A stretch of 56,310 nucleotides of DNA, from the NCBI GenBank assembly GCA_020060235.1, contig JAGVAO010000194.1, forward strand, positions 1 through 56,310, read 5' to 3'. Position 1 is the stretch's first letter, and each line of letters starts with the position of its first letter. The position numbers were made by a program, and so were the translations under genes. This DNA is from Anaerolineales bacterium. GTDB lineage: Bacteria > Chloroflexota > Anaerolineae > Anaerolineales > Villigracilaceae. This document shows, piece by piece, positions 1-56,310 of this stretch. Below the pieces are notes generated by a model. That model was not told where the DNA came from and made no database searches. It saw nothing but the letters and a program-made list of their open reading frames with translations.

Positions 1-932
1 ACCACGATGTTCCCGGCAAAGCCTTCGTGGATTTCGTAGAACTGGCCGTTGTCCACGATTTTATACAGGATTTCCTTGACGTCGTAAGGCTTGTTCGGCT
101 CTTCCGGGATGCAGGTATCCAGGCTTTCATCGGCGCGCAGGGGGTCGTCGCCGGTCTGGATGAAGGGCGCATCCTCCATATTGTTCTGTGGCAGGTAGCC
201 GAGCAGTTTGCGGATGAGGTAGAGCGTATCGGCTTCGCTGTCGGCGGCGACGTGGCAGACGCCCGATTTCTCGGCATGGACGCTGGCCCCGCCCAGGTCT
301 TCGAATGAGACTTCCTCGTGGGTGACGGTCTTGACCACATCCGGCCCGGTGACGAACATGTACGAACTGTTGCGGGTCATGAAGATGAAATCGGTCAGGG
401 CGGGGGAATACACCGCGCCGCCGGCGCACGGCCCCATGATGGCTGAAATCTGCGGGATGACGCCGCTGGCCAGGGTGTTGCGCAGGAAGATTTCGCCATA
501 CCCGGCCAGCGAGACAACGCCCTCCTGGATGCGCGCGCCGCCCGAGTCGTTCAACCCGATGATGGGCGCGCCATTCTTCATGGCCATGTTCATGATTTTT
601 AAGATTTTCTCGGCATGGACTTCGCCCAGCGAGCCGCCAAAGACGGTGAAATCCTGGGCGTACACGTAGACCAGACGTCCGTCGATTGTCCCCCAGCCGG
701 TGACAACGCTGTCGCCGGTGTACTTTTGCTTTTCGAGGCCGAAGTCATGGGTGCGATGGACGACAAAGGCATCCACCTCGCGGAAGGAGCCTTTGTCGAG
801 CAGCAGGTCGATGCGCTCGCGGGCGGTCAGTTTGCCGCGCTTGTGCTGGGCTTCGATGCGTTCTGCGCCGCCGCCCAGGCGCGACTGGCGTTTCTTTTCA
901 CGTAGTTTTTGAATGCGCGGATTTTCGCTCAT
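1..932 (-). CDS. pccB: Acyl-CoA carboxylase beta (carboxyltransferase) subunit, C-terminus cut by window edge
   Basis: Biotin-dependent carboxyltransferase subunit that would move CO2 from carboxybiotin to an acyl-CoA, probably propionyl-CoA or acetyl-CoA. The N-terminal ~310 residues are visible on the minus strand, from [14 protein letters not shown]. They include the charged N-terminus, [16 protein letters not shown], the acyl-CoA loop [13 protein letters not shown] and the second oxyanion region [13 protein letters not shown], all typical of the PccB/AccD5 family (about 510-530 residues when complete). The ATG at 932-930 overlaps the TGA of the upstream membrane-protein gene (ATGA), with AAGGAGAC just before it, so translation is probably coupled. 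Substrate cannot be told from this part. The acyl-CoA dehydrogenase further upstream on the same strand fits acyl-CoA metabolism. Confidence 0.93.
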
Positions 933-1330
933 TCTGTCTCCTTGGTAAATAGGGCTTGGGTATCGGGCGAACGCCAGAGCAGCAAGAGTACCAGCAGGAA
1001 GAGGGTGGAGAAGACTGCGCTAAAAACGAGATTCGGCGCAGGGCTTTGCTGGATGAATAAACGGTCTGCCCAGTACCACACCCAATACAACACAGAAATT
1101 CCGATTCCGGCACGCGCGGAATGCCGCCAACCTTGCAGGATTTTTACCGATAAGAAAATCCCGGCCAGCGACCAGGTTGCCCCGCTGACCAGGATGTAAG
1201 CGGCGGGCGCGCCGTACTCGACCAGCACTGGCCAGTCAAGCAGGGCGCGCGCCGCGCGCAGGAGGTTCCAGAGTGTGTAAAAAATCAGCACAGCGCTGAG
1301 CAGCCCAAGCTGGAAGGTGGCTTTGCTCAT
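929..1330 (-). CDS. Small four-helix membrane protein, function unknown
   Basis: A 133-residue protein I do not recognise. It shows about four hydrophobic segments (near residues 8-28, 40-62, 75-92 and 102-122) separated by short polar loops, and a short acidic tail. It starts three bases after the stop of the large glycosyltransferase gene, behind a GGGGGAG ribosome site lying inside that gene's last codons, and its stop overlaps the start of the carboxylase gene. It therefore sits in one transcript between a GT-C enzyme and a carboxyltransferase. No catalytic motif is visible. Confidence 0.75.
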
Positions 1331-1333
1331 CCA

Positions 1334-3391
1334 CTACTCCCCCGGCGGGCTGAAGCGCAGGATTTGCTTGTTGCCGTAGAAGGGTAAGCCGGGAACTTCT
1401 TCGACCCAGCCCTGGAACTGGAAACTGTAGGGCGCGGTCGAGAGCAGCAGGTAGGGGTTGGCAAAGACATAATCCATACCGGAATTTTCATATAAGTATT
1501 GCGGGGCCTGGTTGGCCTGCAAGGCTTTGAAATAGGGATAGCTGTTAATCAGCCCGTCCATGTTGACGATGATACGGTCTTTGATGTAATAGCCGACATT
1601 GCCGCCGCCGGTCATGCCGATGACCGCGCCGGGTTCGGTGTTCTCTTCGAGCAGAGTCAGCACGTCCATATAGGCCGCTTGGCTGGCCGGGGCGTAGGTC
1701 ATGCGATTGACAATCGTGGTGGTCAGCCCCCAGGCCAGCCAGGCGCAGCCCAACAGCGATAGCGCCCAGGCGAAGGCTTTGCCGCTCTGTTTCTGGCGGA
1801 TGCGAACTGTCGCAAGGTCAGCGAACAGGGCCAGCCCGATGACGATGAACAGCATTTGCATCGTCCAGTACCAGTCGTGGCGGGCAGCATAGGGCATGGC
1901 CCCGTAAAAGGTGGTATGCAGCCCGGCAGAAATTCCCAGCGGAATCAGGCCGAGCAGGGCGACGGCGCGGACGGCTTTCTGGCGGTTGAGCGCGACCAGG
2001 GCGATGGACATTGCGACGAGGACGGCGAACACGGCCCAGAAATCGAAAGGTGTTTGTTCTGCCAGGCTTTGCAGCGGCGAGAAGAGCAATCCCCACGAAT
2101 TGCTGTGCTGCGGGTCGAGGCCGAAGACATCCAGCAGCGATTTGGCTCCTCCGCCGTAGGCGTTGCTGCCCAGGCTGCCCCACCAGCGTTTGATTTGCCC
2201 CGAAACGGGCATAAACGTCCCGAACAGGGCGCGGTTGATGAGCATATACGCGCCCAGTGCCAGGGCCGCAAGCCCGTAGTAGGCCAGTCCGCGCTCGAGC
2301 CAGACGCGCCAGTTGCGGCGCAGGGTTTCCAGCGGAGAATCCGTTTCGCTCAACGGCGAGGCAGGCCAGGGGGAGAGGGCTGCATACCCCCAGCGTGAGA
2401 GCAAGACCCAGGCCAGCATCCCGCCCAGGTAGTAGAGCGGCACGGCGCGCGGGACGGGAATTCCCAGGCTGCCGGATACGAGGCTGAACCCAGCCAATAG
2501 CACTGCGCTGCCGCCAACGGCAATTGCGGCGCGGCGCAACAATTGGAGGGGCGGGATGCCTTTGGGGTGCTCGTACAGGCCGACAAAGTAAAACGCCAGG
2601 CTCTGGACGACGAAGGCAAGGCCAAAGGTCAGGGTGGCGCTGTCGGCAAAGTCTGCCAGGTAGATTTGCAGCCCGGCGCGCTGGATGAAGGCCGCCACCA
2701 GCAAGCCAAATGTGACCAGCATGTCGGCAGGCAGCAGGGCGCGGATGGGCCTGCCACGAAAGATGACCCATACCCCGACGATGAGCAACAGGTAGATGGT
2801 GTCAAGACGGCTGAAAAGGGCAAACAGGGAAACCAGGGCGATGACGAACATTTCTTTGCGCGTAGTCAATCTGTCTGGCGAGGCTTCTGCGTCCTTTTGC
2901 AACTCGTATTTCTGCAAAACGGTCAGCAGCGTCACCACCGCAAGCGCAACGATGCCGTTTTCCATGCCCTGCTGGGTGATGGTGCTGTGAATGGTGGTAT
3001 CGAAGGCCCAGAAGGCGGCGGCCAGCAGGGCGATTGGCTCGGCAACCACCCGCCGCAGCAGCCTGAAGAGCAATATCGAGGTGGCGGCGCTCAGGGCCGC
3101 CATGACCAGCGTCAGCAGGCGCAGGGGCAAAATCAGGTCGAAACGGGCCAGCGAAAATATGGGGATGTTCGCCACCAGCCAGAGCGGATGATAACCGTTG
3201 GTCGGATTGATGCCGTCGAGGGTCGAGCCGCGCCCTTCCGAAATGTTCTGGGCAACCTTAAAGTAGTAATAAGCGTCGTCGCGGGTGAACCAGCGTTGGG
3301 GGAAGTTTTGCGCCGTCGAAAAGGCGGCGTAAAGGTGCGTTCCCATGACAATCAATATCAGGGTAATTTCAAACCAGTGCAGGCGTTTCAT
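1334..3391 (-). CDS. GT-C superfamily membrane glycosyltransferase (family 39/83-like)
   Basis: A 685-residue polytopic membrane protein. After the first membrane helix (residues 8-25) comes an acidic pair, TRDDAYYYF (Asp 38-39), followed by GINPTNGYHPLW. In GT-C enzymes such as PMT and ArnT an acidic pair in the first external loop binds metal and the polyprenyl-phosphate-sugar donor. About eleven more hydrophobic segments follow, then a soluble C-terminal domain from about residue 590. The likely role is transfer of a lipid-linked sugar to an extracytoplasmic acceptor; donor and acceptor are unknown. The gene lies 122 bases downstream of the dehydrogenase gene, across a palindromic spacer, so it may be transcribed separately. 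The only ribosome-site candidate is a weak AAGGAAA about 13 bases before ATG. Confidence 0.75.
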   Translation of the reverse strand: MKRLHWFEITLILIVMGTHLYAAFSTAQNFPQRWFTRDDAYYYFKVAQNISEGRGSTLDGINPTNGYHPLWLVANIPIFSLARFDLILPLRLLTLVMAALSAATSILLFRLLRRVVAEPIALLAAAFWAFDTTIHSTITQQGMENGIVALAVVTLLTVLQKYELQKDAEASPDRLTTRKEMFVIALVSLFALFSRLDTIYLLLIVGVWVIFRGRPIRALLPADMLVTFGLLVAAFIQRAGLQIYLADFADSATLTFGLAFVVQSLAFYFVGLYEHPKGIPPLQLLRRAAIAVGGSAVLLAGFSLVSGSLGIPVPRAVPLYYLGGMLAWVLLSRWGYAALSPWPASPLSETDSPLETLRRNWRVWLERGLAYYGLAALALGAYMLINRALFGTFMPVSGQIKRWWGSLGSNAYGGGAKSLLDVFGLDPQHSNSWGLLFSPLQSLAEQTPFDFWAVFAVLVAMSIALVALNRQKAVRAVALLGLIPLGISAGLHTTFYGAMPYAARHDWYWTMQMLFIVIGLALFADLATVRIRQKQSGKAFAWALSLLGCAWLAWGLTTTIVNRMTYAPASQAAYMDVLTLLEENTEPGAVIGMTGGGNVGYYIKDRIIVNMDGLINSYPYFKALQANQAPQYLYENSGMDYVFANPYLLLSTAPYSFQFQGWVEEVPGLPFYGNKQILRFSPPGE

Positions 3392-3445
3392 AAATGCGTT
3401 GAGTTTCCTTTTTTGTATGCGTTATTCAATTCGGTACTCGAGTTT

Positions 3446-3509
3446 TCGATATTCGATAATTCGATATTCGTTTTACTGCTCCCAAAACGCTATTCTCGAA
3501 TATCGAATT
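3446..3509. repeat. AT-rich direct and inverted repeats between two minus-strand genes
   Basis: TCGATATTCG occurs at 3446-3455 and again at 3461-3470. AATTCGATATTCG (3458-3470) is perfectly complementary to CGAATATCGAATT (3497-3509), giving a 13-bp stem with a 26-base loop. There is no T-run directly after the stem on the minus strand, so it is not a textbook terminator. It could be a small dispersed palindromic repeat or an mRNA-stabilising hairpin. Confidence 0.7.
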
Positions 3510-3513
3510 TCCA

Positions 3514-4545
3514 TCATTCAATATCCAGTGTAATTTTGCCCATTTGCGCGCCGCTTTCGAGACGCTGCTGGGCGGCGCGAGCCTCGCGCAGGGGATAGGC
3601 GCGGTCGAGGGCGACCTTGAGTTTACCATTAGTAACCAATTCCATCACTGCCGCAAAGTCGGCCAGTGTTCCCATTGTCGAGCCAAGGATGCTGATGTGC
3701 TTGCCAAAAATATAGCGGTTGTCAATCTCGAACTTTGGGCCGCCGGTATTGCCGACGGTCAGCAACTTTCCGCCTTTGGAAAGGGCGCGCAGGGTGAGCG
3801 GGAAGGTCGTGCCGACGTTGTCGACCGCAATCGCTGCGCCCCGTTTGTTGGTGGCCGTGTAAACGGCTTTGCTCCAGTCTGCTTCCTTCTCGCGGTCAAC
3901 CAGGATGTCGGCCCCGAGCGATTCGGCCAGGGCCAGTTTTTCCCGTCCCGCCCCGACGACGATGACCTGCGCCCCGAAATGTTTGGCAATCTGGATGCTG
4001 GCCGTGTTGACCCCGCCCGAAGCCCCAATCACCAGGACGCTTTGCCCGGCTTCCAGCCCGGCGCGGACGACGAGCGAGTGCCAGGCCGTCAGGTAGACCA
4101 GTCCCGCCGCCGCAGCGGTGTGGAAGTCGAACCCATCCGGCAAACGGAACAACTGGCGCGCAGGCAGGCTGATGTATTCGGCATACGTCCCGCGCATGGT
4201 TTCGCCGAGCAGGTTCCAGCGGCGGCACAGGTTGTCGCGCCCGGCCAGGCAGAAATCGCATTCGCCGCAGCCGAGGTTGGAGTTGATGGCGACCCGCTCC
4301 CCGACTCTCCATCCGCTGACGCCTTCGCCCAGGGCAGCTATCTCCCCGGCCCCGTCCGCGCCGGGGATGTGGGGATACTCCAGCCGGATGCCCGGCCAGC
4401 CCTGCCGTACCCACAGGTCGAGCCGGTTGAGGGCCGCCGCGCGCAAGCACACCAACACCTCGCCCGGCCCCGGCTCAGGGGTGGGGAAGTCGGCATATTC
4501 GAGCACTTCCGGCCCGCCGTGTTGGTGGAAGAGGATGGCTTTCAT
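3514..4545 (-). CDS. Zinc-type medium-chain dehydrogenase/reductase (alcohol dehydrogenase or quinone reductase-like)
   Basis: A 343-residue NAD(P)H-dependent oxidoreductase of the MDR superfamily. The N-terminal GroES-like domain has IPGADGAGEI and the structural-zinc loop CGECDFCLAGRDNLC (C-x2-C-x2-C-x7-C, about residues 93-107). The Rossmann domain has VLVIGASGGVNTASIQIAK near residue 170, and LDRAYPLREARAAQQ is the usual C-terminal helix. The classical catalytic-zinc Cys (GxDxxGxV...C46) is not evident: the early segment reads RAAALNRLDLWVRQG, as in quinone-reductase-like members. Structural but probably not catalytic zinc is therefore suggested. Its start overlaps the stop of the 1730-residue glycosyltransferase gene by four bases (ATGA). 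Substrate unknown. Confidence 0.85.
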   Translation of the reverse strand: MKAILFHQHGGPEVLEYADFPTPEPGPGEVLVCLRAAALNRLDLWVRQGWPGIRLEYPHIPGADGAGEIAALGEGVSGWRVGERVAINSNLGCGECDFCLAGRDNLCRRWNLLGETMRGTYAEYISLPARQLFRLPDGFDFHTAAAAGLVYLTAWHSLVVRAGLEAGQSVLVIGASGGVNTASIQIAKHFGAQVIVVGAGREKLALAESLGADILVDREKEADWSKAVYTATNKRGAAIAVDNVGTTFPLTLRALSKGGKLLTVGNTGGPKFEIDNRYIFGKHISILGSTMGTLADFAAVMELVTNGKLKVALDRAYPLREARAAQQRLESGAQMGKITLDIE

Positions 4546-7500
4546 GGGCTATTCCCAGTAACGGTGAAGTCGATAGCGGTTGCGTCCATGTTTTGTGTAC
4601 CAAGCCAGTTGACCAGCCCTGCTGTTTCAGTGTAGGAAATCCACCAGCGGTAATACCCTGCCGGCAGGCCGGGCAAGTATGTGTAACTGGTTTTATCACC
4701 ATCCAGCGGTTCAGATGTAAAAATGGTTACCCAGGGGTCGGCATCCTCGGGGTTATATTCAGCGCTTGGGGAAATTATGAAGGCGTCCAGGAAAACACTG
4801 AATTGCGGGTCTGTCCCATAAGTCCGGCTGGCGGTAAGGATGTGGGTGCCTTTCTCGAGGAAATATGGTCCGATATTTTCCCATATCCATTTGTTGAAAT
4901 TTTCTTCACCACCCTTTGAGATTTCAACGGGGAGATTTGAATTGAGCGTCAGGTAGTTGACCTGGTCATTAATTACCCGGCGATACGTTCGTACCCAGAT
5001 GGTATATTCTCCGGGTTCTTCTATTTCAAATGAGATTTGCGCATCTCCGGCGTTGAAATTGTCTGTCAGGTAGCCTGTTCCTGAAAACTCAGTAGCATGT
5101 TTATCTTCCGGGTACCAGCCATCGGCGGTCATGTATTCTGCCTCTAGACGGATGAGTCCTCTAAGCAAAGACTGGATGGTGATTTGATATTTAGCGTCTT
5201 TGCTGGTAGTGCTCCAGCTCATAGCAATTGGTTGGCCTGCTGGCAAAACATCTCCCCTCGCCGGCGCAATGGACTGCGGCTCTGCCATGCTAAAACATGC
5301 CGGGGATTGGATGCGGGAAATGGTATATTTTTCGAAATGTTTTGTCTCTGTTTTGCTGTGGTTTGGGTAGCAGGTCAACAGGGTGTCCATACCCTGCTTA
5401 TAAGTTTTGTCAATCTGTAATGCTGCTTTGTCCACAATCATATCAACGGTGCCGACTGTGTCTTGCACGAGCCACAAGTGGGCCATTGCCTGGCTTATGG
5501 GCAGGATTTTATATTTGTCAGACGGTACGTGCATCTCAAAAGCGCCCATAACCAGCATGTCCAACACGTCCGATTCTAATTGGATGGCGTTTTCTGTTGC
5601 CGGTGTATATGCCAGAACGGTCATGGGCGCGTTTTTTATACTGGTTGTCACCATGTCGTAGAGTTCGCGACGCTGTTGTCGATTTGCCTGCTCCGGGAGG
5701 TTAATAAAAATCAGTGCGTCATAGATGGATAAAAATAAAAGGAGGATTGCAAACCCGGCGAACAGTTTCCGGTCCCTGTTTTTGCCCAACAAAATGGGAA
5801 GCGAACGTATCATATTCAATGTTGCAATCATGCCCATGGCTGCCAGGGCATAAACAGGCATAAGGGCGACAAAAACAACACGTGGGTATCCGGCACCAAG
5901 AGCGCCAAATCCAAAAAAGCCTAAAAAGAACCATGTTATCAAGAGAAGGTTATGTTGCTGCCTGGCCTGGCGTAAGGCAATGATAAGGCCTATGAAAAAG
6001 AAAGGTAAAATCCAGGGGTTGACGATAGGTCCCGCCCAGCGCGTTAATGAGTCGGGATAAATAACAGAGACAAAGAGAGTTTGTAATGTCTCTGCCACAA
6101 ACTGCAGACCTGCCAGAATGTGACCCATGTAAGGAGCATATGGGTTGATACTCTCAGACATGTTGCGAAATGTTTGCAGGTGATAGTTTTCCCTTTTTAA
6201 GATATAAGCAATGATTTGGGGTAAGACTAGCAAGATGGGGAATGTGATGAAAAGAATGTGCCAGGCTTTTCTATCCCGATTTTGCGAACCTGTCAGTACC
6301 TTGATTAGTGCATACCCCAGGAAAACGACGAGAATTGGGTAAAATGTTTCGTAAGTCAGGCTTCCAGCAGCCAGGGCTACCCCGGTGACAAACATTAACC
6401 AGGTTTTTCGACTTTCCAGCCCATATACCAGGGTTAAGAATGCCAGATTAATCCAAATTTCGACATGGGTATCGTGCAGGGCTTGCCGACCTGCGCTTAG
6501 CGCGGGAAACGATACTGCGTATAGAAAAGACCCTGTCAGGGCCACTGCCGGGTTGCTAATTCGGCGCAAAGCAAAGTAAAACAGGATAAGTGATACACAG
6601 CTGAGGATGGCATTTAGGTAACGCGGAGCTAGCAGGTCAATCCCAAAAATGTTCATTGCGTAGCCGATAAGGAAAAAGCTTATTGGCTGATACTCAAAGT
6701 GATGCCCAAAGACTCCCTGTTTAACCTGCAAAATCGTAGAATAGAATGCCTGCAAAGCCCATTTTGACTCGTCCCCCTCGATTCCATAAGGGAAATTGCC
6801 AGCATTATAGGTGCGCGCGAAGATTCCGACAGCAAGCACCAGTATAAAGAGTGCCCATTCTTTTAGATGGTTGAGATTTCCAATCTCAATAACGGATAGC
6901 GCGCTTTCGGTATTATTTCGAATCCAGTAGAGCACTATGCCTGCGACCGCCATATAGAGCGCTATGCCTGGAACGATAATTTTTGCGTTCAACATAAGTT
7001 GCGCCAACAAGGCCAGGATAAACCCCAATCCGAGAATAGGCGCGGATTCTAAGGGTTTTGCTGTCCAATCATTGATGGTTAGTCCTTGCAGGAAATTTTC
7101 TTTCCAACCTGAAAATGTTCGGCGAAGCGTTTTGTGTTGCGGGTTGCCACCTGGCCATTCACTGGTGTTGCCGCCAAGGTTGATGCGTAGCTTAAATTCG
7201 ACTTCGATAAACCTTGGTTTTTGGCCTTCATTTTCCAAAGGCTGTTCATTCACCACAGGTTGTTTTGACGGGGGCGGCATATTTGTTTCAGCCGTTTCTT
7301 TTACAAGTTGGGAATAAACCGGCATCTCTTTTTGTTCCAAAGATAATCGGGTTTCAACCTCATCATCAGGAAGTGGCCTGGGCGATTCTGCTATCCAATT
7401 AGCGAAATTGCGAATGCGAACCGGTAGTCGTGATTTCCAAGCGCGAGGAGAGAAAATGAATATCAATAGCAGAATTGTCAGGAAGATTACCAGCCACACG

Positions 7501-9734
7501 GCAAGTGAGCCGAAAGAGTCTCCCAAATTGGCGTTGAATCCATAGGGAACAGAAAAAACAAAATCTGGTTGACTGGCGACCGCGTACAAAATTGGATTCC
7601 CTTCGCGGTTGGTATAAGTGTTGCCGCCTGCCTGAGGCCAAATATCGGCTATAGTGGTCATTGCAGGCAGGACTTCAGGCAAAAAGAATAACACTGTTTT
7701 GCCCCGGGGATTTTCTTCCAGTGTAGCGGCAAGGTTGTCTGGTTTTACAGTCTGAAAGGCCACTTCACGTCTCATCTCTCGTATGGCAAATGGCTTGAAT
7801 TTCTCGTCACCGCCTGGCGGAACAACGAATATGAAACTGGCATCGGGATTATATAGCGCTGCCCAATTGATGATATTTTCTTCTTGCGGCCAGTAGGTTT
7901 GAGTCGCTTTTACAAAATAATCGTGTAGCCCACCCCAGATAACAATTCCCATTATAGTGATGGCAAACACCCTGCTGGCATGTTTCCTTATGGGAGATAA
8001 AAGAGCCGATAAAGACTGCGCCAGGATGTAGACGCCCAGGCCAACCCATAACGCAATCAGGGGGATAATCCCGACCATGTGGGTATGCCTGGGAGGAAAC
8101 GTGTTAAGAATACTTAGTGCCAGCAACGTAAGAATATGCCATGATAGCAAGATGATATTTCTGCGCTCTCGAAGCCTTGACAGGCTGTAGACCAGACCAA
8201 GCATGAAAAAAAATGAACCGGCTGTTCCTGCCAGGGGGGAAGCAATCATGTGTTCCGTCACCAGGCCAGGCGTATGGAAAACCATCAGCGTGCGCAGGGT
8301 GGCGCGGATATTCATTATTAGCCAGGTTTGCGGTTCATAGTAGAACTGTCTTGATTCTCCAAAGAAAATGCCTTTTGTGTTTGGGTTGTCGCCTGTTTGC
8401 AAAAAAGAAGTTGCATAATCGGCGTTGAAGAAAATACTTTCCCCAAGTTTGACCTGAAAAGATTCGTGGTCTTTCACTAGCCCAAAAGCGCGGTGAGGAC
8501 TTGCGACCAGGTACCACCCAAAGAGAATGATAAGACCGGCCATAGCCACTTGTGTTCGTTGCCCGGGTTTTTGTACGAGCAGGATAAAAGTAAAGAGCCC
8601 CAGAATGAGCAATCCACTCTGGGCGGCGGTATAGGTGTAGAATCCAATGCCGGAGGCGTAACCGGCCAGCAACAAGTAAAAAAGGCTGCTGCGTTTGAGT
8701 CCCATGTAGGCGAAAAAGATAGCGAATGTAACGGGGAAAAGAGTCTGGCTATTGTTATAGCCAAATCGACTGAAGGCCAGGAAATAAGGCGAAAAGACCA
8801 ACGCAAGCGCGCTTAAGACAGCAACTTGTCGATTGAAAAGTTCGCGCGCCAGCAGATAGAGTGCGGGAACCGACAATAAGCTCGCCAATAATGAACTGAA
8901 TCTCCAACCCCATATATCTATCCCGCCTACAGACATCACGCCAGCCTGGAAAATTGAACTCAAAATAGGGTAGGTATAAACGCCAAAATCGAATGCCGAC
9001 GGGGTATATTTTTGGTAGGCAATGTCTCTGGCGGTGGTCCAGAAAGTACCTTCATCCCCCATTAAAAAATTTGGTATGCCTGCGAGACGATAGGAGCCGA
9101 ATATCAGTCCCACAACCAGAACTGTGAGTAAGGCAATCACATCTTTTCTTCGCAGGTTGGGGGAGAGTTGGATGTTTGATTTGCGGTCCAATTTCCAGGC
9201 AAAGACGATTATTGGAATCAGACTTGCTACCCAGAGGATAACAAGATAGTTGCCTTCATCCCGTCGTAAGAGTTGGACAAGCAATAGAATATTTAGCGCA
9301 ATCGTTGCTATGAAGCCCCACGACGAAAAAATCTTTTTCGTAAGCGGCACGGAGATTTTGCCTCCGGGGTTTGATTCTGTTTTTAGCGGGGTTGTTTTGT
9401 GAAAAAAGTAAATGAGAAGGCTGCCGCCGAGAAGAAATAAGACCGCGCCAAACAATTGGGCTTTAAGGTTTGGCATTCCCAGTTTTAGCGATGTTTCGAG
9501 CCACAGTGCAAGTTCGTATTGCTCAAAATCTGGATTGGGGAACAGCAAAATATATTGTCCATAAAGTGCCATTGATAAGCCCAAAATGAGCAATATTGCT
9601 TGGGATGAATTCGCAAACCCGTTTTCGGGTTGTTTGCTTTCAGTTACTGGGCCGGCGTTGTTTAGTCGTTGCGGCAAGTTCCTTAACAGGGTTTTTAGCC
9701 AATCCAATACTGAAGTTTCCGGGTCAGATTGCAT
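4542..9734 (-). CDS. Giant tandem GT-C glycosyltransferase with C-terminal beta-sandwich domain
   Basis: A 1730-residue membrane protein made of two GT-C units in one chain. Unit 1 (about residues 45-790) has the acidic motif GDEG at 226-229. Unit 2 (about 890-1400) has GDES near 986-989. Each is followed by a similar loop (YTYPILSSIFQAG; FEYQPISFFLIGYAM) and a run of hydrophobic helices. A polar Pro/Glu-rich linker (about 790-870) joins them. The C-terminal 200 residues are soluble, with a segment near 1525-1650 (EAEYMTADGWYPED, YTIWVRTYRR, FLDAFIISP) that looks like a carbohydrate-binding or jelly-roll fold. Related PMT/ArnT proteins usually have one unit of 450-700 residues. Bases here are visibly more AT-rich than in flanking genes, which may mean transfer. 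The gene starts four bases after the acyl-CoA dehydrogenase stop. Probable role: sugar transfer on the outer face of the membrane. Confidence 0.8.
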   Translation of the reverse strand: MQSDPETSVLDWLKTLLRNLPQRLNNAGPVTESKQPENGFANSSQAILLILGLSMALYGQYILLFPNPDFEQYELALWLETSLKLGMPNLKAQLFGAVLFLLGGSLLIYFFHKTTPLKTESNPGGKISVPLTKKIFSSWGFIATIALNILLLVQLLRRDEGNYLVILWVASLIPIIVFAWKLDRKSNIQLSPNLRRKDVIALLTVLVVGLIFGSYRLAGIPNFLMGDEGTFWTTARDIAYQKYTPSAFDFGVYTYPILSSIFQAGVMSVGGIDIWGWRFSSLLASLLSVPALYLLARELFNRQVAVLSALALVFSPYFLAFSRFGYNNSQTLFPVTFAIFFAYMGLKRSSLFYLLLAGYASGIGFYTYTAAQSGLLILGLFTFILLVQKPGQRTQVAMAGLIILFGWYLVASPHRAFGLVKDHESFQVKLGESIFFNADYATSFLQTGDNPNTKGIFFGESRQFYYEPQTWLIMNIRATLRTLMVFHTPGLVTEHMIASPLAGTAGSFFFMLGLVYSLSRLRERRNIILLSWHILTLLALSILNTFPPRHTHMVGIIPLIALWVGLGVYILAQSLSALLSPIRKHASRVFAITIMGIVIWGGLHDYFVKATQTYWPQEENIINWAALYNPDASFIFVVPPGGDEKFKPFAIREMRREVAFQTVKPDNLAATLEENPRGKTVLFFLPEVLPAMTTIADIWPQAGGNTYTNREGNPILYAVASQPDFVFSVPYGFNANLGDSFGSLAVWLVIFLTILLLIFIFSPRAWKSRLPVRIRNFANWIAESPRPLPDDEVETRLSLEQKEMPVYSQLVKETAETNMPPPSKQPVVNEQPLENEGQKPRFIEVEFKLRINLGGNTSEWPGGNPQHKTLRRTFSGWKENFLQGLTINDWTAKPLESAPILGLGFILALLAQLMLNAKIIVPGIALYMAVAGIVLYWIRNNTESALSVIEIGNLNHLKEWALFILVLAVGIFARTYNAGNFPYGIEGDESKWALQAFYSTILQVKQGVFGHHFEYQPISFFLIGYAMNIFGIDLLAPRYLNAILSCVSLILFYFALRRISNPAVALTGSFLYAVSFPALSAGRQALHDTHVEIWINLAFLTLVYGLESRKTWLMFVTGVALAAGSLTYETFYPILVVFLGYALIKVLTGSQNRDRKAWHILFITFPILLVLPQIIAYILKRENYHLQTFRNMSESINPYAPYMGHILAGLQFVAETLQTLFVSVIYPDSLTRWAGPIVNPWILPFFFIGLIIALRQARQQHNLLLITWFFLGFFGFGALGAGYPRVVFVALMPVYALAAMGMIATLNMIRSLPILLGKNRDRKLFAGFAILLLFLSIYDALIFINLPEQANRQQRRELYDMVTTSIKNAPMTVLAYTPATENAIQLESDVLDMLVMGAFEMHVPSDKYKILPISQAMAHLWLVQDTVGTVDMIVDKAALQIDKTYKQGMDTLLTCYPNHSKTETKHFEKYTISRIQSPACFSMAEPQSIAPARGDVLPAGQPIAMSWSTTSKDAKYQITIQSLLRGLIRLEAEYMTADGWYPEDKHATEFSGTGYLTDNFNAGDAQISFEIEEPGEYTIWVRTYRRVINDQVNYLTLNSNLPVEISKGGEENFNKWIWENIGPYFLEKGTHILTASRTYGTDPQFSVFLDAFIISPSAEYNPEDADPWVTIFTSEPLDGDKTSYTYLPGLPAGYYRWWISYTETAGLVNWLGTQNMDATAIDFTVTGNSP

Positions 9735-9738
9735 TTCT

Positions 9739-10908
9739 TTACTTCAACCCCATCTCCAATCGGCTGATGACCAGCCGCTGGATTTCGCTGGTGCCCTCAT
9801 AGATTTCGGTGATTTTTGCGTCGCGGAAGTAGCGCTCGACGGGTAGTTCCTTGCTGTAGCCCATGCCGCCGTGAATTTGCACGGCCTGGTGGGTGACGTA
9901 CATGGCGGTTTCGGACGAAAACAATTTTGCCATCGAGGCTTCGAGCGAATAGCGTCCGCCGCTTGCTTTGGTTTTTTCCTTGGCCAGGGCGGCGTTGTAG
10001 GTCAGCAGGCGCGCGGCCTCGATGCGGGTTTTCATGTCGGCGATTTTGAACCCCGTCCCCTGGAATTGGCCGATTTTTTGCCCGAAGGCTTCGCGTTCGG
10101 TGGCGTATTGACGGGCGGCTTCGTAGGCTGCTTCGGCAATGCCCAGGGCCTGGGTGGCGATTCCGATGCGCCCGGCGTCCAGAACCGTCATGGCGATTTT
10201 GAAGCCCTCGCCCTCCGCGCCGAGTCGGTTTTCGACCGGGCAGCGATAGTCCTCGAAAATCAGTTCGCTGGTCGCCGAGGCGCGGATGCCCAACTTGGGC
10301 TCCTTCTTGCCGCGAATCAGACCCGGTTGGTTGGCGTCAATTAGGAAGGCGCTGACCCCTTTGCTGCCTTTTTCCGGGTCGGTGACGGCAAACAGAACGA
10401 CGTACTCGGCCACCGGGCCGCTCGTCACCCACGACTTGCGTCCGTTGATGACGTAAGCGTCACCGTCCAGTACTGCGCGGGTCTTCATCGTTCCCGCATC
10501 CGAACCGGACATTGGCTCGGTCAGCGAATAAGCACCAATGGCCTCGCCCGAAGCCACAGGGGCGACAAAACGCTCCTTCTGCTCTTCAGTCCCGAATTTC
10601 AGGATGCCGTGGCAGTACAGCGAATTGTTGACCGACATGATGACCCCATGCGCGGCGTCCGCCTTGCAGATTTCCTCGAGGGCCAGCACATAAGCCAGGG
10701 TATCCATTTCGGCCCCGCCGTATTTTTCAGGCACTTCGATGCCCATGAAACCCATTTCGCCCATCTTTTTGATGGTTTTGGAAGGAAACTCGCCGCTCTC
10801 GTCAAATTGCGCCGCAATGGGCGCAATCTCGTTTTGGGCGAAGTCGCGGGCGGCGTCTCGAATCATTTTGTGTTCGCTGGTTAAAGGGAAAATAGGCAGT
10901 TCGCTCAT
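9739..10908 (-). CDS. Acyl-CoA dehydrogenase (FAD-dependent)
   Basis: A 389-residue acyl-CoA dehydrogenase of short/medium/branched-chain type, which introduces the alpha-beta double bond and passes electrons to ETF. Visible family signatures are ITEIYEGTSEIQRL near the C-terminus, with the Glu that usually acts as catalytic base; YSLTEPMSGSDAGTMKTRA (FAD/substrate loop); and VINGRKSWVTSG. I chose the start at 10908 (MSELPIFPLTSEHK) because GGAGGAAACC sits just upstream and the family begins here; an in-frame start at 10992 would add 28 unlikely residues. It is the first gene of a long minus-strand group. With the carboxylase subunit at the window edge it fits branched-chain amino acid or fatty acid breakdown, though the GT genes between them make a shared pathway uncertain. 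Confidence 0.93.
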   Translation of the reverse strand: MSELPIFPLTSEHKMIRDAARDFAQNEIAPIAAQFDESGEFPSKTIKKMGEMGFMGIEVPEKYGGAEMDTLAYVLALEEICKADAAHGVIMSVNNSLYCHGILKFGTEEQKERFVAPVASGEAIGAYSLTEPMSGSDAGTMKTRAVLDGDAYVINGRKSWVTSGPVAEYVVLFAVTDPEKGSKGVSAFLIDANQPGLIRGKKEPKLGIRASATSELIFEDYRCPVENRLGAEGEGFKIAMTVLDAGRIGIATQALGIAEAAYEAARQYATEREAFGQKIGQFQGTGFKIADMKTRIEAARLLTYNAALAKEKTKASGGRYSLEASMAKLFSSETAMYVTHQAVQIHGGMGYSKELPVERYFRDAKITEIYEGTSEIQRLVISRLEMGLK

Positions 10909-10941
10909 AGGTTTCCTCCAAATGACAGGCGTATCGTTAAG

Positions 10942-10947
10942 ATTATA
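10942..10947 (-). promoter_or_regulatory. Candidate -10 box for the acyl-CoA dehydrogenase gene
   Basis: Read on the minus strand this is TATAAT, 34 bases before the chosen ATG at 10908. No convincing -35 hexamer lies at the usual spacing, so it is a candidate only. It is in the 221-base divergent region shared with the kinase gene. Confidence 0.4.
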
Positions 10948-11091
10948 CACGCCTTGGCTGCAAATTATTAACGTTGCCCGGAATAGATTCAATTTTATGC
11001 TGAATGCTTGGGTGCCGAATAGTTTTCACCTGCTTTTCAGGGTTATCTCAATCCTGTTTGTTTTCGCAACTTATCGGTTGAGCTAATCCGG

Positions 11092-11097
11092 TATAAT
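11092..11097 (+). promoter_or_regulatory. Candidate -10 box for the kinase-ATPase gene
   Basis: A perfect TATAAT lies 33 bases before the ATG at 11130. The -35 region is not clear (a TTGAGC at 11078 is too close). The resulting leader would be about 25 bases and has no obvious Shine-Dalgarno sequence before the start. Confidence 0.5.
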
Positions 11098-11129
11098 GAG
11101 ACAAAACCACTCTTTTTTGGCGTCAAAAA

Positions 11130-14100
11130 ATGCTAGGGCAAATACTACAAAATCGTTATCGGATTGAGGAAGAACTGGGCAAAGGTGGAATGGGGGTAGT
11201 TTATCGTGCTTATGATATTACGCTGGGGCGTGATGTGGCGCTCAAGGTTGTTTCTGATAACGGGCTGGGGGCGCAGGGACAGATGCGCTTGCTCAGCGAA
11301 GCCAAGGCAACCGCGCGCCTCAATCATAATAACATTGTCACAGTTTACGATGCCGGGGAAGCAGGCGCACAACCCTTTATTGTCATGGAACTGGTCGTGG
11401 GCGAATCCCTGCGCGAGCGTGGCCTTGACTTATCTCAAGCGCTCAACTATTGCGCGCAAGTCTGCGATGCGCTTGAGTCAGCCCACCAGCATGGAATCAT
11501 CCACCGTGATTTGAAGCCTGAAAATGTGCTCGTCACCGAATCTGGTGTGGCCAAGCTGATGGATTTTGGGCTGGCGCACCATGCTGATGGGCCACACCTG
11601 ACAGGGGATGGTGACATCGTTGGAACAATCACCTATCTCGCGCCCGAGTTGTTAATGGGCGGACAGCCAAGTGTGCAATCTGACCTGTATGCCCTGGGGG
11701 TGATGCTGTACCAGTTTGCTACCGGGCGCCCGCTTTTCGAGGGCGGCGACTTGATTCAGCAACTTACCCAGCACCTCCACGTCAGCGTAGTGCCGCCCAG
11801 CACCCATAACCCGGAAATTCCTGCTTCTCTTGAAACCTTGATTTTACGTTTACTTGCGAAGAAACCAAAAGACCGGCCTGCTTCGGCGGCTGAAGTGGGG
11901 GACACCCTGCGTGCTTTGACTCAGGAGACGGTCGATTCCGGGCTATACCGCTTGCCGGACAATCCTGTGTTGTTGCTCAACCGGGTGGTACGGGGTCGGC
12001 TGGTAACACGGGAGCGGGAAATGGCTGAAATCAGCTCACACTGGCAGCGAACTGTTGCCGGGCAAAGTGGCCTTGTCTTGGTGGCTGGCGAACCTGGGAT
12101 TGGTAAAACCCGCCTGGTCACTGAATTGATGACCCGCGTCGAGTTAGAGCGCGGTTATGCCTTTTTGGGCGCTTGCTACGCCGAAGGCAACGCCCCCTAT
12201 GGGCCTTTTGCCCAAATTATCCCTGAATTGTTGCAAAGTCTGCCCTCGGAACTGGTGGAGACCAGCCTGAATGATGTAGTACGCGCTGAACTGGTGCAAC
12301 TTGTCCCGTCGCTGGCGGCGCGTTTTCCTGGGGCCCAGGCTAACCCACAAATTGACCTCCAGGCCGGACAGTTGCGCGCTTTTGACTGCGTGACCCAGTT
12401 GCTTTCCCTGGCAGCATCCCAAAAACCGCTATTGCTGGTCTTGGATGATGTTCATTGGGCCGATAGCGGCAGCCTGGCGCTTATCCGCCACATTTTACGC
12501 CGTCGTTCTTTGCGTATCTTAGTTGTAATGGCTTACCGTGAGACAGATTTGTCTGAGATGCGGGCCTTGAATGAGATATTGTCGGAACTTGGGCGCGATG
12601 ACGGTACCTTGCGCATTAAATTGACCCGCCTTAATCGGGAGCAAACTGAGGAACTGCTTGCATCCATGTTTGCCGAAGCAGTTTCTCCCGATTTCCTCGA
12701 TGTCATCTACCGCGAGACAGAGGGCAATCCATTTTTTGTTGAGGAAATTTGTAAAGCCCTGATTGATTCGGGCCAGCTGACACGAGCGGCGGGCCGCTGG
12801 CAGCGACCGTCTGCGGGCGACATACGTGTACCGCAAAATGTTCGCACAGCGATTGAATCGCGCCTCAGCCGTATGCCTGAAAATGTTCAGGATGTGTTGC
12901 GCCAGGCCAGTATTTTCGGACGTGAGTTTGAATTTGCAACCCTTCTTGGCCTGACCGGGCAAACGGAAGACGATTTAATCGATGCCCTCGAATATGCTGA
13001 ACATGCCCAACTTATCTATGAACTCAAAGACCGGCGCGAAGGTATGTCTGGACCGGATGTTTGTTTTGCGTTCACCCACGCCCTGATTCCCTCCAGTATT
13101 CAGGACGGGATAAGCACTTTGCGCCGTCAACGAATGCATCGTAAGGCGCTCTCAGCTTTAATGGATGTGCGCCCCGATGCCTATGACCGTCTGGCTTATC
13201 ACGCATCTCAGGGTGGGGATGAGGTCCGGGCAGGTGAATACTTCTTCCTGGCCGGGAAAAATGCCCTCGCGCGCTTTGCCATGCGTGAAGCCATCGAGAA
13301 CTTACAACAGGCGGCGGAGTTGGAAGTAGAACCATCCCGCCAGGCTGAGATATGGGCCGGGCTGGGCGAAGCCGAATTTCGGACAGGCAAGGGCAAGGAA
13401 GGCATTGCCCATCTGGAGCGTGCGATTGAGAGTTACCTGCAGCAGGAATGTTACGACAAGGCTGCCAGCACATTGTCCTTGCAGATTCACGCTATTTGGT
13501 TCAGTCTCTCGGCCAACCAGGCTGTGGAGACAGCCAGCCAATGGGTTGAAAGGGTCTCATCCTGGCCGGATGGCTTGGGCGTAGCCCGCCTGTGCCACGA
13601 AATCGGCCGCGTTTTTATTCTTGCCGGTCGCGAATCCGACGGCCTGCGATTGATTGAACGTGCCAGTTCAATTGCATCCCGGGAAAACATGCTTAATCTT
13701 GAACTGCACATTGAAGCAACTCACTTTTTATTCAAAAAATCAGACCTGGAGCGTATTACCCGCGTTGAAGCCGTAATTGCCCGCGCAGAACAGCAGGATT
13801 TTATCGGGGATGGCTTAACGCGGGCGTTCAATAATGCAGCGATAGTTTATTATAGGCTGGCTCGTTTTCGTGATGCGCTTACCGCACAACAAAAGATGTA
13901 CGCTGTGGCCCGTAAAATGGGAACGCGCGAACAAGAACTGTGGTCTCTGGCGACAATTGGCAGGTTCCAGACCTATTTGGGACATCTCGATGAATCCGGG
14001 CAGACATTTGCTGAAATGAAATCTCTTTTGCAATCGGTTAACCTGCCGGTTTTGGATGCCATGTATCGCGGCTTTGAGCCCCTCTACCGGCTGATGTGGA

Positions 14101-14717
14101 TGGACCCGCAAACAACCCTCTTGGATTTTCAGGCAAGCTACCAGCGTGCTGTCGAGAGCAGCAATCTTCAGGAATTGGAAATTTCAGGCGGGCAATATGC
14201 CGAAGCGTTGCTCTTGGCGGGTGAATTTGAACAGGCCTGTGAACCAATCGCCGGCGCCTTGCAAACCGCCATCCAGCGCGAGGATGTTGGTCACCAGTTT
14301 TGGCTTTCTGCTTTGCAGGTCTGGGCCTTGTTTGAAACGCGAAAAGGTCATGCTGAATGGGAGAAGGAATCCGTTGAATGTCGCGCGAATTTGCAAAAAT
14401 TGCTTCCCGAAACCCTGGAGCCATTGGCCAATTTGTACCGACTCTTTTACCTTGCCTGGGAATCGGCTTTGCGCAATGATTTCGCGCAGGCTGTCACCTT
14501 TTTTCAGCAGTACGCCGAAAGCGAAGAGCGGGCAGGCCGTCCTTGGTATTGTGCGCGCGGACTGTCGATGGCGGCCCGTTTTGCGAAGGATAGCGACCCA
14601 ATACTGGCGCGTTATCTCTACCAGGAAACCCTGAACACCTACCAGAACATTGGGGCTACCTGGTATAGCCAAAATGTATTGCGGTTAATCGAAGAGATTG
14701 ACAGGGCTTCTTCCTGA
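11130..14717 (+). CDS. Ser/Thr protein kinase fused to AAA-type ATPase and TPR-like repeats
   Basis: A 1195-residue multidomain regulator. Residues 10-265 are a Hanks-type kinase: glycine loop GKGGMGVVY (17-25), Lys39 in VALK, catalytic HRDLKPEN (125-132), DFG (145-147) and YLAPELLMGG. A second module (about 295-560) is a STAND/AAA-like ATPase with Walker A GEPGIGKTR near 318 and Walker B LLLVLDDVHWAD near 435. The remaining ~600 residues are alpha-helical and rich in Ala/Leu/Glu, resembling TPR repeats. No transmembrane helix or C-terminal LuxR-type HTH is visible, unlike many MalT- or PknK-like relatives. Likely a cytoplasmic signal integrator in which ligand or partner binding at the TPR region controls ATPase and kinase state. 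Its phosphorylation targets are unknown. Confidence 0.88.
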   Translation: MLGQILQNRYRIEEELGKGGMGVVYRAYDITLGRDVALKVVSDNGLGAQGQMRLLSEAKATARLNHNNIVTVYDAGEAGAQPFIVMELVVGESLRERGLDLSQALNYCAQVCDALESAHQHGIIHRDLKPENVLVTESGVAKLMDFGLAHHADGPHLTGDGDIVGTITYLAPELLMGGQPSVQSDLYALGVMLYQFATGRPLFEGGDLIQQLTQHLHVSVVPPSTHNPEIPASLETLILRLLAKKPKDRPASAAEVGDTLRALTQETVDSGLYRLPDNPVLLLNRVVRGRLVTREREMAEISSHWQRTVAGQSGLVLVAGEPGIGKTRLVTELMTRVELERGYAFLGACYAEGNAPYGPFAQIIPELLQSLPSELVETSLNDVVRAELVQLVPSLAARFPGAQANPQIDLQAGQLRAFDCVTQLLSLAASQKPLLLVLDDVHWADSGSLALIRHILRRRSLRILVVMAYRETDLSEMRALNEILSELGRDDGTLRIKLTRLNREQTEELLASMFAEAVSPDFLDVIYRETEGNPFFVEEICKALIDSGQLTRAAGRWQRPSAGDIRVPQNVRTAIESRLSRMPENVQDVLRQASIFGREFEFATLLGLTGQTEDDLIDALEYAEHAQLIYELKDRREGMSGPDVCFAFTHALIPSSIQDGISTLRRQRMHRKALSALMDVRPDAYDRLAYHASQGGDEVRAGEYFFLAGKNALARFAMREAIENLQQAAELEVEPSRQAEIWAGLGEAEFRTGKGKEGIAHLERAIESYLQQECYDKAASTLSLQIHAIWFSLSANQAVETASQWVERVSSWPDGLGVARLCHEIGRVFILAGRESDGLRLIERASSIASRENMLNLELHIEATHFLFKKSDLERITRVEAVIARAEQQDFIGDGLTRAFNNAAIVYYRLARFRDALTAQQKMYAVARKMGTREQELWSLATIGRFQTYLGHLDESGQTFAEMKSLLQSVNLPVLDAMYRGFEPLYRLMWMDPQTTLLDFQASYQRAVESSNLQELEISGGQYAEALLLAGEFEQACEPIAGALQTAIQREDVGHQFWLSALQVWALFETRKGHAEWEKESVECRANLQKLLPETLEPLANLYRLFYLAWESALRNDFAQAVTFFQQYAESEERAGRPWYCARGLSMAARFAKDSDPILARYLYQETLNTYQNIGATWYSQNVLRLIEEIDRASS

Positions 14718-14762
14718 AGTTTTGGTGTAAGCATAAACGTTTATGGGGTGGCATAACCTTGC

Positions 14763-14790
14763 TTGACAGGCATGGAATGTGGGATATACT
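14763..14790 (+). promoter_or_regulatory. Sigma-70-type promoter for the cysH-gatCAB operon
   Basis: TTGACA at 14763-14768 and TATACT at 14785-14790 are separated by 16 bases. This is the best consensus promoter in the window, and it lies 27 bases before the cysH ATG (14817), which has TAAGG just upstream. Confidence 0.7.
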
Positions 14791-14816
14791 GACAAAAATT
14801 CGTAGCGGTAAGGCCG

Positions 14817-15587
14817 ATGCCCGCATTTTCTGAACAGGAATTGGATAAAATCTCAGCCGAGATGGAAAACCAGACCCCCCAGCAAATCATCACCTGGGCG
14901 GTCGAGACTTATGCGCCGCAGATTGCCGTCAGTTCCTCCTTCCAGACCCAGAGTGTGCCGTTGCTGCACATGGTCTCGCGCATCGACCCTGAAATCCTGG
15001 TCTTTTTTCTCGACACCGGCTTCCACTTTTGGGAGACCCTGATGTTCCGCGAGCAGTTGCAGCGCGAGATGGGACTGCATATCCAGAATTTGTATGTCGA
15101 CGGGCAGTGGAAGAATTTCCTCGACCGCTTTGGGCGTGACCTGTATGACCACGACCCCGACCTGTGCTGTTACCTGCGCAAAGTCCAGCCGATGCAGAAA
15201 GGCATGAAAACCGTGCGCGCCTGGGTGAGCGGAATCCGCCGCGACCAGACCGCCAATCGGCATAACGCAAAAATCATCGAAGTGGAGCGTGACGGGCTGG
15301 TAAAAATCAATCCCCTGCTAAACTGGACGCGTCAGGATGTCGAGAATTACATTCGTGAGCACAACCTGCCCACCCATCCGTTGTTCGAGAAAGGCTACCG
15401 CAGCATCGGTTGCAAGCCCTGCACCCGCGCCGTGCGCGCGGATGAAGACGAGCGTGCCGGGCGCTGGGATGGCAAAGGAAAAACCGAATGCGGCCTGCAC
15501 ACCGAAATGTTCAACCAGGACGGCCCCGGCAAGTCAGCCCTGCTGAATGGCTTCCTGCTTAACCCCTCCGAGGACGAAACCCAATGA
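14817..15587 (+). CDS. cysH: Assimilatory adenylyl-sulfate/phosphoadenylyl-sulfate reductase (Fe-S type)
   Basis: A 256-residue reductase that reduces APS (or PAPS) to sulfite using thioredoxin. VSSSFQTQSVPLLHM is the nucleotide-binding region and ECGLH (Cys225) holds the catalytic cysteine near the C-terminus. A Cys-Cys pair at 117-118 and CKPC at 199-202 are the four ligands of a [4Fe-4S] cluster, found in the APS-using bacterial form and absent from enterobacterial PAPS reductases; APS is therefore the likelier substrate. It is the first gene after a good promoter, and its TGA overlaps the ATG of gatC (ATGA), linking sulfur assimilation to an aminoacyl-tRNA amidotransferase operon. No other sulfate-assimilation gene is in the window. 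Confidence 0.92.
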   Translation: MPAFSEQELDKISAEMENQTPQQIITWAVETYAPQIAVSSSFQTQSVPLLHMVSRIDPEILVFFLDTGFHFWETLMFREQLQREMGLHIQNLYVDGQWKNFLDRFGRDLYDHDPDLCCYLRKVQPMQKGMKTVRAWVSGIRRDQTANRHNAKIIEVERDGLVKINPLLNWTRQDVENYIREHNLPTHPLFEKGYRSIGCKPCTRAVRADEDERAGRWDGKGKTECGLHTEMFNQDGPGKSALLNGFLLNPSEDETQ

Positions 15588-15904
15588 GTGAACCAATTAC
15601 CCGCGAAGTTTTCAACCACCTCGTCGAACTGGCTGCACTGGAATTGACGCCCGACGAGGCCGAATACCTGCGCAGGCAGTTGAACAACCAACTGACCGCC
15701 ATCGACGATTTGAACCAGGTTCCGCTCGACCCGGATACGCCGGTGGCATCCCATGGCGTTCCCTACACCCCGGCCACCTCCGCGCCCATCCGCGCCGACG
15801 AGTGGCACCCGCACCCCGACCCGGCCAAACTGCTCAAGGGCGCGCCGGAAGTCGATGACGGCTACATTATCGTCCCGGAAATTCCGCACCAGGACCTCGA
15901 TTAA
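15584..15904 (+). CDS. gatC: Aspartyl/glutamyl-tRNA amidotransferase subunit C
   Basis: A 106-residue GatC, the small subunit that wraps around and stabilises GatA-GatB. The N-terminal helix region FNHLVELAALELTPDEAEYLR and the later LLKGAPEVDDGYIIVPEI are typical of GatC (family length about 95-100). It overlaps cysH by four bases and is followed almost at once by gatA. The GatCAB complex converts Glu-tRNA(Gln) and Asp-tRNA(Asn) to the amide forms in organisms lacking GlnRS or AsnRS. Confidence 0.95.
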   Translation: MSEPITREVFNHLVELAALELTPDEAEYLRRQLNNQLTAIDDLNQVPLDPDTPVASHGVPYTPATSAPIRADEWHPHPDPAKLLKGAPEVDDGYIIVPEIPHQDLD

Positions 15905-15905
15905 G

Positions 15906-17471
15906 ATGAAACTCCACGAACTGACCGCCCTGGAAATTACCCAAAAAATCAAAGCCCGCCAGGTATCCGCCGAGGAAGTGCTGGATGCCCACTTGCGCCG
16001 CATCGAAGCGGTGGATGGCCTGCCCGGCAGGCTGGACGGCGACTCTTCTGCCGAGCCGAGCAAAGTTCACGCCTTTATCACCCTGACCGCCGAGCGAGCT
16101 CGCGCCCAGGCCCGCGCCGTGGACGAGAAACTCGCCGCCGGGCAAGACCTCGGCCCATTGGCCGGTGTGCCGGTCACAGTCAAGGACATTTTCTGTGTCG
16201 AAGACACCCCCTCGACTGCCGCATCCAAAATCCTGGCGAATTTCAACGCGCCGTACACGGCCACCGCTGTCGAGCGTATGGAAGCGGCCGGAGCGGTGAT
16301 TTTGGGCAAGGTCAATCTTGACGAGTTCACCTATGGCTCATCGAACGAATCTTCAGCCTTCCAGCCTGCTCCGCGCAACCCCTGGGACACCTCGCGCGTG
16401 CCGGGCGGCTCATCCGGCGGCTCGGCGGCTTCGGTAGCCGCATACGAAGCCCCGCTCTCGTTGGGGACGGATACTGCCGGGTCGATTCGTCAGCCTGCCG
16501 CCTTCTGCGGCGTTGTCGGGATGAAACCGACCTACGGGCGCGTCTCGCGCTACGGGTTGATTGCCTTCGGCTCCTCGCTCGACTGCCCCGGCCCGCTCTC
16601 ACGGACTGTAGCCGATTCCGCGCTGATGCTGCAAACCATCGCCGGGGCCGACCCGCGTGACGCCACCGCTGTCACTGTCCCGGTTCCCGATTATGTGGCC
16701 GAACTCGAAAAGGGCGTACGCGGCCTGAAAATCGGCCTGTCGCCCGAATATTTCCAAATTACCTACCTCGACGCTGTGACTGGAAAATTGGAAACCCAGC
16801 CCGTGCCCGATGTGATGAAAAACGCCGTGCTCGATGCCGCCCAGCGCCTGGCCGCCATGGGTGCGGAAATTGTCGAAAACGTGCCCATGCCGCACACCCG
16901 CTATGGCATCCCGGCTTATTTCGTCATCTCGCGGGTCGAGGCCGCCTCCAACCTGCATCGCTTCGATGGTGTCAAATACGGCTATCGCGCTCAGGCTGGC
17001 ATTACCGACCTGCGTTCGATGTACCGCCGCACCCGCGCCGAGGCGTTTGGCCCGCAGCCCAAACTGCGCATCCTGATGGGCATGTATGTCTCGGCGGCCC
17101 AGTACAGCGAACAATACTATAACCGCGCCCTGCGCGTGCGCTCGCTCCTGCGCCGCGACTTCGACGAAGCCTTCGCCAAAGTCGATTTACTGCTCACGCC
17201 TACGACGCCCACCTCGGCCTTCCCCATTGGCGGCTTGTACGGCGACTCGGTGCTGATGCAGTACGCCGACCAGTTAACCGTGCCGGGCAATCACGCCGGG
17301 GTTCCCGGCATTTCCATCCCCGCCGGGCTGGACGCGGACGGCCTGCCGATTGGCATCCAGTTCCTTGGCCCCGACTTTTCCGAAGACATTATCCTGCGTG
17401 CCAGCCGCGCCTATGAAGTTGCCACTGAAAGTGAATCGTGGCGGCAGGCCAAACCGGCCCTGGCGGAGTAG
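15906..17471 (+). CDS. gatA: Aspartyl/glutamyl-tRNA amidotransferase subunit A
   Basis: A 521-residue glutaminase subunit of GatCAB, which releases ammonia from glutamine and channels it to GatB. It carries the amidase signature GGSSGGSAASVAAYE. The catalytic triad is assigned as Lys93 (VPVTVKDIF), cis-Ser169 and nucleophile Ser193 (DTAGSIRQP), matching the usual spacing. The start at 15906 (MKLHELTALE), right after the gatC stop, fits the family. An earlier in-frame start inside gatC would add 51 residues of no family character and was not used. The early region (about residues 38-58) has an extra loop with GRLDGDSSAEPSK that is unusual for GatA. A DUF4870-type gene follows six bases after the stop. 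Confidence 0.95.
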   Translation: MKLHELTALEITQKIKARQVSAEEVLDAHLRRIEAVDGLPGRLDGDSSAEPSKVHAFITLTAERARAQARAVDEKLAAGQDLGPLAGVPVTVKDIFCVEDTPSTAASKILANFNAPYTATAVERMEAAGAVILGKVNLDEFTYGSSNESSAFQPAPRNPWDTSRVPGGSSGGSAASVAAYEAPLSLGTDTAGSIRQPAAFCGVVGMKPTYGRVSRYGLIAFGSSLDCPGPLSRTVADSALMLQTIAGADPRDATAVTVPVPDYVAELEKGVRGLKIGLSPEYFQITYLDAVTGKLETQPVPDVMKNAVLDAAQRLAAMGAEIVENVPMPHTRYGIPAYFVISRVEAASNLHRFDGVKYGYRAQAGITDLRSMYRRTRAEAFGPQPKLRILMGMYVSAAQYSEQYYNRALRVRSLLRRDFDEAFAKVDLLLTPTTPTSAFPIGGLYGDSVLMQYADQLTVPGNHAGVPGISIPAGLDADGLPIGIQFLGPDFSEDIILRASRAYEVATESESWRQAKPALAE

Positions 17472-17476
17472 AAACC

Positions 17477-18412
17477 ATGCAAGAAGAGAAGGCATCCCCG
17501 CCCGCCCTGCCAACCGGAAACGAACGCATCCTGGCTGTCCTGGCCCACCTGGCCGCCCTTGTGCATGGATTGGGTCTGCCCTTGCCTGCCCTGTTGTGGG
17601 CCGAGCAGCGCAAGGATTCGCGCTATGTTGCCTTCCAGACCCTGCAAGCCTACGCCTTTCAATCGCTGGGGTACACGCTCTGGGCCTTGACCATCCTGGC
17701 CCTGGCCGTCTTCCTGCTCCTGGGACTGGTGATTGTGAACGCCCTTGCGCCGATTGGAACGGAGGCCGCAAGCACCCTGGCGTTTGTCTTTTCCATCGGC
17801 GTGACAGTCCTGTTCATGATTTACAACCTGCTGGCGATTGTGGCCGCCCTGGCCTGCGCCTTTGGCCGGGATTTCCGCTTCCCGATATTGGGTGGACGGC
17901 TGGCGAAATATATTGCCTACGACCCGGCTTCTCCCGACACTCGGTTGGACGAGACCTGCGAAGAGCGGTTTGCCGTTGCGATGGGCCATTTCGCGGTTAT
18001 CTTCCCCTTCTACGGCCTGCTTGGCCCGCTCGGTTTATGGCTGACCCAGGGTAAGCGTTCGGCTTTCCTGCGCTTGCACTCGGCCCAGACGGTTGCCTAC
18101 CAGGCGGTTGGCTCGGTCTTGTATACCGCCCTGCATCTTATCCCGCTTATCCTGATATTACCGTTTATGATTGCCGTTTTCTCTTTTGGGGCCGGCCCGG
18201 CAGGGGATTGGGCCAACCCGGTTACGGCGGTGATGGCGCTGGTCGGCCTGTGCCTGCTGGCGGTTGGGGTCACGCTTGGGCCGCTGTATCACATCCTCGG
18301 GCAGTGGGCCGGACTGCAAACCTTGCTGGGACGCGATTTCCGTTACCCGCTTTTTGCCCGCCTGGTCGCGCGCCTGATGGGTGTAACCTACGAAGACGCA
18401 GCGCAAAAATAG
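17477..18412 (+). CDS. DUF4870/Tic20-like membrane protein with internal duplication
   Basis: A 311-residue membrane protein built of two similar halves. Half 1 has ERILAVLAHLAALVHGLG, then AFQTLQAYAFQ and FGRDFRFPILGGRLAKYI. Half 2 has ERFAVAMGHFAVIFPFYG, then LRLHSAQTVAYQ and LGRDFRYPLFARLVARLM. Each half matches the DUF4870 pattern (helix, amphipathic loop with conserved Gln/Ala, two more helices), which normally occurs once in 100-130 residues. The start at 17477 follows gatA by five bases; the reading frame is open further upstream inside gatA but has no ribosome site there. Function is unknown. Its location between gatA and gatB implies co-transcription only, not a role in the amidotransferase. 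Confidence 0.8.
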   Translation: MQEEKASPPALPTGNERILAVLAHLAALVHGLGLPLPALLWAEQRKDSRYVAFQTLQAYAFQSLGYTLWALTILALAVFLLLGLVIVNALAPIGTEAASTLAFVFSIGVTVLFMIYNLLAIVAALACAFGRDFRFPILGGRLAKYIAYDPASPDTRLDETCEERFAVAMGHFAVIFPFYGLLGPLGLWLTQGKRSAFLRLHSAQTVAYQAVGSVLYTALHLIPLILILPFMIAVFSFGAGPAGDWANPVTAVMALVGLCLLAVGVTLGPLYHILGQWAGLQTLLGRDFRYPLFARLVARLMGVTYEDAAQK

Positions 18413-18427
18413 AAAGGATTGTCCTGC

Positions 18428-19885
18428 ATGGATTACGAAGTTGTCATCGGTCTCGAAACCCACATCCAACTTAACACGCAGACCAAAATCTTCTGCGCCT
18501 GCAAGGCCGATTCGTGGAACGACGCGCCCAACACCAACATCTGCCCGGTCTGTACCGGGATGCCGGGCGTTTTGCCTGTGCTCAATCGGACGGTGGTCGA
18601 GAAGGGCGTTTTGCTGGCGGTCGCGATGAATGCCGACACGCCGCCGGTCTCGTATTTTGACCGCAAGAATTACTTTTACCCCGACCTGCCCAAGGGATTT
18701 CAGATTTCGCAATTCGATTGTTCGCTGGCCAAGGGCGGCTGGCTCGACCTGCCGATGCCGGCTACAGACAAAGACCCGGCCTATGTGCGCCGCGTGCGCA
18801 TCCACAAACTGCATATCGAAGAAGACGCGGGCAAAACCAAGAACGAATCGGTGGGCGGGTACAGCCGTCGCCTGATTGACTTTAACCGCTGCGGCGTTCC
18901 GTTGGTTGAAATGGTCACAGAACCCGACCTGCGCTCTGCCGACGAGGCCGCCCAATACCTGACACGCCTGCGCCAACTGCTGCGCTGGATTGGCGTTTCG
19001 GAAGCCGACATGGAAAAAGCCCACCTACGCTGCGACGCCAACGTCTCGATTCGGCCCGTCGGCGCGGACTATCTCAACACCAAGACTGAAATCAAAAACG
19101 TCAACTCCATCGAGGCGGTGCGCGCCGCGATTACGAAAGAAGTCGAGCGCCAGAAGGCTGAATATGCCGCCGGACGTAAAATCGAATCATGGACGCTCGA
19201 ATGGGACGAGGACAGCCAATCGCTCAAGAAGATGCGCTCGAAGGAAACCGAGGCCGACTATCGCTATTTCCGCGAACCCGACCTGTTGCCGGTTTACCTT
19301 TCGGATGCCTGGAAGGCTGAAATCCTGGCCGGTTTCCCCGAATTGCCGCTGGCGCGGCGCGCCCGCTTCATCAGTGCGTATGGCCTGCCCGAGTACGACG
19401 CCGACATCCTGACCGGGGAGCGCAGCCTGTCGGATTATTTCGAGCAGGCGATTGCGGCTTACGGCGGCGACCCCAAGCGCGCCTCGAACTGGCTGCTGAA
19501 CGACGTTATGCGCCTGCTCAACGAATCGGGCCTGACGGCTGGCGAACTCAAACTCACCCCGGCCTACCTGGCAAAAATTATCAAATTGGTAGATGATGGT
19601 ATTATTAATACCAATACGGGCAAATCCCTGCTCGAAAAGGTCAACCGCAGCGGCCAATCGCCAGACGAAATTGTCGAAACGGAAGGCCTAGCCAAGGTGA
19701 GCGACGATTCCGCCCTTCGCGCGGTGGCCGAGTCCATCGTGGCTGAAAATCCGAAAGAGGTCGAATCCTACAAATCCGGCAAAGTCGGCCTGATGGGCTG
19801 GTTTGTGGGACAGTTGATGCGGCAGATGGGCGGCAAGGCTGATGCGCCCAAAGCCCGCGCCATTTTTGAAGAATTGCTCCAGTAA
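18428..19885 (+). CDS. gatB: Aspartyl/glutamyl-tRNA amidotransferase subunit B
   Basis: A 485-residue GatB, the subunit that activates the misacylated tRNA with ATP and transfers ammonia. The N-terminus YEVVIGLETHIQLNTQTK is diagnostic. It is followed by zinc-site cysteines in FCAC and NICPVCTGMPG, then FYPDLPKGFQISQFD, HIEEDAGKT and TEIKNVNSIEAVRAAI. The YqeY-like tail ends with VGWF-type GLMGWFVGQLMRQMGGKA. The ATG at 18428 has AAAGGA upstream; a TTG three codons earlier is less likely. Separated from gatA by the duplicated DUF4870 gene, an uncommon order. Confidence 0.96.
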   Translation: MDYEVVIGLETHIQLNTQTKIFCACKADSWNDAPNTNICPVCTGMPGVLPVLNRTVVEKGVLLAVAMNADTPPVSYFDRKNYFYPDLPKGFQISQFDCSLAKGGWLDLPMPATDKDPAYVRRVRIHKLHIEEDAGKTKNESVGGYSRRLIDFNRCGVPLVEMVTEPDLRSADEAAQYLTRLRQLLRWIGVSEADMEKAHLRCDANVSIRPVGADYLNTKTEIKNVNSIEAVRAAITKEVERQKAEYAAGRKIESWTLEWDEDSQSLKKMRSKETEADYRYFREPDLLPVYLSDAWKAEILAGFPELPLARRARFISAYGLPEYDADILTGERSLSDYFEQAIAAYGGDPKRASNWLLNDVMRLLNESGLTAGELKLTPAYLAKIIKLVDDGIINTNTGKSLLEKVNRSGQSPDEIVETEGLAKVSDDSALRAVAESIVAENPKEVESYKSGKVGLMGWFVGQLMRQMGGKADAPKARAIFEELLQ

Positions 19886-19890
19886 CGTAA

Positions 19891-19909
19891 CGCGAGATAC
19901 TATCTCGCG
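19891..19909. repeat. Short perfect hairpin after gatB
   Basis: CGCGAGAT (19891-19898) pairs perfectly with ATCTCGCG (19902-19909) around a three-base loop. It begins five bases after the gatB stop. No T-run follows, so it may be an attenuating or RNA-processing hairpin rather than a full terminator before the Rieske gene. Confidence 0.6.
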
Positions 19910-19931
19910 CCACATTGATTACAGGTATCCC

Positions 19932-20297
19932 ATGGAAAAAATGCAAAAACTCTTTCCCCTGTCTGAACTTCCCGAAGGCGCGCGCCGGGTTGTTGAAGTC
20001 GGCCTGCGCCGGGTGTTGGTGCTGAATGTTGAAGGAGAAATTTTTGCGGTCGAAAATTCCTGTCCGCACATGCGCTTTCCGCTCAAGGATGGGCGTGTGA
20101 CCGAGGATTGCGGCATTATCTGTCCGTTTCACCACTCGGCTTTCGACCTGAAGACCGGCGATGTCAAGGAGTGGAGTCCTTGGCCGCCCGGCATTGGGCG
20201 TGTTTTGGGGGCCATTTCCCGACGCAAGGCCCTGCCGGTTTACGACACCAAAGTCGAAGACGACCACTTGTGGGTATCCACCCAGCCCCGGCGATAG
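19932..20297 (+). CDS. Rieske [2Fe-2S] ferredoxin-type protein
   Basis: A 121-residue soluble Rieske protein. The two cluster-binding boxes are SCPHM (Cys44, His46) and CPFHH (Cys64, His67), separated by 17 residues as in Rieske ferredoxins and the small subunit of nitrite reductase (NirD-like). No signal peptide or membrane anchor is present, so it should be a cytoplasmic electron carrier. The start at 19932 (MEKMQKLF) was chosen because the frame upstream lies in gatB; the second Met, three codons on, is also possible. It lies downstream of gatB with no partner oxygenase or reductase next to it. Confidence 0.88.
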   Translation: MEKMQKLFPLSELPEGARRVVEVGLRRVLVLNVEGEIFAVENSCPHMRFPLKDGRVTEDCGIICPFHHSAFDLKTGDVKEWSPWPPGIGRVLGAISRRKALPVYDTKVEDDHLWVSTQPRR

Positions 20298-20330
20298 CGT
20301 AATCTGTTTGTAACGAAGAGTCCAATTCTC

Positions 20331-20392
20331 ACGCAAAGTCGCAAAGGGCGCAAAGTTTTTAATTTTTCTTTGCGGACTTTGCGGCTTTGCGT
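20331..20392. repeat. Long imperfect inverted repeat built from GCAAAG units
   Basis: The left arm (20331-20355) is three spaced GCAAAG units; the right arm (20368-20392) is three CTTTGC units. The arms pair over 25 bases with three mismatches around a T/A-rich 12-base loop. The next gene starts 28 bases later. The structure could stop transcription from the gatB/Rieske operon, but the repeated-unit layout resembles a small dispersed palindromic repeat. Confidence 0.75.
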
Positions 20393-20419
20393 GCAACTTT
20401 TTAATGACTGCATGAACCC

Positions 20420-21865
20420 ATGACCCAAAAATCTCCCATCCTGCTCATCTTCCTCGTCGCCCTTGCCATGCGCCTGGCCCTGGTTGTTGCCTTGCGCGCC
20501 ATGCCGATTGGCCTCGACGACATGTTCCAGTACGACATGCTGGCGCGTTCAATCGTCGCCGGTGACGGCTATCGCTGGTATGCGCAAGATGACCTGTACC
20601 TCGTGCAGGATTATTTCAAGACCCTCGACTTTCAAATCCCTGCTGACTACGACCCGCGCGGCGTGCCCACCTCCTTTCGCCCGCCGCTCTACCCGGCTTT
20701 CCTGGCCCTTATTTACTGGCTGACCGGGGTCGATGCCGACCGATTCTTCACAGCCCGGCTTGTTCAGGCCTTCCTTAACGCGGCCCTCGTTCCGCTCACT
20801 TTCGCGCTCGCCCGCCGCATCTTCCCTGAAAAGCCGCGCATCGCCCTGCTTGCCGCCTGGATTGTCGCCCTCTACCCGATGCTGGTCATGTATCCGCTGG
20901 CGCTGGCGACCGAAAACCTGTTTTACATTTTATTTTTGGGAAGTGTGCTTTCGCTTACGCTGGCAGTTCAAACCGGTTCGACCCGCTTTTTCCTGCTCTC
21001 CGGACTGTTGCTCGGGCTGACCGCGCTCACCCGCAGCGTGATACTGGCATTCGGCGGGCTGGTCATTCTCTGGGGCTTTTTCTATCTGCGCGAGCGCAAG
21101 AACATCGTTTTGCTGGCCCTGACCCTGGCCCTGACGATTTCTCCCTGGGTGATACGCAATTCCCTGCTTTATGAACGCCCAATGGGAATCGAGACAGCCA
21201 TGGGATATACCCTGTACGTCAGTTTCCACCCCGAAAGCAGCGGAACTTTCCAGTACGGAATCTCGCTCGACCTGATTCCATATCTCGATGATGCCGAGCG
21301 TGACAAAGTCGGTGTCGAAAAGGGGCTTGAATTTATTGCCGCCGACCCCCTGCGTGCTGCCATCGAACTGCCTATTTCCCGCGCCGGGCATTTCTTTGGC
21401 TTGGAGCGCCGCGCCCTGCAATATTTCTACTCAAACAATTTTTTTGGTTATATTCCCCAGCCCTGGCTTTCGATTGCGTCCCTGCTGCTTTTATTGCCCT
21501 GGGTGGTTTTGGCCTGCTCTGCCGCTTTTGGCCTGGCGCTGTGGCCCTGGCGGCGGGATACATTCATCCTGCCCCTGGCGGTGTTCGGCTACACCCTGCC
21601 GCATATCCTGCTGCTGGCCGAAGAGCGTTTTCACTACAACCTGATTCCGCTGTTGGCGGTTCTGGCCGCCCTGTGCTGGCACGGCGGCAGGGACTCTTTA
21701 CGCGCTGCCTGGGCCGCCTCCCGCGCCGGCAAGTTGGCACTCAGTTTGGCCCTGCTCGCCGTCCTGCTGCTCTTCTTCGCCTGGACGGGTGAACTGGCCC
21801 GCGATTGGCCGCAACTCTCCCAACTACTCAGCCCGGACGGCAACAAAACCGGTTTCCCGTATTGA
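20420..21865 (+). CDS. GT-C superfamily membrane glycosyltransferase (family 39-like)
   Basis: A 481-residue polytopic membrane protein of the PMT/ArnT type. After the first helix comes the acidic pair in PIGLDDMFQYDMLAR (Asp33-34), then SFRPPLYPAFLALIYWLTG and about ten further hydrophobic segments. This is the single-unit size common in the family, in contrast to the 1730-residue double enzyme on the minus strand. It would transfer a polyprenyl-phosphate-linked sugar outside the membrane. The ATG at 20420 has no clear Shine-Dalgarno sequence. It lies between an inverted repeat and a promoter-like element for the next gene. Confidence 0.75.
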   Translation: MTQKSPILLIFLVALAMRLALVVALRAMPIGLDDMFQYDMLARSIVAGDGYRWYAQDDLYLVQDYFKTLDFQIPADYDPRGVPTSFRPPLYPAFLALIYWLTGVDADRFFTARLVQAFLNAALVPLTFALARRIFPEKPRIALLAAWIVALYPMLVMYPLALATENLFYILFLGSVLSLTLAVQTGSTRFFLLSGLLLGLTALTRSVILAFGGLVILWGFFYLRERKNIVLLALTLALTISPWVIRNSLLYERPMGIETAMGYTLYVSFHPESSGTFQYGISLDLIPYLDDAERDKVGVEKGLEFIAADPLRAAIELPISRAGHFFGLERRALQYFYSNNFFGYIPQPWLSIASLLLLLPWVVLACSAAFGLALWPWRRDTFILPLAVFGYTLPHILLLAEERFHYNLIPLLAVLAALCWHGGRDSLRAAWAASRAGKLALSLALLAVLLLFFAWTGELARDWPQLSQLLSPDGNKTGFPY

Positions 21866-21888
21866 GTTTCTCTGCTGGCGGGTATAAT
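21862..21888 (+). promoter_or_regulatory. Candidate promoter for the CPBP-protease/comEA gene run
   Basis: TTGAGT (21862-21867) and TATAAT (21883-21888) are 15 bases apart. The ATG follows nine bases after the -10 box, so the transcript would be leaderless or nearly so. Confidence 0.55.
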
Positions 21889-21897
21889 TCGTATTAC

Positions 21898-22521
21898 ATG
21901 AATAGCGTTGTGACCTTCCCTCGTTTCGACTGGAAAATTGTCACCATCACCGTCGTTTCGACCCTGCTCCTGATGGTGGACTATTACCATCGCTTGATGC
22001 CGCTCAAGGCTTACGACCGCGTTTTGTTATACCTGGTTGTTCCGCTAGTTATCATTGTCTTTATTTTTCGCGAGTCACCCGCCGAGTACGGATTTCGCCT
22101 CGGCGACTGGAAGTGGGGGCTTTCGCTGACCCTGGCCGCCTGTGCGGGCATGACCCTCATCCTGTGGCTTTTGCTTCGCGGCGACACTTCCATGCAGGAC
22201 TATTACGCCCCACTTCTAGATGGCCCCCTGCCCCTGCCGCTCTACACCTTGCTCGAATTAATCGGCTGGGAATTCCTCTTCCGCGGCTGGATATTGTTCG
22301 GCTATGCCCGCAAGTTTGGCCCCGAAGCGCTCTGGCTGCAAGCCGTCCCCTTTGCGCTGGCGCACATCGGCAAGCCTGAAATCGAGACGCTTTCGACCAT
22401 TTTTGGCGGGTTTGTTTTCGGCTGGATTGCCTGGCGGGCCGGCTCCTTCCTGTACCCATTCCTGATTCACTGGTATATTTTCACCATGGTTGTCCTGCTG
22501 GCCGGAGGCTTTTTTGGCTGA
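21898..22521 (+). CDS. CPBP-family intramembrane protease (CAAX protease/Abi type)
   Basis: A 207-residue membrane protein with about six helices. Motif 1 reads ELIGWEFLFRG (Glu120, Glu125, Arg129), a variant of EExxxR in which Trp precedes the Glu. Motif 2 is FALAHIGKPE (His156), and a late His in LIHWY (near 194) fits motif 4. Members are glutamate intramembrane proteases or peptide-processing proteins; some act in bacteriocin self-immunity. The start at 21898 follows a TATAAT box, and the frame upstream is inside the preceding gene. Its last codons contain the ribosome site and start of the GNAT gene. Confidence 0.85.
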   Translation: MNSVVTFPRFDWKIVTITVVSTLLLMVDYYHRLMPLKAYDRVLLYLVVPLVIIVFIFRESPAEYGFRLGDWKWGLSLTLAACAGMTLILWLLLRGDTSMQDYYAPLLDGPLPLPLYTLLELIGWEFLFRGWILFGYARKFGPEALWLQAVPFALAHIGKPEIETLSTIFGGFVFGWIAWRAGSFLYPFLIHWYIFTMVVLLAGGFFG

Positions 22522-22981
22522 GTTCTGCCTGCGCCCCGCCACCCCGGCAGACTCTGAAAATATCCGGCAGATTATTCGCCAGACGCGCTTGAACCCGATG
22601 GGGCTGGATTGGCATCGCTTTGTCATCGCCGAAACGCAAGGCGGCAAATTTGCAGGCTGTGGGCAAATTAAACCCCATCGCGGCGGCATCCTGGAACTGG
22701 CCTCTATTGCGGTTGCCAAGCCGTATCGCGGACGGGGAGTTGCCCGCCTGCTCATCCAGTGCCTGCTGGCCGACGAAACTTCCCGCCCGATATACCTGAC
22801 CTGCCGTTCCGAATTGGGCGAATTCTATAAGAGATTTGGCTTTCGCGCCCTGGCCCTGGCTGAAATGCCGTCCTATTACCGCTGGCTGAGCAGGTTGGCC
22901 AATAACCTGTTGTTGGCTTTTTCTGAAAGCCGGATGCTGGTCATGGGCCTGGGCTTGCCGATTGTGGAGAAACACGTATGA
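22514..22981 (+). CDS. GNAT-family N-acetyltransferase
   Basis: A 155-residue acetyltransferase that would move an acetyl group from acetyl-CoA to an amine. ELASIAVAKPYRGRGVARLLIQ holds the acetyl-CoA-binding Q/RxxGxG/A motif, and EFYKRFGFRAL is the usual C-terminal strand-helix region. I place the start at a TTG (22514) because GGAGG lies five bases before it; this overlaps the stop of the protease gene by eight bases. Another TTG at 22490 would add eight residues. The last ~35 residues are hydrophobic (SRLANNLLLAFSESRMLVMG). The stop overlaps the comEA-like start. Substrate unknown. Confidence 0.8.
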   Translation: MAEFCLRPATPADSENIRQIIRQTRLNPMGLDWHRFVIAETQGGKFAGCGQIKPHRGGILELASIAVAKPYRGRGVARLLIQCLLADETSRPIYLTCRSELGEFYKRFGFRALALAEMPSYYRWLSRLANNLLLAFSESRMLVMGLGLPIVEKHV

Positions 22982-23565
22982 AGAGAGTGATAGATATTAT
23001 TGCCGGTATCCTGGTTGGCCTGCTGGCCGCTGGCGCGATTTTTCTTTCCGCCCGAGCCCCTTCCGGCCAGCCGGTGGAACTTCTCCCGACCGTCTCGCCA
23101 GAGCCGATTGTGGTCTATGTTCTCGGCGCGGTCGAGCGGCCCGGCGTTTATGCGCTCCCCCCCAACAGCCGAGTTATCGACGCCATCCAGGCGGCGGGCG
23201 GATTTAGCGAATTGGCTGTGACAACCGATGTAAATGTTGCCGCCCTGCTGCGCGATGGGCAGCAACTTGAGATACCTGGTTCAGGCGAACTACCTACTCC
23301 CGTTTTTGTGATAGGCGATGGCGGCCTGATGGTCACGCCCACGCCTATCCCCGGCGACCCGGTCAACATCAATACCGCGGACCTGACCCTGCTCGATACC
23401 CTGCCCGGAATTGGCCCAACCACTGCCCAGCGCATTATCGACTATCGTGAGGCCAACGGCCCCTATAACCAGGTGGACGACCTGCTCAAAGTGGCGGGCA
23501 TTGGGCCGGTGACTCTCGACCGTTTGCGGCCGTTTATCACGGTTGGCAACCTGGACGAGGAATGA
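22978..23565 (+). CDS. comEA: ComEA-like competence protein (SLBB plus helix-hairpin-helix)
   Basis: A 195-residue membrane-anchored protein. Residues 4-26 form the N-terminal anchor. Residues 44-100 are an SLBB domain (VYVLGAVERPGVYALPPNS). After a Pro/Thr linker, residues 127-190 are a double helix-hairpin-helix DNA-binding domain (VNINTADLTLLDTLPGIG, AGIGPVTLDRLRPF). In known systems ComEA binds incoming double-stranded DNA at the outer membrane face and passes it to the ComEC channel. No comEC or comF is in the window. It overlaps the GNAT stop and the methyltransferase start by four bases each. Confidence 0.9.
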   Translation: MKRVIDIIAGILVGLLAAGAIFLSARAPSGQPVELLPTVSPEPIVVYVLGAVERPGVYALPPNSRVIDAIQAAGGFSELAVTTDVNVAALLRDGQQLEIPGSGELPTPVFVIGDGGLMVTPTPIPGDPVNINTADLTLLDTLPGIGPTTAQRIIDYREANGPYNQVDDLLKVAGIGPVTLDRLRPFITVGNLDEE

Positions 23566-24128
23566 ATCATCATTTTGATTGGATAGCCCCTTTTTATGAC
23601 CGCGCCATCCCTTTTGCGCGGCTTGAAAAAATGCTCGAAGTGCTTGCCCTGCCCTGTGGCGGGACACTGCTCGACGCAGGCGGCGGCACGGGGCGGGTGG
23701 CTTCCGTCTTGAAGCCCTATCTTGGCCAGATTTTTGTGGTTGATGTCTCGCGCGGGATGCTTGCCCAGGCCGCCTCGAAAGGACTGGCGGCCCTGAACGC
23801 CCAATCGGAGCGTTTGCCCTTTGCAGATAACCTGTTCGAGCGCATCCTGATGGTGGATGCCCTGCACCATGTCATTCACCAGGCCGAAACGCTACGCGAA
23901 CTCTATCGCGCGCTCAAACCCGGCGGTGTCCTGGTCATCGAAGAGCCGGATATCCGCGCCTGGCCGGTCAAACTGGTCGCGCTGGCTGAAAAATTGGCCT
24001 TCATGCGCAGCCATTTTCTCTCCCCGCCCCAAATTGCGGCTTTGCTGCCTGCCGAAGCGCAGGTTAAAATCGAAACCCAGGACTATAATGCCTGGGTGAT
24101 TGTCGAGAAGCTCGGAGATAAACGATGA
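23562..24128 (+). CDS. Class I SAM-dependent methyltransferase (UbiE-like)
   Basis: A 188-residue methyltransferase. Motif I is LLDAGGGTGRVASVLK (SAM binding, about 36-51), motif II VVDVSRGMLAQA, then SERLPFADNLFERILMVDALHHV and ALKPGGVLVIEEP (motif III), in the order of the UbiE/MenG group. The protein is shorter than UbiE itself (about 230-250) and the end is compact. Substrate unknown. It overlaps both neighbours by four bases, so it belongs to the comEA transcript. Confidence 0.88.
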   Translation: MNHHFDWIAPFYDRAIPFARLEKMLEVLALPCGGTLLDAGGGTGRVASVLKPYLGQIFVVDVSRGMLAQAASKGLAALNAQSERLPFADNLFERILMVDALHHVIHQAETLRELYRALKPGGVLVIEEPDIRAWPVKLVALAEKLAFMRSHFLSPPQIAALLPAEAQVKIETQDYNAWVIVEKLGDKR

Positions 24129-24493
24129 AGCACAGTTTGAACGTTTCAGAAGACGGTAAGTACATTATCCTGCAAGTCAGCGGGCAAATCAGCCGCGTGC
24201 AGGTTATCGAACTGTTCATCGAAGCCCACAAACTCGGCGGCGAGAAAGGCCTCGACCGTTACCTGGTCGATTTTATCGAGTGCCGCAACACCGACACTGT
24301 TTTACGCAATTACACCCTGGCCTACCAGGACATGAAAGACCCGCGCATCAACCAGTCGGCGCGCACAGCCCTGCTGGTCAGCGAAATCGACCACTCGCAC
24401 GACTTCCTCGAAGCCCTGATGCGCAATGCCGGCAGCGATATCCTGCTCTTTCACGACCGCGACCTGGCAATCTGGCATTTACTCAAAGACTGA
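24125..24493 (+). CDS. Small soluble protein, STAS/SpoIIAA-like, function unknown
   Basis: A 122-residue protein with alternating strands and helices and no membrane segment or Cys pair. The early part (KYIILQVSGQISRVQVIELF) and GLDRYLVDFIEC resemble proteins of the STAS/SpoIIAA-like fold, including some proteins that bind membranes or regulate partners. This is a fold-level impression only. It is the last gene of the overlapped run, and the convergent DUF2007 gene ends 12 bases away. Confidence 0.7.
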   Translation: MKHSLNVSEDGKYIILQVSGQISRVQVIELFIEAHKLGGEKGLDRYLVDFIECRNTDTVLRNYTLAYQDMKDPRINQSARTALLVSEIDHSHDFLEALMRNAGSDILLFHDRDLAIWHLLKD

Positions 24494-24505
24494 GCCTTTG
24501 CGCGT

Positions 24506-24781
24506 TCAGTCCTCCTGTTCGTTTTCCCCCAACTCTTTATCACTTTCCAGCCGGTTATTCTGGTAATCATCCAGCCAGGCCTGCGCCGCGGGCAGGTCGT
24601 CGGGCGTTACGCAGATTTCGACCCTTCCGAGTACGCCCACATTGACCCGGTAAAGCGACCCGGCCCCCTCCTGGAACAACTCAGCCTGAATGCCCTGCGC
24701 TTCAAGGGCCGATTTGATGATTTCAGCCTCGATGCGGTCATACACTTCGAGCAGGGTTTTCCATTCCAATTTCTGGGACAT
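24506..24781 (-). CDS. DUF2007-type putative signal-transducing protein
   Basis: A 91-residue protein. EWKTLLEVYDRIEAEIIKSAL followed by GIQAELFQEGAGS and VEICVTPDDLPAAQAWLDD matches DUF2007 (putative signal-transducing, PII-related fold), whose members usually have 65-90 residues. The tail is very acidic. GGAGGTGA sits just before the ATG, inside the last codons of the YwiC-like gene, so the two are co-translated. Confidence 0.85.
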   Translation of the reverse strand: MSQKLEWKTLLEVYDRIEAEIIKSALEAQGIQAELFQEGAGSLYRVNVGVLGRVEICVTPDDLPAAQAWLDDYQNNRLESDKELGENEQED

Positions 24782-24784
24782 GTC

Positions 24785-25600
24785 TCACCTCCAGGCGAGG
24801 ACAAACAAAAGGGTAAAGAGGCAACTGACAATTAATTGCCGCACACCAATCTGGACCGGCTTCGCACCCGCAGCCGGTTTGACTGTTCCGAAAAGCGTTT
24901 CGGCAAACTGGAGCAGGAAGGCCAGCCAGACCAGGCCGGGGATGATTCCCCATGCCCCCATAACGGCGGCCAGCGCAAGGTTGAAGCCGGTATAGGCCAG
25001 GGCGCGCCACCCGGCCATGAAACGGTCAGCCAGGCTGAGGGGAGTACGCCACTCGCGCTGTTCCAGCCGCAGGTAAGCGTAGATTATCGAAGCCGCCGAC
25101 TGGAACCAGGTCAGAATCCATAATATCCAGCCCAGCGGGTCGTAGGCGTTCAGGCCAATCCAGAATGCGGCGGGGGCTGAAAGGGCCAGCACGCCGGTTG
25201 CCACAATTTCGACCCCGGCCTGCTTGCGCTCTTCGCGCCTGCTGACCAGCCACAAATGCCAGGCAAAAACCGGGACGGCGGGCAGGGCCAGCCAGGCCAG
25301 CATACTGTAGCCGAGCACGGCCAGTTCCGCCGCCGAGGCCAGGCCGATGACCCCGTAAACGATGAGCCAGAAACGGGCGGCGGGCAGGTCGGTTTTTGGG
25401 CGGCGTCCCGCGTAGGCTTTGACAGCCACCGTGAGCGGCTGGCGGATGAGGAAGGCGGCGGTGGCGGCGACAACCAGGGCCAGGCTGGCCGCGTTGAAGG
25501 TTTTGCCTGCGAAGATGCCTATCAGCAATGGGCTGAACAGGAAAACCCATGAGCCGTGGTCTTGCGGGATGGCGATGTGGCGCTGGAAATATTGTTTCAT
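24785..25600 (-). CDS. YwiC-like membrane protein
   Basis: A 271-residue membrane protein with seven or eight hydrophobic helices. The N-terminus IPQDHGSWVFLFSPLLIG carries the conserved Pro-x-x-HGxW of the YwiC-like family. Function is not established; in Bacillus the homologue lies near nar/fnr genes, but no such genes are here. AAAGG lies just before ATG. The gene is followed with three bases' gap by the DUF2007 gene. Confidence 0.85.
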   Translation of the reverse strand: MKQYFQRHIAIPQDHGSWVFLFSPLLIGIFAGKTFNAASLALVVAATAAFLIRQPLTVAVKAYAGRRPKTDLPAARFWLIVYGVIGLASAAELAVLGYSMLAWLALPAVPVFAWHLWLVSRREERKQAGVEIVATGVLALSAPAAFWIGLNAYDPLGWILWILTWFQSAASIIYAYLRLEQREWRTPLSLADRFMAGWRALAYTGFNLALAAVMGAWGIIPGLVWLAFLLQFAETLFGTVKPAAGAKPVQIGVRQLIVSCLFTLLFVLAWR

Positions 25601-25637
25601 GATACCTTTATTGTAACCCGCGCCGCGCTATTTGTTG

Positions 25638-26759
25638 TTAATTTTCGGCGTCTTTCAGGTAACGGTCGAAAAACTCGATGCTTCGGCGCATGGCCAGGCT
25701 GAAGTAGTTGGAGATGTTGTGGTTGTCGTTGGTGTAGGTGTAGAGTTCCACCGTGCCGCCGGCGGCGTTGATTTCGTCGGCCAGGTTGATGGAGAATTCG
25801 ACCGGCACGTCGATGTCATTGGTGCCGTGGTGCAGTTGCACCGGGCCTGAAAGGTCTTCAAGATAGGCGTTGGCCGAGACGGAGGCCCAGAAAGCGGGAT
25901 TGGTTTCAGGCGAACCGTATTGTTCCAGCCATCCGGCGCGCCAGCCTGAGCCGCGCGAACTGGGCGAGGGGGTAAAGTTACCTGTCCGACGCCAGCAGCA
26001 GAGCATGTCGGGGTAGGAGGCTACCACCCCGGCCCAGATGACCCCGGCTTTGACGGCGCCGGAGAGTACCATGGCGCGCAGGGTCAAAAATCCGCCCATC
26101 GAGTGGCCCCACATGCCGATTTTTTCGGGGTTGACGTCAGGATGACGCTGGAGGGCGGCGACGGCGTTCATCACGTCGATTTGATAGCCGGGATGTCCAT
26201 AGGCGCCGGTGGCCTGGCCTTCGGACTGGTCGTGCCCGCGATAGTCGATGCGGAAGATGACATACTGGCTGCTGGCGAGCCTGTCAACATAGGCGATGTA
26301 GCGTTCGGTGGTGCGGTACACATCGGGCGGGATATAGCCGTGATTGAAGACAATTGCCGGCCAGCCGCCTTCGGGCATGGGGCCGTTGGGGATGGTCAGC
26401 AGGCCGTAGATTTTCAGGTCTTCGGAGTAGTAGTAGGCGTAATAGCGGCGATAGCCGACCGATGCGGTCAGTTCACGCTCGATGAGAATGTCGCTGCCGG
26501 GATATTCCATCTCGCGCAGGGCGGTGATGCTCATCGGGTGGGGAGGCGGCCCGGCAGTTGCGCTGGGCGTGGGCGTCGGGCTGGGGAGGTCAGGGGTGGC
26601 CGATGGCGGGTCGATGGTGGCGATGAGGGCCGGGTTCTCCGGTGTAAAGGTTGCTTCTGCAACAACGGGTGGGGCGGGGGTGGGGGTCTGCGCCGGTTGT
26701 GCCTGGCAGGCGGAAAGAATCAGGGTGGACAAGAGTACCGATAAAAAGAGTCTGTTCAT
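25638..26759 (-). CDS. Lipoprotein alpha/beta hydrolase (prolyl-oligopeptidase-like, S9)
   Basis: A 373-residue exported hydrolase. It begins with a lipoprotein signal peptide ending in LSAC (Cys18), then a long Thr/Pro linker to about residue 80. The catalytic domain shows the nucleophile elbow GHSMGG (Ser220) and late candidate Asp (GTNDIDVP) and His (NDNHNISNY) in the order expected for S9/dienelactone-hydrolase-like enzymes. It should be membrane-tethered outside the cell and cleave peptides or esters; substrate unknown. I chose the start at 26759 because GGAG precedes it and it begins the signal peptide; an in-frame start eight codons earlier has neither. Three tandem hairpins lie upstream. 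Confidence 0.85.
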   Translation of the reverse strand: MNRLFLSVLLSTLILSACQAQPAQTPTPAPPVVAEATFTPENPALIATIDPPSATPDLPSPTPTPSATAGPPPHPMSITALREMEYPGSDILIERELTASVGYRRYYAYYYSEDLKIYGLLTIPNGPMPEGGWPAIVFNHGYIPPDVYRTTERYIAYVDRLASSQYVIFRIDYRGHDQSEGQATGAYGHPGYQIDVMNAVAALQRHPDVNPEKIGMWGHSMGGFLTLRAMVLSGAVKAGVIWAGVVASYPDMLCCWRRTGNFTPSPSSRGSGWRAGWLEQYGSPETNPAFWASVSANAYLEDLSGPVQLHHGTNDIDVPVEFSINLADEINAAGGTVELYTYTNDNHNISNYFSLAMRRSIEFFDRYLKDAEN

Positions 26760-26778
26760 GTTGTCTCCGGAAGGCGGA

Positions 26779-26902
26779 GTCAAAAGTCTCCAGACTTTTG
26801 ACAGTCCAAAATCGGGAGATTTTGGACTCCACGGGCAATAAAAATCCCTGTTTATCCCCTTTTATCGCTGGCAGCCAGGAATGAACGAAGATAAACAGGG
26901 AT
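26779..26902. repeat. Three tandem perfect hairpins between pepF and the hydrolase gene
   Basis: Hairpin 1: a 10-bp stem at 26779-26788/26793-26802, loop TCCA. Hairpin 2: an 11-bp stem at 26803-26813/26818-26828, loop GGGA. Hairpin 3: a 13-bp stem at 26844-26856/26890-26902 with a 33-base loop. All three stems are perfect. Hairpins 1 and 2 are diverged versions of the same unit (GTC..AAAA..TC / GA..TTTT..GAC), abutting with no gap. They fill the 156-base spacer. No long T-run marks a classical terminator, so this is probably a REP-like palindromic repeat cluster. Confidence 0.8.
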
Positions 26903-26915
26903 AGGTGTGCTTAAA

Positions 26916-28721
26916 TTAGATGGCTTCGTAACGCGCGATTTGGGCTTCGAAGGTCTGGATGCTGTCCTGCCAGAACTTCTTGGTGCGGATGTCGATTCCA
27001 AAGCGGTCGGCCAATTCAGCGGCGGGGGCTTCGCCGGTGCTGGCGAGCAGGTTCATGTAATCGGGCACAAATTCGGCCCCGCGCTGCTGGTAGATGGCGT
27101 AAAGCCCGGTGGCAAAAAGCAGGCCAAAGGCGTAGGGGAAGTTGTAGAACGAGAGTCCGGCGTAGTAGTAGTGCGGCTTCCAGGTCCACATCCACTTTTG
27201 CAGGTAGCGTTCGTCCAGCCCGTCGCCGTAGGTTTCGCGCTGGGCCTTTTCTATGATTTCGCACAACTCGTCGGCGCTCAGCTCGGATTTTTCACGGCGC
27301 TCGAAGACTTCCTTCTCGAACAGGAAGCGGGAATAGATATCGACAATCACCTGGCTGGCGCCGTTGAGCGAAAGTTCGAGCACGGCCAGTTCTTCCTGTG
27401 GGTTGGCGGCGCGCTTGAGCAGGGCCTGCGAGGCAATGGTTTCGCACATAATCGAGGCGGTTTCGGCCAGGGTCATGGGAGTGTCCTGCTGCAGCATGGT
27501 TTTGTCGAAGCGGAAAGCGCACTCGTTATGGAAAGCGTGGCCGAGTTCGTGGGCAATGGTCGAGACCTGGTCGGGGGTGCCGTCGAAGTTGCTCAGGATG
27601 CGCGATTCCTTGACTGCCGGAACGCCCATGCAGAAGGCGCCGCCGCGTTTGCCGCTGCGCTGTTCGGCGTCTATCCAGTTTTCGTCGAAGGCGCGGCGGG
27701 CGAGTTCCTGCATTTCGGGGGCAAACGTACCGAACTGCTCGAGGATGAAGGCGCGGGTTTCGGGCCAGGTGTACTGGCTGGCGGTCTGGCCGACGGGGGC
27801 GAACAAATCCCACCAGGCCAGTTTTTCCTTGCCCAGATGCCTGGCTTTGGCCTTGAAATAACGCCGGAACATGGGGAAGGAGTCGCGCATGGCTTCGAGC
27901 ATGGCGTCGAGGCTGGCGCGGTCCATGTGGGCCTGGTCAATTGCGCTGTGCAGGGCGTCTTCGCGTCCGCGGCGTTTGTTCAGGACGTTGGTTGCGCCCT
28001 TGACGCCGTTCATGGCGGCGGCCAGCGGCTCTTTGACTGTTTCCCAGGCCGCGTTTTCGGCCTCGTAGGCGCGGCGGCGGGTGTCTTCATCGGGATGAGA
28101 ACGCAGGTTGATGAGGGCGGGCACGGGCAGTTTTTTGACCTCGCCATCCAGTTCGAAATCGACGCTCAATTGCGAGGTGACCGTGCCTTGCAGTTTGGTC
28201 CAGGCTTGCGCGCCGCTCAGGCTGAGTTCGGCAGCCAGGCCTTCCTCGGCTTCGCTCATCAGGTATTTGCTTTCCTCGGCGGCCAGTTTGAGGAAATAGG
28301 CGTGGCTGGCCGCTTCGCCGCCGAGCGAGACGATTTTCGGCAGGACATCGGAGAGCGAGCCAATCCAGGCGGTGATTTTGGTGTTCAGCACCTGGAATTT
28401 GACCATGCGCTGCTGGAACTCGGAGTGGATGCGCATGGCTTGCTGGTTGTACGAGTCGGTTGAGATGTAGCCATTGATGTAAGACCCAATCGTCCAGCCC
28501 AGTTCGGCGGTCTGGTTTAAACGATTGATAAGCAGGTTGACCAGTTCGTTAAGCTGCTTGGGGTCGGTCTTGGCGTTGGCCGGGGCGATTTTTTCCTGGA
28601 AAATGGTTTTCATCTCTGCCAGCTGACGGTCGGTTTCAGCCAGGGCGGCCTTGAACTCGCTTGAATCGAGGGACGGGTAGATGTTTGCCAGATTCCAATG
28701 AGGCAATGTTGTGTCGGTCAT
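26916..28721 (-). CDS. pepF: Oligoendopeptidase F, M3 family
   Basis: A 601-residue cytoplasmic zinc metallopeptidase that degrades oligopeptides. The zinc motif HELGH lies near residue 391 (STIAHELGHAFHNE). The M3 C-terminal pocket is present around YYYAGLSFYNFPYAFGLLFA, and the length fits the PepF group (560-610). AAGGAG precedes the ATG. No signal peptide is present. It is the last gene of an hflX-led group, 30 bases after the small membrane-protein gene. Confidence 0.95.
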   Translation of the reverse strand: MTDTTLPHWNLANIYPSLDSSEFKAALAETDRQLAEMKTIFQEKIAPANAKTDPKQLNELVNLLINRLNQTAELGWTIGSYINGYISTDSYNQQAMRIHSEFQQRMVKFQVLNTKITAWIGSLSDVLPKIVSLGGEAASHAYFLKLAAEESKYLMSEAEEGLAAELSLSGAQAWTKLQGTVTSQLSVDFELDGEVKKLPVPALINLRSHPDEDTRRRAYEAENAAWETVKEPLAAAMNGVKGATNVLNKRRGREDALHSAIDQAHMDRASLDAMLEAMRDSFPMFRRYFKAKARHLGKEKLAWWDLFAPVGQTASQYTWPETRAFILEQFGTFAPEMQELARRAFDENWIDAEQRSGKRGGAFCMGVPAVKESRILSNFDGTPDQVSTIAHELGHAFHNECAFRFDKTMLQQDTPMTLAETASIMCETIASQALLKRAANPQEELAVLELSLNGASQVIVDIYSRFLFEKEVFERREKSELSADELCEIIEKAQRETYGDGLDERYLQKWMWTWKPHYYYAGLSFYNFPYAFGLLFATGLYAIYQQRGAEFVPDYMNLLASTGEAPAAELADRFGIDIRTKKFWQDSIQTFEAQIARYEAI

Positions 28722-28751
28722 TGTTTCTCCTTAGCAAAATTTGAGTTGGGA

Positions 28752-28964
28752 TTACAGCGCCCAGGACAGCATCAGCCCGAACAGGGCGACAACCAGTCCC
28801 AGGTGCAGGAGGATGTTGGCCGTAGCGAAAATGGAGGCCGGCCAGATGAGGACGATAACCAGGTTGAGCAGGATGAAAAGAATGCCAACCAGCGGGAGCA
28901 ATCCCTTGCGGTGCGCCAGGAACTCGGAGGCCTGGTCGAGAAACTTTGAAAACCACTGAATCAT
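28752..28964 (-). CDS. Small two-helix membrane protein
   Basis: A 70-residue protein with a basic, amphipathic N-terminus (IQWFSKFLDQASEFLAHRKG) and two hydrophobic helices (about 22-42 and 47-69). Not recognised. Its ATG overlaps the hflX stop (ATGA), which together with pepF next to it supports it as a real, co-translated gene rather than a chance ORF. Confidence 0.75.
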   Translation of the reverse strand: MIQWFSKFLDQASEFLAHRKGLLPLVGILFILLNLVIVLIWPASIFATANILLHLGLVVALFGLMLSWAL

Positions 28965-30340
28965 GCTGTCGTCTCCTGTTCGTTGGGTTCCTGCTGCTTT
29001 TCGAAATCACGGAATTGGGCCACCAGCCGCCCTGGGATGCGCCCCTGAATGCGGACTCCGCCGCGGGTATGCTCGATGCGCTCGACCTGCCCGGCCTCGT
29101 GAAACTGCGAAATCAACTGTCCCTGTTGGTAAGGCAGGAAGATTTCGACCGGCATATAAGTTTCGTATAACTCGGTCTGAATCATCTGGCGCAGTTCAGA
29201 AAGGCCGGTTCCTTTCAGGGCCGAGACAGCCACCGACTGCGGATATTGGCGGGCAATCTCTTCGGCCAGCGAGGGGTCTGCCAGTTGGTCGGCTTTGTTG
29301 AGCACCGTAACGACCGGGATGTGGTTGGCCTCGATGTCGTCGAGGGTCTCCTGTACGGCCTGGTACTGGGCCATGGCGTTGGGATGCGAAATATCGACGA
29401 TGTGCAGCAGCAGGTCGGCTTCGGCGATTTCCTCCAGCGTGGCGCGGAAGGCGGCCACCAGCGTGGTGGGCAGTTTCTGAATGAAGCCGACAGTGTCGGT
29501 TAGCAGGACGGCGTACCCGCCCGGCAGTTCGACGCGGCGGGTGGTCGGGTCGAGGGTCGCAAAAAGCTGGTCTGCGGCGAGTACGTCCGATTTTGCCATG
29601 CGGTTGAGCAGGGTCGATTTGCCGGCGTTGGTGTAACCGACCAGTGCCACCGTCGGGATTCGGCTGCGCTTGCGCTGGGCGCGATAGCGCTCGCGGTGGG
29701 CGCGCACCTTTTCGAGTTCCTTCTTCAGGTGGCTGATTTTACGCCCGACTTCGCGGCGGTCGATTTCGAGTTGGGTTTCGCCGGGGCCGCGCAGGCCGAC
29801 GCCGCCGACAGAACCGGAGCGTCCGCCGCCGCCGCCCGCCTGGCGGGCCAGGTGTGTCCACTGGCGGGTCAGGCGAGGCAGGTAGTATTCCAGTTGGGCC
29901 AGTTCGACCTGCAACATGCCTTCGCTGGTATGGGCGTGCTGGGCAAAGATGTCGAGAATCAAGGCGGTGCGGTCGAGTACGCGCACATTGGCGCCCATGA
30001 TTTTTTCCAGGTTGCGCTGGTGGCGGGGGTTGAGTTCGCTGTCGAAGACCACCACCTGGGACAGGGTCTCCTCGGCCAGGGCCTTGAGTTCCTCGACCTT
30101 GCCCGAGCCGATGTAACTTTCGGGGTTAGGCTTGTCGAGTTTTTGGGTCATTTCGCCGACGACATCCAGCCCGGCCGTATCGGCCAGCAGGGCCAGTTCG
30201 GCAAGCGAATCGTCAAGTGTGAGCAGGCTTTTTTCCTGGAAAAATTCAACGCCGACCAGAAAGGCCCGCTCACGCGGCAGGGTAGTCGGTTCGGGGATTC
30301 GTTTTGGCATAAGGTTTTTGTGCGGGGTGTTAGTATTCAT
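28961..30340 (-). CDS. hflX: GTPase HflX
   Basis: A 459-residue ribosome-associated GTPase that splits or rescues stalled ribosomes. The HflX-specific N-terminal domain has NPRHQRNLEK, VLDRTALILDIFAQHA and the glycine-rich GGRSGSVGGVGLRGPGE-type linker. The G domain has GYTNAGKST (G1, near residue 234), DTVGFI (G3) and NKAD (G4). The C-terminal domain continues to EQETTA. I chose 30340 (MNTNTPHK), overlapping the kinase stop by 11 bases; Met at 30310 (MPKRIPEP) is also possible and neither has a strong ribosome site. Coupling to a histidine kinase gene upstream is unusual. Confidence 0.93.
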   Translation of the reverse strand: MNTNTPHKNLMPKRIPEPTTLPRERAFLVGVEFFQEKSLLTLDDSLAELALLADTAGLDVVGEMTQKLDKPNPESYIGSGKVEELKALAEETLSQVVVFDSELNPRHQRNLEKIMGANVRVLDRTALILDIFAQHAHTSEGMLQVELAQLEYYLPRLTRQWTHLARQAGGGGGRSGSVGGVGLRGPGETQLEIDRREVGRKISHLKKELEKVRAHRERYRAQRKRSRIPTVALVGYTNAGKSTLLNRMAKSDVLAADQLFATLDPTTRRVELPGGYAVLLTDTVGFIQKLPTTLVAAFRATLEEIAEADLLLHIVDISHPNAMAQYQAVQETLDDIEANHIPVVTVLNKADQLADPSLAEEIARQYPQSVAVSALKGTGLSELRQMIQTELYETYMPVEIFLPYQQGQLISQFHEAGQVERIEHTRGGVRIQGRIPGRLVAQFRDFEKQQEPNEQETTA

Positions 30341-31574
30341 CCGGCAGTTGGGCCGGTAAATTCTCATCTGCGCCGAAAAGTTTTGCCAGTTTGGGGTCGC
30401 TGGGCTGGGTGCGCAGGGGTAACAGGACGTGAAAAATGGAGCCAGGACATTTTACTTCATCGTAACCTTCCGATTCGACCCATATCGAGCCGTTATGGGC
30501 TTCAATGATTCCCTTGGTGATGGCCAGCCCCAGGCCGGGGCCGCCGCCTTTGAACTTGGTCTTGCCGCTCGAGTGCAGGGAGACATCGCCCAACTGGCCG
30601 AACTTCTCGAAGATGACTTCCTGGTTTTCCGGGGCAATGCCGATGCCGGTGTCGGCCACCGTCACCTCGACAAAGCCGGGCAGGGTGCGCCCGTCAATGG
30701 TGATTGTACCGCCATCGGGCGTATATTTGATGGCGTTGCTGACCAGGTTTTTGACCGCCTGGTACAGGCGCTCGGGGTCGGCAAATATCAATTCATCGCT
30801 GCCGGCGAAGGGGCGAATTTCGAGCGTGTGCTTGCGCTGCTGCAGGATGTCGGAGAAATCGGCCTGGAGCATATTGAAAACACGATTGAGCCAGACCGGC
30901 TGGAAGTTAAGCGTCAGCAGGCGATTGTCAATCATAGAGACGTCAATCATGTCGTCCACAATTTCGCGCATGCGCCAGATGCCGGTATGCGTACCCTGAA
31001 TGAGCATGTGGATTTGCTCGTTGTCGCGCGAGGCCAGGTCGCCAATCATGGCTGCGTAGCCTTCGATGAGGGTCAGGGGCGTTTTCAACTCATGGGCGGC
31101 CACGGCAATAAAGTTCGATTTGCTCTTGTCGAACTTTTTCAGGCGCGCCTGGGCGGATTCGAGTTCGTGCGCCAAATATTCGACCCGGCTCCTGTTTTCG
31201 AGTTCGGCGGCTTTTTCGACAGCCTGTAAATAGATGGGCATCAGGCTGGCCGTCAGTTCGATGGCTTGGGGGGAATCGAGGCTTTCGCGGGCAATCTCGA
31301 AAGAGTGGGCGGCGACCTTGTGCAGCAGACCGCCCAGGTTACGCTCGCCCTCCTCCAGGTCGGTCTGGGTGCGGGCGGCGGCCCACTCCTCGAGGAGCGG
31401 GTCGAGCCAGGTGGCATCCCCCGAAAGGACAGCCTGGGCCAGCAGGTCGAGGAGGCGTCCCAACTGTTCCTGGAAGTTTTCCCGCACTCCCGCGCCGCGC
31501 GCCAGGCTGTTCGAGACGCGCATTTGCAGGGCCGGCCGAATTTTTTCCAGGCTGTCTTGAATGCTCATAGGCAT
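30330..31574 (-). CDS. Soluble sensor histidine kinase
   Basis: A 414-residue histidine kinase with no membrane helix. The N-terminal ~130 residues are helical (LLDLLAQAVLSGDATWLDP, LGGLLHKVAAHSFEIARES), followed by a coiled coil. The phospho-acceptor His161 is in AVAAHELKTPL. The ATPase domain shows NLVSNAIKYTPDGG (N box), DTGIGIAP (G1) and GPGLGLAITKGIIEAHNG (G2). It would be cytoplasmic and respond to an internal cue or partner. No cognate regulator is adjacent; the lone receiver at 33553 is a possible partner. A Met two codons later is an alternative start. Confidence 0.9.
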   Translation of the reverse strand: MPMSIQDSLEKIRPALQMRVSNSLARGAGVRENFQEQLGRLLDLLAQAVLSGDATWLDPLLEEWAAARTQTDLEEGERNLGGLLHKVAAHSFEIARESLDSPQAIELTASLMPIYLQAVEKAAELENRSRVEYLAHELESAQARLKKFDKSKSNFIAVAAHELKTPLTLIEGYAAMIGDLASRDNEQIHMLIQGTHTGIWRMREIVDDMIDVSMIDNRLLTLNFQPVWLNRVFNMLQADFSDILQQRKHTLEIRPFAGSDELIFADPERLYQAVKNLVSNAIKYTPDGGTITIDGRTLPGFVEVTVADTGIGIAPENQEVIFEKFGQLGDVSLHSSGKTKFKGGGPGLGLAITKGIIEAHNGSIWVESEGYDEVKCPGSIFHVLLPLRTQPSDPKLAKLFGADENLPAQLPDEY

Positions 31575-31606
31575 AGTTTAGCGTAGGATGACTTTTTTTG
31601 CAATTT

Positions 31607-32482
31607 TCATTCTCGTAATGCCATGAACCCTTCGAGCCAGGCCAGCACGACCTCGCCGACAATTTGCAGACTTTGGGCCGAGACCTTGTCAGGGGTGTCT
31701 TCGATGGTGTGCCAGTAGGGATAGTCGAAGTCAATCAGGTCTACCGCGCGGATGCCTTTTTCGACAAACGGGATGTGGTCGTCGAGCACCGAATACTTGT
31801 ATTCGGGGATAAAAAACTGCTCATACCCGAGTCGTTTGGCCGCCGCCCAAATTTCCTCCGTCAATTCGGGGTCTGAGTTGTATTCCTTGTAGATGTTCAG
31901 TTCGGCATCGCCAATCATATCGAGCAGGATGACTGCTTCGGGGGCGTAGTCGAGGGCCTCGGCAAAGGCGCGTGAACCGAGAATCCAGTCCCAGCCTTCG
32001 ATGCTGCCCTGGTCTTCAGCGTCCACCAGCAGCAGGCCGACGGGAGCATCCGGCGGCAGGACGCGGGCCAGTTCGAGCAGGACGGCCACGCCGGATGCGC
32101 CATCGTTGGCTCCCGGCACGGGCAGGGAACGGTTGGCCGGGTCGGGGTCGGAATCGGCGTAGAAGCGGCTGTCGTAATGGGCCATCAGCAAAACGGGCGG
32201 ACGCCCCTGTCGTGTAGCCAATATGTTGGTGATGGCGTGGCCCATGCGTTCGGTTTCTTGCAGGCTGACATCCCAGCCTTGTTTCTCGAACTCGGTTTGG
32301 GCGTAAACGATAAATTGGGCATGGGCGGCGCTGCCCGGCGTGCGCGGCCCCATCGCATCCTGCGCCAGAACATGCGCGTAAGCAAGTTCGCCGTCAAAAG
32401 TTGGCGGTGGCGCGGGCGCGGCAGGCGCGCAGGAGGCAAGAATCAGCGCAAGGAGGGCAAGGAAGATGGTGAGTGTTTTCAT
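31607..32482 (-). CDS. M28-family lipoprotein, glutaminyl-cyclase/aminopeptidase-like
   Basis: A 291-residue exported zinc enzyme. The signal peptide ends in LASC (Cys18 lipobox). Zinc-ligand motifs occur in the M28 order: LMAHYDSR, PGANDGASG, LVDAEDQG, LLDMIGDAEL and YWHTIEDTPD. The last resembles the His-Thr-x-x-D segment of glutaminyl-peptide cyclotransferases more than that of classic aminopeptidases, so it may either cyclise N-terminal Gln or cleave peptides. It is tethered outside the membrane. The start at 32482 (MKTLTIFLAL) begins the signal peptide; five codons of upstream frame are ignored. A -10-like TACAAT (minus strand, 32490-32495) lies just upstream. Confidence 0.88.
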   Translation of the reverse strand: MKTLTIFLALLALILASCAPAAPAPPPTFDGELAYAHVLAQDAMGPRTPGSAAHAQFIVYAQTEFEKQGWDVSLQETERMGHAITNILATRQGRPPVLLMAHYDSRFYADSDPDPANRSLPVPGANDGASGVAVLLELARVLPPDAPVGLLLVDAEDQGSIEGWDWILGSRAFAEALDYAPEAVILLDMIGDAELNIYKEYNSDPELTEEIWAAAKRLGYEQFFIPEYKYSVLDDHIPFVEKGIRAVDLIDFDYPYWHTIEDTPDKVSAQSLQIVGEVVLAWLEGFMALRE

Positions 32483-32715
32483 CGTGCTATTGTACATGAG
32501 GCGAGGTCTTTCTTAAGACTCTTGATTCGGCATTTTGTTTTTTAATTTAGTCGTTGGACTTCCAGAAATCTCTGGAAAAGTGGCGTGGAGTGATTGTAAA
32601 AATCCCAAAAGCGCGTAATATTAATGGGAAGCAACTGTTTTTTGTTGTCGTGAGAAGACCGGGAGGGTTATCTCCTTCGGAATGTTTTTCTATACTGGCT
32701 GGTGAAAATGCCAGT

Positions 32716-33399
32716 ATGGGTGGGCCTGTGAAAACAAACAATCATTCTTTGCAGGTTGAAAAGAAGCTGGCAGAGCCGGTCAATGATGTCATCGAGAAGA
32801 TGTATTTGCAAATTAATAATATTGTTCAAGGTTTTGTCATCAGTATATTAATCGGCGTCCTGGCAAAACTTGACTGGCCTGGCATTATTGCTTCTGGAGA
32901 CTTTGCAGTTCCCCTTTTTTCATTTACCAGTTTCTTTATTTCACTGGTATTCTGGTCTCGCTATTATTTCGATACAATTATCCTGAAGCGGTCTTTCGGG
33001 GTTTTTGCCATGGTATGGTTTTTTCTCTACATTGTTGCAGAGGGAATTAGTTTTGCCAAAATTGGTGACCATGCGATGTGGTTGATAAGCACCGGAATTT
33101 TCCTGTTTTTTGGCGCAGGATTTTATGTTTTGAACATTTTGGAAATCAATCGAAAACGGCGGAATAAAATGAAAATCTATGTGGCGGATAATGATGTTGG
33201 GGAATACCTTGTGTGGCAGAAAAAAAGGTTAATCGACCTTGTGTGCATGGCGCTCCTGTCGCTTTCGGGCGCCTATTTTGTTATGATTTCCCCGTCGCTG
33301 GCTGCGCCTGCCGGTCTTTTTTCGCTATTTTTTGCGTTGTGGCAGTTAGGCAAATCTGCTGATTATCGAAAATTAAGTTTTTTGAAGACCGGCCTGTAG
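32716..33399 (+). CDS. Six-helix membrane protein, function unknown
   Basis: A 227-residue protein with about six hydrophobic helices and a basic cytoplasmic loop (EINRKRRNKMKIY). I do not recognise it. Base composition is more AT-rich than in neighbours. The start is uncertain: ATG at 32716 has GGTGA ten bases upstream. The frame stays open back to a TTG at 32554, which would add 54 residues without membrane character, beginning at a small palindrome (TTCCAGA...TCTGGAA). It is divergent from the M28 gene and may come from a transferred segment. Confidence 0.65.
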   Translation: MGGPVKTNNHSLQVEKKLAEPVNDVIEKMYLQINNIVQGFVISILIGVLAKLDWPGIIASGDFAVPLFSFTSFFISLVFWSRYYFDTIILKRSFGVFAMVWFFLYIVAEGISFAKIGDHAMWLISTGIFLFFGAGFYVLNILEINRKRRNKMKIYVADNDVGEYLVWQKKRLIDLVCMALLSLSGAYFVMISPSLAAPAGLFSLFFALWQLGKSADYRKLSFLKTGL

Positions 33400-33433
33400 T
33401 ATTTTTCATTGGGCACGAAATAAAGGAGCAATT

Positions 33434-33505
33434 ATGAATTCGACGGTTACTACATACAGGCACCGTCCCATTTCAAGCAGCGAGGTGGCAGGTTTTCTGG
33501 AATAA
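33434..33505 (+). CDS. Candidate 23-residue small protein with strong ribosome site
   Basis: ATG at 33434 is preceded by AAAGGAGCAATT, one of the best Shine-Dalgarno matches in the window (GGAG six bases before ATG). The ORF reads MNSTVTTYRHRPISSSEVAG then FLE and stops with TAA at 33503-33505. It is polar with no membrane helix or Cys. It lies alone in the 150-base gap between the membrane-protein gene and the receiver gene. It could be a real small protein, a leader peptide for the receiver gene, or the remnant of a longer gene. Confidence 0.4.
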   Translation: MNSTVTTYRHRPISSSEVAGFLE

Positions 33506-33552
33506 AGGCGAAACCGGGGTAAAATTCAGGTGCATCCATTCTCAGGGGATGT

Positions 33553-33933
33553 ATGCAGAGGAAGCGCTTCCCAATGTTAAAAATATTATCCATCGATGAC
33601 GAACCGCTCATCACCAAATTGATTGGCTACCAACTGGCGATTCACAACATGCAGGTCGTGACAGCCAATGCCGCCCACGAGGGAATCGCATTGGCTCACA
33701 GCGAAGCCCCCGACCTGATACTGCTGGATATGATGATGCCAGATATGGGCGGCCTGGATGTCTTTCGTGAAATTCGTTCGTTCAGCAACGTCCCGATACT
33801 GGCTTTTTCAGCCTTGAGCGACCCGATTGAGATTGAACGAGCGCTCAAGGCGGGGTTTGATGACTATATCGAAAAGCCCTGCCCGGGCGACGCGCTGGCC
33901 GAAAAGATTCTCCGGTTCCTGGCGGCAAAATAG
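33553..33933 (+). CDS. Single-domain response regulator (CheY-like receiver)
   Basis: A 126-residue receiver with no output domain. It shows SIDDEPLI (acidic pocket), LILLDMMMPDMGG with phospho-acceptor Asp59, AFSALSDP (the conserved Ser/Thr site) and DDYIEKPCPG (conserved Lys). It probably relays phosphate or binds a partner. The start may be 33553 (AGGGGA four bases upstream) or 33574 (MLKILSIDDE), the usual point for the domain. No kinase adjoins it; the soluble kinase at 30330-31574, about 2 kb away on the other strand, is the nearest candidate. Confidence 0.9.
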   Translation: MQRKRFPMLKILSIDDEPLITKLIGYQLAIHNMQVVTANAAHEGIALAHSEAPDLILLDMMMPDMGGLDVFREIRSFSNVPILAFSALSDPIEIERALKAGFDDYIEKPCPGDALAEKILRFLAAK

Positions 33934-33962
33934 TTTCTTTTCATCGTAAAAAGGAAAATTCC

Positions 33963-34277
33963 ATGAATCACCCCGATTACCCGCAAAATCCCTACCAACG
34001 CCCCCTGCCGACCAGCACCATGGCTGTCATCAGCCTGGTGGCCGGCATCTTGGGCTTTATCGCCTTCCCGGTACTCGGCAGCATCGCGGCCATCATCACC
34101 GGCTACGCGGCGCGCAATGAAACCCGCGCCAACCCGCCCACCGCCAGCGGTGACGGCATGGCCACCGCCGGTATCGTACTCGGCTGGGTCAACATCGGCC
34201 TGGCGGTGATTGGCCTGTGCTGTGTGGCGGCCTACTTCATCTTTGTCGTCGGGCTGGTGGCGGTCGGCGGGCAGTGA
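33963..34277 (+). CDS. DUF4190 membrane protein
   Basis: A 104-residue protein. After a Pro/Tyr-rich N-terminus (NHPDYPQNPYQRPLPTST) come two helices (MAVISLVAGILGFIAFPVLGS and IVLGWVNIGLAVIGLCCVAA) around a loop with ITGYAARNETR and a Gly/Ala turn, the layout of DUF4190. Function not established. It follows the receiver gene with a 29-base gap holding AAAAAGGAAAA before the ATG. Confidence 0.85.
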   Translation: MNHPDYPQNPYQRPLPTSTMAVISLVAGILGFIAFPVLGSIAAIITGYAARNETRANPPTASGDGMATAGIVLGWVNIGLAVIGLCCVAAYFIFVVGLVAVGGQ

Positions 34278-34285
34278 TAGGGTTG

Positions 34286-34816
34286 TTACATTTTTTCCAG
34301 TAAATCATTGACTCCGAAGACGCGCGCGTAAAAGGCCAGCAATTTCCCCGCTTTGCGCTGAAATTCCGCTTCTGACTCTGCCAGCCCTGTAAACCGCTGC
34401 GGATGCTCGATGCGCGCCACCAGGCGTTCGCGAAAGTTGGGATTGGGCAGGGCGGGCAGGAGCGGCTCAATCTCACGAATCAGCCCTTTGGCCTGCTGAA
34501 TTACCTCCAGCGCTTCGGGCAGCGCGGTTTTTTCAGCGAGCACTTCCTTGAGCAGTTTGCAGCGATAAGCCAGGCAGGCGCGCGGATAATGCGCGGAAGT
34601 GTGGATTGTACAATCCCCTTTCCACAGCGGGCAGGGTTGGCTGAATCCGCGCTGGGTCGGGTCCGAGCGAAAAACGGACATGCCGAGGGCCTCGGCTGGG
34701 TCCAGTTCCCTGGGCCTGAGTTTGACCCAGATGAACAGATGACCCGTGCAGCACAACCCGCAGGCCTTACACAGGGCGCTTGCTTGTGATTCGTCGGTTT
34801 GCTGGTTGCCAGTCAT
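34286..34816 (-). CDS. YkgJ-family cysteine-cluster protein (metal-binding)
   Basis: A 176-residue soluble protein with the YkgJ/UPF0153 cysteine pattern: LCKACGLCC, then [11 protein letters not shown], and RACLAYRC, eight Cys in all. Members are thought to bind zinc or an iron-sulfur cluster. The C-terminal half is helical and extends beyond the usual core. The start at 34816 ([10 protein letters not shown]) was chosen; an upstream in-frame ATG at 34852 overlaps the region before the opposite-strand gene. It ends nine bases from the convergent DUF4190 stop. Confidence 0.85.
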
Positions 34817-34924
34817 GCGGGGAATGATAACCCAGGAAAGATGAACTGGCAAACAGTCCTGCTACCCTTTTGCAGGCCCTTCATTCATGACCCAACCAGC
34901 GGGAAAGCGGGTAGAATCGGGCCA

Positions 34925-35158
34925 ATGACCACCTTTCAATCGAAAGACCCGCTGCACGGCATTACCCTGGAAACCATCCTGAAGCATCTGGTGAAGCAAT
35001 ATGGCTGGCGCGGGCTGGCTGAGCGCGTCCCAATCCGCTGCTTTTACCACGAGCCGAGCATCAAGTCGAGCCTGAAGTTTTTGCGGCAAACCCCCTGGGC
35101 GCGCAAGAGCGTCGAAGAACTTTACCTGCTCTCCATTGCGGGCAAAAACAGCCCATGA
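34925..35158 (+). CDS. VF530-family DNA-binding protein
   Basis: A 77-residue protein. [20 protein letters not shown] followed by [22 protein letters not shown] matches the VF530/DUF2132 family (about 70-80 residues), small helical proteins related in shape to a DNA-binding part of RecA. The start at 34925 fits the family; the frame is open upstream but in the divergent region. It overlaps the HAD phosphatase start by four bases (ATGA). Confidence 0.88.
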
Positions 35159-35904
35159 AAATAATTTCCCACTTTTTGCTGGCCAGCGACATCGACGGCG
35201 CCCTGCTTGGCGACGAAAGCGGCGAAGAACTGTTCAGGCATTTTGCCGCCAGCCAGGCCGGGCAGTTCTGCCTGGCCTACATTACCGGGCGTTACCGTCA
35301 CTCGGTTTTGCAGCTGATTAACGAAGGGCGGCTGCCGCGTCCGCGCTTTATTTGCAGCGACGTCGGCACCGAACTGTTCGACCTCGACGACCCCGCCAAC
35401 CGCCTGGGGGATGCCTACGCCGCGCGGGCGCAAAACAACTGGGATTTGGACGAAATCTACCGGTTGGGGATTGGGGAGGGGGTCACGCGCCAGGAATTCG
35501 ACGAGGGCCAGCCCCGCTTCCAGGCCGGGTTTTATTGGAACGCGCGCCCCGAAACCTTGCGGGCGTTTAAGCGGCGTTTGTCCACGCTGGAGGGGCTTGT
35601 CATCCAGGCCAGTTACGATACCTACATCGACGTTTTGCCCGCCCGGTTGGGCAAGGGCCAGGCGGTGGTCTTCCTGCAAGAAGAACTGGGATTTGCCCGC
35701 GAGCAGGTGGTGGTGGCGGGCGATTCAGGCAACGACCGCCAGATGTTCGAGACCAGCTTCAAGGGAATTGTCCCGGCCAACGCGCTCGACGAACTCAAGT
35801 CGCTGGCGCGCCAGCCCTGGCATTACCACAGTCCCTACCCGGCGGCGCGCGGCGTACTCGACGGCCTGCGCCGGTTTGGGTTTGCGGCGGGGGAATTTGT
35901 CTAG
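35155..35904 (+). CDS. HAD-superfamily phosphatase, sucrose-phosphate-phosphatase-like
   Basis: A 249-residue HAD hydrolase of subclass IIB. Motif I is [11 protein letters not shown] (the usual DxDGT has Ala in place of Thr), motif [10 protein letters not shown], motif III Lys in RLGKGQAV and motif [14 protein letters not shown]. The overall layout ([17 protein letters not shown]) resembles sucrose-6-phosphate or mannosyl-glycerate/glucosyl-glycerate phosphatases. No sucrose-phosphate synthase is next to it, so the substrate is open. It is coupled to the VF530 gene by overlap. Confidence 0.85.
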
Positions 35905-35967
35905 TTGTATTCAAGGGTGAAATCCTTATAATAATGGTTAACCTTAGGCGTTTCGAGTAGCGAACTA

Positions 35968-35973
35968 TATAAT
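35968..35973 (+). promoter_or_regulatory. Candidate -10 box before the lower-GC pair
   Basis: TATAAT in the 160-base gap between the HAD gene and the gene at 36065. A -35 hexamer at normal spacing is not clear. The rest of the gap holds no other signal I can identify except AAAGGAG at 36054-36060, the ribosome site of the next gene. Confidence 0.4.
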
Positions 35974-36064
35974 TGGCGTATGTTCCTTTTGATTATAGAA
36001 AGGAGATGCTCAGGAAATTTATTTTCTGCAATTGCATTCTTCTACCTAACAAGAAAAGGAGCCC

Positions 36065-36910
36065 ATGATGATTAGAACATTCGCTGTTTCGCGTGGTAAA
36101 AACGCCGATAAACAAGGTGATAACAAATCAAAACTGGAAACATTTTTGCAAAACATTAATTGGCCGAGAGCCATTCTGGTTTTGCTCATTACTGCCTTTT
36201 TGATTAGTGTTTTTGTCAAAGCATCTGGCCAACCAGATGCTTTTGCTTGGTTATTGGGAGGTAACGGGGCGACAGGAGGTCCCTTGCCCGGTGATATTGG
36301 CATTGCCCTCGGGCCGATTTTGGCCCTGGCGCTTGCCATTGAACGGTTAATAGAAACCATTTTTGACATGTTTGAGACTAATATAGCCCAAGTTGCAAAA
36401 TATACATCAGCGGGTGAAAAAGGCTTAAAGTACATTGATGATATAACAACCCTATACACTGATGAAATGTTTAAGGCCAAAAACGCGCTTATGGAAGCCA
36501 TGAACAGTTCCGAAACCAGCCCAGCAAAGAAGAGCGAGCTTCTAAGTGCTTTGGAAGCGGCTGAGCAACGTCTTAAAGACACAGGAGTATTCTGGGAAAA
36601 TTTGCCGAAAGACCCCCAATATGTTTCATGGAAGCGTGCAATAACCATTTGGTTGGGGTTGGTTGCGGGCATGGTTGTAGCCGTATTTAATGACCAGGGC
36701 TTATTCTATTATTTAAACCAGCCTGTTCCCAGGTTGTTAGACATGCTGGTAACGGGGTTTGTTCTTGGCGCAGGCTCAGGGCCTATACATTCATTGGTGG
36801 GTATTTTGCAAAGCGCCAAGGATAGTTTGTCAAATGTGGGAAGTTTGGCGGGTTTTGGTGCGGTGCAAAACGAACTTCGTTCACTGCGTTCAGAGATTGA
36901 GAAAAAGTAA
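36065..36910 (+). CDS. Membrane protein with cytoplasmic coiled-coil region, function unknown
   Basis: A 281-residue protein not recognised. Hydrophobic segments lie at about 36-53, 78-96, 192-212 and 225-245. Between the second and third is a ~90-residue polar helical region (EMFKAKNALMEAMNSSE, LLSALEAAEQRLKD) likely to form a coiled coil. The end has GFVLGAGSGPIHSLVGIL, a glycine-rich turn with His that may be a family signature, and a charged tail. AAAGGAG precedes the ATG. Composition is more AT-rich than in the flanks. A strong terminator follows directly, so it is transcribed alone. Confidence 0.7.
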   Translation: MMIRTFAVSRGKNADKQGDNKSKLETFLQNINWPRAILVLLITAFLISVFVKASGQPDAFAWLLGGNGATGGPLPGDIGIALGPILALALAIERLIETIFDMFETNIAQVAKYTSAGEKGLKYIDDITTLYTDEMFKAKNALMEAMNSSETSPAKKSELLSALEAAEQRLKDTGVFWENLPKDPQYVSWKRAITIWLGLVAGMVVAVFNDQGLFYYLNQPVPRLLDMLVTGFVLGAGSGPIHSLVGILQSAKDSLSNVGSLAGFGAVQNELRSLRSEIEKK

Positions 36911-36929
36911 CCGCGTTAGGCAATAGTCG

Positions 36930-36974
36930 GGAGCGCCCTGCAGGAAGAGGGCGCTCCAAGTTTTCGTTGTTTTT
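36930..36974 (+). terminator. Rho-independent terminator
   Basis: GGAGCGCCCT (36930-36939) pairs perfectly with AGGGCGCTCC (36948-36957) around an eight-base loop, followed by a T-rich run (TTTTCGTTGTTTTT). It closes the gene at 36065-36910. Confidence 0.85.
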
Positions 36975-37010
36975 GAAGAAAATTTTTAACGTTTTGGAGG
37001 ATAAATCATT

Positions 37011-37628
37011 ATGACATCGCTCCGAAAGTTTTTTGGAAATTTCTTTTTGACGGGATTGGCTGTACTTATTCTTTTGCTTGTGAATTTACTAGTGCATGAG
37101 TTTGCTCATTGTATTACGATGAATAGTATTTCAGATGGCTGCGAAGGAGTCTACGTTTTTCCTGGCAGGAAGGTTTGGCCCTTGAGCGGATTCGGTGAAA
37201 CTTACCAAGGTGATTGGGAAAATTATATTGGTTTGGCGAACTATTATCCCGATAGGCTTGCCCCAACTCGGCCACTTGACGGCTTTGTATCGCTGGTTGG
37301 TAGTGGCTCAACAGCGATACTGTCCTTAATTGCTCTCATGACTTTGTGGCTCTTGCGTCCTCAAGGTTGGGTAGAGCGCTTGTTGTTGATTCAATCGCTT
37401 GCTTTTGGCGATATTTTAACGTATACCATTTTGCCGGGCTATTTCGGTTTACCTCATTTCTTTTTCTTCGGCGGTTTGTATGCTGAGCCTCTTGAAGGTG
37501 CGATAAGCATGGGAATTGACCGCAATAGTTTTGTAGTTGGCGTACTTGTTTTCTCAGCATTGATGTTTGCTGGTTGGTTGCTTTATCTTTCGCGTCACCG
37601 AATTTCACTCCAGAAAAAAAGAATCTGA
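37011..37628 (+). CDS. Membrane HExxH protein, possible M50-like protease
   Basis: A 205-residue membrane protein with about five helices. HEFAH (29-33) lies within the first hydrophobic segment (LLVNLLVHEFAHCITM), as in intramembrane zinc proteases of the M50/site-2 type. A late second ligand such as the M50 NxxPxxxxDG motif is not obvious; FGDILTYTILPGYFG (near 137-151) is a candidate region. A Gly/Tyr-rich extracytoplasmic loop (about 43-88) follows helix 1. GGAGG lies ten bases before ATG. It is more AT-rich than its neighbours. Whether it is an active protease is uncertain. Confidence 0.65.
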   Translation: MTSLRKFFGNFFLTGLAVLILLLVNLLVHEFAHCITMNSISDGCEGVYVFPGRKVWPLSGFGETYQGDWENYIGLANYYPDRLAPTRPLDGFVSLVGSGSTAILSLIALMTLWLLRPQGWVERLLLIQSLAFGDILTYTILPGYFGLPHFFFFGGLYAEPLEGAISMGIDRNSFVVGVLVFSALMFAGWLLYLSRHRISLQKKRI

Positions 37629-37632
37629 TAGG

Positions 37633-39318
37633 TTATTCGCCTAAATCCCACGGCAGTGTGCTGTAAAAATAAATTGTGCTCTGGTAATTCGGCTCTTCGC
37701 TGCTGCCGAGGTTTTCGATGCTGCCAAAGGCCGCCAGCCTGCCGTCGGGGGAGTAGACCGGCCCCCAGGCGGCACTAAAAATCGTTTCTACGGCGGCGGC
37801 GTTTTCTTCCGCGATGAAGAAGGCGCCACCGGTTTTTGTTTCAGGGTCAGAGTATTTGAATAGTAACGGCCAGCCCGAGGGGGTTTTCGACCAGGTCAGG
37901 GCGTAGTAGCCTCCCAGGCCAACGCCGGGAATCTTGCGCTTTTCGGCGCCATCCGGGCTGACGAGGTAGAGACCGTCCGCGCCGGGCAGGGCCAGCCATT
38001 TGCCGTCCGGACTCCAATTGAGCGGTTCGGTGGTGTTGGCGTTTTGCAAGCCTTCGAAAATCTTTGCCAGGCCCGATTGATCGGCCTGCATCACCCAGAC
38101 CTCGCCGGGCGAGTCGTAAGTATCGCCGGATGGGGATGCATAGGCGACTTGGCTGCCGTCTGGCGACCAGGTGTGGCGGCGCGGCTGGCCGATTCCGGGG
38201 GTTTCGAGAACGCGCGCCTGGCTGCCGTCTGGCCTGGAGATGACCAGGACGGTGGCGCTGCTATCGCGCAGCCAATACAAAAGCCACTGCCCGTCGGGTG
38301 ACCAGCGCGGATAATTGGGGCTGAAGCCGGGGCGGTCGGAGCCGAAGCAGGTTTTCTGGCTGCCATCGTTTGCGGCGGTGCAAATTTCCAGGCTGGGAGA
38401 GCCGTCCTGTACCCAGGCCATGCCGTCTGATGCGGGGTTGTAGTAGATGTCGAACAGTTTTTCGGGCAGGTTTTGCGGCTCGAAGAACTCCTGCTGACCC
38501 AGGTTGTAGAATGCCTGGCGCGATTCTTTCCCGGGGGTATAGATGTTGTAATTGAACAGGCTGCTGTCTGCCGACCAGGCGCCGGCTTTCACCAGTCCTT
38601 CGACAGTCAGGCTGTCGCTCAGTTCGGCAACCGGCGCAATTGTTTCGAGGTTTGGCCCGCCCGCCAATCCCCAGGGAATCAATTCTTCGTAGGGGATTTT
38701 CCCCGGTTCGAGCAGGGTTCCGTCGGGCAGCGCCCTGACTTGGCTTTTGGGTTTGGCCTGTTCGCTGCCCTGGTCTGTACGCACATCCACCAGCCCTTCG
38801 ACGACCGTGACGATGGTGCGCCCGTCCTTGTCGACGCGAACGCTAAAGCGCGTGCCGCGCACGGCGGCGGTGGCGTTGGGGGTTTCGACCTCGAAGGTTT
38901 CACCTTCTTGCAGTTCTTCGATGTTGACCCAAATCTGACCTGAATCGAGTTTTATTTTGAGCGTTTGGGGGTCGGGGTGTTCCAGCGTAAAGATGGTGTT
39001 GGGGGCAACCCGCAAGACCCCCTCGCGGGTCAGGAATTGGACAAGGGCTGTTGAAGATTCCCTGGCCCAGACCTCGCCGCCGGGGTAGAGCGGCATTTCG
39101 ACGAGGGCGGCGCTCCAGTCTTCGCCGGGCATGGCGTGGGCCTCGACCCGGTTGATGACCTCGTCCAGCCTGGCCTGGGGCGCTGTTTGGTCGGCAGGGC
39201 TTGCGCTCACGGCATCATTTTGAGGAGCAGGCGCGGGCGCGGATTCGGTTGCGGTAGAGCATGCGCAGGCCGAAAGACCAAATAGCAACACGAGCGTGAA
39301 GGAAAACAGGCGTTTCAT
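37633..39318 (-). CDS. FecR-domain lipoprotein with C-terminal beta-propeller
   Basis: A 561-residue exported lipoprotein: signal peptide with LSAC (Cys18), then a low-complexity Ala/Pro linker. Around residues 95-190 is a FecR domain (GVLRVAPNTIFTLE, TPNATAAVRGTRFSVRVD, VVEGLVDVRT). From about 330 on come TolB/WD40-like propeller blades with repeated WSPDG (PRWSPDGQWLLYW, TWSPDGSQVAYAS, NWSPDGKWLALPG, VYSPDGRLAAFG). It probably senses or scaffolds outside the membrane. Its ATG overlaps the stop of the CHASE2-cyclase gene (ATGA). It converges on the 37011 gene with a four-base gap. Confidence 0.9.
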   Translation of the reverse strand: MKRLFSFTLVLLFGLSACACSTATESAPAPAPQNDAVSASPADQTAPQARLDEVINRVEAHAMPGEDWSAALVEMPLYPGGEVWARESSTALVQFLTREGVLRVAPNTIFTLEHPDPQTLKIKLDSGQIWVNIEELQEGETFEVETPNATAAVRGTRFSVRVDKDGRTIVTVVEGLVDVRTDQGSEQAKPKSQVRALPDGTLLEPGKIPYEELIPWGLAGGPNLETIAPVAELSDSLTVEGLVKAGAWSADSSLFNYNIYTPGKESRQAFYNLGQQEFFEPQNLPEKLFDIYYNPASDGMAWVQDGSPSLEICTAANDGSQKTCFGSDRPGFSPNYPRWSPDGQWLLYWLRDSSATVLVISRPDGSQARVLETPGIGQPRRHTWSPDGSQVAYASPSGDTYDSPGEVWVMQADQSGLAKIFEGLQNANTTEPLNWSPDGKWLALPGADGLYLVSPDGAEKRKIPGVGLGGYYALTWSKTPSGWPLLFKYSDPETKTGGAFFIAEENAAAVETIFSAAWGPVYSPDGRLAAFGSIENLGSSEEPNYQSTIYFYSTLPWDLGE

Positions 39319-41204
39319 AAAACCTCGCTTTCTGCCAGGCCGAGCAGGCGCGCGACGCGCAGGGGTTCCGATTTTCCGCGCGCCTCGAAGGGTGGGATTT
39401 GTTCATCGGTAATGACAAGGTCGCTTACCCGTTCGTACAGGTCAAAGCCGAGCAGGATGGTCATCCCGCCAGGAACAGGCCATTTGCCGGGCGGGCGCGG
39501 AATTTGCATGGCAACCTTGCAGTGCGATTCGATGCGCGCCGCGGCGTTGACGGCGTCGCCCAGCACGGTGTAGTCGAAGCGCCTGCCGCGCCCGATGATG
39601 GCGTCGGTCATTTGTCCGCAGTTTGCGCCAAGGCCCATCTCGAAGGGCGCCTCATCGCGGAGCGGCCAGAGCGTGGTAAGGCGTTCGAAGGCAAGGGCCA
39701 TGCGCATGGCCGCGCGCGCCGCGCTGCGGGCGTGGTTGGGCAGCGGCTCGGGCAGTCCGAAGAGCACCAGCAGTCCGTCGCCAAATGTCCGGTAGATGAC
39801 CCCGCCCTCGGCAAAAACGGCCTGTTCCATCTCGTCCAGATAGGCAGACAGGAAGCGCACCATCTCAGGACTGCGGTCCTGGCGCATCAGCGCTTCGCTG
39901 GCGGCGGTAAACCCGCGAACGTCGCAAAACAGGACGCTTGCCTCGCGCTCGGGTCGTTTGCTGTCGAGCAGGGTTTGCCAGTTGTCGAGCAGGGATTGCA
40001 GGCGTTCGGGCGACATCAGGCCTGAAAATCGCTGGCGCAGCAGGCGTTTGTCTCGTTCGGCAAAAATCATGCGCTCGGCGGTCGAAGCGCCCCCGGTGAG
40101 CAGGGCGGAGGTCAGGGGCGCGGCCAGCGGCAGGACGAAATCGGCGGCAAAGGCAACCTGCCCGGCAGCCAGATAAAGCAGGATGGCAAGGGTGAACAAT
40201 CCCAGTCCAAAGTTGGCGCGCGGCAGGCTGGTCAGCGCCAGGGCCAAAATTCCGGCCAGGGCAACAATCAGCAGGCTTGCCCAGCGCGGCGGATGTTGCA
40301 GCCAGTTTCCGGCAAGCAGGGTGTCTATGGCGTTGGCCTGTATTTCGACGCCGGGCAGTTGGGATTGGGTTGCAAACGGGGCGGGGTGGCGGTCTTGTTC
40401 GATAATTGTCGTGTAGCCAATAAGCACGATTGCATCATTAAAAGTTCCGGGAGGTAGGCTTCCGTCGAGCACGCGGTAGAGCGGCAGGGTGCGGAAGGTG
40501 CCCTCGGGGCCGCGAAAGTTGATGCCCAGGGTTAATCCTGTGTCCAGGTTGGCGCGCGGGACGTTGACCGGCACGCCGTTATACAGCGTGGCGACGGCCA
40601 ACCCAAAGGATGGCAGTTGACCGTCGCTCCAGGGCCAGAGCAAGGTTGCGCGGCGGTAGACCCCATCGGCATCTGCGGCCAGGCTGGTGACCCCGACGGC
40701 GCTGGCGGCTTTCATCAGGGATTCCTGCGGCGGCCTGAAACTGCGCAAAATTCCGATGGGCGATTCATCCTGCTTGAAGTGGGCAACAAGGACGGTATCC
40801 GGCGCGTTTGCCAGCGCAGCGGCCAACGCCTGGTCGCCGTTCTCGTCCCAGCCAGGGGTGTCGAAGGCGATATCCACCCCGATAACACGTGGATTTTCCT
40901 TTGAGATGATTTCGAGCACTTGGGCCCAACGCGCGCGCGGCCAGGCGCGGATGTTTTCGCCGCGCAGGTTGGCAAGCATCTGGAAGGAGTCTTCATCCGC
41001 AACAACCAGGATGATGGGGTTTTGGGGCGATTGCGGGCCGCGCAGCCAGAAGCGCAGGTCAATGGTTGGTCCTTCGACAAAATCGCTCCAGGCGGGCAGG
41101 GCAGCCTGGAGCGAGAAAATCAGTAAAAAGATGAGAACCGGCAGTATCCAGCGCAGGGGCCGGTGTTTTGGAAAAAGCAGTTTGAACCAGCGTTTGTCCC
41201 TCAT
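39315..41204 (-). CDS. CHASE2-domain adenylate/guanylate cyclase
   Basis: A 629-residue transmembrane class III cyclase. Helix 1 (about 18-37) leads into an external CHASE2 sensor (about 40-325, with PRVIGVDIAFDTPGWDENGD and VLIGYTTIIEQDRH). Three further helices (about 330-400) and a short linker lead to the cyclase domain (about 420-600). Metal-binding Asp428 (FCDVRGFTA) and Asp476 (TFGDGLLVLFG) are present, and DYTVLGDAVNAAARIE carries the transition-state Asn and Arg. The position usually held by adenine-binding Lys is Arg (VIYRTFGD), while the Asp of DYT is kept; this leaves specificity uncertain but favours ATP. It is cotranscribed with the FecR lipoprotein. Confidence 0.92.
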   Translation of the reverse strand: MRDKRWFKLLFPKHRPLRWILPVLIFLLIFSLQAALPAWSDFVEGPTIDLRFWLRGPQSPQNPIILVVADEDSFQMLANLRGENIRAWPRARWAQVLEIISKENPRVIGVDIAFDTPGWDENGDQALAAALANAPDTVLVAHFKQDESPIGILRSFRPPQESLMKAASAVGVTSLAADADGVYRRATLLWPWSDGQLPSFGLAVATLYNGVPVNVPRANLDTGLTLGINFRGPEGTFRTLPLYRVLDGSLPPGTFNDAIVLIGYTTIIEQDRHPAPFATQSQLPGVEIQANAIDTLLAGNWLQHPPRWASLLIVALAGILALALTSLPRANFGLGLFTLAILLYLAAGQVAFAADFVLPLAAPLTSALLTGGASTAERMIFAERDKRLLRQRFSGLMSPERLQSLLDNWQTLLDSKRPEREASVLFCDVRGFTAASEALMRQDRSPEMVRFLSAYLDEMEQAVFAEGGVIYRTFGDGLLVLFGLPEPLPNHARSAARAAMRMALAFERLTTLWPLRDEAPFEMGLGANCGQMTDAIIGRGRRFDYTVLGDAVNAAARIESHCKVAMQIPRPPGKWPVPGGMTILLGFDLYERVSDLVITDEQIPPFEARGKSEPLRVARLLGLAESEVL

Positions 41205-41243
41205 GTCTCGCTGGGCGGGTGAACGACCTGCCGTACTTTTATT

Positions 41244-42584
41244 TTACACCAGGAAGGCCTCCAGTGCGCGGGCGGAACGTTCGGCATACAGCGCGGCGCG
41301 TTCACGTTTTCCGCTTTTGCCCGTTTCTTCAAGGGGCGGCAAAATTCCGAAGTTGGATTTCATCGGTTGGAAGTCTTTCAGGTCGGCGTGAGTGACGTAG
41401 TGGCAGAGCGCGCCGAGCATGGTTTCACGCGGCAGTTCGAGCGGGGATTGCCCGTTCAGCAGGCGGGCGGCGTTTTGACCGGCCAGCAGGCCGGTGGCAA
41501 TGTTGCCCATGTAGCCCTCGACCCCGGTGATTTGCCCGGCCAGGAACAGGTCGGCTCGGGCGCGGGTTTGCAGGGTCGGCAGCAGGATTTTTGGCGAGGC
41601 CAGGAAGGTGTTACGGTGCATTTGTCCGTAACGCGCGAATTCGGCTTTTTCCAATCCCGGAATCATGCGAAATACGCGCCGCTGTTCGGGAAAGGTCAGG
41701 TTGGTCTGGAAACCGACCAGGTTATACAGGTTCCCGGCCAGGTTGTCCTGGCGCAACTGCACCACCGCATAAGGGCGGCGCGCCACGCGCGGGTCGTTCA
41801 GCCCGACCGGGCGCATGGGGCCATAGGCGAGGGCTTTTTCGCCGCGATTGGCAATAATCTCAACCGGCAGGCAGCCCTCGAAGAAAGTTTCGTGCCCGGC
41901 GCGCACCCCGCTTTCGAGCGGTTTCTCGAAGTCGCGCAGTTGAATCCGCTCTGCATGGCGCAGGGCATCGACAAAGGCCAGGTAATCGGTTTTCAGGTGG
42001 AAGGGGCAGTTGATGTAGTCGCCTTCATCCTGCTCGCCATCACTCCAGCGCGAGGCGCGGTAGGCGATGTCCATATTAATGGAGGCGGCTTCGACAATCG
42101 GGGCGATGGCGTCGTAGAAGTAGAGATGCTCCTCGCCGCTGAAACGGGCCAGGGCCTGCGAAAGCCGGTCGGAGGTCAACGGGCCGGAGGCGATGATGGC
42201 TGGGCTGGAGGGAATTTCTGGCATTTCGGCGCGAATCAGTTCGATATTGGGATGGGCGCTGACCCGCTCGGTGACAACTTCGGCAAAGCGTTCCCGGTCG
42301 ACGGCCAGGGCGGCTCCGGCGGGCAGGGCGGTTTCTTCCGCAATTTTGAGCAGGAGCGAGCCGAGGCGGCGCAATTCGGCCTTTAAAACGCCGCTGGCGC
42401 GGTCGGGCAGGTTCGAGCCGAGCGAGTTCGAGCAGACGAGTTCGGCCAGGTGCGGGGTCTGGTGTGCCCCTGTCGCCACAAGCGGTCTCATCTCATATAA
42501 CTTAACGTTGATGCCGTTTTGGGCGGCCTGCCAGGCGGCTTCGCTCCCGGCCAGCCCGCCGCCAATGATGGTCAAGGTGGACAT
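41244..42584 (-). CDS. trmFO: Folate/FAD-dependent tRNA (uracil-5-)-methyltransferase
   Basis: A 446-residue enzyme making ribothymidine at position 54 of tRNA with methylene-tetrahydrofolate as carbon source and FAD as cofactor. The FAD loop is [14 protein letters not shown]. Diagnostic segments are [47 protein letters not shown] and [19 protein letters not shown]. The length is normal for the family. It is divergent from the kinase operon and 40 bases upstream of the cyclase gene. Confidence 0.97.
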
Positions 42585-42619
42585 AGTGCGCCTATTTTAT
42601 CATCCAGTTTGCTCCAATT

Positions 42620-42650
42620 TTGGGTATCTATACGCTCCTTATTGTATAAT
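42620..42650 (+). promoter_or_regulatory. Candidate promoter of the three-gene kinase operon
   Basis: TTGGGT (42620-42625) and TATAAT (42645-42650), 19 bases apart, end seven bases before the ATG at 42658. The leader would be very short or absent, with GAAGG between. Confidence 0.55.
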
Positions 42651-42657
42651 TTGAAGG

Positions 42658-43839
42658 ATGACAAAAACCAGCCTGGTCGAAGCGGTGCTAAAGGAGGCTT
42701 GTGCGCTCAGTGATGCCTGTTGGGCGGCGCGGGTTTCTTACAGCCTGAATGGGTGGAGTTTGCTCGAATCGCACCGGCTGACGAAGAAGCGCGAGGCCTG
42801 CCTGCGCGATTTCCTGGCCGACAAAGCCAACTCGGCCTGGTTGGGCGGCGCGCTTTCCGGCGGGCGTTCACGCTCGCGGGCCTGCGACCTCGACCCGGAT
42901 TGCCGCAAGGTTTTTATTTTTCCGTCTTATGCGGGGGAGAACTGGCTGTTTGTGGTCAGCGCGGCTGAAAACCTGTCCAAAGCCTCGCAGCAGGTCTGGC
43001 GGCTGGCGGCGATGGCAATTCCATCAGGGGATGATGCTGCCGACCAGACGCACCAACTGAAACAGGCCGTCACCGAAATGGAAGAAATCCAGCAGGAACT
43101 CAGGGCGCGCATTGCTGCCCAGCGCGAGGCCGAATCGCGGCTGGTGCAGGCCGCCAAACTGGCGGCTGTCGGTGAAATGGCGGCAGGCATAGCCCACGAA
43201 TTGAACAATCCGCTGACCTCGGTGGTCGGCTTTACTGAATTGAGTATCGAATCGCTGTCGATAGAATCACCCCTGCGCCATGACCTCGAACTGGTGTTGC
43301 GCGAGGCCAACCGCGCCCGCAGCGTGGTGCGCCGCCTGCTCGACTTCGCCCGCCAGCGCGAAGTGGTTCGCACGCGCGGCGATATTAACGAAATTGTGGA
43401 CGAAGTAGTTGTCCTGACCAAGCACCTGCTGTTGACCAGCGGGGTCGAACTGCGCATGAAACTCAAACCCGGCCTGCCCTGGGTGCTGATTGACCGCAAC
43501 CAAATCAAACAGGTGTTACTGAATTTGGTAAATAATGCCCTGTACGCCATGCCGAACGGTGGGATGATGGCGATTGAGACCTGGGAGCAGGAGCGCCACG
43601 GCGCGCCGTTTGTAGCCCTGGCGGTGCGTGACAGCGGAGAGGGCATTTCGCCCCAAAACCTTGAGCGCATTTTCGAGCCGTTCTTTACCACCCGTGGCGA
43701 CCAGGGCGGCACCGGCCTGGGGCTTTCGGTGACTTATGGCATCGTCACCGAACACGGCGGCGTCATTGAGGTCGAGAGCCAGGTTAACAGCGGCTCGAGT
43801 TTTCTCGTCTATTTCCCGTTGCAGGAGCAGGAGGTATGA
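42658..43839 (+). CDS. NtrB-type sensor histidine kinase
   Basis: A 393-residue cytoplasmic kinase. The N-terminal ~120 residues look like a diverged GAF-type sensor containing several Cys (EACALSDACW, SRACDLDPDC). A coiled coil (about 130-165) leads to His180 in AAGIAHELNNPL, then LNLVNNALYAMPNGG, DSGEGISP and GGTGLGLSVTYGIVTEHGG. The clustered Cys could bind a metal or sense redox; this is speculation from sequence alone. Its stop overlaps the next gene's start by four bases. Confidence 0.9.
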   Translation: MTKTSLVEAVLKEACALSDACWAARVSYSLNGWSLLESHRLTKKREACLRDFLADKANSAWLGGALSGGRSRSRACDLDPDCRKVFIFPSYAGENWLFVVSAAENLSKASQQVWRLAAMAIPSGDDAADQTHQLKQAVTEMEEIQQELRARIAAQREAESRLVQAAKLAAVGEMAAGIAHELNNPLTSVVGFTELSIESLSIESPLRHDLELVLREANRARSVVRRLLDFARQREVVRTRGDINEIVDEVVVLTKHLLLTSGVELRMKLKPGLPWVLIDRNQIKQVLLNLVNNALYAMPNGGMMAIETWEQERHGAPFVALAVRDSGEGISPQNLERIFEPFFTTRGDQGGTGLGLSVTYGIVTEHGGVIEVESQVNSGSSFLVYFPLQEQEV

Positions 43840-45434
43840 GCCAGGTGCGCGTAATGGTGGTCGACGACGAGCCGGGTGTTGCCCTGCTATGCGAAAGGCT
43901 TTTGTCTGGCGCAGAGTTTTTGTCCCGCTCTTCGACCGACCCGCGCGCTGCCCTTGAGTTGCTCAAAAGCGAACCTTTCGATTTGCTGCTGGTCGATATT
44001 CGCATGCCCGAAATCAGCGGCTTCGATGTCATCCAACAGGCGCGCGAGTTGCAGCCAGAAATCGCCATCCTGGCAATCACCGGTTTCGGGACGGTCGAGA
44101 CGGCCATCCAGGCCCTGCGGCGCGGGGTCGATGGGTTGCTGCTCAAACCTTTCCAAAAGGATGAACTGCTCGAAGCCGTCCAGCAGGCCCTTTCCGACCG
44201 CCAGAAAAAACAGGACGTGGCCCGGATGCAGGCCCTGCGTCCGCTTTTCAGCGTGACCGAAACCCTGTTGTCGGAAACGAACCCCGAAAACCTGCAAACC
44301 CTTATCCTGGATACCGTTTCGAATCAATTTTCCTGCGCCAATGTGGCGCTTTACCGGGTATCGGAGCGCGACAACCAGGTTGCGCTGCTGGCCGGGCGGG
44401 GTAAAACCCCGGCGTCTGGCGTAATCGATTCCGGGGGCGGCATTGTCCAACGGGCTGCCGCAGTGGAGCAGCCCGTCTGGGGGGCGGTCGGGCAGGCGGG
44501 GGAGAAAGCCATCCAGCGTGAGTTGAAATCGCTTGGGCTGGGCAGCGTAATGGCGGTCCCGTCCGCATCGATGAACATGCGCTCGGTCTTGTTTGCGGCC
44601 CGCGACGTGGGCGAGCCTCCTTTCCGCGAAGCCGACCTGGATATGTTCCAAATCCTGGCGCGTCAGGCGACCATTGCGATGGATAACGCCAACCTGTACG
44701 GTGAACTGCGCGCCTATGTGCGCCGCGTCGAAGAGTCGCAGCGCGCCCTGGTGCAATCTGAAAAGTTGGCGGCGGCGGGCCGCCTGACCGCCTCGATTGC
44801 GCACGAGGTCAACAATCCGCTGCAATCGGTGCGCAATTGCCTGCACCTGGCAATGCGCGAAGACCTGCCGCCTGAGAGCCGTAAAAATTACATCGACCTG
44901 ACCATGCAGGAGGTCGAGCGCCTGATGATGACGGTCGAGCGCATGTTGGATTTCTACCGTCCGAGTGTGGAGTTCAAACCGGTCAATATTCTTGACCTGT
45001 TGGAGCATGTACTCAACCTGCTTGGGGCGCAATTGCGCAGCCGTAACATTGTCGTCACAACGGCCTGGCCCGCCAAACTGCCCAGCGTACAGGCTATCCG
45101 AAACCAGGTCGAGCAGGTGTTCATTAACCTGGTCTTGAATGCTTTCGATGCAATGCCGGAGGGGGGCGAGTTATGGATTGATATTACGCAAAAACGGAAG
45201 ATGATACAAATAACTTTCCAAGATAGCGGGCCAGGCGTGCCTGACGAAATGCGCGAGACGATTTTCGAGCCGTTCATCAGCACAAAAAACGGAACCGGCC
45301 TGGGCCTTTCGGTCAGTTACGATATTATCACTGCGCACGGAGGCCGCCTTGACCTGCTTCCGGGCAAAAACGCTCAGGGCGCAACCTTTCGGGTAATGCT
45401 CCCAATCAAAGATGCCAAGGATGAGAAACCATGA
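43836..45434 (+). CDS. Receiver-GAF-histidine kinase (inverted hybrid)
   Basis: A 532-residue protein with order REC (1-125, Asp54 in LLVDIRMPEI), GAF (about 145-290, ending FQILARQATIAMDNANLY), coiled coil, HisKA with His323 (TASIAHEVNNPLQSV), and ATPase (NLVLNAFDAMPEGG, DSGPGVPD, NGTGLGLSVSYDIITAHGG). A receiver placed ahead of a kinase suggests that phosphorylation by the upstream kinase, or by another, gates this kinase's activity. It overlaps both neighbours by four bases. No membrane helix. Confidence 0.92.
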   Translation: MSQVRVMVVDDEPGVALLCERLLSGAEFLSRSSTDPRAALELLKSEPFDLLLVDIRMPEISGFDVIQQARELQPEIAILAITGFGTVETAIQALRRGVDGLLLKPFQKDELLEAVQQALSDRQKKQDVARMQALRPLFSVTETLLSETNPENLQTLILDTVSNQFSCANVALYRVSERDNQVALLAGRGKTPASGVIDSGGGIVQRAAAVEQPVWGAVGQAGEKAIQRELKSLGLGSVMAVPSASMNMRSVLFAARDVGEPPFREADLDMFQILARQATIAMDNANLYGELRAYVRRVEESQRALVQSEKLAAAGRLTASIAHEVNNPLQSVRNCLHLAMREDLPPESRKNYIDLTMQEVERLMMTVERMLDFYRPSVEFKPVNILDLLEHVLNLLGAQLRSRNIVVTTAWPAKLPSVQAIRNQVEQVFINLVLNAFDAMPEGGELWIDITQKRKMIQITFQDSGPGVPDEMRETIFEPFISTKNGTGLGLSVSYDIITAHGGRLDLLPGKNAQGATFRVMLPIKDAKDEKP

Positions 45435-46156
45435 AAACAAATATCCTGATAGTTGACGATGAACCGGTTGCGCGACAGTCTTTGGGCGATATTTTACAAC
45501 TCGAAGGCTATGCGGTTACGGCAGTCGCAAGCGGCGAGGCAGCTGTCGAGCACCTGCGCAATTACGCAGTTGACCTGATGATAGTCGACTTGAAGATGCC
45601 CGGCATGAGTGGACTCGACCTCGTGCAGGTTACCAGTCAACTCGCGCCCGATGCACAGATTATCCTGCTGACGGCCTATGGTTCGATGGAATCGGCGGTC
45701 GAGGCCCTGCGTCAGCGTGTGCATGATTACCTGCTCAAACCGGCTTCCCCCAACCAGATAATCGCCAGCGTCAAAAAAGGGCTGGAGCGGCGGGCGGTGC
45801 GTCTGGCCGAACAGGCCGAATCGCAGGCTGTCGCCGTCTCCTTGTTCAGAACTGCCGACGGGGTCGAAATCGACCTGATGCGCCGCACGGTTTCGGCCAA
45901 CGGCAAACTCGAAAACCTGACCCCGGCGGAGGGGCATTTGCTCAAGGTCTTTATCGAAAATCCCGGCAAGGTGTTCAGCCACCGCGAATTGGTTTTGCTC
46001 GTTCAGGGATATGATGTTTCGCAGCGCGAAGCCCAGGAAATTTTGCGCCCGCTGGTCAGCCGGCTGCGCCACAAACTCGAAGTCTTTCCCGGTTTATACG
46101 AAAGAATCATCAGCGTGCGCGGCACGGGATATGTATTCGAAAACGAGAAAAACTAA
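45431..46156 (+). CDS. OmpR/PhoB-type response regulator
   Basis: A 241-residue regulator: receiver with DDEP, Asp53 (MIVDLKMPGMSG), LLTAYGSMESA and LLKPASP, closer to NtrC-type receivers, then a linker and a winged-helix DNA-binding domain (about 148-238; LTPAEGHLLKVFIENPGKVF, RPLVSRLRHKLE, RGTGYVFE). It is the DNA-binding output of the operon. Its targets, possibly its own operon, are not visible. The stop overlaps the end of the opposite EamA gene by four bases. Confidence 0.93.
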   Translation: MKTNILIVDDEPVARQSLGDILQLEGYAVTAVASGEAAVEHLRNYAVDLMIVDLKMPGMSGLDLVQVTSQLAPDAQIILLTAYGSMESAVEALRQRVHDYLLKPASPNQIIASVKKGLERRAVRLAEQAESQAVAVSLFRTADGVEIDLMRRTVSANGKLENLTPAEGHLLKVFIENPGKVFSHRELVLLVQGYDVSQREAQEILRPLVSRLRHKLEVFPGLYERIISVRGTGYVFENEKN

Positions 46157-47103
46157 TCTTCCAGGTTCCAGGGAATGGGGGCAATTTGCGGCGGATGAAT
46201 CCAGGCCAGCCAGCCTCCTTTGGGCCGCTGCAAATTGGGTTTCTCGAAGGCAGCCAGAAGCAGGGTGATGCTCAGGATGGCCGCCCCGCCCCATTGAACA
46301 ATGGTCAGGCTCTCATTGAGCAGGATGTGACTGACAACGATGGTAACGAAGATTTCTGATAGACCCAACAGGGCGGTTTGCACACCGCCTATTTTTTTTA
46401 TGCCCAGAAAGAGCGTAAAGCGTGATGTGAACGTGACCAGGGTCAGCAGGATGACGGGCAGCCAGGATGCTTCCCCGGCGGCAGGCAGGCTGCGGTCGAA
46501 AATCAGGTATGCGGGCAGGGTGACCAGGCTCATCGCCAGCAGGGTGTATAGGGTGACAGTCGGAGCGGGGATTTCGTACAGCACGCGCTGGTTAATGGGG
46601 ATATGTAGGGCGTATAGGATGGCCGAGAAAATCATCATCAGCGTGGCGGGGATGGGGATGTTTGCCCCGCTGGGGTTAATCAGCAAAAAAACAGCCGCAA
46701 GCGCCAGGGCCATGCGCAGCACGGTCAGACGGCTGATGGGCTGTTTGTCCAGTATCGAGAAGAGTGCGACGAAGACGGGGTAGAGGGCGTACAGCAATTG
46801 CCCAACACTGGCGGGTAGTTCGCCGAGGGCCATGTAGTAAAAGAGCGAACCGAACCCGTTAATGGCTCCCGCCAAAAAGCAACCCGCCAGACCAACCGGA
46901 AAGATATAAAGAAATTGCCGCCTGAAGAGCAGCAAGATGAGGAAAATCATCGTGGCGGCCAGGCCGGTTCGCAGGGCCACTGTCAGCAGGGAACTGAATC
47001 CGGACAGGATGGCCCAGCGGCCAAAGACGGGCGCCAAGCCCAACAGGAAAGCGGATGACAGGGCTGCGAAGATGCCTATCCCCTGCCTGTTACTGGCTGT
47101 CAT
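46153..47103 (-). CDS. EamA-family (DMT) transporter
   Basis: A 316-residue membrane protein with ten helices in two EamA repeats (first ending LAAVFLLINPSG, second ending LLLAAFEKP). Typical features are the early GLAPVFGRWAI, LYALYPVFVALFSI at the end of the first repeat, and LGLSEIFVTIVVSHILLNE in the second. Members export metabolites such as amino acids, nucleotides or drugs; substrate unknown. The start at 47103 has AAAGGGAA upstream; an in-frame start 18 codons earlier is Cys/His-rich and unlikely. The next gene, threonine synthase, makes amino acid export a mild possibility only. Confidence 0.88.
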   Translation of the reverse strand: MTASNRQGIGIFAALSSAFLLGLAPVFGRWAILSGFSSLLTVALRTGLAATMIFLILLLFRRQFLYIFPVGLAGCFLAGAINGFGSLFYYMALGELPASVGQLLYALYPVFVALFSILDKQPISRLTVLRMALALAAVFLLINPSGANIPIPATLMMIFSAILYALHIPINQRVLYEIPAPTVTLYTLLAMSLVTLPAYLIFDRSLPAAGEASWLPVILLTLVTFTSRFTLFLGIKKIGGVQTALLGLSEIFVTIVVSHILLNESLTIVQWGGAAILSITLLLAAFEKPNLQRPKGGWLAWIHPPQIAPIPWNLED

Positions 47104-47212
47104 GCAATTCCCTTTCCTGCAACCTGTCCGGTCATCGGCGCAATGTTCATGCGGCAATTAAAACGGCAAAACAAGGTCGCCAGTCTTTCTAATGCATTGC
47201 GAAAACGTTTGA

Positions 47213-48892
47213 TTATCGAATCAGGGACTTAACTTCATCCAGGAATTCATCGCTCATGAAGTCCCCTTTTTGCATCAGGGCCTGGATTTGTCCTTTGAGC
47301 AGGTTCTTTTCGTCCTGGGTCAGTTCCTTGGCTGTCGAGACAATTACGGGGATGTGAACCGTATCGGGATTGTTCTTCATTGCATCCAGCACGGCAAAGC
47401 CGTCCATTTCCGGCATCATCAGGTCGAGAATCAACAGGTCGGGGCGTTCACGGTTGACCAGCTCGAGCGCCTCGCGCCCGTTGGTGGCCTCGAAGATGGT
47501 GTACTCGCCCTGTGATTGCAGGATGCGCCGAATCAGCCGCCGGGCATCGGGGGTGTCGTCGGCAATTGCGACGCGCGGAAAGCGGTCAGGCGCGACCCGG
47601 CTGAGGGCGGCCAGCAGACCTTCGCCTTCCTTGGGGGCCGGTTCCGCCTGGGCGGTTTCGCTTTCCTGCGGCAAGACGACATTTCGCGCCCAGCCCGAAC
47701 CAAGAACAAGCGGTTCGGCGGGCATCGTGTGACCCGTGCAGTTGACCACGACGGTATCGGTCGGCTTGATGACCCCGGCGCGAATCAGTTTGAACAACCC
47801 GGCGAAAGCGGCGGCAGCGGCAGGTTCAGCCGAGACACCTTCCATTTTTGCCAGCACATGCATGGCGCGGAAGGCCTCCTCGTCGGTGACGCTTTCGAAC
47901 AGTCCCTTATTTTCCTTGAATTCCTCGCGCAGCAAGGGGTAGGCGCGGCCCGGCGTGCCGGTGGCGAGGGTCTCAATGTGGGTTTTGGGGCTGATAACGG
48001 CGTTGGCTTCCTCAAGGTTTTGTTTCCAGGCATGCACCATTGGGGCGCAGCCATCAGCCTGGATGGCGGCAATCGATGGAATTTCATTGATGAAACCCAT
48101 GCGTTTCATTTCGTGGAAGCCCTTGCTGACGCCAATCGGGCCAAGCCCGCCGCTAATGGCCTGGATGTACCAGGTGGGCGTGCGCCACAGGCTGCCGTCG
48201 GTTGCCGGGCCGAGTTGTTCGGTCAGTTGTTCGGCAATTTCGTAGGCAATGGTTTTCATCCCCTCGACCGAGGTGATGGTGCGCGCGCCCATGTCATGAT
48301 ACAGGCCGCGCTGTTCGGCGAACTCAGCGGCAATTTTTTTGACCTGGTCATACGAGCCGGTAACTTTGACAACCTGGCTGCCGTACAGGGCAATTTCGCG
48401 CATTTTGACGGCGGGCACGAGGCTGGTGACAAAGGCCCATAACTTAATCCCGGCCCGGGCGGCAAAGGCCGAATAGGCGATGGCGACATTACCGGTCGAG
48501 GCGGCGACCATCTCGGTGATTCCGGCTTCTTTCAGCGCCGCAATCGTCACCGCAGCCTGGCGGTCTTTGAAAGACGCGCTCGGCCCCTGCCGCTCGTCTT
48601 TGATGAAAATGTTGGGGCAGCCGAGCATCAATCCCAGGTTGACCGCCTGGATGAGCGGTGTTCCGCCTTCGCCCATGCGCAGGCTGGTAACAGGTTTTTG
48701 GACAGGCAACAGTTCCTGGTAGCGCCACAGACCAAACGGACGTTTTTCCAGCGCATCAGGGAGGATTTTTGCAATATTGTCGTAATCGTAAATGGCCCTG
48801 CGCCACTGGCTTTTGCAGTTGGGGCAGTTGAATTCACTGGGATGATAGTGGTTGGTATGACCGCAATCAATGCACTCGATAAGACAGGCCAT
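47213..48892 (-). CDS. thrC: Threonine synthase fused to a C-terminal response-regulator receiver
   Basis: A 559-residue protein. The N-terminal zinc-ribbon-like part has CIDCG and CPNC (Cys7, 10, 23, 26). The PLP enzyme domain (about 40-405) has PLP-lysine Lys109 in SASFKDRQAA, AASTGNVAIAYSAFAARAG, the glycine loop ISGGLGPIGVSKG and NCTGHTMPAEP, as in threonine synthases (O-phosphohomoserine to threonine). After a Glu/Pro linker (about 408-440) a full receiver follows: VAIADDTPDARR, Asp490 in LLILDLMMPEMDG, VIVSTAKEL and MQKGDF. The reading frame is unbroken, so this is a true fusion, not a frameshift. Phosphorylation of Asp490 would be expected to control or localise the enzyme; that is inference. 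Confidence 0.92.
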   Translation of the reverse strand: MACLIECIDCGHTNHYHPSEFNCPNCKSQWRRAIYDYDNIAKILPDALEKRPFGLWRYQELLPVQKPVTSLRMGEGGTPLIQAVNLGLMLGCPNIFIKDERQGPSASFKDRQAAVTIAALKEAGITEMVAASTGNVAIAYSAFAARAGIKLWAFVTSLVPAVKMREIALYGSQVVKVTGSYDQVKKIAAEFAEQRGLYHDMGARTITSVEGMKTIAYEIAEQLTEQLGPATDGSLWRTPTWYIQAISGGLGPIGVSKGFHEMKRMGFINEIPSIAAIQADGCAPMVHAWKQNLEEANAVISPKTHIETLATGTPGRAYPLLREEFKENKGLFESVTDEEAFRAMHVLAKMEGVSAEPAAAAAFAGLFKLIRAGVIKPTDTVVVNCTGHTMPAEPLVLGSGWARNVVLPQESETAQAEPAPKEGEGLLAALSRVAPDRFPRVAIADDTPDARRLIRRILQSQGEYTIFEATNGREALELVNRERPDLLILDLMMPEMDGFAVLDAMKNNPDTVHIPVIVSTAKELTQDEKNLLKGQIQALMQKGDFMSDEFLDEVKSLIR

Positions 48893-48923
48893 TTTTTTTC
48901 AGTTCTCCTGGCAGGTTTTCCCT

Positions 48924-48951
48924 AAAAAAGGCGCACCGGGTTGGCGCGCCT
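48924..48951 (-). terminator. Rho-independent terminator downstream of the hybrid kinase gene
   Basis: Read on the minus strand, AGGCGCGCC pairs with GGTGCGCCT (one mismatch) around a five-base loop, directly followed by six Ts. It lies seven bases after the kinase stop. The stem ends the kinase transcript, so the threonine-synthase fusion downstream probably needs its own promoter or readthrough. Confidence 0.75.
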
Positions 48952-48957
48952 GTTTGG

Positions 48958-51900
48958 TTAGTGTTTTGCGTCCAATCTCTTGAGCGCTTTGTCCAGCGTG
49001 CTGAACAGTTCATCCTGCTCGAGCATTCCCTTTTGCAGCATGGTCTTGCCCAGGTTCGAGAGTTTGGCCTTTTCTTCGTCTTTCAGGTCGGCCCCGCTGA
49101 TGACCAGCACGGGAATATCGCGCAGGTCGGCGGAGGTTTTGAGCCGCTCAAGGATGGTGAACCCGTCGAGGTCGGGCATGAACAGGTCGAGGATGATGGC
49201 GTGCGGCTTTTTCTGGCTGATGAGTTCCCAGCCTTTTTGGCCGCCCTGGGCGAGGATGGGGTGATAGGCTTCTTTTTCCGCGATGATTCTTTCGATGAGA
49301 CGCAGGTCGTCGGCAGAGTCGTCGATAATCAAGACATCCCTAATCATCCCGTCCCCGTTCAGCCGGTTGAGCGATAGGAGTAGTTCATCCTGCAAAATGG
49401 GCTTGACCAGGTAGTCAGATGCGCCCAGGCTGAAGCCTTTCTCCTCCTCCTCGACAATCGAGCAGACGATGACCGGCACATCCCGAATTTCGGGGTCGGC
49501 TTTGATTTCGGCCAGTACCTGCCAGCCGTCGACTCCCGGCATCATAATATCGAGCGTGACAGCATAAGGCCTGAGCCGTTTGATGGTGTCTTTGGCGTTG
49601 GCGGGGTTCATGAGCGGCACAACCTGGTAGCCCTGCGGCTTGAGGTAGCGCTCATAAAGGTTGATAATCTGCTGGTCGTCGTCGATGCACAGGATAATTT
49701 TGCCTTCCTTGCCGTTTTCCTGCTGTGATTCCTGGTGGTAAACCGGAATGGTGAAGTAGAAAGTACTGCCTTCATTGACAACGCTGTGTACGCCAATGCG
49801 ACCGCCGTGCAGTTCGACCAGGCGCTGGCAGATGGAAAGGCCCAGGCCGGTGCCGCCCGACTTGCGGGTGGGCGACGAATCGACCTGCGAGAACGCCTGG
49901 AAGAGTTTGCTTTGGTCTTCGGGGGCGATGCCGGGGCCGGTATCGTGAACGCTGATAAGCACTTCTTGCAGGCCGGTCGAGGTGGTATGCGGCTTGGCTT
50001 CGATGGTGATGACGCCTTCTTCGGTGAATTTGGCAGCGTTGGCTATCAGGTTGAGTAACACCTGGCGGATGCGCATCGCATCGCCACGCACGGCGGGGAT
50101 GTTGCTGGCGATTTCTTTTTCAAGCCGAACCTGCTTGTCTTTGACCAGGCCAGCTGCGGTGGACATGACGCTATTAATCGTATCCACAATATTGATTTCT
50201 TCAATTGCCAATTCCATTTTGCCCGCTTCGATTTTCGACAGGTCGAGCACGTCGTTAATCAGGTTGAGCAAGTGCTGGCCTGAATTGTAGATGGCTGAGA
50301 GGTCCTGGTGTTGCTGTTCGTTGATTGGGCCGTCAATCCCTTTCAGGATGACCCGCGAAAAACCGATAATCGAGTTGAGCGGTGTGCGCAGTTCGTGCGA
50401 CATGTTTGCAAGGAACTGGCTCTTGATGCGGTCGAGTTCGCGCATTTCATTGACTGCCTGTTGTGCCAGTTCGTAAGAGCGGGCGTTATCAAGCGCAACG
50501 GCGATTTGGTCGGCCAGGGTTTCGAGAACGGCAATGTCTTCATCGAGGAACGCGCCGACCTCGCGGGCCTGAATGTCCAACGCGCCGATAACGCGCGAAC
50601 CGATTTTGAGCGGAATGCCCGCCTCCGCGCGGGTTTCGGGAAGCAGCGGGTTGGGGCGGTGGATTGGGTCAATGGCAGTGTTGTTGACGACCAGTGTTTT
50701 GCCGTTGCCGGTCACATAGCCGATGATGGATTTGGAGCCGACAGCCAGCGAGTGCTGGCGGTTTTTCATCTCTTCACCGGCGTCTCCGGTTGCCTCGCGC
50801 AGGACGGCATTGAAGCCGTTTTCCTCGACGGTGAAAATCGAAACGTGATAGTAGCCAAAGCGGTTGCGTAGCAGGTTGGCAGTACGGTTGAAGAGCGTTG
50901 GCATGTCGAGGGTTGAGGTAATCAGGCGGCCAACCTCGGTGGCGGTGGCCAGGTACTCATTTTGCCGCCGCAGGGCCTCTTCCGCGCTCTTGCGCTCGGT
51001 GACATCTCTTGCGACCCAAAAGACCTCGTTTTCGCTTAGCTGTGAAACACTGGCGTCGAACCAAAATTTTTGGCCGCCGATGCTTAACGGATACTCGACC
51101 TGGATTGTCTCTTTGCTTTGCAGGGCGCGCTGGATGGTCTCAAGGAAAATTTCCTGCAAATCGGGAGAAAGAACATCTTTTACCGTTTTACCGAGCAACT
51201 CTTCCGCGGGCATAAGCAGCCTGGACGGGTTGGTCGGCGCAATGCGCACATAACGGCCTTCCTTGTTGTAGACCACGATGACATCGTTCATCGAGTTGAA
51301 CAGCGCGCGCAACTCGGCTTCCGATTTCCCCAGGGCTTCTTCCGCCAGCATTTTCTCAACAACGGTGGCAATTTGAGGGGCCAAACGGCCCAGGGTTTCA
51401 AAGTGGTCGTTGGTGAGTGTAAGGCTGTCATCGTATGTTTGGGTGGCAAACATACCGATAACTTCCTTGGTTTTGAGCGGGATGCCCATCCATTGCATGG
51501 CCGGTTCGCCCACGAGGTCGATTTCGCCCTTTTGGTTTAGTTCGTTAATTCCTTCTTCGGTTAAGAAGAGTGGTTGGTCGTTCCGAATGACGTAATGAGT
51601 CAGGTTGTGAATGGGCGGGCCGGACCTCCACGGGTTGGGCGCTTTTTCATCCACCTTGAATGGGTAGGAAATAATTTCGTTTTCCCTGTCGTAAAGCGAG
51701 AAGTAAATATTCTTTGCCGGAACAATACGCAGGATGCCTTGGTGAATGAGTTCCAGCGCTTTTTCGACATTTTCCGCTTCGACCCCGGCTCTGACGATTT
51801 CTGCGATGACTTCTTCGATGGCTTCGTCAAGTCGCTGGGCGGTGATGTCTTTGTTCACGCCGCGATAGCCAATCATTGTGCCGGCATCGTCAAGGATGGG

Positions 51901-53631
51901 CAGGCCGTTGGTCAGCAGGATGATTTCGCGTCCGTCGCGAGTCAGGTTGCGATTTTCATAGTCAATCATGCGCTCCTGCTTGTCGAGACGTTCGGCCATG
52001 AACGGTGCAACACGTTCGGACTCGTAGGCTGGCATGAAATCGGTGGGGCTTTTGCCGTACATTTCTTCCGGTTTGTAGCCCAACACGTCGAGTACCTTGT
52101 CTGAACAGTAGGTATATTTTCCTTCCAGGTTGATTTCCCATACCCAGTCGGCAGAGGCGAGCGCCACATCGCGGAAGCGGGTTTCGGAAATTTGAATGTC
52201 CTGATACAACCGCGCATTCTGGATGGCAATCGATACCTGCCCGGCCATGGCGGTCAGCAGGTCTCTGTGACGTTCGTTATACATGTTGGGCGTGGTTGCG
52301 CTCTGGACAACGATTGCGCCGATGACCTCCTGGCCCAGCACCATCGGCACGCCCAGCCACGATTCGGGTATCGAGTCGTCACCCAATAGCAGGATTTCAA
52401 CGCCCAATTCCTCGGCGCGTTCCTTGACCCGGTCTTGGAGCAAAACCGGTTCCCGGCTGCGGAGCACCCTGGCGGTCAGTCCGTTTCCGATGCTGGTTTT
52501 TTCAATCGGGCTTGGCTGTCCATCAAAATAGATGGACGCAAAAGTCATCTCATCGGTTTCAGGGTGAAAGATGCTGACAAAAAAGTCTGTCGAATCCATC
52601 AGCCTGCTCGCATACCTGTGAACCGCTTCGGCAATTTCTTCGACCGAGAGCAGCGACGAGATTTCACGCGCCATTTCGTTGAGAACGGCCAGTTCCTCGT
52701 TTTGGGCCTCGGTTTGCTGGAAGAGCTGCGCATTTTGCAGGGCGATGGCCGCCTGACTGGCAACCGCCGAGAGCAGGTCTCGCTCTTGTTCGGTGTAGAG
52801 ATAGGGGGTTTCAGTGCTTTGGACGACGATTGCGCCCAGGGTTTTTGCGCCGATGACGAGCGGGATTCCGAGCCATGAAACGGCCGGCCTGGCGTTGCCC
52901 AGCGGGACAAATTCGATGCCGAGTTCCTGCATCTGGGCGGTTACATCCCCGTTGAGCAGGACTGGTCTGCGAGCGCGCAGGACGTAATCGGTAAGCCCGC
53001 TGCCCATCTTCCTATCGGGGTATTCAATGCGCTCGTTATTTACGGTAACAACCGGGAAAGAGAGTGTATCTTTCTCACTGTCAAGAATGGCAACAAAGAA
53101 ACTGGAAGTATTAATCAGTTGGCTGGTGTACTTATATGCGCTTTCGGCAACCTGTTGAACGTCCAATTGGGTCGCCAGTTCGCGGCCCATTTCGTTCAAT
53201 ATTTCCAGGTTGTTGTTTTGCCGCTGGGTTTGTTGGAAAAGTTTTGCGTTTTGTAGTGCCAGGGTCAATTGGTCGACGACATCGCGCAAGAGGGCCTGTT
53301 CTTCATTGTTCCACTTGCGGTCTTTTCCGTCAACAATTTCGATGCTGCTCCAGGTGTCGCCATCGGTGAACGGGATGGCAATGCTGGAAATGTTGTCGGC
53401 AGCAGATTCGGCAATCGTGACTGTTTTCCTGTCGAGGCCTTCCGGGAGCGTGAGCCTGCCTGTGTGCTTGTTGATTTGGCGCGGCGTTTCAGGCGATGCC
53501 TGTCCTGCCGACGGCGCTCGTTTGCGCGACGGTGTTTTTGCACCTGTGCCCGATGTTTCTTCGCTTTCAGGGCTGGCAATATCTGTAAATATTTTATTGA
53601 GCCGATTGCGAATCTTTTTGTTGTCTGACAT
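48958..53631 (-). CDS. Multi-GAF/PAS hybrid histidine kinase with two receivers
   Basis: A 1557-residue cytoplasmic protein with no membrane helix. Order, approximate: a partial GAF-like segment (70-135), GAF (150-305), GAF (320-480), PAS (490-605), GAF (620-760), PAS (770-880), GAF (900-1050), HisKA with His1079 (ANMSHELRTPLNSI), ATPase (LNLIANAAKFTEEG, DTGPGIAPED, GGTGLGLSICQRLVELHGG), then two receivers (CIDDDQQIINLY with TLDIMMPGVDG; IIDDSADDLRLIE with ILDLFMPDLDG). The first 60 residues are basic and disordered-looking (RKRAPSAGQASPET). Its start overlaps the end of parA by 38 bases, so the two are coupled. It probably integrates several small-molecule or redox inputs. Confidence 0.93.
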   Translation of the reverse strand: MSDNKKIRNRLNKIFTDIASPESEETSGTGAKTPSRKRAPSAGQASPETPRQINKHTGRLTLPEGLDRKTVTIAESAADNISSIAIPFTDGDTWSSIEIVDGKDRKWNNEEQALLRDVVDQLTLALQNAKLFQQTQRQNNNLEILNEMGRELATQLDVQQVAESAYKYTSQLINTSSFFVAILDSEKDTLSFPVVTVNNERIEYPDRKMGSGLTDYVLRARRPVLLNGDVTAQMQELGIEFVPLGNARPAVSWLGIPLVIGAKTLGAIVVQSTETPYLYTEQERDLLSAVASQAAIALQNAQLFQQTEAQNEELAVLNEMAREISSLLSVEEIAEAVHRYASRLMDSTDFFVSIFHPETDEMTFASIYFDGQPSPIEKTSIGNGLTARVLRSREPVLLQDRVKERAEELGVEILLLGDDSIPESWLGVPMVLGQEVIGAIVVQSATTPNMYNERHRDLLTAMAGQVSIAIQNARLYQDIQISETRFRDVALASADWVWEINLEGKYTYCSDKVLDVLGYKPEEMYGKSPTDFMPAYESERVAPFMAERLDKQERMIDYENRNLTRDGREIILLTNGLPILDDAGTMIGYRGVNKDITAQRLDEAIEEVIAEIVRAGVEAENVEKALELIHQGILRIVPAKNIYFSLYDRENEIISYPFKVDEKAPNPWRSGPPIHNLTHYVIRNDQPLFLTEEGINELNQKGEIDLVGEPAMQWMGIPLKTKEVIGMFATQTYDDSLTLTNDHFETLGRLAPQIATVVEKMLAEEALGKSEAELRALFNSMNDVIVVYNKEGRYVRIAPTNPSRLLMPAEELLGKTVKDVLSPDLQEIFLETIQRALQSKETIQVEYPLSIGGQKFWFDASVSQLSENEVFWVARDVTERKSAEEALRRQNEYLATATEVGRLITSTLDMPTLFNRTANLLRNRFGYYHVSIFTVEENGFNAVLREATGDAGEEMKNRQHSLAVGSKSIIGYVTGNGKTLVVNNTAIDPIHRPNPLLPETRAEAGIPLKIGSRVIGALDIQAREVGAFLDEDIAVLETLADQIAVALDNARSYELAQQAVNEMRELDRIKSQFLANMSHELRTPLNSIIGFSRVILKGIDGPINEQQHQDLSAIYNSGQHLLNLINDVLDLSKIEAGKMELAIEEINIVDTINSVMSTAAGLVKDKQVRLEKEIASNIPAVRGDAMRIRQVLLNLIANAAKFTEEGVITIEAKPHTTSTGLQEVLISVHDTGPGIAPEDQSKLFQAFSQVDSSPTRKSGGTGLGLSICQRLVELHGGRIGVHSVVNEGSTFYFTIPVYHQESQQENGKEGKIILCIDDDQQIINLYERYLKPQGYQVVPLMNPANAKDTIKRLRPYAVTLDIMMPGVDGWQVLAEIKADPEIRDVPVIVCSIVEEEEKGFSLGASDYLVKPILQDELLLSLNRLNGDGMIRDVLIIDDSADDLRLIERIIAEKEAYHPILAQGGQKGWELISQKKPHAIILDLFMPDLDGFTILERLKTSADLRDIPVLVISGADLKDEEKAKLSNLGKTMLQKGMLEQDELFSTLDKALKRLDAKH

Positions 53632-54385
53632 ATTCCATTAACTCCTCGGCAAGAACCCGGTATTGTTGCGCGCCCCGGCTTTTGGGCCGGTATTGAGAAA
53701 TCGGCACGCCGACAATCGGGCTTTCACGCAGGCGGGTATCAATTTCTACCACCGATGAAAATAACCCGGAACCAAATGTTTGCTGTAATTGTTCGCGAAT
53801 GACCCTGTGGGTGCGGTTGCGCTGGTCCAGAAGGGTTATCAGGATGCGATAGGCAAGGTCGGGATTGGTTTCCTTGCGCACCCTTCTAATCATGACCATC
53901 ATATCGCGCAGGGCGTAGGCCGAAAAATATTCGGCCTGGGTGGGGATAATCAACAGGTCAGACGCAGTCAGGGCGTTCATGGTTACCGCCCCCATGGATG
54001 GCGGGCAGTCGAAAATCACATAGTCGTAATCATCCAGCCCGGCCTGGTGAAGGGCCTCGCGCAGAATGAACTGGTAGTTAATACGCACTGGCAGGAAGTG
54101 CTCTGCATCTGACATTCGCGCGCCGCAGGGAACAATCGACATGTTTTCGGTATTGGTTTTGTTGATGGCGTCCCTGAGAGGCAGGCCTTCGAGCAAAATC
54201 AGGCTGCTGTTCTGGGTTACGTTGCCGGGTTCGATGCTGTTTGCCAGGCTCAGGTTGGCCTGGGGGTCAAGGTCGATGAGCAAGACATGTTTTCCCAGTT
54301 CGGCCAGCGACGCGCCGAGCGAGAAGGTTGTGGTGGTCTTGGCGACCCCGCCTTTTTCGTTGGATACCGCAATTGTGTAAGTCAT
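53594..54385 (-). CDS. ParA/Soj-family ATPase
   Basis: A 263-residue ATPase with the deviant Walker A KGGVAKTTT (11-19), Walker A' LLIDLDPQANLS and Walker B YVIFDCPPSMG. Such ATPases form gradients on the nucleoid and place plasmids, chromosomes, chemoreceptor arrays or enzyme complexes. No ParB, parS-like repeat or replication gene is near it, so partitioning of DNA is not supported. Its position between a membrane GAF sensor and a hybrid kinase, coupled by overlap to the latter, points to positioning of a sensory complex. Separated from the sensor gene by 35 bases. Confidence 0.92.
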   Translation of the reverse strand: MTYTIAVSNEKGGVAKTTTTFSLGASLAELGKHVLLIDLDPQANLSLANSIEPGNVTQNSSLILLEGLPLRDAINKTNTENMSIVPCGARMSDAEHFLPVRINYQFILREALHQAGLDDYDYVIFDCPPSMGAVTMNALTASDLLIIPTQAEYFSAYALRDMMVMIRRVRKETNPDLAYRILITLLDQRNRTHRVIREQLQQTFGSGLFSSVVEIDTRLRESPIVGVPISQYRPKSRGAQQYRVLAEELMEYVRQQKDSQSAQ

Positions 54386-54420
54386 GCTTTATCTCCGGGT
54401 GGTGAAACAAAGCCGGTCTA

Positions 54421-56208
54421 TTAACTCTCTGCCTGGTTGCCGGTTGCGCTGTCGGGTTCGTTTTCCATTCCCTTGACGCGGACATCGCGCACATTGAGCG
54501 CGTTCTTGATTTCTGACAGGGCGATGGCAAGCATTTCCTGCGGGTCATTGGTGCTTCTAATCTTGGTGGTGATGGTCGATACCGCCCTTTCGCGCTCGGC
54601 GCGCCGGGTGGTTTCTTCAAAAAGCCGCGCGTTTTCTGCCGAGATAGCCAGGCGGTCGGTGACTGACTGCACCAGTTCGATTTCGTCCTTGCTCCAGGCT
54701 TTCTCGCCCGGCTGGCGGATGTTGACAATACCCAAAATCTCGCCGCGTAATTTAATTGGGACAACCAGCGAAGACTTGTCGTTTTCATCCTGATGAACCA
54801 TCACTGCGCCCGATTCGAGGGCCTGCTCGAACTCCGGCTTCTGGAGAGGCTCAACAAGTGGGGCGGCGCCGGTGATTTTATATTGGAAGCCGGAAAACTT
54901 TTCGTCGCTTGCAATGCGGCCCCATTCAGAGCGCAGGTATTGGCGGTAAATCGTTTCCGATTCGCCCAGGGATTTCTGGGTATCTTCGAGCAGGCGCACG
55001 TTCTCAATCGCAATGGCAATCTGGTCTGCGAGCGCGGCAAAGACCTCGCTATCTTCCCTGGAGAAGGCGTTCGCTTCTTTACTCTGGATGTCGATGACGC
55101 CAATCACCTGGTTCGAAATTTTTAGCGCGGCGGCCATCTCCGAGCGGGTTTCCGGCAGGTCGGGGTTGTTGAAAAAGATGGCGTCGTCGCCTGTGTCCAG
55201 CGCTACGCGGGTGCTTCCGGTATAGGCTACGTTGCCGACGATGCCTGTCTCGCCGATTTTCAGTCGATGGTTGCGCGCCAGCATCTTCTTGCCGCCTTCG
55301 CTGTTGGCTGCGCTGAGAATGGTGTAGTGGTTGGCTTCGTCGTTTAGGAAGATGCCGACATGGTAATAGCCCAATTGCTCGCTCACCAGTTGGGCGAGGG
55401 TGTCGAAAAGGGTTTCAAGGTCCTGGATATTGGCGACATAACGCGCCACGTCAGCAATGGTCTGGAATTGTTTGGCGCGTCTCTGGTTGGTTCTCACTTG
55501 TTCGGTGAGTTGTTCCGATTTTGTTTCCAGTTCGGCAGTGCGCTCATTGATGCGCTCTTCCAGCTCTTGTTGCAGCCTGATGAGTTCGGTATTAATTTCC
55601 TTTTGCTGCTCGACGCTCTTTTGGGCAAAGGTAACGCTTTGATTTAGCCGGTTCAAAAGAGTAATTTGAATTACAGCGGTAACCAGGGGCGCAACAATGC
55701 CAATCAAGACAATGTCGGTCAGGTCTGTTAATTCGCTAAACCGGTTAACCAATATGCCCTGCGCCTCAAGGATGCCCATGAGAACAGTTGTGACCGATAC
55801 CAATGCCGCAAAAATCAAGGCTCCCTTTGCGCCCATTGTAAGGCTGCCGAAAATAATAACAACAATAAAGATTACGACTGAAGAGTCGTGCAGACCGTTT
55901 GCGCGAGCTGCGATGACGGAGACGGCAATCAGGATTGCCAGCGGTGAGATGAAACGGGCCGGGAAGGTGGTTCCCCTGAGCAATAATGCGCCGCTGATAT
56001 TGAGCAATATCCAGAGCACACCAACGATTCCGGCCTGGATGAACAGGCCCTGCGTAATTGTAAATATACCTACTGCAATGGTTGCGACATAAATTACCAA
56101 CGTAATGTTGCGTAACATGCGCAGGTTGGCAGGGCTGTCCTGCTCGACCTCGGATTTTTCCGTGAAGGTTTTTACCAGCCAGGCCTGAATAAGCGACAAA
56201 AATTGCAT
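54421..56208 (-). CDS. Membrane-anchored double-GAF sensor protein without kinase domain
   Basis: A 595-residue protein. Residues about 32-190 form six hydrophobic helices. A long coiled coil (about 195-250, EINTELIRLQQELEERI) follows. Then GAF 1 (about 260-400; GYYHVGIFLNDEANHY, ADQIAIAIENVRLLEDT) and GAF 2 (about 420-560, VVPIKLRGEILGIVNIR, DRLAISAENARLFEE), and a short helical tail. There is no HisKA, ATPase, GGDEF or cyclase domain, so the signal must pass to a partner, most simply the hybrid kinase two genes on. AAAGG precedes ATG. Confidence 0.9.
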   Translation of the reverse strand: MQFLSLIQAWLVKTFTEKSEVEQDSPANLRMLRNITLVIYVATIAVGIFTITQGLFIQAGIVGVLWILLNISGALLLRGTTFPARFISPLAILIAVSVIAARANGLHDSSVVIFIVVIIFGSLTMGAKGALIFAALVSVTTVLMGILEAQGILVNRFSELTDLTDIVLIGIVAPLVTAVIQITLLNRLNQSVTFAQKSVEQQKEINTELIRLQQELEERINERTAELETKSEQLTEQVRTNQRRAKQFQTIADVARYVANIQDLETLFDTLAQLVSEQLGYYHVGIFLNDEANHYTILSAANSEGGKKMLARNHRLKIGETGIVGNVAYTGSTRVALDTGDDAIFFNNPDLPETRSEMAAALKISNQVIGVIDIQSKEANAFSREDSEVFAALADQIAIAIENVRLLEDTQKSLGESETIYRQYLRSEWGRIASDEKFSGFQYKITGAAPLVEPLQKPEFEQALESGAVMVHQDENDKSSLVVPIKLRGEILGIVNIRQPGEKAWSKDEIELVQSVTDRLAISAENARLFEETTRRAERERAVSTITTKIRSTNDPQEMLAIALSEIKNALNVRDVRVKGMENEPDSATGNQAES

Positions 56209-56219
56209 AGTGATACCTT

Positions 56220-56310
56220 TTATCCCTGTTCGTTATTCTCGCGGAACTGGATGACGATTTCAGAGCCGGGCAGGGCGCGGCCCAGTTCTTCCACTGTGGT
56301 TTGTAGGATG
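56220..56310 (-). CDS. C-terminus of a GAF-sensor-like protein, cut by window edge
   Basis: The last 29 codons of a minus-strand gene whose start lies beyond the window. It ends TTVEELGRALPGSEIVIQF then RENNEQG and stops at 56220-56222. VEELGRALPGSE followed by an alternating strand is the usual end of GAF-type sensors in this kind of genome, so it is probably another member of the same sensory operon. It is 11 bases upstream of the next gene's ATG. Confidence 0.6.
   Translation of the reverse strand, partial: ILQTTVEELGRALPGSEIVIQFRENNEQG

Follow-up and report, generated by a model that had tools for sequence, protein, structure and literature searches.

A threonine synthase (ThrC)-like PLP enzyme is joined, in a single open reading frame of an Anaerolineales bacterium, to a complete response-regulator receiver, and this fusion, which we named PALP-REC, is ancient, conserved and of single origin. 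The gene lies in the 56,310-nucleotide stretch of DNA that was analysed (the window), and the same fusion was found in 84 non-redundant proteins. Most response regulators work through DNA, c-di-GMP or protein contacts. The reading that we favour, and hold to be likely without being secure, is that PALP-REC is a response regulator with an enzyme as its output: it would be driven by a kinase, have a remodelled substrate pocket, be distinct from the housekeeping ThrC and make a product that is probably exported by an EamA transporter.

The features of the locus are collected in Table 1. The PALP-REC frame starts with ATG and contains no internal stop codon, and the matches to PF00291 and PF00072 (the latter at residues 441-542, E 1.7e-21, in Pfam) are both far over their gathering scores. 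This architecture, computed directly, agrees with the initial annotation, which had described an in-frame join of a PLP enzyme to a complete receiver and had correctly placed Lys109 (in SFKDR), the ISGGLGPIGVSKG loop (SGGLGP), Asp490 and Lys542; the position of Asp446 was likewise correct. The N-terminal four-Cys knuckle is probably a zinc ribbon, and would then bind zinc.

Table 1. Coordinates of PALP-REC, its parts and its neighbours in the window.
Feature	Coordinates	Strand	Remarks
Fused protein PALP-REC, 559 aa	47213..48892	(-)	ThrC-like PLP enzyme (PALP) with C-terminal receiver
Four-Cys knuckle (C7, C10, C23, C26), N-terminal	48803..48892	(-)	Cys columns at least 97% conserved (n=84 fused proteins)
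PALP domain, residues 72-387	47732..48679	(-)	PF00291, E 2.6e-62
PLP Schiff-base lysine Lys109 (in SFKDR)	48566..48568	(-)	Kept in 84/84 fused proteins
Residues 202-214, GARTITSVEGMKT	48251..48289	(-)	Align to ThrC phosphohomoserine motif NSVNPYRIEGQKT
Variable linker, residues 396-438, between PALP and receiver	47579..47707	(-)	Low conservation
Receiver domain, residues 439-559	47216..47578	(-)	PF00072 (Response_reg)
Predicted phospho-acceptor Asp490 (in LILDLMMP)	47423..47425	(-)	84/84 fused proteins
Receiver lysine Lys542, then Gly not Pro (QKG)	47267..47269	(-)	QKG also in terminal receiver of neighbouring kinase
Hybrid histidine kinase, 1557 aa	48958..53631	(-)	GAF/PAS sensors, HisKA, HATPase_c, two receivers
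Terminator-like hairpin, then T run	48929..48951	(-)	Kinase/PALP-REC gap of 65 nt; z -3.67
ParA/MinD-like ATPase	53594..54385	(-)	Conserved in block; gene overlapped by kinase gene
GAF-domain protein, N-terminal hydrophobic region	54421..56208	(-)	Upstream in block
EamA/DMT-family transporter	46153..47157	(-)	Directly downstream of PALP-REC
Two-component genes: histidine kinase, REC-GAF-histidine kinase, REC-winged-helix regulator	42658..46156	(+)	Conserved next door in Anaerolineales

The initial annotation had also identified the enzyme as a threonine synthase and proposed that amino acid synthesis is thereby placed under phosphorelay control. PALP-REC could indeed be a true threonine synthase, a second and signal-controlled isozyme beside the housekeeping ThrC, with phosphorylation tuning threonine flux; it has the PALP fold and keeps the PLP residues, and its best solved-structure matches are all threonine synthases. 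However, no equivalog cut-off of the curated ThrC models was passed by PALP-REC, which scored 256.6 bits (cut-off 303) with its best NCBIfam model, PRK08197, a threonine synthase model whose top rank itself fits an isozyme, and 146.8 bits (cut-off 167.1) with TIGR00260. A divergent fused member, L186, was narrowly under the latter (166.9 vs 167.1). The ThrC motif NSxNPxR-EGQK (SLNSLR-EGQK in the plant enzyme) has its Arg in all five solved ThrC sequences aligned, and we take this residue to be the one that holds the substrate phosphate in Thermus threonine synthase. At the Asn, Arg and Gln of this motif PALP-REC has G202, S/A208 and M212; in the fused family position 208 is Ser, Ala or another residue but never Arg (84/84), with Gly202 in all 84 proteins and Met212 in 83 of them.

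The same genome also encodes a separate ThrC, L003, which reaches 303.8 bits with TIGR00260 (cut-off 167.1) and is divergently adjacent to ThrB, a protein that passes its own model; this ThrC-ThrB pair was again computed directly. In a census of 80 of the 82 fusion-bearing genomes, 60 had the housekeeping ThrC of the L003 type and 12 more a ThrC of the PRK08197 type, and the eight others had only weaker unfused relatives (34-38% identity); ThrC without the fusion was found in 21 genomes. As most fusion-bearing genomes have a separate ThrC, the fusion is an accessory gene in most of them. Two more ThrC-like paralogues are encoded in the window's genome (L002 and L004, on G000 contigs C107 and C197). 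Both are devoid of the signature Arg and under the cut-offs of their best-matching ThrC models, with L002 just passing TIGR00260 (174 vs 167.1).

The label of threonine synthase was thus not borne out, given the missed cut-offs, the lost Arg and the separate ThrC, and nor was the proposal of phosphorelay control over amino acid synthesis, the cell having its own ThrC next to ThrB. The EamA family includes the threonine/homoserine exporter RhtA, which the window's EamA protein may resemble, and this would suit an isozyme making threonine; set against the evidence above and a very long stem branch of the fused clade, we nevertheless regard a second threonine synthase as unlikely. PALP-REC is probably not the normal threonine synthase of the cell, and appears instead to be a neofunctionalised, ThrC-derived enzyme with a remodelled pocket, whose substrate would be altered.

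The search of Chloroflexota genomes suggested by the initial annotation found both the fusion and its kinase neighbourhood to be conserved: besides the 84 fused relatives, the gene just upstream, in the same orientation, encodes a histidine kinase in 48 of 55 distinct loci, and one lies no more than three genes away, on one side or the other, in 50. The hybrid kinase next to PALP-REC, which had been put forward as the phosphate donor, is a real one, with several GAF/PAS domains, and the H-box SHELRTP is present in 48 of 49 upstream kinases. In a tree, the fused receiver clusters with the terminal receivers of the kinases (SH-aLRT 96) and shares with them a K-G pair in most cases, as opposed to the usual K-P. 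The distances of kinase H-box regions and receivers correlate (r 0.65, 0/1000 permutations), mostly via common ancestry, and the mirror-tree signal left after correction for this is weak (partial r 0.21). From conservation and gene neighbourhood, the hybrid kinase is the probable phosphate donor to PALP-REC, and the predicted phospho-control by it is well supported by inference.

No kinase was found within three genes in the remaining five loci (L152, L153, L172, L173 and L189). The copies L152, L153 and L204, 76-79% identical to that of the window, lie in an unrelated metal-enzyme neighbourhood without a kinase, which indicates that PALP-REC need not depend on an adjacent one. The neighbours of these three copies include Mrp/NifU, CGGC, ARMT1-like, radical SAM, AIRS, and molybdenum hydroxylase or peptide-deformylase-like genes, and each of the three genomes holds another fusion copy elsewhere. 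At L065:6475-10738 the hybrid kinase is split into two genes, encoding a receiver-free kinase and a REC-REC protein.

In the window, the genes for the GAF protein, the ParA-like ATPase, the kinase, PALP-REC and EamA are all on one strand, and the same order (GAF proteins, ParA, hybrid kinase, PALP-REC, EamA) is seen repeatedly in Anaerolineales. A second branch has a kinase devoid of receivers and, after PALP-REC, a gene for a lone receiver; in a third branch one PALP carries two receivers. PALP proteins of about 690-810 aa are found at L177, L181-L184, L188 and L202, usually followed by a lone receiver gene; two tandem receivers were seen in all those checked, namely L177, L181-L184 and L188. 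In two genomes an unfused PALP gene follows PALP-REC and the lone receiver (L189:6803-8029 and L190:1-1166), that of L189 being a PRK08197-type threonine synthase by NCBIfam. Elsewhere in the window, a CHASE2 sensor is fused to an adenylate/guanylate cyclase domain (39315-41204, minus strand), and a protein of 1195 aa (11130-14717, plus strand) joins a Ser/Thr protein kinase to an AAA_16 ATPase and may include a TPR region.

The strong terminator-like hairpin between the kinase and PALP-REC genes would count against a simple operon in the window, and might set different levels for the two proteins. It is absent in the close relative L061, and other, unrelated hairpins occupy the same gap in L063, L069, L168, L181-L183 and L188.

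As for the kinase, the position of the EamA gene was computed directly: it is present in 32 of 55 loci, every one of them with a kinase nearby. A more specific version of our reading, which we put forward tentatively and would sooner doubt than assert, is that the neofunctionalised PALP-REC makes an amino acid other than threonine, or a related small molecule, that is exported by EamA, so that the hybrid kinase controls secretion via an enzyme and not via transcription.

In the mechanism that we propose, a single fusion event in a Chloroflexota ancestor would have joined a ThrC-type PLP enzyme to a receiver akin to the terminal one of the hybrid kinase. The kinase would read an internal signal through its GAF/PAS domains and autophosphorylate the His of its H-box, and the phosphate would pass to Asp490 either directly or via the kinase's own receivers. 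The phosphorylated receiver could then alter the activity of the PLP enzyme by shifting its packing or dimerisation. In the main branch, the product or a related compound would probably leave the cell through the EamA transporter. Phosphotransfer, allosteric coupling, the altered substrate and export are the steps of this scheme that we infer.

A different role for the PLP domain, as a ligand sensor, has also to be weighed: an amino acid bound to PLP would govern phosphorylation or dephosphorylation of the receiver, and the protein would be a signal integrator or a phosphate sink instead of a regulator with an enzyme output. PLP-binding sensors of the MocR type exist, so the idea has precedent, and it would suit both the signalling-rich loci, with their additional lone receivers, and the branches with two receivers on one PALP. 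The conservation of the active sites, computed directly, makes it a poor prospect. Lys109, Asp446 and Asp490 are invariant in all 84 non-redundant fused proteins, and 63 of the 79 invariant PALP columns are common to bona fide ThrC, the PLP machinery being retained; the full catalytic set is kept, beyond what ligand binding needs, and the transporter gene that lies downstream in 32 loci points to a metabolic role. The other 16 columns are clade-specific, and those beside PLP or substrate motifs include Q112, G202, M212, S247, P252 and T389.

That the receiver serves structure or oligomerisation only, like the CheY-like domain fused to the extended ('wing') PLP decarboxylases (PMC8503589), is very improbable. 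The set of receiver hallmarks is complete in PALP-REC, with the acidic pair (D/E445-D446 in the fused proteins), the phospho-acceptor Asp490, Thr or Ser at position 520 and Lys542, which is kept in all 83 fused rows extending that far, and most loci have a histidine kinase next to the fusion. Invariance of both sites argues against a dead enzyme as well as against a purely structural receiver. It is the pattern expected from selection on PLP catalysis or binding together with phosphorylation, both of them predicted functions. An AlphaFold model from a 15-row alignment was poor (pLDDT 58.5, pTM 0.42) and gave no docking evidence.

The fused proteins form a discrete subfamily, as judged from a gap in identity and length: across 400 genomes of the phylum, all matches of at least 48% identity were of fused length (about 550-730 aa), whereas all those of at most 37% were unfused (415-455 aa). 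Searched with the PALP part, 82 of the order's 151 genomes gave a strong match, and the matching open frame was almost always of fused length. We obtained this distribution from genomes within Chloroflexota and covered other phyla by an exact-peptide contig scan, whose listed matches were mainly receiver-only. Among the matches listed, the named full-length ones were Chloroflexota MAGs, mostly Anaerolineales, and the plasmid ones were ThrC-like genes of 31-34% identity. An assembly or sequencing error, conceivable for a draft genome of 279 contigs, was rejected as having a negligible chance, since the same uninterrupted fusion is shared by 84 distinct proteins, including some from the single-contig genomes G011, G103 and G437.

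The single origin was computed directly from a tree of 83 PALP domains. The fused proteins group together there in a single clade (SH-aLRT 100), whose stem measures about 3 changes per site; such long branches call for caution on the exact relations to the unfused kinds. The sole apparently unfused row inside the clade, L072, stops at a contig edge.

PALP-REC has in common with ThrC (TIGR00260/PRK08197; 2d1f, 2zsj, 1uim, 6cgq, 1e5x) the PLP fold type II, the SFKDR lysine, the glycine loop and the EPAsAA region, and shares the Cys knuckle with PRK08197-type ThrC. It differs from ThrC in its fused receiver, the loss of NSxNPxR, its scores below cut-off, its location away from thrB and an identity of at most 37% to the unfused kinds.

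Response regulators with enzymatic output were reportedly noted as a class by Galperin. Metabolic enzymes are acknowledged as receiver outputs, and archaeal examples include RadA/KaiC-like NTPases, thioredoxin reductase and pyruvate phosphate dikinase (PMC5847659). As in these regulators, the receiver of PALP-REC is joined to a metabolic-type enzyme, which would thereby be under signal control; unlike them, PALP-REC belongs to the PLP amino-acid enzymes, in the ThrC family, and has a C-terminal receiver and a probable cognate kinase in the block. The extended ADC/ODC/LDC decarboxylases, acid-response enzymes described with a CheY-like domain and without mention of phosphorylation (PMC8503589), are also PLP amino-acid enzymes with a fused receiver-like domain, but they have the aspartate-aminotransferase fold and an N-terminal receiver. 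The fold type II PALP and C-terminal receiver exclude PALP-REC from that group.

A moonlighting cyanobacterial ThrC carries out threonine deamination as well as synthesis (PMC12172450). PALP-REC is likewise a divergent ThrC type, the altered activity being that of the cyanobacterial enzyme, which still uses O-phosphohomoserine, as PALP-REC probably does not, and is described without a receiver. In a paper on a Synechocystis regulator, thrC appears solely as a transcript (PMC7090099). We found no description of a ThrC-receiver fusion in the open-access papers searched, an earlier mention in reviews being possible, and the architecture is visible in public databases, even if undescribed. Since enzymatic-output regulators and PLP-receiver decarboxylases are already known, the fusion is a variant within a known class.

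A large set of genes that are likely annotated as threonine synthase falls outside the evidence for that label. PALP-REC defines a widely kept Chloroflexota family in which a PLP amino-acid enzyme would be under a receiver, with a probable kinase in the same block, and it offers an unusually clean test of metabolic phospho-control. As the fusion and the neighbouring kinase suggest, signals may directly turn an enzyme on or off in these bacteria.
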